Shown in pieces: positions 1 to 36,698 of a DNA stretch of 36,698 nt. Origin of the DNA: Methylococcaceae bacterium TMED69 (GTDB lineage: Bacteria; Pseudomonadota; Gammaproteobacteria; Ga0077536); assembly GCA_002170535.1 (NCBI GenBank), contig NHDW01000002.1, forward strand, positions 121,473 through 158,170, written 5' to 3'. Made by a program: the position numbers and the translations under genes. Each line of letters starts with the position of its first letter. The first letter of the stretch is position 1. Under the pieces are notes generated by a model, which worked only from the letters and a program-made list of their open reading frames with translations, was not told the DNA's origin and ran no database searches.

Positions 1-43
1 TGCTTTGGTTTCGAGTAAGCGGGGACAATAAGGAGATTGGGAC

Positions 44-1150
44 ATGAATTATGGTTATTTTATGATGCCTCTACACCATACTTCAAAAGAGTATCATCAA
101 ACTCTGAACGAAGATATAGATGCGATAGTTTTGGCGGATAAACTGGGATTTTCAGAAGCTTGGGTAGGGGAACACTATTCATCTGCTGTTGAGCAGATTA
201 CCTCACCTTTAATGTTTCATGCGAATTTAATTAACAGAACAAAAAATATCAAGTTTGCTACAGGTGTAATGTGTTTGCCGCAATACCATCCGGCTGTACA
301 GGCGGGGCAGGCTGCCATGTTTGATCATCTTTCGAATGGAAGATTCATTATGGGTGTTGGTCCAGGTGGTTTGTTGTCTGACTTCGAACTTTTTGGGGTT
401 CTAGATAAAGATAGAATGGAGATGATGGAAGAATCTTTAAGGATGATATTAGAGCTCTGGGGAACAGAACCTCCTTATAAGATTAAGGGTAAACATTGGA
501 ACATAGATATGAAAGAGTGGACTCACCACGATATCAAACTAGGTTATGTTCCTAAACCTCTCCAACAACCTCATCCTCCCATCGCAATTTCTGCAATGAG
601 TCCTTACTCTGGTTCGCTCAAATTTGCAGGTAGAAACGGTTATATACCTGTTAGCGCAAATTTTATAGCTCCATGGTCAGTAGCGACCCATTGGCCAGCT
701 TATTGCGCAGGGGCAAAAGAGTCTAATTTAATACCTGACAATAGTAAATGGAGAGTTGCGCGCAGTATTTTTGTTGCTGATTCAGACGCAGAAGCAGAGG
801 AATTTATTATGCAGAAGTCAGGTGCTTTTGACTATTATTATGAGTATCTATTCTCGATCTTTGATAAGGCTGATTTTAAAGGACCTTTCGTTATAAATAA
901 GGATGATGATCCAAGTAAACTAACTCATGGAATGCTCAGAGATACATGTGTAATAAAAGGGTCTCCTGAGACCGTGTCCGAGGCTATTTTGGAGTTAATG
1001 AATGAAATTGGTGATTTTGGGACCATTTTATATGCTGCCCACGATTGGACTGATAAGGGCATGATGATTAAGTCTATGGAGCTCTTTGCGAACGAAGTCA
1101 TGCCGCGAGTAAATAGGAAACTCAATGCTCGGCAAGTATCTGCAGGATAA
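44..1150 (+). CDS. LLM class flavin-dependent oxidoreductase (luciferase-like monooxygenase, limonene-monooxygenase-like)
   Basis: 368 aa ORF with AAGGAG ribosome site upstream (about 31-36); motifs GFSEAWVGEHY, LSNGRFIMGVGPGG, PHPPIAISAMSP typical of LLM family. Confidence 0.88.
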   Translation: MNYGYFMMPLHHTSKEYHQTLNEDIDAIVLADKLGFSEAWVGEHYSSAVEQITSPLMFHANLINRTKNIKFATGVMCLPQYHPAVQAGQAAMFDHLSNGRFIMGVGPGGLLSDFELFGVLDKDRMEMMEESLRMILELWGTEPPYKIKGKHWNIDMKEWTHHDIKLGYVPKPLQQPHPPIAISAMSPYSGSLKFAGRNGYIPVSANFIAPWSVATHWPAYCAGAKESNLIPDNSKWRVARSIFVADSDAEAEEFIMQKSGAFDYYYEYLFSIFDKADFKGPFVINKDDDPSKLTHGMLRDTCVIKGSPETVSEAILELMNEIGDFGTILYAAHDWTDKGMMIKSMELFANEVMPRVNRKLNARQVSAG

Positions 1151-1183
1151 GACTTCTAAGTCGTAATTTTAAAGGGATGGCTA

Positions 1184-2200
1184 ATGGCTGAAAAAAAGTT
1201 AAAATTTGGATTGTGGTACGATTTTCGCAACCCTCCAAAGTGGAAACAAGATAATACTGAGCTCTATCATGAATGCTTTGAGCAAATGGTTCGGGCGGAA
1301 GAAGGTGGTTTTGATGATATTTGGCTCTCGGAGCATCACTTTCTAGAAGATTGTTATTCTCCTTCTATGCTAGCGATAGGTTGCGCCATTGCTGTAAAGA
1401 CCAAAAAGATAAGGATAGGGACGAGTGTGCTACTGCTTCCTCTACATGATCCTGTACGAGTTGCTGAGGATGCTGCTACCCTAGATGTGATATCAGGCGG
1501 AAGATTGGAACTGGGACTTGGTGTGGGCTACAAGGTAGAGGAGCTAAAAGCCTGGGGAATTGAGCCAAAAAGCAGGGGTCGTAGGATGGAGGAGGGGATC
1601 GAGATTATTCAAAGATTATTCTCTGGAGAAAGATTCAGTTTCGAGGGAGAATTTCACAAATATGAAAACATCCAATTAAGGCCATTACCAGTCCAGAAAA
1701 AACCTAGACTTTGGATTGCTGGTTTTAGCAATGTTGCCGTTAAGAGGGCTGCCCGGGTAGGAGCTGGCTACATAGCCGTAGGGCCCATAGGCCCTTTCAC
1801 TCAAGTTTATCGAGATGAATTGACCAGACAGGGTAAAAACCCAGAAGATTTTGAAGTTGCCGCGGGTTATGCCTGGCTTCATGTATCAGAAAACCCAGAA
1901 AAACGATGGAAAGAAGCTGTAGAGCATCTAGCTTATCAACAGAACGAATATGGAAAGTGGTTTAAGGCGGCGGGAATGGACTTTATAAAGCCGGTTGAAG
2001 CGACGAAGGCTTCTGTCGAAAAAAACGACTGTTATATTGTAAGTCCTGATCAAGCTATAGAGATGATAAAAAAATATGTAGAAGCAACTGGAAGTAATAG
2101 ATTCTATACTTGGGCGGTACCACCAGGCTTAAATCCCCGTTGGTCTGACGAGCATATTGAATTGATGTCAAATAAAGTGATACCAGAATTTAAAAAATAG
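1184..2200 (+). CDS. LLM class flavin-dependent oxidoreductase
   Basis: 338 aa; GFDDIWLSEHHF, ISGGRLELGLGVGY, KPRLWIAGFSNVAVKRAARVGAGYI typical of LLM family. Confidence 0.88.
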   Translation: MAEKKLKFGLWYDFRNPPKWKQDNTELYHECFEQMVRAEEGGFDDIWLSEHHFLEDCYSPSMLAIGCAIAVKTKKIRIGTSVLLLPLHDPVRVAEDAATLDVISGGRLELGLGVGYKVEELKAWGIEPKSRGRRMEEGIEIIQRLFSGERFSFEGEFHKYENIQLRPLPVQKKPRLWIAGFSNVAVKRAARVGAGYIAVGPIGPFTQVYRDELTRQGKNPEDFEVAAGYAWLHVSENPEKRWKEAVEHLAYQQNEYGKWFKAAGMDFIKPVEATKASVEKNDCYIVSPDQAIEMIKKYVEATGSNRFYTWAVPPGLNPRWSDEHIELMSNKVIPEFKK

Positions 2201-2203
2201 GTC

Positions 2204-2971
2204 ATGATTAACTACGAACCTTTATCCACCATAATCAGTGCCTCAGGCTTAAGACTCATTCTGGTGGAAGGCTATCCCAGTCCTTGGGGTCACGCCGTCA
2301 AAGCTATGATGGAATATAAAGGCTTAATTTATAGGACAGGAGCACAAAAGGCTGGGGAGGATAATGTAGAGCTCAGTAATTGGTCAGGGGTAAACAGTGG
2401 TCCTATTGTGGCATGGGATTCGGGTGCTCCATTAAACCGCTGGAACGATATATTATTTCTGTTAGAGAGATTAAGCCCTGAAAGAAACTTAGTGCCTAAA
2501 GATGGAAGTCTACGAGTACAGTGCATGGGTTTATCTCATGAAATTTGCGGAGAGATTGGTCTGGGTTGGAATCGAAGATTATCAATGTTCAGACCTATAG
2601 TTGAGTCTAATGAGCGGCCTGACGGATTTGTGAATATGGCTAACAAATGGGGCTATAACCAATCAGATGTAGAAATGGCCGAGAAGAGGTCGGTGATTAT
2701 ATTAAGAACTTTAGCTGAGCAACTCAAACTTCAAAAAACTCGTAACAGTGGATTCTTTTTGGGCGAATCAGTAACAGCTGTTGATTTTTACTGGGCGGCG
2801 TTCAGTAATTTATGTGAGTTGATGCCTCAAAGTCGCTGTCCAATTTCGCCTGAACGTCGTCCCCTTTTTGAAAATGTAAGTGAGGCTATTAAACAGGAGC
2901 TAGACCCTATTTTAATGGAACACAGGGACAGAATTATGGATGATTATTTTGTGGTGCCAATGGATTTGTAG
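2204..2971 (+). CDS. glutathione S-transferase-like protein
   Basis: 255 aa; thioredoxin-fold-like start (LILVEGYPSPWGHAVKAMMEYKG), GPIVAWDSGAPLNRWNDILFLLERL, C-terminal helical region FFLGESVTAVDFYWAAFSNL. Confidence 0.65.
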   Translation: MINYEPLSTIISASGLRLILVEGYPSPWGHAVKAMMEYKGLIYRTGAQKAGEDNVELSNWSGVNSGPIVAWDSGAPLNRWNDILFLLERLSPERNLVPKDGSLRVQCMGLSHEICGEIGLGWNRRLSMFRPIVESNERPDGFVNMANKWGYNQSDVEMAEKRSVIILRTLAEQLKLQKTRNSGFFLGESVTAVDFYWAAFSNLCELMPQSRCPISPERRPLFENVSEAIKQELDPILMEHRDRIMDDYFVVPMDL

Positions 2972-2995
2972 AATTAACTGGAAATTTTTTAGATT

Positions 2996-3925
2996 ATGAT
3001 AGATAAAATACGATTAGGATTTGGTTTGCTAGATTATCCGTTTATGGATGGCCGTGAATTCTTTAAATGGGCGGAATTTCTTGAGGAGCATAAAATAGAT
3101 TCCTTATGGCAGTCAGACAGGCTTGTTTCGACTGATCCTTATTTAGAATCCTTAACGGCATTGGCTACTTTAGCGGGCTGTACAGAAAAGCTAAAATTTG
3201 GAATGAATGCAATTGTGGCACCTCTACGTGATCCTTTAGTGTTGGCGAAACAGTGCGCGACAATTGACTATCTAAGTGGTGGTAGGCTTTTGCCAATGTT
3301 CGGTGTTGGTTATCCCCATGCTGTTGAATGGGGTACAACTGGCAGAAGCTCTGATCATAGAGGATCTAAAGCCAATGAAATGTTTCAGTTACTTACTAAA
3401 CTTTGGACGGAGGATAAAGTTTGTTTTGAGGGAGAATTTTTTAACTATAAAAATGCGTGTATTGAGCCAAAGCCGGTTCAACAACCATTGCCGTTATGGA
3501 TTGGCGGAAATAGTAAGGCGGCCATAAAAAGAACCGCTAGGCTCGGTTCTGGTTGGATTGGTGGTGTTGCAAGCCCTTTAGAGGTGAAAACTGTAATTGA
3601 AGGGATTAAAGAAGAGTCAAAAAAAGTTGGTAGGAGTATTGATAGTGATCACTTTGGTGCTTCTCTCGCTTTTAGAATAGGCAGTCCAGACGATCCTGCA
3701 ATCAAAAATAATGCTTTTGTGAAGAGAACAGGTATTGGAGAAGATCTTGATTTGAATCCTTTGATTTGTGTAGGAAGCGTAAAGGACCTGATATCTCGGC
3801 TACACGAGTATCTAGAAGTTGGCGCAACAAAGTTCGTTCTCTTTCCTCTTGTAAGTGATTACAAAGATATGTGCGAGCAAACTAAATTAATAGTAGAAGA
3901 GGTTAAACCAATTATAGAAAATTAA
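2996..3925 (+). CDS. LLM class (F420-type) oxidoreductase
   Basis: 309 aa; LSGGRLLPMFGVGYP, LPLWIGGNSKAAIKRTARLGSGWIGG. Confidence 0.87.
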   Translation: MIDKIRLGFGLLDYPFMDGREFFKWAEFLEEHKIDSLWQSDRLVSTDPYLESLTALATLAGCTEKLKFGMNAIVAPLRDPLVLAKQCATIDYLSGGRLLPMFGVGYPHAVEWGTTGRSSDHRGSKANEMFQLLTKLWTEDKVCFEGEFFNYKNACIEPKPVQQPLPLWIGGNSKAAIKRTARLGSGWIGGVASPLEVKTVIEGIKEESKKVGRSIDSDHFGASLAFRIGSPDDPAIKNNAFVKRTGIGEDLDLNPLICVGSVKDLISRLHEYLEVGATKFVLFPLVSDYKDMCEQTKLIVEEVKPIIEN

Positions 3926-3930
3926 AAAAT

Positions 3931-4776
3931 CTATGGTTCATTGACTACTTTATTTTGAATAATACCCACTTTTTCTATTTCTATTTTTACTACATCCCCT
4001 GCTTTCAAGTAACGTTTTGGTTCAAATCCTATCCCAACTCCTCCGGGGGTGCCCGTCATGATAAGATCACCAGGTTCCAAAGTGAACGCAGTTGATAGTG
4101 TTTCTATTTGATCGTAACAATCGTAAACAAGGTTTGAGGTATTTGAGTCTTGACGTAACTCACCATTGACCCATGTCTTGATAGATAAATTATGTGGGTC
4201 CTTCACCTCGTCGAAAGTTGTGACGTGGGGCCCAAAGGGGCTGTGAGTATCAAAAGATTTCCCGAGTGTAAAAGTCGGCGAACGCATTTGCCAGTCTCTT
4301 ACGCTAACATCGTTACAGGTTACAAATCCCGCTATAACCTTCTTGGCGTCTTCCTTGCTTACGTGCCGACATTTTTTACCAATTATAAAACCAAGCTCTC
4401 CCTCATAATCTAGCTTATCGGAAACTCTTGGCAGATGAATATCGCCAAATGGACCGTTGACTGATGTTAGTTGCTTATTAAAAAATAAAGGGAATTCAGG
4501 TTTTTCAAATCCAGTCTCTTGAATATGGTCTTTATAATTTAACCCAATCGCAAGTATTTTTTGGGGCCTAATGACGGGTTGTATTAACTCGGTCCGCTCG
4601 AGAGGAACTGATGGCCCATTAAAACGTTCTAGATCTTTTTTGATGTTATCATATATTTCTAGCAATGAAACCATGTCGTTAGGAAAGACTGCTTTATCAA
4701 ATTCAACAACCTCTTTACCAACCAATTTCCCAACTTTTGGTGCACCACTCTTTTCAGTAAAAGTTACTAATCTCAT
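3931..4776 (-). CDS. fumarylacetoacetate hydrolase (FAH) family protein
   Basis: 281 aa; ILAIGLNYKDH, LDYEGELGFIIGK, NDVSVRDWQ, GKSFDTHSPFGPH, LIMTGTPGGVGIG. Confidence 0.9.
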   Translation of the reverse strand: MRLVTFTEKSGAPKVGKLVGKEVVEFDKAVFPNDMVSLLEIYDNIKKDLERFNGPSVPLERTELIQPVIRPQKILAIGLNYKDHIQETGFEKPEFPLFFNKQLTSVNGPFGDIHLPRVSDKLDYEGELGFIIGKKCRHVSKEDAKKVIAGFVTCNDVSVRDWQMRSPTFTLGKSFDTHSPFGPHVTTFDEVKDPHNLSIKTWVNGELRQDSNTSNLVYDCYDQIETLSTAFTLEPGDLIMTGTPGGVGIGFEPKRYLKAGDVVKIEIEKVGIIQNKVVNEP

Positions 4777-4827
4777 ATCTTTTCTCTATTAAAAATTATT
4801 TCTAGTTACTCGGTTTTACCTATAGAT

Positions 4828-7011
4828 TTAACCTCGAGTTGCTCTCCTGTAATGTAACACCAAAAATTCATCTAAGTACATTTCGAAGTCTGGTGGGATA
4901 ATTACAGTCGTCATTGGGTCTCTTATAATAGCTGGACCTGATATAACATTGCCAGCCATTAAGTTCGCCATTTCGTAAACACTAAAAGATTTCCATCCAT
5001 CCTTATGGTATACCTCTCTTTTCTCGACAAATGCATTTTTGTTAGGCTTGGAGTTTTTTAATTTATGTTTGAGAAGGTTAGGTTGAGGCTTGTCGGCTAT
5101 CGCTTCTAGGTTCACCTCCGTGATCGTAAATCCAGCGCCAGAAAACTTTGCACCTTCCGGATACATTTTAGAATACATTTCTTCAAACGAATCAATAAGG
5201 TTCCTCACATTTTCCGATTTTTGCATTTCTCCAGTCTCGAGCAGTGTATCAAAACTTTCGATTTGCCCAGTATATCGTACAGAGACACCGTACCTATATT
5301 TGATTTCTTCAGGCTTTATTCCTTCTGCATCCATTTCATGGATAGCTTCTTTCTTAAGTGTTTTCCAGGCCTCTGAAATATCGTTTGCTATTTGAACAAG
5401 CAACTCCTCCTTAGCATTCGCGGGAATGATTATCCGTGTTCCTCTGTTATATCGATGCATATACTCAGCGCATGCCGCTCCGAATGCAGAAAATCCAGCC
5501 GCGAAAGGAAGAGTAATAATATCTTCGAACTCGATATCTTCAGCAAATCCATACATATGAACAGGTCCAGCACCTCCGTAATAGAGCATCGTAAAGTCGT
5601 GAGTGTCAAAACCTTTAGATGCGACCATGGTTCTTAAAAGGTCGTTCATCTGCCCGTTGATGATTTGTAATACGCCAGCTCCTGCCTCGTAAACATCGAT
5701 TTCTAACGGATCTGCAACTGATTCCTTAAGAGCTTTTAAAGCTTTTTCTCTATCTAACTTTACTTGTCCGCCAAGGAAGTAGTCAGGATCGACATATCCT
5801 AAAGCCACATTTATATCGGTTACTGTTAATCGATCATATTCAAAACAAATACCGACTTTGGCACCTGCTGACTCTGGCCCAACATGGAGCCTTTTATATT
5901 CATCTACCCAAACCACTGAACCAGCTCCTTGCCCAGTGGAATCGAGTTCTACCATTGGCAGAGCTAGCCTATGTCCAGCAATATCAGCACTTTTTGTCAT
6001 TCCTATTCGACCATCTAATAGAAGGCCAACGTCAAAACTGGTTCCGCCCATATCAGCAGTGACAATGTTTTTCAGATTTAAAACTTTTCCAACAAAACGT
6101 GCACCAATCAAACCACCGATTGGGCCAGATATCATTGTTTCATATAGCCTAGGGTAATCCATATTAACCGCCCCGCCATAGGATAATAACGTGAGAAGTC
6201 TACCCTTAAAGCCAAAATCTTGCGCTGTTTTCTCAACTTTTAGAAAAGATTCTCTTGTTTGCTCAGCTGCAAAACATTGGAATATCAGACTTTTCATGCG
6301 ATTATTTTCTTTCGAGACCGGTGCAACGTCAGATGAGCATAGTACAGGGATGTTGACTCTTCTGTTTAAAATAATTTCATCTGCGATCTTCTTTGCTTGA
6401 TGTTCGTGTTTTGGATCAACAAAGGAATAGATGAACAAGATCCCGATTATCTCACACCCTTGATCGATTAATTTGTGAGTCGCATCTTTAACCTGTTGCT
6501 CATTCACAGGAATCAGCGTGTGCCCTGCGGGCAGGTGCACATCTCCTTGATAGCAACCTCCACCCAGTCGCTCGCTGATACTAATTACATTTTTAGGGTC
6601 AACTAGAGGACGAGGGTGTTTGTGCAACTGTTGATGTAACGCTTCCTCTTGGCTTTGTCCTAGATAAGTCAGGCCGCCTTCCATGATCGTGATATCGTCA
6701 AAGCCTCTAGTAACCAAAAGACCGACTTTTTTTCCATCACCTGTTAGAATTGCATTGAGCATCCCAGTTCCGCAGTAGATGTCAGCTGCAAGTTTTTCAT
6801 GGACGCTATCGCTAGTTAATCCAATATTCCCAGCCGCGTCAGCTACCGAATCAGAATAACTTTTTGCTTGGTTGTCACGTCTGCTTATAGATTTACCGAC
6901 CGTAAACGTTCCATCGGGTTTAACCAAGATAGCATCGGTCATAGTCCCGCCGGCGTCCAGCGCCACAATATAGTCTTCGCCTTTTTCATACGCGTTCATT
7001 TTTGCACTCAT
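4828..7011 (-). CDS. hydantoinase/oxoprolinase family protein, acetone-carboxylase beta-subunit-like
   Basis: 727 aa; ASKHA ATP-binding motifs DAGGTMTDAILV, DMGGTSFDVG; GPESAGAKVG, GYVDPDYFLGGQVKLD, YYGGAGPVHMYGFAE resemble acetone carboxylase beta rather than classical HyuA. Confidence 0.85.
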   Translation of the reverse strand: MSAKMNAYEKGEDYIVALDAGGTMTDAILVKPDGTFTVGKSISRRDNQAKSYSDSVADAAGNIGLTSDSVHEKLAADIYCGTGMLNAILTGDGKKVGLLVTRGFDDITIMEGGLTYLGQSQEEALHQQLHKHPRPLVDPKNVISISERLGGGCYQGDVHLPAGHTLIPVNEQQVKDATHKLIDQGCEIIGILFIYSFVDPKHEHQAKKIADEIILNRRVNIPVLCSSDVAPVSKENNRMKSLIFQCFAAEQTRESFLKVEKTAQDFGFKGRLLTLLSYGGAVNMDYPRLYETMISGPIGGLIGARFVGKVLNLKNIVTADMGGTSFDVGLLLDGRIGMTKSADIAGHRLALPMVELDSTGQGAGSVVWVDEYKRLHVGPESAGAKVGICFEYDRLTVTDINVALGYVDPDYFLGGQVKLDREKALKALKESVADPLEIDVYEAGAGVLQIINGQMNDLLRTMVASKGFDTHDFTMLYYGGAGPVHMYGFAEDIEFEDIITLPFAAGFSAFGAACAEYMHRYNRGTRIIIPANAKEELLVQIANDISEAWKTLKKEAIHEMDAEGIKPEEIKYRYGVSVRYTGQIESFDTLLETGEMQKSENVRNLIDSFEEMYSKMYPEGAKFSGAGFTITEVNLEAIADKPQPNLLKHKLKNSKPNKNAFVEKREVYHKDGWKSFSVYEMANLMAGNVISGPAIIRDPMTTVIIPPDFEMYLDEFLVLHYRRATRG

Positions 7012-7043
7012 CGAAAACCCCTAAATGTTGTCTTTTCTATTAA

Positions 7044-7610
7044 TTATTGTGCCCAGGAGGCAGTTTTCTTTTGGGACTGATCTTGATACCAATCTTTTGA
7101 TTCATCGTCTAAGGGGGAGTCTAGATAGTCTCTGTAAAAAGTATCGATATCTGGTAGCATTTCGAAAACAATTGGGTAACCAGGCGCAACCACTTCTACT
7201 GCGTGCTGGGTTCCACAGTTTGGGCAGAAGAACTCTCTTATCTCCTGCCAACCAGGTTCAGGAACCGCAGGTGCAGGAGTATAAACTCTAGACATTTCTT
7301 CTAAAGTTTTTCTTGTTCTGATTTTACAGCCCAGTTTCCAGTTTGTTCGATAATCTCCAAAGGAGTAACCACATTCGCATTGGGTTTCTCTGGCACCACC
7401 AGGTTTTGCTACAACATACAACTTGTCGCCCAAGCGCAGTAAAATTTTATCGTTCCATGATACTTTTTCTTGCAATACTTCAATGTAATTGAAAAACCTA
7501 TTTTTATCTTTTCTGGGTAGCTTTAACAGTCTTTCTGCATTGTCGTCATCTATGGTTCCATCTACAAGTTGCTTAATCAGTTCTTTACTAACCTCGAATT
7601 CTTCGCTCAT
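7044..7610 (-). CDS. acetone carboxylase gamma-subunit-like protein
   Basis: 188 aa; CECGYSFG and FFCPNCGTQHAVEV cysteine motifs; located between the HyuA- and HyuB-type genes. Confidence 0.78.
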   Translation of the reverse strand: MSEEFEVSKELIKQLVDGTIDDDNAERLLKLPRKDKNRFFNYIEVLQEKVSWNDKILLRLGDKLYVVAKPGGARETQCECGYSFGDYRTNWKLGCKIRTRKTLEEMSRVYTPAPAVPEPGWQEIREFFCPNCGTQHAVEVVAPGYPIVFEMLPDIDTFYRDYLDSPLDDESKDWYQDQSQKKTASWAQ

Positions 7611-7615
7611 CTGAC

Positions 7616-9844
7616 TTATTCCTCACTCATATAATCTTCGTTAAGCTGCCAAAAGGAGCAAAATTCATCTCTAAACTTATCGAAACTCAAACTTTGTTGA
7701 TACATTTCCTTCACTTCCTCGTTAAACCCAGTCTTTTGCACCATTTGGCGTTCAGTTTTCCACCACTCAGCTACTGGTTGAGATTCGTTTAAACGTAGTT
7801 GACGAAGATCCGCCCGTTTTTTCATTGTGGCTTTTTCATCTAGCTCCCAGGTTCCAAGTTCATTTTTTTCTGCGACAACCCCATGCATATCACTTAGAAA
7901 CTGATATTCTGTTGAGACTCCTTGATTAAGATCATTAACTACTAGTTGAGGCTCTCGATCCAAAGGGTCCCCCCATCCACCGGAACTTCCAGCGGCATCT
8001 ACAAATAAGTCGTTATTTTGAAGACTAAGTTCAGGGCAATCGGTCTTCCATATCTCTAAATTATCTATTTTGAGTTTGCCGCTTTCATGCTGCTCCAGCA
8101 GTTCTCTGGCGTCTCTTGGCGTTTCCCCTTTAGCTATAAGCTCGTCTAAGTTAGTTCCTCTCGCAGAAATCATGAAGCTTCCAGGTCCTGGGTAGGCACC
8201 ACTGACACCCAAGCCAACCGACGGAGTGCAGGAGAGCCCACCATTAGGCCTTGATAAGGCTAAATGTTTACCTGGTTCAACGCACCAGTGTACTGCTGAA
8301 TTTCCTGGACCACCTCTAAATCTGCCATATCCAAAAAATCCCGGCAGGAGCTTCCTTCCCAGATAAAAAAGTGCTGGAATAGTTGACTCAAATTCTTCTG
8401 CGTCGCCAATTGTTGCCATTTGTGACCAAGCTGCCCACACTAGAGGCTCGCCGTCTTTATAGCACCAGGCTCCTCTACCAGTGCCACCTAACCATTCAAA
8501 ATTAGTAAACCCATAGGCACTCCCGTCCTCTGTGGTTCCTTGTCCTTGGAATGCACCCCAATTGCCGTCTATAGTGAATGCTTCTTCCAAATAGCCTCTA
8601 CTGAACATTCCTCTGCTAACAGCCCCGAAACCAATGCTGTTTAATGCGACCGTCTGCGCCCAAAGATTGGAATTACTGGTAAATTCGTTGTCTGGATTGT
8701 AGATACTGCCTCTCGGATAGTTTCGTTGAACCGCCAATTCAATCCCTGCTGTTACTTTTGTGTTGTGTGAGAAGGAATTAATCATACCGAGAAAGATGGC
8801 ACAATCGGTCCCTCCTGGGGTCGCATTATAAGAATGATATCCCCATTTTGAACTTCCTTCAGCATCGATTTTAATTCCTTTTTCGTTTGGTTCTACACTG
8901 CCTCTTACATGAATTAGTGTGTTCTTGTCTGCATGTGCCCAAACATTCTGCAATCCTTTGTATTTTACTAAACGAAAAGCACAACCATTGTAGGTTCCCG
9001 GAACCATAGTTGATTTCATATTATCTACTACCATTCCTCTTGATTCTTCTATGACTTCTCTGATTGCTCGCTTGTAATAGTCCAGACCAAATTCTTCTAT
9101 TAACTTATGAGTTGTTTCATGAATCATCGCACATCCCGCCAGCCGCATCTTGTCATCTAAAATATTCATTGTTGCCGCCCGGGTCCTGCGTTCCCAAATC
9201 GCCTTCCACCAACTCTCTTGTTTTAGTTTTCTTCCCGTCCTCATTGGCGGACAAACTAAGCCGTCCATGAACGTGTCTACAGAAAATGTCGCCCAACTTC
9301 CTGCAACCGGCGCTCCATTTTCCATAAGATGATTTATACCTATAGCCCATGCAATCACTTCACCCTCTATGCAAATTGGTACAAAAGAATAGAAGTCGCC
9401 CGGATGAGGCACGCCACCGGTTAACCCATCACTTACGGCATAAACATCGCCATCTTCAATCCCATCATTTACATCATATTGATTTTTCGCCATGTATCTA
9501 ACGGCTACTGGAAAAATTGCGGTATGTGACAAGAAGCCAGCCGAGACTGCCAATGTGTCGCCTTCTGGAGTTGCTAGCCCCCACAAAACCTCTCCCATTT
9601 CACGGGATCCAGGACTGGCGGCGACGTATCTGGCGGATTCTCTGGCCGCAAGAACTGATGCATGTATTTTTGAATAAAAACGCTCGTATTTAATCGGATC
9701 AGAATCTCTTAAAGATAGTTCTGTTACCCCATAATAGTGCCCTGATTGTGAAGTCAGCTCGTCTCTTGTGTTTATCATGTCAAGGAGGGTTCTCTTATTC
9801 TCACCTCCAGCAGTATGCTTAATATCTTTAGCAATTGTGGCCAT
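7616..9844 (-). CDS. hydantoinase B/oxoprolinase family protein, acetone-carboxylase alpha-subunit-like
   Basis: 742 aa; FYSKIHASVLAARESARYVAASPGSREMGEVLWGLATPEGD, DVYAVSDGLTGGVPHPGDFYSFVPI, FFGYGRFRGGPGNSAVHWCVEPG, SSGGWGDPLDREP. Confidence 0.85.
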   Translation of the reverse strand: MATIAKDIKHTAGGENKRTLLDMINTRDELTSQSGHYYGVTELSLRDSDPIKYERFYSKIHASVLAARESARYVAASPGSREMGEVLWGLATPEGDTLAVSAGFLSHTAIFPVAVRYMAKNQYDVNDGIEDGDVYAVSDGLTGGVPHPGDFYSFVPICIEGEVIAWAIGINHLMENGAPVAGSWATFSVDTFMDGLVCPPMRTGRKLKQESWWKAIWERRTRAATMNILDDKMRLAGCAMIHETTHKLIEEFGLDYYKRAIREVIEESRGMVVDNMKSTMVPGTYNGCAFRLVKYKGLQNVWAHADKNTLIHVRGSVEPNEKGIKIDAEGSSKWGYHSYNATPGGTDCAIFLGMINSFSHNTKVTAGIELAVQRNYPRGSIYNPDNEFTSNSNLWAQTVALNSIGFGAVSRGMFSRGYLEEAFTIDGNWGAFQGQGTTEDGSAYGFTNFEWLGGTGRGAWCYKDGEPLVWAAWSQMATIGDAEEFESTIPALFYLGRKLLPGFFGYGRFRGGPGNSAVHWCVEPGKHLALSRPNGGLSCTPSVGLGVSGAYPGPGSFMISARGTNLDELIAKGETPRDARELLEQHESGKLKIDNLEIWKTDCPELSLQNNDLFVDAAGSSGGWGDPLDREPQLVVNDLNQGVSTEYQFLSDMHGVVAEKNELGTWELDEKATMKKRADLRQLRLNESQPVAEWWKTERQMVQKTGFNEEVKEMYQQSLSFDKFRDEFCSFWQLNEDYMSEE

Positions 9845-10055
9845 TAATTATTCCTCATTTTTCGATTAAATCCAGCAAAGGATTTTCTTTAAATTTTCCG
9901 TAGGAGAATTTTCTCTTTAGAACGGGTAGCAATATCTTTATAACTATTTGTCTAAGTATAGAAAATTACTAAAAAACAAGCAATAAAGATATGGGGAATA
10001 AACTTCTACAGCTATTCTTGTAATTGAAAATTGGGGCTTCAAATAATTTTGCCTT

Positions 10056-10073
10056 GTGATTATCCGAAATCAC
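10056..10073. promoter_or_regulatory. inverted repeat GTGATT-N6-AATCAC in a divergent intergenic region (candidate operator)
   Basis: perfect 6-bp arms read directly; lies in the ~366 bp gap between divergent operons. Confidence 0.3.
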
Positions 10074-10197
10074 TACTTTTGCTTTAGGCTTTCAATTTCG
10101 GTAGTCTAAAAACAGATGATACTTCAAAATGGTTATCACATTAAGATGCTATTTTTCTAATTAAAATTTTTTTAAGTTTTTAATCTATATGTATGTT

Positions 10198-10203
10198 TAT
10201 AAT
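10198..10203 (+). promoter_or_regulatory. candidate -10 element TATAAT upstream of the LLM gene
   Basis: consensus hexamer 7 nt before a TTG and 19 nt before an in-frame ATG; no good -35 box seen. Confidence 0.3.
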
Positions 10204-10210
10204 GTAATTT

Positions 10211-11269
10211 TTGGATAAAATAATGAAAATAGGCGTTATGTTAGGCTATTCCGGTTCGAAAGCGTCAGTTCCGACTGAGCTAGTCTTAGCGGCAGAATCA
10301 CTGGGTTACTCTTCTGTTTGGACAGCTGAAGCTTGGGGTTCTGATGCAGTCACTCCAGCCGCATGGATTCTAGCAAAAACCAACACCATAAAAGCAGGAA
10401 CAGCGATCATGCAAATGAGTGCTCGTACTCCTGCGATGACAGCTATGACGGCTATGACCTTAAATCATCTTTCAGAAGGACGTTTTATTGTCGGAATTGG
10501 CGCTTCAGGCCCTCAGGTTGTTGAGGGCTGGTACGGCGAACCTTACGGAAAGCCCATCCAAAGAACCAAAGAATACGTTTCTATACTAAAAAATATATTT
10601 TTGCGAGAGCAGCCTCTTGTTCATGAGGGGGAGCATTATCAGATTCCTTTCAGGGGGGAGGGAGCGATGGGTCAAGGAAAGCCACTAAAAAGTATTTTAC
10701 ACAGGAGTTCGAGTATTCCAATTTATACTGGTGTTGCAACAGAAAAAGGAGTAGCTACAGCCGCAGAAATTGCGGATGGTTGCATTCTAGTTTGGATGGA
10801 TCCAAAAAAAACCAGTTTGTGGTCCCGTTCACTGAATAAAGGATTCGCTCTATCAATGCATAAAAAAAAATCGCTAGATAATTTCGATTTGGCGACGGTT
10901 ATTCGCGTATCAATGGGCGATGACATGAATGCTTGCAGGATGAAAATAAAAAATACGTTTGCTCTTTATATAGGGGGCATGGGTTCGCGCCAAAAGAATT
11001 TCTATAATGATTACGCTCAAAGATTAGGTTATGTAAAAGAAGCGAAGGTGATTCAAGACTTATTTTTATCAGGTGAAAAGGATAAAGCAGCCCAAATCGT
11101 TCCAGATAGTCTAGTGGATGAAACGTCTCTGGTAGGACCAAAGAAACATGTTGCAGCACAATTAGAGAATTGGCAACAGGCATACTCAGAGCAAAAACTT
11201 GGAAGCCTAATCTTTAATGTAAGTAGCATAGATGAGCTTAAATTTATATCCAACATATTACTTAAGTAA
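10211..11269 (+). CDS. LLM class F420-type oxidoreductase (Rv3520c-like); TTG at 10211 or more likely ATG at 10223
   Basis: MKIGVMLGYSG start motif, LSEGRFIVGIGASGPQVVEGWYGEPYGKPIQRTKEYV, IPIYTGVATEKGVATAAEIADG. Confidence 0.87.
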   Translation: MDKIMKIGVMLGYSGSKASVPTELVLAAESLGYSSVWTAEAWGSDAVTPAAWILAKTNTIKAGTAIMQMSARTPAMTAMTAMTLNHLSEGRFIVGIGASGPQVVEGWYGEPYGKPIQRTKEYVSILKNIFLREQPLVHEGEHYQIPFRGEGAMGQGKPLKSILHRSSSIPIYTGVATEKGVATAAEIADGCILVWMDPKKTSLWSRSLNKGFALSMHKKKSLDNFDLATVIRVSMGDDMNACRMKIKNTFALYIGGMGSRQKNFYNDYAQRLGYVKEAKVIQDLFLSGEKDKAAQIVPDSLVDETSLVGPKKHVAAQLENWQQAYSEQKLGSLIFNVSSIDELKFISNILLK

Positions 11270-11428
11270 ATAATCATATAATGTTGTTTTCTCTAATTTT
11301 TTTAATAGTATTGTCGTTTTTAAGTTGAAGTAACAAAAAAACAGTTTTTGGTTTCTCTGTTCATCTAGATTACTATGGTGAAACTGATTCAGGATTGTTC
11401 GATATTTTTAGTTAAAGGCAATTAATTT

Positions 11429-12835
11429 ATGAGTTATGGCATACTTAATCTAGCACCTTATGTGCCACCCATGCGGCTAGAGCGAGGTGAAATTTATGGC
11501 GCGGTTGGCTGGGCCGTTCCGAGTTTGAAAGGATTAGCGACAGGCGAGAGGGCTGTAGCTAATTGGGATGAGGATGCAATTACCATGGGTTTTGAGGCTG
11601 CGCGACGTTGCTTATCTTCCAATCAACAACCACCTTCAAGAGTAACTTTCGCCTCAACAACATTTCCCTTTGCTGACCGGAGTAATAGTGGGATCATCTG
11701 TAGTGCATTGAACATGCCATCAAGTGTAAGAAATGAGGACGTCTTTGGTAGCAGAAGGGCTGCTGTTAGTGCTTTGGTAAGACATTTTGAAACTAAAGCG
11801 GATGGTTTACTGGTTGCGTCTGATTGTCGTGATGCAAAGCCAGGGAGCGCTCAGGAAATGAGCTATGGCCATGCTGCTGCTGCGGTTTTACTTGGTCAAG
11901 GCCGAGTAAAAGCAGAAATAATAGCGGCCTCTTCGATTCATGACGACCTCGTTGATCAATATCGCTCCAGAGGAAATCGATTTGATTATGCCCTAGAGGA
12001 ACGTTGGGTGAGAGAAGAAGGGTGGTTAAAAACCGTCCCTCAAGCAATAGATGATGTTATGAAAGCTGCTACGATAAGTACGGAAAATTTAGATAAAGTA
12101 ATAGTGCACGGCTCAAGCGGAGCGTCGCGTTCCGTCGCGAAAAAATTAGGGATTTCTCCCGAAAAAATCGCAAATAATTTATATTCTTCGGTAGGAGATG
12201 CAGGCACCGCGCACCCCTTGTTAATGTTAGCCGAGGCTGTTAAGCATTCAAAGGAAGCTGATCTCATTTTAGTTGTAGGTTTTGGCCAGGGGGCTGATGT
12301 GGTTTTGCTCAAAAGGACTAAAGAAAAACTTACTAATGATTGGGATTTTGAGTTAAATAGGCGTGTTGTGAAAAACTATACTCAATTTTTGTCTCTTCGG
12401 GACATGATTGCAATTGATTTTGGGCTGCGAGCTGAGAGAGATAACAGGACGGCTTTGTCTGCTTTTTATCGAAAAAACAAGGAGATAACAGGTATGCTTG
12501 GTGGAAGATGCACAAAGTGTAATACCTTACAATTTCCTAAAAGCTTAATCTGCGTAAAATGTGGCGCTTCCCATTCTCAAGAATTCGAATCGCTTGCGAA
12601 TATGGTTGGTCGAGTCAAGTCGTTTACTGAGGATTGGTTGGCTTACACGCCGTCTCCTCCTTACATCTACGGTAACGTGGAGTTCGAGGGAGAGGCTAAT
12701 ATTATGCTTGAGTTTGCCGATTTTGGTCCCGGACAAGTCAAAGTAGGTGATAACGTTCGATTGGTTTTTAGAATCAAGGATTTCGATGATAAAAGAGATT
12801 TTAGAAGATATTTTTGGAAACCGGCGCCGAGCTAA
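11429..12835 (+). CDS. HMG-CoA synthase-like (thiolase-fold) protein fused to C-terminal DUF35 Zn-ribbon/OB-fold domain
   Basis: 468 aa; N-terminal HMGS-like pattern (ASDCRDAKPGSAQEMSYGHAAAAVLLG, VIVHGSSGAS, VGFGQGADVVLL); C-terminal CTKCNTLQFPKSLICVKCGA Zn ribbon then OB-fold (GRVKSFT...VKVGDNVRLVF). Confidence 0.82.
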   Translation: MSYGILNLAPYVPPMRLERGEIYGAVGWAVPSLKGLATGERAVANWDEDAITMGFEAARRCLSSNQQPPSRVTFASTTFPFADRSNSGIICSALNMPSSVRNEDVFGSRRAAVSALVRHFETKADGLLVASDCRDAKPGSAQEMSYGHAAAAVLLGQGRVKAEIIAASSIHDDLVDQYRSRGNRFDYALEERWVREEGWLKTVPQAIDDVMKAATISTENLDKVIVHGSSGASRSVAKKLGISPEKIANNLYSSVGDAGTAHPLLMLAEAVKHSKEADLILVVGFGQGADVVLLKRTKEKLTNDWDFELNRRVVKNYTQFLSLRDMIAIDFGLRAERDNRTALSAFYRKNKEITGMLGGRCTKCNTLQFPKSLICVKCGASHSQEFESLANMVGRVKSFTEDWLAYTPSPPYIYGNVEFEGEANIMLEFADFGPGQVKVGDNVRLVFRIKDFDDKRDFRRYFWKPAPS

Positions 12836-12859
12836 GTTTAATTCAAGAGAGGGATTGTT

Positions 12860-14056
12860 ATGGCATCAGGAATAAAAGATAAGGTTGCAATTGTAGGCAT
12901 GGGCTGTTCTAAATTCGGGGAGAGATGGGATTGTGGGCCAGAAGAACTGATTTTGGAGGCTTTTGATGAGGCCATCCAAGATTCCCCAGTTAATAGAAAT
13001 CAAATTGAGATGGCTTGGCTTGGCCTTTTTTTTCAAGAACAGAGTGCAGGGAAATCTGCATTGCCTTTAAGTATCTCATTGCGCCTCCCAAACATCCCGG
13101 TCACAAGAGTGGAGAATATGTGTGCTACCGGTACAGAAGCACTTAGGGGCGCCGTCTACGCGGTTGCTGCGGGAGCTTGCGATGTTGCTATGGCAGTCGG
13201 AGTAGAGAAACTGAAAGATACGGGTTATCCCGGCCTTCCAGAAAGAAGCAAAGGCACTTTTGATGATTTATGGTTGCCCAATAGCACTGCGCCAGGTGCT
13301 TTTGCCCAATTAGCCACGGCTTACTCTGAAAAACATAAAAAGAACCCTAAAGATTTAAAAAGGGCTATGGCCCATGTTTCTGTTAAAAGCCATGCAAATG
13401 GAGTTTTGAATCCCAAGGCCCATTTAAGAAAAGAAATTACTGAAGAACAAGCAATGAATGCCCCAATGGTTTCAGCACCCTTAGGTCTTTATGATTGCTG
13501 CGGTGTAAGCGACGGCGCGGCTTGTGCGATAGTAATGAGCATTGAAAAGGCTAGGGCGCTGGGTTTGAAAAATTTTGTGGTGGTAAAAGCGATGCAATTA
13601 GCTCCTAGCAACGGTTTAGAAATGTCAAATAGTTCATGGGATGGTAGTTATCTTTTGACTACCAGAATTGCCTCAGAAAGGGCCTATAAAGAGGCTGGAA
13701 TTAGAAATCCGGAAAAAGAGATACACTTAACTGAAGTACATGACTGTTTTTCTATAACCGAATTAGTTGTAATGGAGGATCTTGGTCTCTGTGCCGAGGG
13801 GCAAGGAGTTAACGCGGTTTTAGACGGTAAATTTGACAAAGATGGTAAAATCCCTTGTCAAATTGATGGCGGGCTGAAGTGTTTTGGCCATCCAATAGGG
13901 GCAAGTGGTCTAAGAATGACCTACGAGATCTATAATCAACTGCTGGGTAGAGCGGGGGAGCGACAACTAGATTCCCCTTCTGTTGGCCTCACTCATAACC
14001 TTGGAGGACATCCATTCAGAAATGTTGCGAGTGTTTCTATATTTGGTCTGATTTAG
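12860..14056 (+). CDS. thiolase family protein (SCP-x / acetyl-CoA acetyltransferase-like)
   Basis: 398 aa; active-site ENMCATGTEALRGA, EVHDCFSITELV, GGLKCFGHPIGASGLRM, GLTHNLGGHPF. Confidence 0.9.
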   Translation: MASGIKDKVAIVGMGCSKFGERWDCGPEELILEAFDEAIQDSPVNRNQIEMAWLGLFFQEQSAGKSALPLSISLRLPNIPVTRVENMCATGTEALRGAVYAVAAGACDVAMAVGVEKLKDTGYPGLPERSKGTFDDLWLPNSTAPGAFAQLATAYSEKHKKNPKDLKRAMAHVSVKSHANGVLNPKAHLRKEITEEQAMNAPMVSAPLGLYDCCGVSDGAACAIVMSIEKARALGLKNFVVVKAMQLAPSNGLEMSNSSWDGSYLLTTRIASERAYKEAGIRNPEKEIHLTEVHDCFSITELVVMEDLGLCAEGQGVNAVLDGKFDKDGKIPCQIDGGLKCFGHPIGASGLRMTYEIYNQLLGRAGERQLDSPSVGLTHNLGGHPFRNVASVSIFGLI

Positions 14057-14074
14057 GCCATTAAAATCGCCAAT

Positions 14075-15523
14075 ATGTTGGAAGAAAAGTCAGTCGTCCA
14101 TAATTTATTTACCGATTTGTCTAGAACCAATCCTGAATTCAAGTTATTTGTGCCGGCAAAAAATAACACATTAGAGATTGTTAAATTGTGTGTTGATTCT
14201 GTTTGCCTATTTTTTGAGGAGCAAAAATTACAACAGGGGGATCGGGTCACTATCATAGCTCATAAAAATACAACTTACTTTAAGATCTATTTGGCGGCAT
14301 TAAAATTCGGTCTAGTCTTCAACCCTTTAAACCCGTCCTATTCGGAGAAAGAGGTAAAATATTTCATAGATGATTTTAACCCTGATTTAGTACTGGTCTC
14401 ATCAGATATCAATCCATTAATTAAAAAAATTATTAATAATAAATCAAAAGCTATTGAAATTAATAAACTTATTGATGTTAACAGACCAATTGAATTCAAA
14501 GCAGCTGCAGTTAGGCCGCAGGACTTAGCAGTACTCTTATACTCATCTGGGACTACTGGCTTACCTAAACCTATCGGATTATCACACGAGAATTTGAAGA
14601 CAAATGCGGCAGCTCTTTCCTCAGAATGGGGTCTCGGAGCGTCGGATGTACTGCTTCACACATTACCAATGTACCACATACATGGCTTGTTGATATCCTT
14701 AAATTCGGTGCTGTTGTCAGGCGCTAATTTAATCGCATTGCCAAAATTTTCTGTTGAAGAGGTAATGCAATACCTGGAACGGGCTACTATCTTTATGGGG
14801 GTGCCAACCTTTTACCATAGAATTCTAAATAACCCAGTGGTCAAAAAGATTAATTATTCTAAAATTCGATTATTTATATCTGGCTCTGCTCCTTTGTCTG
14901 AATCAATTTTAAAGCGATTTAAGGGTTCTACTGGACATACGATACTTGAAAGATATGGAATGACAGAGACTGGGGTAATTAGTTCTAATCCTGTATTAGG
15001 GAAGAGGAAACCTGGCTCAGTTGGAAAAGCTATCTCTTCTGTAAGTTTGCAGGTTCGGGCAATTGCAGATGGAGAAGTAGGAGAAGTTTGGGTGAAAGGC
15101 AAAAGTGTGTCGCAAATGGTATGCGAGAAAGATGGTTGGTTTAAGACTGGAGATTTAGGATATCTAGATGATGAGAATTATCTTTACCTTGTAGGGAGAA
15201 GCAAAGATATGATCATTACTGGCGGTATGAATGTTTATCCAAAAGAAATTGAAAGAGAACTAGAGCAAATTTTACCCGGAAGAGAGATAGCGGTGTTTGG
15301 GGTGCCTCATAGTGATTTTGGCGAAGCAGTGGTAGCTGCCGTTACGGGGCCCCAGATGAAACATGATGAAATTGAGACAAATCTGCGGACGTTAAAATCG
15401 AGAATAGCCAATTATAAGGTACCGAAAACCATATTTAATGTTAAATCTTTGCCTACAAATGTGATGGGAAAAGTTCAAAAAAACATGTTGAGAGACAAAT
15501 TTCATGATTTTTTTGAAGTATAA
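14075..15523 (+). CDS. AMP-dependent acyl-CoA synthetase, malonyl-CoA synthetase (MatB)-like
   Basis: 482 aa; YSSGTTGLPKPIGLSHENL, LLHTLPMYHIHGLLISLN, ATIFMGVPTFYHRIL, TILERYGMTETGV, MIITGGMNVYPKEIERELEQ. Confidence 0.88.
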   Translation: MLEEKSVVHNLFTDLSRTNPEFKLFVPAKNNTLEIVKLCVDSVCLFFEEQKLQQGDRVTIIAHKNTTYFKIYLAALKFGLVFNPLNPSYSEKEVKYFIDDFNPDLVLVSSDINPLIKKIINNKSKAIEINKLIDVNRPIEFKAAAVRPQDLAVLLYSSGTTGLPKPIGLSHENLKTNAAALSSEWGLGASDVLLHTLPMYHIHGLLISLNSVLLSGANLIALPKFSVEEVMQYLERATIFMGVPTFYHRILNNPVVKKINYSKIRLFISGSAPLSESILKRFKGSTGHTILERYGMTETGVISSNPVLGKRKPGSVGKAISSVSLQVRAIADGEVGEVWVKGKSVSQMVCEKDGWFKTGDLGYLDDENYLYLVGRSKDMIITGGMNVYPKEIERELEQILPGREIAVFGVPHSDFGEAVVAAVTGPQMKHDEIETNLRTLKSRIANYKVPKTIFNVKSLPTNVMGKVQKNMLRDKFHDFFEV

Positions 15524-15556
15524 TAACCTAACAGCAACGGAAGTGGAGATCTTTTA

Positions 15557-16015
15557 ATGGCAGGATTATTTTATGAGGAATTTAAAATAGGTCAGATTTT
15601 TGATCACCCAATCAGAAGAACCATTACTGAAACAGATAATGTTCTGTTCACCACTATGACCCATAATCCAGCTAGATTACACCTAGATGAGGAATATATG
15701 AAAAATGAGTCTCCTTATGGGACCAGAATTGTAAATAGTACTTTTACCTTGGCGCTCATGGTAGGAATTTCGGTTCATGAAACTACTTTGGGAACAACCG
15801 CCGCAAATTTAGGTTGGGATGAAGTACGCTTCCCTAAACCCCTTTTTCACGGAGATACCATTAGGGTGGAGACTGAGATTTTAGATAAAAGACTAAGTAA
15901 TTCAAGACCTGACAATGGGATAGTTATCTTTCAACATCGAGCATTTAATCAAAAAAATGAGTTGGTGGCTTCCTGTAAAAGATCGGGGCTAATGTTGAGG
16001 AAATCCGATGATTAG
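15557..16015 (+). CDS. MaoC family dehydratase/hydratase
   Basis: 152 aa; FKIGQIFDHPIRRTITETDNVLFTTMTHNPARLHLDEEY hot-dog fold hydratase pattern. Confidence 0.85.
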   Translation: MAGLFYEEFKIGQIFDHPIRRTITETDNVLFTTMTHNPARLHLDEEYMKNESPYGTRIVNSTFTLALMVGISVHETTLGTTAANLGWDEVRFPKPLFHGDTIRVETEILDKRLSNSRPDNGIVIFQHRAFNQKNELVASCKRSGLMLRKSDD

Positions 16016-16880
16016 ATCGCTTCTTTTTGCGCCTGGAGACAGCGAAAAAAAGATGACAAAGGCAAGCGAAGGTAATGCTGATGTTGTTATCTTGGATTTA
16101 GAGGATTCTGTATCGGAATCTCAGAAGGTAATTGCGAGAGGTATGGTCACAGAGTTCCTGAAAGTTAAATCAAAAGGGGTTAAGCCCAAGCTTTACGTTC
16201 GTGTCAACCCTTTGGATACCGAGTATTGCCTTTCTGATATAGCAGATATAGTTACTGGGGCTCCTGCTGGTATTTTATTGCCTAAATGCAATAGCGGAAG
16301 TGACATACAAAAGTTATCGAGTTATTTAGATGTCTTGGAGGTTGCTAATGGTTATCCAAAGAACTCTATTAAGATTATAGCAGTAGCCACAGAGACAGCA
16401 GCTTCAGTTTTTAATATGGGAAGCTACGAAAATTGTTCAGTAAGACTAAATGGAATCACTTGGGGTGCAGAGGATTTAGGAGCTGCTGTTAGGGCATCAA
16501 CTAGTTTGACATCAACCAAAGACTGGACATCTCCCTATCAAATGGTACGTTCTCTCTGTTTGTTCGGTGCTTATGCTGCCAACATTGAAGCATTGGATAC
16601 GGTTATGGCTGATTTTCGAGATACTTCCCAACTCGCAATTGTTTGTGACCAAGCAAGGAAAGATGGGTTTACAGGGAAGTTAGCGATTCACCCATGTCAA
16701 GTGGATATTATAAATCAAGCTTTTACGCCGACGAAAGAAGAAATAGAGCATTCGAGGGCTGTTTTGGCTTTATTTGAGGAAAATCCTGATGCCGGAACTC
16801 TTCAACTCGACGGAAAAATGATTGATAAACCTCACATCGAACAAGCAAAAAAGATTCTTGATGGAATAAAAAATTTGTAA
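16008..16880 (+). CDS. HpcH/HpaI-CitE family CoA-ester lyase (citramalyl/malyl-CoA lyase-like)
   Basis: 290 aa; RSLLFAPGDSEKKMTKA, ADVVILDLEDSV, VATETAASVFNM, GITWGAEDLGAAV, GKLAIHPCQVDIINQAFTPT; start overlaps MaoC stop. Confidence 0.9.
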   Translation: MIRSLLFAPGDSEKKMTKASEGNADVVILDLEDSVSESQKVIARGMVTEFLKVKSKGVKPKLYVRVNPLDTEYCLSDIADIVTGAPAGILLPKCNSGSDIQKLSSYLDVLEVANGYPKNSIKIIAVATETAASVFNMGSYENCSVRLNGITWGAEDLGAAVRASTSLTSTKDWTSPYQMVRSLCLFGAYAANIEALDTVMADFRDTSQLAIVCDQARKDGFTGKLAIHPCQVDIINQAFTPTKEEIEHSRAVLALFEENPDAGTLQLDGKMIDKPHIEQAKKILDGIKNL

Positions 16881-16898
16881 CCTGAAGGAGGCAAGAAT

Positions 16899-17774
16899 TT
16901 GTCGTCTAATTGGAGAAGCCTAAAAAAAAGTGTAAATGTTAGTGGGCTAAAAATAAGCTATGTTGAAATGGGGGTTGGTCGTCCTATTATTTTTCAACAT
17001 GGCAATCCAACTTCTTCTTTTCTTTGGAGAAAAATCATGCCCAAGATAAGTCAGTTGGGCAGATGTATTGCTATTGACCTAGTTGGAATGGGTGATTCAG
17101 ACAAAATTTCTGACATTAATAACTCTAGCTATACTTTTAACAACCATAAAAACTATTGGCGAAAGGCTCTCCAGGCATTAGGAGTAGAGAAAAATATTAT
17201 ATTCGTACTTCATGATTGGGGCAGTGCGCTTGGATTTGATTATTTCGCAGATAGTCCGGATACGGTTGATGGAATTTGCCACATGGAGGCCATTTACGAC
17301 CGGATGGACTGGGCCGATTGGCCAGAAAGTTCAAGAAAAATTTTTCAAGGCTTGAGAGGGGGCAGAGGCGAAGAGATGATCTTGAAAAAAAATATTTTTG
17401 TTGAGAGGATACTTCCTGCCTCAATCCTGAGACGATTGACTAATGAAGAAATGGATGAATATAGACGTCCGTTCACAGATGAGGGTATGGCTCGTTTACC
17501 AACTCTTGCCTGGCCAAGACAGTTACCAATTGCTAATGTACCTTCTGACGTCTGTGCCGTTGTTAAACGCTACAATGCAGTTTTGCGAGAAAACGATGTT
17601 TCGAAATTATTTATCAATGCTGACCCTGGCGTCATAGTTACAAGCCGTATTAAAGAGATTGTCCGAAGTTGGACTAATCAGAAGGAAGTTACTGTGAAAG
17701 GGCTTCACTTTATTCAAGAAGATTCGCCAGATGAAATTTCAAGTGCATTGTTTGATTGGATGCAGGGAATCTAA
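16899..17774 (+). CDS. haloalkane dehalogenase, HLD-II (LinB-like), TTG start
   Basis: 291 aa; GAAGGAGG SD; HGNPTSSFLWR, DLVGMGDSDK, VLHDWGSALGFDY (nucleophile D + W), MEAI (acid E), LHFIQEDSPDEI (base H): complete pentad as in LinB. Confidence 0.9.
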   Translation: MSSNWRSLKKSVNVSGLKISYVEMGVGRPIIFQHGNPTSSFLWRKIMPKISQLGRCIAIDLVGMGDSDKISDINNSSYTFNNHKNYWRKALQALGVEKNIIFVLHDWGSALGFDYFADSPDTVDGICHMEAIYDRMDWADWPESSRKIFQGLRGGRGEEMILKKNIFVERILPASILRRLTNEEMDEYRRPFTDEGMARLPTLAWPRQLPIANVPSDVCAVVKRYNAVLRENDVSKLFINADPGVIVTSRIKEIVRSWTNQKEVTVKGLHFIQEDSPDEISSALFDWMQGI

Positions 17775-17819
17775 ACTTGAAAGTTTAAGAATGAATAGTT
17801 CAAAAAGAGTATAAGCTAA

Positions 17820-18626
17820 ATGAGCGGAAACGAAAAAGTAACAGCCCTAACTTTAAAAAATTTTAAAAAAAAGAAAGAAAAGATCGCTTGCATGACTGCT
17901 TACGATGCTGCTTTTGGACAGATTTTAGATAATATAGGGATAGATGTGATTTTAGTGGGCGATAGCGTTGGAATGGTTGTCCAAGGGCATCAAACTACTG
18001 TTCCCGTGAGTATCGAAGATATGATTTATCACTCCAAAATGGTGAACAGAGGAGTAAATCGGGCAATGATCATGGTCGATATGCCCTTTATGAGCTACGC
18101 TACCCCTGCCGAATGCCTAGCTAATGCAGCGCTCCTTATGAAAGAGGGTGGTGCAGAGTTTATAAAGTTGGAATGGGGTGAGCTTGAGATTGATATGGTT
18201 AAACGGCTTACCGAATGTGGTATTCCAGTTTGTGCACACCTAGGTCTAACCCCACAAGCGATCCATAAATATGGTGGTTATAGGGTTCAAGGTCGCGAGT
18301 TAGAAGCGGCAAAAAAAATGCAAGATGACGCTTTATCTTTAGTGGAAGCCGGAGCGGATTTATTGCTTTTGGAATGCGTCCCCATTGAGCTTGCGAAAAA
18401 CATTACTATTGAGTCAAAAGTTCCAGTTATAGGAATTGGCGCGGGTAAAGAAGTTGATGGTCAAATTTTAGTTTTGTATGACGCAATAGATATAGCGCCG
18501 GGTAAACGTACACGGTTTTCTAAAAATTTTATGGAGCAGGAGGGTTCTATTCAGGGTGCCTTAAAAGCCTATGTTAAGGAAGTAAAGTCCGGGCTTTTTC
18601 CTTCTAAAGAATATTCCTTTGATTAA
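17820..18626 (+). CDS. panB: 3-methyl-2-oxobutanoate hydroxymethyltransferase (ketopantoate hydroxymethyltransferase)
   Basis: 268 aa; MTAYDAAFGQILD, VGDSVGMVVQGHQTTVPVSIEDMIYHSKMV, GLTPQAIHKYGGYRVQGR, GIGAG. Confidence 0.92.
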   Translation: MSGNEKVTALTLKNFKKKKEKIACMTAYDAAFGQILDNIGIDVILVGDSVGMVVQGHQTTVPVSIEDMIYHSKMVNRGVNRAMIMVDMPFMSYATPAECLANAALLMKEGGAEFIKLEWGELEIDMVKRLTECGIPVCAHLGLTPQAIHKYGGYRVQGRELEAAKKMQDDALSLVEAGADLLLLECVPIELAKNITIESKVPVIGIGAGKEVDGQILVLYDAIDIAPGKRTRFSKNFMEQEGSIQGALKAYVKEVKSGLFPSKEYSFD

Positions 18627-18648
18627 TTTTAAGAGAAAAAAATAAAAT

Positions 18649-19131
18649 ATGGGTAAATTAATTGACAGATATAGAAAAACGGATGCAGATTTTAATATTG
18701 AATTTAATTTATATTTGCAGGAGTTAAAATCGCAAAACGACCAAGAAAAAAATGGTCTGCATGAAATTATTAATTCCTTAAAGCAAGAGCTTGATCAGCT
18801 AAATTTTAAAAAAAATAAAGAAATTCAAAAAATACTTGCTGACAAAAATGATGAGATAACGAATTTAAAGTTATCGATTATCGCGTTGAGAGAATTATTA
18901 GAGCGGGGAGCCTTTGACGCTCAGGATTCTATTCAAAAGACTACACAGTCCTATGAAAATGAAATAAGGCAATTAAAAAACTCTTGTGTTTCGCTCAGGG
19001 AAGAACTAGAAAATTCCGAATATGAGAAAGATCGTGACCTTCAAAAACTACTTTCCAGTTCATCGGGTGAAATAAGTCAACTGAGACAAACCATAAAACA
19101 CTTGAGAAATAAATTAGAAAACAACATTTAG
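18649..19131 (+). CDS. small coiled-coil protein composed of ~36-residue repeats, unknown function
   Basis: 160 aa Lys/Glu/Leu-rich helical protein; coding context between panB and cyclase on the same strand. Confidence 0.75.
   Translation: MGKLIDRYRKTDADFNIEFNLYLQELKSQNDQEKNGLHEIINSLKQELDQLNFKKNKEIQKILADKNDEITNLKLSIIALRELLERGAFDAQDSIQKTTQSYENEIRQLKNSCVSLREELENSEYEKDRDLQKLLSSSSGEISQLRQTIKHLRNKLENNI
18745..19128 (+). repeat. protein-level tandem repeat, period 36 aa (108 nt), 3.5 copies
   Basis: units start at residues 33, 69, 105, 141: EKNGLHEIINSLKQELDQL / EITNLKLSIIALRELLERG / EIRQLKNSCVSLREELENS / EISQLRQTIKHLRNKLENN. Confidence 0.75.
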
Positions 19132-19160
19132 ATTTGCAAATATTATTGACAGTTATTTAA

Positions 19161-21470
19161 ATGGCCAAAAAAAATGACACCATTAACGAGTTGAAGTTTA
19201 GGTTAAATCGAACAGAATTATTATTAGAAATCAACGGACAAGTCGCTGGTTTAAATGATCTTAGCCAAATTCTTAGGAAAGTTGTAAAGTTTTTAACTCA
19301 AGAGTTAAATGCAGATCGAGCGACTTTGTTTTTGAATGATGACGAAACAAATGAACTTTATTCACGAGTTGCTCAAGGAGATCTGGTTCGTGAAATCAGA
19401 ATTTTGAACACGGTGGGAATAGCGGGAGCAGTCTATCAATCTGAGGCTGGTGAAATTGTTCATGATGTATCTAAAGATACGCGATTTAATCGGGAAATTG
19501 ATCAACAAACAGGCTTCAAAACAAAAAATATGATTTGCTGTCCAGTTAAAAATTTTGCAGGCAAAACCATTGGTGTTATCGAGGTTCTGAATAAAAAAGT
19601 TGGTAGATTTACCAAAGATAACTTATTGTTTGTCGAAGCGGCCGCTAGCAGAGCAGCTAAATCCATACAAAACGCTCAAAATGCAGAGCTTTATGAGAAG
19701 AAACGTGCTAAAGAGATTGAGTTCATGAATATAGTCTCCGACGTTACTGCGGAAATCGATTTAAATAAATTGCTTAGAAAGGTGATGGAAGAAGCTGCCA
19801 GAATGTTAAATGCAGACAGAGCAACATTATTTTTAAATGACAGTAGGTCAGGCGAACTGTTCTCTAGGGCAGCTATGGGGGAAGGAATAGGTGAGATAAG
19901 GTTGCCGAATGATGCCGGGATAGCTGGTAGTGTTTTTACTTCAGGAAAAACAATAAATATACCGCACGCTTATGCAGACTTGCGGTTTAATCCAGAATTC
20001 GATAAAAAAACTGGTTATTTTACTAGATCGATCTTATGTGTGCCGATAAGAAATAAAAACTCCGAGGTGATAGGTTGTACTCAGGTTTTGAATAAGAGAG
20101 GTGATAAATTTACCAATGAAGATGAATCTCGACTAACAGCTTTTACCCAACAAATTGCCATTTCTCTTGAAAATGCAAAGCTGTTTGAGGACATTTCAAA
20201 ATCCAAGAAATATAACGAAAGCATGCTATCTAGCATGTCAAACGGTGTGATTACTGTTAACGAAGACGGAGTGATTGTGACTTGTAATAGAGCTGGGCTT
20301 AATATGCTGAATATTAAACAAAGTGACGTTGTCGCACGATCGGCGGACGATTTTTTTTCAGGCTCAAGAGAATGGATTTTTAAAAAGATACTATCTGTAA
20401 AAGAAACTCGAAATCCAGTCACTATTATGGATGTAGAAATAGTTGTTGATAGTAAAGAAAAAAAAGAGACTGAAGTAATCTCAGTTAACTTATCCATACT
20501 ACCGCTCATAAGTGAGGAGTTAACTAGCGGTATAATCAATAAAGTTGATGATTTTATGGGTACGCTTGTTATCTTTGAAGATATTTCCTCTGAAAAAAGA
20601 GTGAAAACCACCATGTCGCGTTACATGGACCCGGCGATTGCTGATCAGCTATTAGAAAAAGGATCGGAAATAATGGGAGGGCAGAACACCGAAGCCACAA
20701 TATTATTCTCCGATATACGAAGTTTCACCAATATCACCGAACAACTAGGCGCCCAAGGAACGGTTAAGCTACTGAATCAGTATTTTGAGATTATGGTGGA
20801 ATGTATAACCGAGCAAGGAGGTATCTTAGACAAATTTATAGGTGACGCTATAATGGCAGCGTTTGGTTTGCCGATAACCTATGATGATGACGAGGATCGA
20901 GGTTTAAAAGCAGCTATTAACATGATAAATCGACTTTGGGCCTGGAATAAAGAACGAGAGAAAGTGGGAATTCTTCCCCTGGATATGGGTTTAGGCTTAA
21001 ATACCGATAATGTAGTGGCTGGTAACATAGGGTCTGAAAAGCGAATGGATTACACAATGATAGGTGATGGAGTTAATTTGGCCGCGAGATTAGAAAGTGC
21101 TTGCAAGCAATACAATGCAAGAATTTTGATAAGTGATTATACTTTTAAAAAACTAAAGGGGACATATAGGGTAAGGTATATTGATGACGTAATTGTCAAA
21201 GGTAAGACAGAACCAGTGGGCATCCATGAAGTTCTTGATTATCATAATGAAAAAACGTTTCCAAATCTTTTGGAGGTAGTGAATTATTTTAACCAGGGCA
21301 GAGAAGATTATAAGCTAGGGAATTTTGATAAAGCTATTTTATCGTTTGAAAACTGTTTAAAGGCAAACGAGAACGATAAGCTCTCTCATACTTATATAAA
21401 TAGATGCAAACATCTAATAAAAGAAAATCATGCCGATTGGAACGGCATTTGGAAGATGGACAGTAAATAG
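19161..21470 (+). CDS. class III adenylate cyclase with tandem GAF, PAS-like and C-terminal TPR-like regions (CyaB1-like architecture)
   Basis: 769 aa; two GAF domains (RATLFLN...), PAS-like NGVITVNEDGVIVTCNRAGLNML, cyclase ATILFSDIRSFTNITE, LDKFIGDAIMAAFG, RMDYTMIGDGVNLAARLES, C-terminal NYFNQGREDYKLGNFDKAILSFENCLK. Confidence 0.93.
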   Translation: MAKKNDTINELKFRLNRTELLLEINGQVAGLNDLSQILRKVVKFLTQELNADRATLFLNDDETNELYSRVAQGDLVREIRILNTVGIAGAVYQSEAGEIVHDVSKDTRFNREIDQQTGFKTKNMICCPVKNFAGKTIGVIEVLNKKVGRFTKDNLLFVEAAASRAAKSIQNAQNAELYEKKRAKEIEFMNIVSDVTAEIDLNKLLRKVMEEAARMLNADRATLFLNDSRSGELFSRAAMGEGIGEIRLPNDAGIAGSVFTSGKTINIPHAYADLRFNPEFDKKTGYFTRSILCVPIRNKNSEVIGCTQVLNKRGDKFTNEDESRLTAFTQQIAISLENAKLFEDISKSKKYNESMLSSMSNGVITVNEDGVIVTCNRAGLNMLNIKQSDVVARSADDFFSGSREWIFKKILSVKETRNPVTIMDVEIVVDSKEKKETEVISVNLSILPLISEELTSGIINKVDDFMGTLVIFEDISSEKRVKTTMSRYMDPAIADQLLEKGSEIMGGQNTEATILFSDIRSFTNITEQLGAQGTVKLLNQYFEIMVECITEQGGILDKFIGDAIMAAFGLPITYDDDEDRGLKAAINMINRLWAWNKEREKVGILPLDMGLGLNTDNVVAGNIGSEKRMDYTMIGDGVNLAARLESACKQYNARILISDYTFKKLKGTYRVRYIDDVIVKGKTEPVGIHEVLDYHNEKTFPNLLEVVNYFNQGREDYKLGNFDKAILSFENCLKANENDKLSHTYINRCKHLIKENHADWNGIWKMDSK

Positions 21471-21526
21471 GCTTTGTGGACGATAAGAGGATTAAGATTT
21501 AAACAACCAAGTAAGGTTCTAATATT

Positions 21527-24500
21527 ATGAGTACTCAAGAAAATGAATTAAAAAATAAACTGGATATTAGTGAGGAAAAAAGCCCTTTACGTTTTGTAAC
21601 AGCAGCCTCCTTATTTGATGGCCATGATGCAGCGATAAATGTAATGAGGAGGATGATACAAGCAGAAGGAGCCGAGGTGATTCACTTGGGGCATAACCGT
21701 TCCGTTCGGGAAATAGTTGAAGCTGCTATTCAAGAGGATGCCGATGGTATTGCCATAAGCTCTTATCAAGGAGGCCATAACGAGTTTTTTAAGTATATGT
21801 ATGACATGTTAAATCAGTTAGGTGCTCAGCATGTAAAAATATTTGGCGGCGGGGGAGGCACGATTACTGAAGAAGAGATAGCTAGCTTGGAAGAGTATGG
21901 AATTGAAAAGATTTATCATCCTAACGACGGTATGCGAATGGGTCTTGATGGTATGATTAAAGACTTAATAGTGCGATGTGAAAAAAGTAGGAGACTTGGT
22001 GGTAAACATCAATCCGCGCAAAATAACCCCGACTTAGCCACTTCTAAAATGATATCTGCTATTGAAGATAATGATTTTTCGGAGGCTAAACTTAATGTTC
22101 TTCGTAAAGAATGGGAGTTGGCAAGTGACAATTGCATAGTGATTGGTATAACAGGCACGGGCGGCTCTGGAAAGAGTAGTGTTACAGATGAAATAATGTC
22201 TAGATTTAAAATGCACTTGCCAAAGATCAGAATTGGCGTACTAGCAGTTGATCCAACCAGGCGTAGAACAGGGGGAGCTTTGCTTGGAGATCGAATTAGA
22301 ATGAATAGTCTTAGAGATTCGACTACCTTTATGCGCTCGATGGCTACACGGCGACAAAATAAATCGACGAGTGCTATTCTTAATGATGCTATTGCTTATA
22401 TGAGGTCACTAGATTTCAATCTTATCATTGTGGAGACGGCTGGAATTGGTCAAAGCGATAGCGAGATAGTAGATTTAGTTGATCTCTCTGTTTATGTAAT
22501 GACATCTGAGTATGGTGCCAGCAGCCAGCTTGAAAAGATTGATATGTTAGATTTCGCCGACTTAATAATATTAAATAAATTTGATAGAAAAAGTTCAGCT
22601 GACGCACTCAGAGATATTAAAAAGCAATGGAAAAGAAATCATAACAAATTTAGTTTTAATGATGAGGATATTCCGGTCTATCCAACTATTGCGAGTCAAT
22701 TTAACGACGACGGGTTATCCCATGTGTTTACGAAATTGTGCGCTTTGATTCAACAGAAGAGTGATTTAAAAGATTCTGATTGGATACCAGCAGCTAATTT
22801 TACAGCTGTCATGCCAGATCCTTCTCAAATCATTCCCGCGTCTCGCTCTCGATACCTCGCTGAAATTTCGGAAAGTTCACGAATCATCGACAAGGATATT
22901 CAAACAAAAAGTAAAGCTGCATCCTTAGCCTTTTCTCTTTATAAATGTTTATCGTTGCTTGATGGTGAAAATGTCCCAGAATCGCTTAGCTTTTACGAAA
23001 AGGATAAGATAACGAAGAGCGGCGAAGATAATACATTAGTTTCCATGCGACAAAAATACAATGAAAAATTGAATGAGCTGGGTTCTTTTCGGCAAGACCT
23101 AAAAAATTGGGCCGAAAGAATCAAAGGGGTAACAGAGCCTGAATATGAATATCAAATTAGAGATAAAATTATAAAAGGCGAAAACTTTGTTAGGACTTTA
23201 AGTGGCTTAGGTATTCCAAAAATATCCCCACCAAAATTTGATGACTGGGGATTGACTCTCGCGTTTATAGCCAAAGAAAATCTTCCTGGATTTTATCCAT
23301 TTACTGGTGGAGTTTTTCCTTACAGAAGAAGCGGAGAGGACCCAATACGAATGTTTGCTGGGGAGGGGACGCCTGAGAGAACTAATGCCCGCTTTCACTA
23401 CTTAGCGGAAGGGCAAGAGGCTGTTCGACTTTCGACGGCTTTTGATTCAGTGACCCTTTACGGCGAGGATCCTCACCATCGTCCCGATATTTATGGCAAG
23501 GTTGGTAACTCCGGTGTTTCAGTTGCAAACTTAGATGATGCAAAAAAATTATACTCAGGTTTCGATCTTTGCGCCCCTTCTACCTCGGTGTCAATGACTA
23601 TCAATGGTCCGGCGCCGATAATACTCGCATTTTTCATGAACACCGCGATAGATCAGCAAGTTGAGTTATATTTAAAAAAATCTGGAAAGTGGAATGGCGC
23701 TAGAAAGAGTATTGAACAATATTTTAAATATAGAGATCAGCCGCAATATGGTGGAAAGCTCCCTAATGGAAACGAGGGTCTTGGGTTAGGTTTTCTAGGT
23801 TTGAGTAGCGACAAGATAATTGACAAATTAACATATGAGAAAATTAAGGTCGACGCACTTCGTAAAGTGCGTGGCACGGTTCAGGCGGACATTTTAAAAG
23901 AGGATCAAGCTCAAAATACTTGTATATTTTCAACTGAGTTTTCCTTACGGCTAATGGGCGACGTTCAGGAGTACTTTATCGAAAAAAGCGTTCGTAATTT
24001 TTATAGTGTTTCGATAAGTGGTTATCATATAGCTGAAGCAGGAGCTAATCCTATTAGTCAATTGGCATTTACGTTGTCGAACGGCTTTACGATTGTTGAA
24101 TATTATCTTGCCCGTGGAATGAAAATTGACGACTTTGCCCCAAACTTAAGTTTCTTCTTTTCTAATGGAATGGATCCAGAATATACAGTTATAGGACGAG
24201 TGGCTAGAAGGATCTGGGCCAGAGCGATGAAAGAGCGTTATGGCGCCTCTGAAAGGAGTCAAAAATTGAAGTATCATATTCAAACTTCGGGTAGGAGCCT
24301 TCATGCACAGGAGATCAGCTTTAACGATATTAGAACTACCTTGCAAGCGCTGTGTGCTCTTTTCGATAACTGTAATAGTCTGCATACTAATGCTTATGAC
24401 GAGGCAATTACAACTCCGACTGAAGAATCTGTACGTCGAGCTGTAGCCATTCAATTAATAATCAACAAGGAATTTGGATTAAATTTTTGTGAGAATCCAA

Positions 24501-24976
24501 TTCAAGGGGCATTTATTGTGGATGAGCTTACTGATTTAGTAGAGGAGGCCGTCCTAAAAGAATTCGAAAATATTTCAACGAGAGGCGGGGTCCTGGGAGC
24601 TATGGATACGATGTATCAGCGTTCGAAAATACAAGACGAGAGCATGCTTTATGAGACAAAAAAACACGATGGGTCTTTACCTTTAATTGGAGTAAACACC
24701 TTCTTAGCAAAAGATGATTTAGGAGGAGAAGAATCAATGGAAATCGAGCTAATAAGGTCAACAAGGGATGAAAAAGAAGATCAGATTTCAAATCTTTCAA
24801 ATTATCAAAATATTAATTCAACTGAGGCAGAAACCGCCTTGGCACAACTTAAACAGACAGCGATAAATAAAGGTAATTGTTTTGAAGAGTTGATGGAGAC
24901 CACGAAGTGCTCATCTTTAGGCCAGATATCCAACTCATTGTATGGAGTTGGCGGAGAATACCGTCGAAGTATGTAA
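21527..24976 (+). CDS. icmF: fused isobutyryl-CoA mutase (B12-binding domain + MeaB-like GTPase + mutase)
   Basis: 1149 aa; LFDGHDAAINVMRRM...GHNRSV, FGGGGGTI; G domain GITGTGGSGKSS and NKFD; mutase VSVSMTINGPAP, ILKEDQAQNTCIFSTEFSLRLMGD, SISGYHIAEAGANP, NSLHTNAYDEAITTPTEESVRRA. Confidence 0.94.
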   Translation: MSTQENELKNKLDISEEKSPLRFVTAASLFDGHDAAINVMRRMIQAEGAEVIHLGHNRSVREIVEAAIQEDADGIAISSYQGGHNEFFKYMYDMLNQLGAQHVKIFGGGGGTITEEEIASLEEYGIEKIYHPNDGMRMGLDGMIKDLIVRCEKSRRLGGKHQSAQNNPDLATSKMISAIEDNDFSEAKLNVLRKEWELASDNCIVIGITGTGGSGKSSVTDEIMSRFKMHLPKIRIGVLAVDPTRRRTGGALLGDRIRMNSLRDSTTFMRSMATRRQNKSTSAILNDAIAYMRSLDFNLIIVETAGIGQSDSEIVDLVDLSVYVMTSEYGASSQLEKIDMLDFADLIILNKFDRKSSADALRDIKKQWKRNHNKFSFNDEDIPVYPTIASQFNDDGLSHVFTKLCALIQQKSDLKDSDWIPAANFTAVMPDPSQIIPASRSRYLAEISESSRIIDKDIQTKSKAASLAFSLYKCLSLLDGENVPESLSFYEKDKITKSGEDNTLVSMRQKYNEKLNELGSFRQDLKNWAERIKGVTEPEYEYQIRDKIIKGENFVRTLSGLGIPKISPPKFDDWGLTLAFIAKENLPGFYPFTGGVFPYRRSGEDPIRMFAGEGTPERTNARFHYLAEGQEAVRLSTAFDSVTLYGEDPHHRPDIYGKVGNSGVSVANLDDAKKLYSGFDLCAPSTSVSMTINGPAPIILAFFMNTAIDQQVELYLKKSGKWNGARKSIEQYFKYRDQPQYGGKLPNGNEGLGLGFLGLSSDKIIDKLTYEKIKVDALRKVRGTVQADILKEDQAQNTCIFSTEFSLRLMGDVQEYFIEKSVRNFYSVSISGYHIAEAGANPISQLAFTLSNGFTIVEYYLARGMKIDDFAPNLSFFFSNGMDPEYTVIGRVARRIWARAMKERYGASERSQKLKYHIQTSGRSLHAQEISFNDIRTTLQALCALFDNCNSLHTNAYDEAITTPTEESVRRAVAIQLIINKEFGLNFCENPIQGAFIVDELTDLVEEAVLKEFENISTRGGVLGAMDTMYQRSKIQDESMLYETKKHDGSLPLIGVNTFLAKDDLGGEESMEIELIRSTRDEKEDQISNLSNYQNINSTEAETALAQLKQTAINKGNCFEELMETTKCSSLGQISNSLYGVGGEYRRSM

Positions 24977-24997
24977 TGCCAACACTGGAAAAATTTA

Positions 24998-25804
24998 ATG
25001 AAAAAGGTTGTTACTAGGCATCATGATAAAATAATAATTGGTAACCCTAGAATCGTGTCTATGGTGCCCAGTTTGACTGAATTACTCCATGACTTAGATT
25101 TATTGGCAAATATTGTCGGGTGCACCAAATTTTGTGTTCATCCACAAAAGTTATTGAGAGATATTCCAAAATTTGGTGGAACAAAATGTGTAGATTCGTC
25201 AGTTATTTTAGATCTAGAGCCCACGCACATCATAATGAATATCGATGAAAATAAAAAAGAGCTGTTTGAACAATTTAAAAACAAAAACGTAGAAGTAATC
25301 GTGACACACCCTCAAACACCTCTTGATAATTTAATTTTATTTGAAACTTTTGGAAAAATTTTTTCACGGATGGAATTAGCTAGAACCCTTTCAATAAAAT
25401 TTAAACAGAGCTTGCTGGCACTAAAAAAGGATTCAAGGTTTTACAAGCCAAAAGATGTGCTGTACTTGATCTGGAGAAAACCTTGGATGTCCGTAGCGCG
25501 AGATACATATATATCAAAAATGCTAGAGTTGATAAATTACAATACCGTTAATTTTCTTAGCAAAGAAAGATATCCAGTTATCAGTGAAGCTGAACTTCTA
25601 TCTTTTGGTTGTGATGCTATTTTGTTAAGTAGTGAACCTTACCCATTTAAAGAGAAACATGTTGCTGAAATTAAAACATTATGTAAAAGTTGTAATAACG
25701 TTTCTCTAATCGACGGAGAGAAAATCTCCTGGTATGGAAGTAGAGCAATTAAAGGTCTTGAGTATTTGCGCGAGATTGCTAGCAAGGAGTCTGTTTATGT
25801 GTGA
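24998..25804 (+). CDS. BtuF-like helical-backbone metal/cobalamin receptor family protein, no evident signal peptide
   Basis: 268 aa; RIVSMVPSLTELLHDLDLLANIVGCTKFC, VILDLEPTHII, WRKPWMSVARDTYISKMLELI, SEAELLSFGCDAILLSSEPYPF. Confidence 0.8.
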   Translation: MKKVVTRHHDKIIIGNPRIVSMVPSLTELLHDLDLLANIVGCTKFCVHPQKLLRDIPKFGGTKCVDSSVILDLEPTHIIMNIDENKKELFEQFKNKNVEVIVTHPQTPLDNLILFETFGKIFSRMELARTLSIKFKQSLLALKKDSRFYKPKDVLYLIWRKPWMSVARDTYISKMLELINYNTVNFLSKERYPVISEAELLSFGCDAILLSSEPYPFKEKHVAEIKTLCKSCNNVSLIDGEKISWYGSRAIKGLEYLREIASKESVYV

Positions 25805-25967
25805 GACTAAGAGTCCATGTATCGGACTTTGTCTATTGAGTGATGATAGGAAATTTTGCGTTGGCTGCTACAGAACAAGAGAGGAAATTGTGAAGTGGGT
25901 AAAATATTCAGATAAGGAGAGATCTAATATTATTGGCCGATTAGCAACCCGAAAAAAATCGCCATAA
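25797..25967 (+). CDS. DUF1289-family small Cys-rich protein (ATG 25797 preferred over track start 25734)
   Basis: MCETKSPCIGLCLLSDDRKFCVGCYRTREEIVKW; ATG overlaps upstream stop (ATGTGTGA). Confidence 0.8.
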   Translation: MCETKSPCIGLCLLSDDRKFCVGCYRTREEIVKWVKYSDKERSNIIGRLATRKKSP

Positions 25968-25991
25968 TAAAAAATTAAAAGGAGGTTAACA

Positions 25992-26783
25992 TTGGGATAT
26001 AAAACACTTGAATTAAAAATAATTGATAAGGTAGCAATAATAACCCTAAATCGTCCCGATGATGCCAATTCTTTGAACTTAGAAATGGCAAACGAACTAC
26101 TTGAAATATCAACTATGTGTGATTCGGCTCCTAATATAAGAGCTGTTGTTTTAACTGCCAATGGCAAGATGTTTTCTGGAGGAGGAGACCTGCCATCATT
26201 TCAGAAGCAAGGTGATAAGTTATCAGAATACCTTAGGCTTACTACGACTGGTTTACACATGGCAATTTCTAGATTTAAGCGAATGGACGCACCATTCATT
26301 GTAGCAGTAAATGGAACGGCGGCAGGAGCTGGCTTTTCAATTGCAATTAGCGGAGATCTGGTGTTTTCTTCTAATTCAGCACGGTTTACGGTTGCCTATA
26401 CAAAGATTGGCGTTTCGCCTGATGGCGGTAGCACATGGATGTTACCCCGAATTGTCGGAGAGAAAAAAGCAATGGAATTAATGTTACTTAATCCCGTGCT
26501 TAAAGCTGAAGAAGCTCTTCAACTTGGGTTAATTTCAAGAATTTATCCTCAGGCGGATTTACACGAAGAAGCCTTTAAGGTTGCATACCAGTTAGCCGCG
26601 GGACCTTCATTAGCATTTGGTGAAACGAAAAGGCTTCTTGCAGATAGTTCAGTGAACTCTATGGAGCATCAACTAGAGCTTGAGACTCGGGCGATAGCAG
26701 GATTAGCCCGTTACTCAAAAGATACCAAAGAGGGGATCGGGTCATTTATTGAGAAAAGAGCACCTGAGTTTAAAGGTGAATAA
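25992..26783 (+). CDS. enoyl-CoA hydratase/isomerase family protein (PaaG-like), TTG start
   Basis: 263 aa; AAAAGGAGG SD; GGGDLPSFQ, VAVNGTAAGAGFSIAISGDLVF, YTKIGVSPDGGSTWMLPRIVG. Confidence 0.9.
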   Translation: MGYKTLELKIIDKVAIITLNRPDDANSLNLEMANELLEISTMCDSAPNIRAVVLTANGKMFSGGGDLPSFQKQGDKLSEYLRLTTTGLHMAISRFKRMDAPFIVAVNGTAAGAGFSIAISGDLVFSSNSARFTVAYTKIGVSPDGGSTWMLPRIVGEKKAMELMLLNPVLKAEEALQLGLISRIYPQADLHEEAFKVAYQLAAGPSLAFGETKRLLADSSVNSMEHQLELETRAIAGLARYSKDTKEGIGSFIEKRAPEFKGE

Positions 26784-26797
26784 TAAAAGCATCGGAT

Positions 26798-27952
26798 TTA
26801 TTTAATTTGCATTAATCCGTCAACTAGTTTCTTTAACGCTATTGTATTAAAGGCAGGTAAAAAATGGTCTATGTATGGCATAGCCGTTTTTAGTGCGGCC
26901 GCTCTAACCTCAAACGTGGAGGCTCCATACATTGGGTTAATCCAAACTAGTGTCCTAACCAATCGCTTACATATTTGAAGCTCTCTTTCTAGTGGTGAGA
27001 TCTCAGAATCACTGTTTTTAAAATTATTACTTCCATATCCGTCGCTAACAATCATCAAAATCGTGTTTTTTTTCATTGACTCTCTGAGAACAGTGTTATT
27101 TACTTTTTTAATAGTTGCATAAATATCTGTTCCTCCAGACCAGTGCCTTACGGCATTGGAAATTTTTATCATTGAATCCTCAACATTGTTATTTTGCAAA
27201 AACTCTGTAATTTCATCAGTTTCAGTGCTGAATACAAATGTTCTAGAAGTCGGAATTTTTTTTTGGATTCCAAACATTAACTGCAGTAGAAAAGAATTAA
27301 ATACATCCATTGAACCACTAACGTCACAAAGGAGCACAAGTTTGGTTTTGAGAAGCTTTTTATTTTTTTTATAGATTTTGAAAAGATCTCCTCCAAAACA
27401 AATATTTGATCTTAATGAAGTCCTGATATCTATCCGTTTGCCTTTTAAGCTAATTCTTTCTCTGCGAGATTTCTGAAAAGCTAATTTTTTAGCAATCTTT
27501 GAAATGGTCTCATCGAGCGGGGGAGCAGAAGCATCCCACCGGCTGAGAAGATTCGCATTGTTTTTAGTATGGTCGTAACCTTCGGTTGCTGTTTCCGCAA
27601 GCAAGTCACGGTGTCCTTCGTTTTCTCGACCGGAGGGAAGGTCAGTTCGTAGTAATTCTGCGTTGGTTGTCAAAAGCCCCCCTTCTGTATCTTCGGCTTT
27701 AACCCCCCAATAGGTTTCGAATAAACGATTGAACTTAGCTTCATCTTCTCGAGATTTAGCAATTTGCATGCAAAGAGCAAGTCTTAACGTATTTCTTTGG
27801 ATCACGTCTAGGAAGGGCAAAGATCTAAAGATATCGATTTTCTCGGCTTGACTAACCTTTAATCCTTTATCACGGCATAATTCACATATGTTAAAGATAT
27901 GCTTGAATAGATTTTCTTGACCTTGTTTAATTTTGCTGGTTGTTTTAACCAT
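26798..27952 (-). CDS. VWA domain-containing CoxE-like protein
   Basis: 384 aa; MIDAS motif LLCDVSGSMDVF, RHWSGGTDIYATI, LVWINPMYG; follows MoxR ATPase with overlapping start/stop. Confidence 0.88.
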   Translation of the reverse strand: MVKTTSKIKQGQENLFKHIFNICELCRDKGLKVSQAEKIDIFRSLPFLDVIQRNTLRLALCMQIAKSREDEAKFNRLFETYWGVKAEDTEGGLLTTNAELLRTDLPSGRENEGHRDLLAETATEGYDHTKNNANLLSRWDASAPPLDETISKIAKKLAFQKSRRERISLKGKRIDIRTSLRSNICFGGDLFKIYKKNKKLLKTKLVLLCDVSGSMDVFNSFLLQLMFGIQKKIPTSRTFVFSTETDEITEFLQNNNVEDSMIKISNAVRHWSGGTDIYATIKKVNNTVLRESMKKNTILMIVSDGYGSNNFKNSDSEISPLERELQICKRLVRTLVWINPMYGASTFEVRAAALKTAMPYIDHFLPAFNTIALKKLVDGLMQIK

Positions 27953-28866
27953 TAATTTAAAATGTCCGATAAGTCGATATCTTTAAGTAGGTCTAAATCG
28001 TCTCTATTTTTTAAAAACGTTATAGCTGTTTCGTTTACCACCTCAATTGTCAAACTGTCGATCTCTAAAGCAAATAGAGCGGTTGCCCAATCAATCGTCT
28101 CGGAAATACCCGGTTTTTTTCTGATTTCAGTTCCTCTCAGCAATTGAATAGTTTTTACAACTTTCTCTGTTAAAGTTTCACTCAAATTTGGTACTTTCTT
28201 CTGAATTATTTTGATTTCTTTGCTTAACGATGGGTACTCAATCCATAGGTATAGACATCTTCGCTTTAATGCATTGTTCAAATCTCTTGTTCTGTTTGAG
28301 GTTAATATTACTATTGGGGGCTCCACTGCTTTGATAGTGCCTAATTCTGGTATGGTAACTTGATAGTCAGATAGTATCTCGAGCAAAAAGGCCTCAAATT
28401 CTTCATCAGCTCTGTCTATTTCGTCAATAAGTAACACAGGAGGTTTGGTTGTTGTGTTTTTTACAGCTTTTAGAAGTGGGCGATCAAGCAAAAATTTTTC
28501 ACTAAATATGTTTTTCTCAACCTCTTCCTTAGTATGATTTGCAAGTTCTGAAAGCCTTACCTCTAGGATTTGACGAGAATAGTTCCATTCGTAAAGCGCA
28601 CTTGATTGGTCTAATCCTTCATAACATTGCAATCTTATTAGTTCAGTGTCTAATATTTTTGCCAATGTTTTGGCAAGTTCGGTTTTGCCAACTCCCGCTT
28701 CCCCTTCTAAAAGTATTGGTTTTTTTAAATCTAATGAAAGTTTTGTGGCTATACAGATTTCTTTTTCAGGTATATAGTTTTGTTCTTCGAGTAAAGTTTT
28801 AACATCCTCAATTGAAACGAAAGGACGTTGAAACGTACGCCCTTTACCATCTTTTATATTTTCCAC
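27952..28866 (-). CDS. MoxR/CoxD-like AAA+ ATPase
   Basis: 304 aa; Walker A LLEGEAGVGKTELAKTLA, Walker B PVLLIDEIDRADEEFEAFLLEIL, TSNRTRDLNNALKRRCLYLWIEYP. Confidence 0.92.
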   Translation of the reverse strand: MENIKDGKGRTFQRPFVSIEDVKTLLEEQNYIPEKEICIATKLSLDLKKPILLEGEAGVGKTELAKTLAKILDTELIRLQCYEGLDQSSALYEWNYSRQILEVRLSELANHTKEEVEKNIFSEKFLLDRPLLKAVKNTTTKPPVLLIDEIDRADEEFEAFLLEILSDYQVTIPELGTIKAVEPPIVILTSNRTRDLNNALKRRCLYLWIEYPSLSKEIKIIQKKVPNLSETLTEKVVKTIQLLRGTEIRKKPGISETIDWATALFALEIDSLTIEVVNETAITFLKNRDDLDLLKDIDLSDILN

Positions 28867-28966
28867 ACTAATTTAACTCCATTTTTTAAAAAATTCTTCT
28901 AAGGTTGTAATTAATCATGATGTTAAGCACAATTGTAATCTATATCAGAAGAAAGGAAACTATAAA

Positions 28967-29965
28967 TTGAGCCAAAAATTTAACGCTATTATTGCTAAAA
29001 AGGATTCTGACGGAAAATTCGTCGCAGAATTAAGCCAAATCACTACTACCGACTTGCCAGATGAAGATGTATTAATTGACATTGATTTTTCGACACTTAA
29101 TTACAAAGATGGACTTGCAGTTACCAATAAACTTCCCATTTGCCAAAAATTTCCGATGGTATGTGGGATTGATCTTGCCGGTTCCGTGATTGAGTCAGAG
29201 AATGAAAAGTTTTCCCCTGGTCAAAAAGTTTTGGTAAATGGCTTTGGTTTATCCGAAAGATACTGGGGAGGCTATAGTCAAAAACAAAGTGTCAATTCGT
29301 CTTTTTTGATTCCTGTGCCTGAAAATTTCTCAACTCGATCGGCTATGGCTATTGGGACTGCAGGATATACGGCGATGCTTGCGGTTAACGCGATTAGAGA
29401 TCATGGTGTTAAACCATCGGACGGTGATATTTTAGTGACTGGGTCTGTAGGTGGGGTAGGGTCTGTTGCAATAACTTTATTGTCTAACTTGGGTTATAGT
29501 GTAATTGCGTCAACAGGGAGGATAGAACAGTCTGATTACCTTAAGGATTTAGGCGCAAAAAAAATAATCGACAGAACAATGCTTAGCGCGCCAGGTCGGC
29601 CGTTAGATAAAGAAAGCTGGGCCGCGGCTATCGATAATGTTGGTTCTTCTACGCTCTCAAATGTTCTGGCAAAAACGAATTATAGTGGTATCGTTGCATC
29701 ATGCGGACTGGCAGGTGGATCTGATCTTCCCGGAACTGTTTTGCCATTCATATTGCGAAATGTCAGATTGCAGGGGGTGGATTCGGTTCAAGCCCCTTTG
29801 GCACTCAGAGAAAGGGCTTGGAAAGATTTATCTGAACTTCTTGATCTTTCTATCCTGGAAAGTATGACCAGTGTAGCTAAATTATCAGACGTTTTTGATT
29901 TGGGTAAACAAATAGTGTCAGGTAAAATTAAAGGACGAATTGTTATAGACGTAAATTCTATTTAA
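28967..29965 (+). CDS. acuI: acrylyl-CoA reductase / YhdH-type zinc-independent MDR oxidoreductase, TTG start
   Basis: 332 aa; STLNYKDGLAVT, FPMVCGIDLAGSV, ERYWGGYSQKQ, AIGTAGYTAMLAV, VTGSVGGVGSVAI, SCGLAGGSDLPGTVLPFILRNVRLQGVDS. Confidence 0.85.
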   Translation: MSQKFNAIIAKKDSDGKFVAELSQITTTDLPDEDVLIDIDFSTLNYKDGLAVTNKLPICQKFPMVCGIDLAGSVIESENEKFSPGQKVLVNGFGLSERYWGGYSQKQSVNSSFLIPVPENFSTRSAMAIGTAGYTAMLAVNAIRDHGVKPSDGDILVTGSVGGVGSVAITLLSNLGYSVIASTGRIEQSDYLKDLGAKKIIDRTMLSAPGRPLDKESWAAAIDNVGSSTLSNVLAKTNYSGIVASCGLAGGSDLPGTVLPFILRNVRLQGVDSVQAPLALRERAWKDLSELLDLSILESMTSVAKLSDVFDLGKQIVSGKIKGRIVIDVNSI

Positions 29966-30002
29966 ATTAGTATTATTTTAGTAAAAGTTTAAAGGGTAAA
30001 TA

Positions 30003-32090
30003 ATGACTCAAGTTGTAAGTTACAGAAGAGAAAACCAATCCGGGTTTATAGTGGGGATAATAGAGATAAACAGTCCACCCGTTAATGCCTTATCTATTCT
30101 TGTTCGAAAAGGGATAATGCGATGCTTGGACCAGTTCGAAAAAGATCAGGACGCGCAAATTGCAATATTACTGTGTCACGGTAGAACATTTATTGCGGGG
30201 GCTGACATTACGGAATTTGATAAACCTAGAGAAGATCCATGGTTGCCAGAGGTGATACACAGAATGGAATCACTTGAAAAACTTCTAGTTGCGGCCATTC
30301 ATGGAACAGCTCTCGGAGGAGGGCTTGAGACAGCAATGGGTTGCCATTACCGATTTGCCTTAGAGAGTGCTATGGTTGGCTTGCCGGAGGTGAGCTTGGG
30401 ATTATTGCCAGGAGCCACAGGCACTCAGCGACTCACTAGGTTAGTTGGCCCCAAACGGGCACTGGATATCATGGTTTCTGGGAAGCCAATAAAAGCAGTT
30501 GATGCATTGTCTGATGGTATAATTGATAAAATTGGGTCAGACGACCTTCTTCAAGGAGCCATCGATTATTGTAAAGAATTAATCAATAGCGAAGCAAAAC
30601 CACAAAGGATAAAGGATCTGTATGTAGACGATACACTTTTTAGTCGAGATATGTTTGCTGAATATCGTTCTAAAATTTCGAGCAAAACACGTGGATTTTT
30701 CGCTCCCGAGAAAATAATCCAGTGTGTTGAAGCTGCTACTTTGCGGTATCATGAGGGCGTAGAAATTGAAAATAATTTGTTTCAAGAATGTATGGCTTCG
30801 GAACAGTCAATTGCCCAAAGACATATGTTTTTTTCTGAAAGGGCATGTTCTAAAGTACCTGGTTTGGAGCCCACTATCAAACCTTTGAATGTTATCAAAG
30901 TCGGAGTTGTTGGTGGTGGAACAATGGGAGGGGGTATTGCAATGAATTTTGCAAATGCTGGGATTCCCACGATATTAAAGGAAATAGATCAAGCTTCTCT
31001 AGATAAAGGTTTGGGTATTATTGAGGGTAATTATCAGAATACTGTAAGTAAAGGCAGGCTATCTGAAGCTCAAAAAACTAGATGCATGTCTATGATTTCA
31101 GGTACCACGAGTTACGATGATCTGGCAGATTGTGACCTGATTGTAGAGGCAGTTTTTGAAAACCTTGAACTAAAAAAATCAATTTTCACTGAGTTAGATT
31201 CCGTTGCAAAGGCGACCTGCATACTAGCTTCTAATACCTCTACATTGAATATTGATGAGATTGCAGATTCGACCCATCGCCCAGAAAATGTAATGGGTTG
31301 GCATTTTTTTGCCCCGGCAAACGTAATGACGCTACTAGAGTTAGTAAGAGGTAAAAAAACTAGCGATACTGTTATCGCAACGGCAATGAGTTTGGCCAAA
31401 AAAATTAAAAAAACCCCGGTTCTTGTTGGTGTATGTTTTGGTTTTGTTGGTAATCGTATGTTTTTCCCTTACGTAAGAGAGGCACAACAAATGATTCTAG
31501 AAGGAGCAAGCCCCGAACGGATTGACAAAGTTGCTTTTGACTGGGGGATGGCAATGGGACCAAACGGTGTGTGTGACCTCTCCGGGTTAGATGTCTTACA
31601 GAAGGTGAAATCCGAGTGGAAAGACAGGCCGGAAGACCCTTCTTTATGGACTCTTATAGATCGTCTGGTCCAACTTGGTCGTTTGGGCCAGAAAACGGGG
31701 AGTGGTATTTTCAAATACGTGGGAAGAGCTCCAGTTCTAGAAGATGAAGTCCTTGAAATGGCTAAGGAAGAGGCTGAAAAATTTTCGATCACAAAAAGGG
31801 ATATCGACGATAATGAGATTATTGAGAGGCTTCTGTATTCGATGATTAATGAGGGCGCCCATATTCTGGGAGAGGGTATAGCTTATAGAGCTAGCGACAT
31901 AGACGTTGTATTTGTCCATGGGTATGGAATGGGGAGATATCGTGGAGGTCCAATGCACTTTGCAAATACAAAAGGAATTGATAATGTGATAAAAACCATT
32001 CAGAAATATCAAAAACGATATGGAGATAAATATTGGAAGCCAGCACCTCTGATTCTTGAATTATACGAAAAAAATGGGAAGTTTATTTAG
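30003..32090 (+). CDS. bifunctional enoyl-CoA hydratase / 3-hydroxyacyl-CoA dehydrogenase (FadB/FadJ-like)
   Basis: 695 aa; crotonase FIAGADITEF, HGTALGGGLETAMGCHYR; HCDH VGVVGGGTMGGGIAMNFANAGIP, SNTSTLNIDEIA, GWHFFAPANVM, GFVGNRMFFPY. Confidence 0.93.
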   Translation: MTQVVSYRRENQSGFIVGIIEINSPPVNALSILVRKGIMRCLDQFEKDQDAQIAILLCHGRTFIAGADITEFDKPREDPWLPEVIHRMESLEKLLVAAIHGTALGGGLETAMGCHYRFALESAMVGLPEVSLGLLPGATGTQRLTRLVGPKRALDIMVSGKPIKAVDALSDGIIDKIGSDDLLQGAIDYCKELINSEAKPQRIKDLYVDDTLFSRDMFAEYRSKISSKTRGFFAPEKIIQCVEAATLRYHEGVEIENNLFQECMASEQSIAQRHMFFSERACSKVPGLEPTIKPLNVIKVGVVGGGTMGGGIAMNFANAGIPTILKEIDQASLDKGLGIIEGNYQNTVSKGRLSEAQKTRCMSMISGTTSYDDLADCDLIVEAVFENLELKKSIFTELDSVAKATCILASNTSTLNIDEIADSTHRPENVMGWHFFAPANVMTLLELVRGKKTSDTVIATAMSLAKKIKKTPVLVGVCFGFVGNRMFFPYVREAQQMILEGASPERIDKVAFDWGMAMGPNGVCDLSGLDVLQKVKSEWKDRPEDPSLWTLIDRLVQLGRLGQKTGSGIFKYVGRAPVLEDEVLEMAKEEAEKFSITKRDIDDNEIIERLLYSMINEGAHILGEGIAYRASDIDVVFVHGYGMGRYRGGPMHFANTKGIDNVIKTIQKYQKRYGDKYWKPAPLILELYEKNGKFI

Positions 32091-32106
32091 ATAGAGGTAT
32101 TGTTAA

Positions 32107-33792
32107 TTAAGCGGTAGCTGCAGTCTCTATACCTAACTCTTTTATCATTGCGTCTCTCATTTCAAATTTCTTTATTTTGCCGGATACAGTCATTGGAAAT
32201 TCTTCGACGAATTTAATGCGAGCAGGAATCTTAAAATGTGCAATTTCATTTTTGCAAAAGTTTTTTAGGCCATCTTCTGTTAAATTCCTATTCTGCTTCA
32301 ATTTTATCCAAGCTACAACTATTTCTCCGAGCTCTGTATCAGGTAAGCCAAACACTGAGACGTCTTGAATACTATCATGCGTATATAAAAACTCCTCGAT
32401 TTCTCTAGGATAAATATTTTCTCCTCCTCTAATAATCATATCTTTTACTCGACCAACAATATTCCCGTATCCTGAATCATCAATGATTGCAAGGTCGCCA
32501 GTTTTCATCCAGCCGGTCTCTGTAAGAACTTCATTGGTTTTATCGTAGTCATCCCAGTAGCCTTTCATTACACTGTAACCACGTGTACACAATTCCCCTT
32601 TGGTTCCGCGAGCAACTACTTTTCCATTTTTATCAATAATTTTAACCTGAATATGTGGTTGTACTTTACCAACAGTTGATACTCGTCTTTCAAGTGGATC
32701 ATCAGTCGCTGATTGGAAACTTACTGGACTTGTTTCTGTCATACCATAAGCGATGGTCATCTCCCGCACGTGCATGTTACTTTGTACCTTTTTCATTACC
32801 TCTATCGGACAAGGTGCTCCTGCCATAATACCTGTTCTCAAGCTATTAAAAGAGTAGCGGCTGAAACAAGGGTTTTCCAGCATAGCTACAAACATAGTTG
32901 GAACTCCGTGAATTGCCGTACATTTGTATTTATCGATGGCTTCAAGGCATGTATTAGGATCGAAAGAATAATCGGGAAGCACTATTGTTGCTTTGTGAGA
33001 AACACAAGTGAGGATTCCCATTACCATTCCAAAACAGTGGTACAGAGGAACAGGAACACAAAGAACGTCTCGATCAGAAAAGCGCATGGCTTCACCAACA
33101 AAAAAACCATTATTTACTATATTAAAATGGGTAAGGGTTGCTCCTTTAGGAGAGCCGGTGGTTCCACTAGTGAATTGAATATTAATGTCTTCATCAGGAT
33201 CTAGTTCGATATCAGATATCGAACTTGGTTTTTTTGCATTGATAAGAGATTCAAAGGAATTGAGGTTAGTGTTTGCATCTTTGTTAATAATAAAAATTGA
33301 CTTTAAATGTGGAAGTTCTTTTAAGCTTAAGTCGTTGCCTGTTTCATTGACTATCCCAGGAACTATCTCGTTTATCATCGATACATGATTACTCGTTTTA
33401 AAAGAGGAGGCCATCACAAGGGTTTTGCATTGAACTTTGTTTAAAGCATATTTTAGTTCATTTTTTCGATAAGCTGGATTGATGGTTACTAAGATGGCTC
33501 CAATCTTTGCGCTCGCGAACTGAAGCAGTACCCATTCAATGCAGTTGGGCGCCCAAATACCTACTCTATCACCTTTTTGCAGTCCTGCATTAACTAACCC
33601 GTTAGCGATTTTTTCTGCCTCTTCATGAAGCTCTTTATAGGATAGAGTTCTGTTTTGATGATGACTAATGAGCGCTTGTTTTTCGGGATGACTGTCTGCC
33701 GCTTCCGCTAAAATTTGCCAGACTGTCTTGAATAATAGTGGCTTATCGCTAGCACCGCTTACGTAACTTAATATTTTGCTTTTTTTTCCCAT
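32107..33792 (-). CDS. AMP-dependent fatty-acyl-CoA synthetase (ACSF2-like)
   Basis: 561 aa; FTSGTTGSPKGATLTH, VPLYHCFGMVMG, AYGMTETSPVSF, GWMKTGDLAIID, MIIRGGENIYPREIEEFLY, VSGKIKKFEMRD. Confidence 0.92.
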   Translation of the reverse strand: MGKKSKILSYVSGASDKPLLFKTVWQILAEAADSHPEKQALISHHQNRTLSYKELHEEAEKIANGLVNAGLQKGDRVGIWAPNCIEWVLLQFASAKIGAILVTINPAYRKNELKYALNKVQCKTLVMASSFKTSNHVSMINEIVPGIVNETGNDLSLKELPHLKSIFIINKDANTNLNSFESLINAKKPSSISDIELDPDEDINIQFTSGTTGSPKGATLTHFNIVNNGFFVGEAMRFSDRDVLCVPVPLYHCFGMVMGILTCVSHKATIVLPDYSFDPNTCLEAIDKYKCTAIHGVPTMFVAMLENPCFSRYSFNSLRTGIMAGAPCPIEVMKKVQSNMHVREMTIAYGMTETSPVSFQSATDDPLERRVSTVGKVQPHIQVKIIDKNGKVVARGTKGELCTRGYSVMKGYWDDYDKTNEVLTETGWMKTGDLAIIDDSGYGNIVGRVKDMIIRGGENIYPREIEEFLYTHDSIQDVSVFGLPDTELGEIVVAWIKLKQNRNLTEDGLKNFCKNEIAHFKIPARIKFVEEFPMTVSGKIKKFEMRDAMIKELGIETAATA

Positions 33793-34093
33793 CTTGGTTT
33801 AACTTTTGTTCCACAACATTAACTTTATCTTCCATTGTCTGCTTTTTGTCAACCCTTGTGCCTATCTTTAGACTAGTAAATATTCTTTTTGTGCCTTGTT
33901 CATGCAAAAGAGTGTGGCATTTTTTAACCAGACGCATGACTTCCTCCCATTCTCCCTCTATCACTGTTCCATAGGGATGAAGTTGATTCTTTAAACCAGA
34001 TTTTCTGATCAATTGCTCTAAAGTAGCTATTTCGTCCGAGACAGAAACGCCTGTACCCATTGGGACAACACAAAGATCAACCATAACTTTCAT
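33749..34093 (-). CDS. MTH1187-family (thiamine-binding-like) protein
   Basis: 114 aa; MVDLCVVPMGTGVSVSDEIATLEQLI, YGTVIEGEWEEVMRLVKKCH, KIGTRVDKKQTMEDKV. Confidence 0.82.
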   Translation of the reverse strand: MKVMVDLCVVPMGTGVSVSDEIATLEQLIRKSGLKNQLHPYGTVIEGEWEEVMRLVKKCHTLLHEQGTKRIFTSLKIGTRVDKKQTMEDKVNVVEQKLNQDGKKKQNIKLRKRC

Positions 34094-34099
34094 TTAGAC

Positions 34100-35452
34100 T
34101 TAAAACTCCAGAGAGTGAGGTGTTCTGGGGTAAGCAATGACGTCTCGAATATTGGTGATTCCTGTTAATAACATGATTAGCCTCTCGAAGCCCATCCCGA
34201 ATCCAGCATGTTTTACCGTACCGTACTTTCTTGTTTCTAAATACCACCAGTAGTCATTCATAGCTTTCTCGACATCACCAAGCCGTATTTTTAACAGGTC
34301 TGACCTTTCTTCCCTGGCGCTACCTCCAATAAGCTCCCCAACCCTAGGCATGATTAAATCCATACATGATACGGTTTTTTCATCATCATTTAATCTCATA
34401 TAAAAGGGTTTAATATCTTTAGGCCAATCAGTAATAAAAACGGGACCCTTAAAATGATCATCTGTAATAAACTTCTCATGTTCTGTTTGAAGGTCTTTGC
34501 CCCATTCAGGCTTAAATTCAAAATTTTTATTTGAGTTTTTTAATAGATCTATGCAATCCGAGTATGTACATCTATGGAATTTTGAATTCAGCATTTCAAG
34601 ACGTTTTTCTAAATGTTTATCAACATACTTTTTAAATAGTGTCATCTCTTCTGGACACATTTCCAAGGTTTCTTTTGCCACCTGTTTAATAAAATCTTCT
34701 GCTAAATCCATATCATCCGATAAGTCAGCAAAAGCTATTTCAGGTTCTACCATCCAGAATTCGGAGACATGACGAGCTGTATTTGAGTTTTCTGCTCTGA
34801 ATGCTGGACCAAATGTGTATACCCTTGAATGTGATAAACAATAAGTCTCTAGAGGTAATTGACCGGATACTGTTAAATGAGCAGGTCTACCAAAAAAATT
34901 TTCTTCTCCCAACAAATGTTCAACATTAAACATTTCACCTGCACCCTCGCAATCAGAGCTGGTTATGATTGGAGTATGTATTTGTACAAAATTTTTCTGG
35001 TGAAAATAATTGTGTATTGAAAAGCTTAATTGAGAGCGTATTCGAGTTAGCGCGGCATATTTGTTTGTCCTCCCTCTTAGGTGAGCTATTCCCCGCAAAA
35101 ACTCGTCTGAATGGCGTTTTTTTTGCAGAGGATAATCGTTGTCACAATATCCAAGGACTGATATCGATTTGGCTAGGACTTCCCATTTTTGATTCGCGCC
35201 TTCGGATTCAACTAAGGAACCATTCACCAAAATGCTTGTCCCTGTTGAAAACGCTTCTAAGGGCTCTGATAGTTTCGTTTCATTGCTTACAACTATTTGA
35301 AGATTAGGTTGACAGCTCCCATCGCTGAGTTCTATAAATATAACATTTTTTGAACTTCGTTTTGTTTTGATCCAGCCTTCTATGTTTATATCTAATAATG
35401 GCTCATCTCTCATTAAAAGTTTTTTACAATTATATTTCTGCTCGAGGAACAT
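34100..35452 (-). CDS. asnS: asparagine--tRNA ligase
   Basis: 450 aa; class II aaRS: FHQKNFVQIHTPIITSSDCEGAGEMF, AHLTVSGQLPLETYC, VYTFGPAFRAENSNTARHVSEFWMVEPE, GFGMGFERLIMLLTGITNIRDVIAYPRTP. Confidence 0.94.
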   Translation of the reverse strand: MFLEQKYNCKKLLMRDEPLLDINIEGWIKTKRSSKNVIFIELSDGSCQPNLQIVVSNETKLSEPLEAFSTGTSILVNGSLVESEGANQKWEVLAKSISVLGYCDNDYPLQKKRHSDEFLRGIAHLRGRTNKYAALTRIRSQLSFSIHNYFHQKNFVQIHTPIITSSDCEGAGEMFNVEHLLGEENFFGRPAHLTVSGQLPLETYCLSHSRVYTFGPAFRAENSNTARHVSEFWMVEPEIAFADLSDDMDLAEDFIKQVAKETLEMCPEEMTLFKKYVDKHLEKRLEMLNSKFHRCTYSDCIDLLKNSNKNFEFKPEWGKDLQTEHEKFITDDHFKGPVFITDWPKDIKPFYMRLNDDEKTVSCMDLIMPRVGELIGGSAREERSDLLKIRLGDVEKAMNDYWWYLETRKYGTVKHAGFGMGFERLIMLLTGITNIRDVIAYPRTPHSLEF

Positions 35453-35453
35453 T

Positions 35454-36698
35454 CTAATCTCTATTGTAACTTAGAACCGGAGCTAACCATTTTTCAATTT
35501 CTTCAATCGAATTATTTTTTCGTTTGGAAACATCCAATACCTGCGATTTATCAACTTTTCCTACTCCAAAGTATCTTGCTTCACTATTAGCAAAATACCA
35601 CCCTGAAACGGATGCACCAGGATACATCGCATAACTTTCCGTCAACTTTACACCTATTTCATTTTCGATATTTAACAGTTCCCAAATAATAGCTTTATGG
35701 GTGTGATCTGGGCAAGCGGGATAGCCGGGTGCAGGCCTAATTCCTCTATAATCTTCTTTGATTAATTCTTCATTACTGAACTGTTCATTTTTTGCGTATC
35801 CCCAATAGTTCTGACGCACATCTTGATGTAGTTTTTCCGCAAAAGCTTCAGCGAACCGGTCAGCTAATGCCTTTACCATAATAGAGTTGTAGTCATCGTT
35901 ATTCTTTTCATAGTAATCCGATAATTCATCGAGTTCCGAACCTGAGCAAACTACGAACGCCCCTAAATAATCAGTTAAATTGCTCGACTTAGGTGCTACG
36001 TAATCAGCTAAGCAAAAGTTTGCTTGTCCTTTTGGCTTTTTATGTTGCTGCCTTAGTAGGCTAACTAGATGAGCCGAATTCTGGCAGCAGCAAGTTGTTC
36101 TCTCATAAATTTCTATATCATCTTCTATGGAATTTGCTTCAAATATCCCAAATCGACCCTTTGGTTGGGTTCGAACTTTTTTTATGATTGTTTCAAGCAT
36201 TTTTTGGGCATCTTTAAAAAGTTCACTGGCTTGGTTCCCAACTATTTCATCTGTAAGAATTCTCGGATATTTCCCGGCGAGCTCCCAAGTCATGAAGAAT
36301 GGGGTCCAATCTATGAAAGGGATAAGCTCTTTAAAACTGCTCGTGACGGTCAAAGGACCTAATTCCTTGGGTTTGGTAATATAGTCATCAGACCAATTAA
36401 TTTTGAATTTATTTTTTCTGGCATCTTCAATAGAAATAATGTCGCGTTCCTTTTGTCGCGAGAAATGTCGTGCTTTTGTTTTCTCGTAGTCTTTATTAGT
36501 GTCAGAAATAAAATCTTGTTTCAAAGACTTACTTAATAATGATGTTGCCACCCCAACGGCTTTGGAAGCATCTTTAACATGGATAGCGAAGCCATTTTTA
36601 TATTCGGGTGTAATTTTTACCGCCGTGTGTGTTTTGGATGTGGTTGCGCCTCCGATCATCAAAGGTAAATTGAATTTTGCTTTTTCCATTTCCCTAGC
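35454..36698 (-). CDS. metH: B12-dependent methionine synthase, C-terminal part (cut by window edge)
   Basis: PLMIGGATTSKTHTAVKITPEY cobalamin-domain end; activation domain RADRFAEAFAEKLHQ-type motif (ADRFAEAFAEKLHQDVR), GIRPAPGYPACPDHT, TESYAMYPGASVSGWYF; frame stays open upstream of 36689 (AREMEKAK), so ATG is internal. Confidence 0.93.
   Translation of the reverse strand, partial: AREMEKAKFNLPLMIGGATTSKTHTAVKITPEYKNGFAIHVKDASKAVGVATSLLSKSLKQDFISDTNKDYEKTKARHFSRQKERDIISIEDARKNKFKINWSDDYITKPKELGPLTVTSSFKELIPFIDWTPFFMTWELAGKYPRILTDEIVGNQASELFKDAQKMLETIIKKVRTQPKGRFGIFEANSIEDDIEIYERTTCCCQNSAHLVSLLRQQHKKPKGQANFCLADYVAPKSSNLTDYLGAFVVCSGSELDELSDYYEKNNDDYNSIMVKALADRFAEAFAEKLHQDVRQNYWGYAKNEQFSNEELIKEDYRGIRPAPGYPACPDHTHKAIIWELLNIENEIGVKLTESYAMYPGASVSGWYFANSEARYFGVGKVDKSQVLDVSKRKNNSIEEIEKWLAPVLSYNRD

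Follow-up and report, generated by a model that had tools for sequence, protein, structure and literature searches.

The genes at positions 3931 to 18626 of the window (the whole 36,698-nucleotide stretch of Methylococcaceae bacterium TMED69 DNA analyzed here) probably form two functionally separate catabolic units. Their adjacency would result from a gene order that the family has retained, combined with the loss of intervening genes here. Unit A (3931-11269) is predicted to be a ketone carboxylase of the acetone carboxylase type that depends on ATP, bicarbonate, and Mn, and unit B (11429-18626) is predicted to degrade CoA esters. The features of the two units are:

3931-4776, minus strand: FAH-family hydrolase, the final gene of the carboxylase operon (PF01557, 1e-68)
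4828-7011, minus strand: acetone carboxylase beta-type subunit, Hydantoinase_A, nucleotide-binding (483 bits to 5svb_B)
7044-7610, minus strand: acetone carboxylase gamma-type subunit (PF08882, 4e-37; 180 bits, profile, to 5svb_C)
7616-9844, minus strand: acetone carboxylase alpha-type subunit, Hydantoinase_B (348 bits, full length, to 5m45_A)
9845-10210, no strand: divergent intergenic region between the carboxylase operon and the LLM gene (ORF table)
10211-11269, plus strand: LLM-class oxidoreductase of the TIGR03559 type (376 bits, exceeding the cut-off of 335)
11429-12835, plus strand: fusion of an HMGS-like domain and DUF35 (ChsH2-type Zn ribbon, OB fold; profile matches)
12860-14056, plus strand: thiolase of the HMGS/DUF35-associated type (PRK06157, 653 bits, cut-off 403; 183 bits to 6esq_A)
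14075-15523, plus strand: MatB-like acyl-CoA synthetase (331 bits to malonyl-CoA synthetase 4fuq)
15557-16015, plus strand: MaoC hydratase related to itaconyl-CoA hydratase RipB/Ich (profile matches)
16008-16880, plus strand: CitE-type CoA-ester lyase related to RipC/Ccl and malyl-CoA lyase (profile matches)
16899-17774, plus strand: haloalkane dehalogenase, LinB-like (PRK03592, 365 bits, cut-off 241; 364 bits to 7pw1)
17820-18626, plus strand: panB, beyond the interval of the sequence-only reading (TIGR00222, 333 bits)

All open reading frames of 3931-17774 are present and match the families listed (ORF table; profile searches), so that the two divergent operons described in the sequence-only reading, and most of its gene names, are borne out by coordinates and profile matches alike. 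The minus and plus runs diverge from a 366-bp gap. The membership proposed earlier for the plus operon holds for the genes from 11429 on, but the run continues past 17774, with panB 45 bp downstream; panB follows the haloalkane dehalogenase in relatives too and is the conserved end of the block. At the other end, the LLM gene adjoins the carboxylase in rearranged genomes and belongs with the carboxylase unit, not with the block from 11429. Only 159 bp, in which no terminator was found, separate the end of the LLM gene (11269) from the HMGS-like gene, so co-transcription of the two is possible. Across 9700-11600, matches to promoters and terminators were no more frequent than in shuffled sequence, and the search for RNA families gave no match. 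The gene order is unlikely to stem from wrongly joined contigs, because relatives show it too, in contigs that were assembled independently.

All three subunits match the acetone carboxylase of Xanthobacter autotrophicus (AcxABC; 5svb/5m45; PMC5543143) over their full length, at approximately 32-43% identity per subunit and with scores far above those for acetophenone carboxylase and hydantoinases; the beta-type subunit, for example, scores 483 bits to 5svb_B and 286 to acetophenone carboxylase. The subunit lengths of 742, 727, and 188 amino acids, with the gamma alignment to 5svb_C starting at its N-terminus, agree with those expected of an acetone carboxylase (two subunits of ~720 residues and a gamma subunit with ~50 extra N-terminal residues). 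The operon consists of HyuB, gamma, HyuA, and FAH genes only, and a gene for an alpha-prime or epsilon-type subunit is absent from it. The acetophenone carboxylase ApcABCDE of Aromatoleum aromaticum (5l9w; PMC5214803) belongs to the same superfamily, but the locus differs from it in lacking the alpha-prime gene, in its longer gamma subunit, and in a much weaker sequence match. The Mn ligands of acetone carboxylase, E89, H150, D153, and H175 (PMC5543143), are all four kept in the alpha-type subunit (E85, H147, D150, and H172), as they are in 26 of the 26 readable members of its clade, and the Zn cysteines of the gamma subunit (C78, C80, C129, and C132) are all present and invariant. Judged by these sequence features, the minus operon encodes a three-subunit enzyme of the acetone carboxylase type together with an FAH hydrolase.

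From the observed families and metal ligands we infer the following reactions. The 4828-7011 subunit would bind ATP, the ketone enol being phosphorylated first and bicarbonate next; the intermediates would then pass to the 7616-9844 subunit, whose Mn site would make the beta-keto acid. We know of no activity for any member of the carboxylase clade, and therefore a non-carboxylating ATPase or hydrolase function is possible. One such function, the ATP-dependent hydrolysis of cyclic amides or lactams by an enzyme of the hydantoinase/caprolactamase type, appears quite improbable: the fold is common to hydrolases, the model of the caprolactamase CapA gives the nucleotide subunit 364 bits (though its cut-off, 1000, is far higher), and one deltaproteobacterial relative has neighbors that read as nitrile hydratase-like, but subunit lengths and match scores track acetone carboxylase, and the gamma subunit present here is reported to be absent in hydantoinases (PMC5214803).

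The enzyme falls in a separate deep clade (support 100/100), apart from the characterized acetone carboxylases. Members of this clade come only from this bacterial family, one deltaproteobacterial metagenome-assembled genome, and two Bacillota. The gene order throughout the clade is alpha-gamma-beta, unlike the acxA-acxB-acxC order of AcxABC. At a predicted pocket position (Apc Q344; E355 in the 4828-7011 subunit), mapped through a low-identity alignment with acetophenone carboxylase, Glu is present in 26 of 27 clade members, whereas 11 of 13 members of the classic clade carry Ala. An FAH gene lies 3' of HyuA throughout the family wherever the contig reaches, and relatives carry a second LLM gene between HyuB and the gene designated LLM4. 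This second gene is missing from the window, where its matches are the other LLM genes, and the genome holds no close copy of it elsewhere (best 30%). That the enzyme is an ordinary acetone carboxylase with acetone as its natural substrate is unlikely: AcxABC is its nearest characterized relative and the Mn and Zn sites are intact, but the deep clade, the gene order, and the LLM flavoenzymes and FAH that constantly accompany it in the family all argue against it, and acetone is an unlikely substrate because the predicted pocket carries Glu where acetone carboxylases have Ala. The enzyme probably acts on some other ketone, in agreement with the sequence-only reading, and unit A is pictured as a carboxylase that converts this non-acetone ketone together with LLM flavoenzymes and the FAH hydrolase.

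PF08882 occurs in 34 of the 36 genomes of the bacterial family, in up to 14 copies; enzymes of this type are near-universal in the family and rare among other members of the class. We tentatively suggest that the clade may be a third, uncharacterized lineage of biotin-independent ketone carboxylases, coupled to LLM flavoenzymes along with an FAH hydrolase, in an uncultured family of Gammaproteobacteria specialized in ketone carboxylation, and that its substrate may be a ketone without a described carboxylation pathway. A literature search found neither this cluster nor TMED61 described in print. Phytone (6,10,14-trimethylpentadecan-2-one), considered as a candidate substrate, was dropped after a search brought nothing relevant.

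In unit B, the HMGS-like domain has no Cys at the position of the catalytic C114 of 6esq, and a role as a true HMG-CoA synthase was rejected on this ground; the thiolase keeps its nucleophile Cys (VENMCATG). The same three domain types in adjacent genes, likewise with the thiolase Cys, are found in the thiolase/HMGS/DUF35 complexes (6esq) and the PhlACB acyltransferase (5m3k, 9skh), and the HMGS-like part is Cys-free in PhlA as well; here, however, the HMGS-like and DUF35 domains are fused in one protein and the context is catabolic. The MatB-like synthetase scores 478 bits, under the NCBIfam subfamily cut-off of 558, and neither the MaoC hydratase (130 bits, Ich/RipB equivalog cut-off 340) nor the CitE-type lyase (159 bits, Ccl/RipC cut-off 375) reaches equivalog level. 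The dehalogenase exceeds its curated cut-off, and its HGNP, HDWGS, and His align with 7pw1, in agreement with the Asp nucleophile, the halide-binding Asn and Trp, and the His of a haloalkane dehalogenase. By analogy, the hydratase-lyase core follows the logic of the itaconate/methylsuccinate cluster (ict, mcd, ich, ccl; PMC12290011); unit B of relatives has genes of the kinds found there (CoA-transferase, acyl-CoA dehydrogenase, MaoC hydratase, and CitE lyase). It differs in the missed NCBIfam equivalog cut-offs and the additional MatB-like ligase and HMGS/thiolase genes, and in the window the dehydrogenase and CoA-transferase are absent from this locus. In unit B, an acid would be activated by the MatB-like ligase, an enoyl-CoA hydrated by MaoC, the hydroxyacyl-CoA cleaved by the CitE-type lyase, and a beta-ketoacyl-CoA cleaved by the thiolase on the HMGS-like/DUF35 scaffold.

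The sequence-only reading had the plus operon process the carboxylase product: the MatB-like ligase would activate the beta-keto acid, and the thiolase (here of the HMGS/DUF35-associated type) would cleave it. Such a route shares the carboxylase, CoA ligase, and thiolase logic of acetophenone degradation, which proceeds by carboxylation, CoA activation, and thiolysis (PMC5214803). Three genera, with 7 genomes in all, have the two gene sets next to each other, and an operon of the isolate Desulfofundulus thermosubterraneus (Bacillota, L099) places a carboxylase of the same clade directly beside genes for a CoA-transferase, beta-oxidation, a thiolase, and HMGS-like and DUF35 proteins, an arrangement that would suit carboxylation followed by thiolysis. 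However, related genera share the gene order of the window and its surroundings over approximately 80-100 kb, which makes the adjacency a matter of ordinary synteny. In relatives, LLM4 and the HMGS-like gene are separated by 2.5-23 kb of other genes that the window lacks, including those for a CaiB CoA-transferase and an MBL hydrolase, and in one genus a 23-kb insertion splits the two sets; no remnants of the second LLM, MBL, CaiB, dehydrogenase, FlK-type, or TesB genes were found in the window. The earlier reading would be refuted, in its own terms, by homologous carboxylase operons that routinely occur without the plus-strand genes, and this is largely what the relatives show: orthologous operons lie far from them in four genera (g2, g3, g5, and g8), each unit being conserved internally, and three near-complete genomes (G007, G026, and G027) have the carboxylase but no HMGS gene of this type. 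Conversely, five near-complete genomes (G001, G005, G011, G019, and G021) carry the plus block without an orthologous carboxylase, and similar operons with its HMGS-thiolase-MaoC-CitE core lie on Sphingobium and Diaphorobacter plasmids without any carboxylase. In its simplest form, moreover, the single pathway gives MaoC and CitE no role. After the synteny control and the presence/absence counts, an adjacency-based single pathway was rejected as the main reading and appears rather unlikely; from these neighborhoods we infer that the units are independent. This negative result is of interest too: the pathway guess was led astray by gene adjacency in a genome that is small and highly collinear.

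In the literature consulted, acetone and acetophenone carboxylases are the only characterized ketone carboxylases. A further well-supported clade, whose metal sites are intact and whose predicted pocket is altered, offers a concrete place to look for a new substrate of carboxylation. It also draws attention to a bacterial family that has such enzymes almost universally, though elsewhere in the class they are rare.

The ORF table and family searches placed every gene named in the sequence-only reading where, and in the family to which, it had been assigned. The co-directional plus-strand run extends beyond position 17774 into one further gene:

17820-18626, plus strand, panB, next in the run after 17774

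The carboxylase that the same reading recognized in the minus-strand operon is upheld as acetone-carboxylase type, with bit scores, Mn ligands and gamma-subunit cysteines in agreement. The alpha-type (HyuB), beta-type (HyuA) and gamma subunits match the Xanthobacter autotrophicus acetone carboxylase almost from end to end, scoring 348, 483 and 180 bits; the scores against acetophenone carboxylase (118, 286 and 43 bits; gamma-subunit scores are profile-based) and hydantoinase/caprolactamase are clearly lower. The Mn ligands in the alpha subunit of the solved acetone carboxylase, E89, H150, D153 and H175 (PMC5543143), correspond to E85, H147, D150 and H172 in the window protein and are kept in all readable clade members; four gamma-subunit cysteines are invariant. 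Having three genes, long subunits and a long gamma subunit, the predicted enzyme is of the acetone-carboxylase type by published criteria (PMC5214803).

Its sequence nevertheless sets the enzyme apart from ordinary acetone carboxylases. Among the 61 alpha-type subunits placed in a tree, every row with the gene order alpha-gamma-beta falls in one group (support 100/100), which comprises the window's bacterial family, the deltaproteobacterial MAG L097 and, from the Bacillota, Paradesulfitobacterium (L098) and Desulfofundulus (L099); the genome contigs were searched for the clade with two peptide patterns, which may have missed distant members. Two sets with the usual gene order fall outside this group: the classic enzymes (Xanthobacter/Aromatoleum) and those of an Ensifer type. 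The deeper joins are unsure, since the tool warned that some long branches meet. At the position mapped from Q344 of the pocket proposed for acetophenone carboxylase, 26 of 27 clade members have Glu (E355 in the window), versus Ala in 11/13 of the classic clade and His in 7/8 of the Ensifer type; Glu also occurs in 3/13 more distant rows and is thus not unique to the clade. This residue suggests a substrate other than acetone.

Comparison of neighbourhoods across rearranged genomes defined three gene units. In unit A, LLM4 plus a second LLM gene face away from the HyuB-gamma-HyuA-FAH run, after which a quinone-reductase-like gene often comes; some genera also have an MBL-fold hydrolase on the far side of LLM4. 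Unit B1 is the HMGS-like/DUF35 fusion and thiolase; unit B2 contains acyl-CoA dehydrogenase, MatB-like ligase, MaoC, CitE, haloalkane dehalogenase, FlK-type thioesterase, panB and TesB. At the window locus the second LLM, reductase, MBL, CaiB, dehydrogenase, FlK and TesB genes are absent, with no remnants, so that LLM4 lies only 159 bp from B1 and the plus run resembles one operon.

The plus operon had been proposed as the carboxylase's partner pathway, a proposal that the relatives do not bear out. Units A and B1 lie at most about 12 kb apart in seven genomes (genera g1, g4 and g9). Across g1, g9 and g6 (the last as far as its contig reaches), almost every matched gene in ~80-100 kb, asnS and metH among them, keeps the same order, and the A-B adjacency is therefore inherited gene order. 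A 23-kb insertion separates A from B in g6, and in g2, g3, g5 and g8 the units are on separate contigs or far apart. The neighbourhood check likewise separated them: among near-complete genomes, B1 occurs without an orthologous carboxylase in five (G001, G005, G011, G019, G021) and the carboxylase without B1 of the window type in three (G007, G026, G027). Genome G035 keeps the two LLM genes, MBL and B2, with neither carboxylase ortholog nor B1 at that place. Plasmids of Sphingobium TomTYG64 (L190, AP027328.1) and Diaphorobacter HDW4B (L193, NZ_CP049906.1) carry HMGS-like/DUF35-thiolase-MaoC-CitE-dehydrogenase sets with no accompanying carboxylase. HMGS-like/DUF35-thiolase and/or MaoC-CitE-dehydrogenase genes also occur in plasmid catabolic cluster L194 (NZ_AP023183.1); the L193 and L194 clusters adjoin DUF1302, YCF48-related and MMPL transporter genes, and L193 also DUF1329.

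A single pathway linking carboxylation, CoA activation and thiolysis is thus improbable. It would suit the arrangement in Desulfofundulus, of a distant phylum, where a same-clade carboxylase is followed by genes for CaiB CoA-transferase, acyl-CoA dehydrogenase, 3-hydroxyacyl-CoA dehydrogenase, enoyl-CoA hydratase, thiolase, HMGS-like protein and DUF35; this is a single genome, and Paradesulfitobacterium, whose operon is the sister one, has CoA-transferase and beta-oxidation genes close to it but no HMGS/DUF35 pair.

Considered apart from the carboxylase, unit B resembles another system. MaoC is similar to itaconyl-CoA hydratase and CitE to citramalyl-CoA lyase, both under equivalog cut-offs, and the itaconate/methylsuccinate cluster characterized in Cupriavidus and Pseudomonas (PMC12290011) has the same enzyme kinds as unit B plus the relatives' CaiB CoA-transferase and acyl-CoA dehydrogenase. 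Unit B would activate, dehydrogenate, hydrate and, by the lyase, cleave an acid, perhaps branched dicarboxylic or similar. In the HMGS-like part, Cys is missing from the position equivalent to C114 of the thiolase/HMGS/DUF35 complex (6esq), as is also true of the HMGS-like site of PhlA; the thiolase retains its Cys and is thus likely the catalytic partner. The haloalkane dehalogenase (16899-17774) is a fixed member of the plus block, and in relatives an FlK thioesterase (PF22636, a fluoroacetyl-CoA-specific family) lies beside it (e.g., L064:16607-17032); the two might hint at halogenated substrates.

The source genome (2.0 Mb, 10 contigs), in which the window spans 121473-158170 of contig C1, is ~90% complete, and further pathway genes may sit elsewhere in it. 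It has ~22 LLM (luciferase-like) family matches, including those at 44-3925 and 10211-11269, an expansion for only 2 Mb. A 255-aa protein (2204-2971), with no Pfam match at 1e-3 and weak glutathione S-transferase similarity, is kept beside LLM3 in g1, g4 and g6. Fused isobutyryl-CoA mutase IcmF (21527-24976; 1656 bits, cut-off 1500) follows a GAF/PAS/adenylate-cyclase protein gene (19161-21470); IcmF keeps this syntenic place near panB in relatives, where the cyclase protein was not seen. The relatives are uncultured gammaproteobacterial MAGs and single-cell genomes, two of which (MAGs L085 and L093) bear the public-record title Klebsiella pneumoniae, apparently by mislabelling. Several PF08882 matches in G018 (5.7 Mb) are 49-65% identical to the window gamma subunit.

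Across the family, PF08882 occurs in 34 of 36 genomes at 1e-3, with up to 14 copies (G018), part of the weaker matches being a domain within ~770-aa proteins; elsewhere in the class it occurs in 3 of 365 sampled genomes, at the different threshold of 1e-20. Ketone-carboxylase-type enzymes are therefore a hallmark of this bacterial family.
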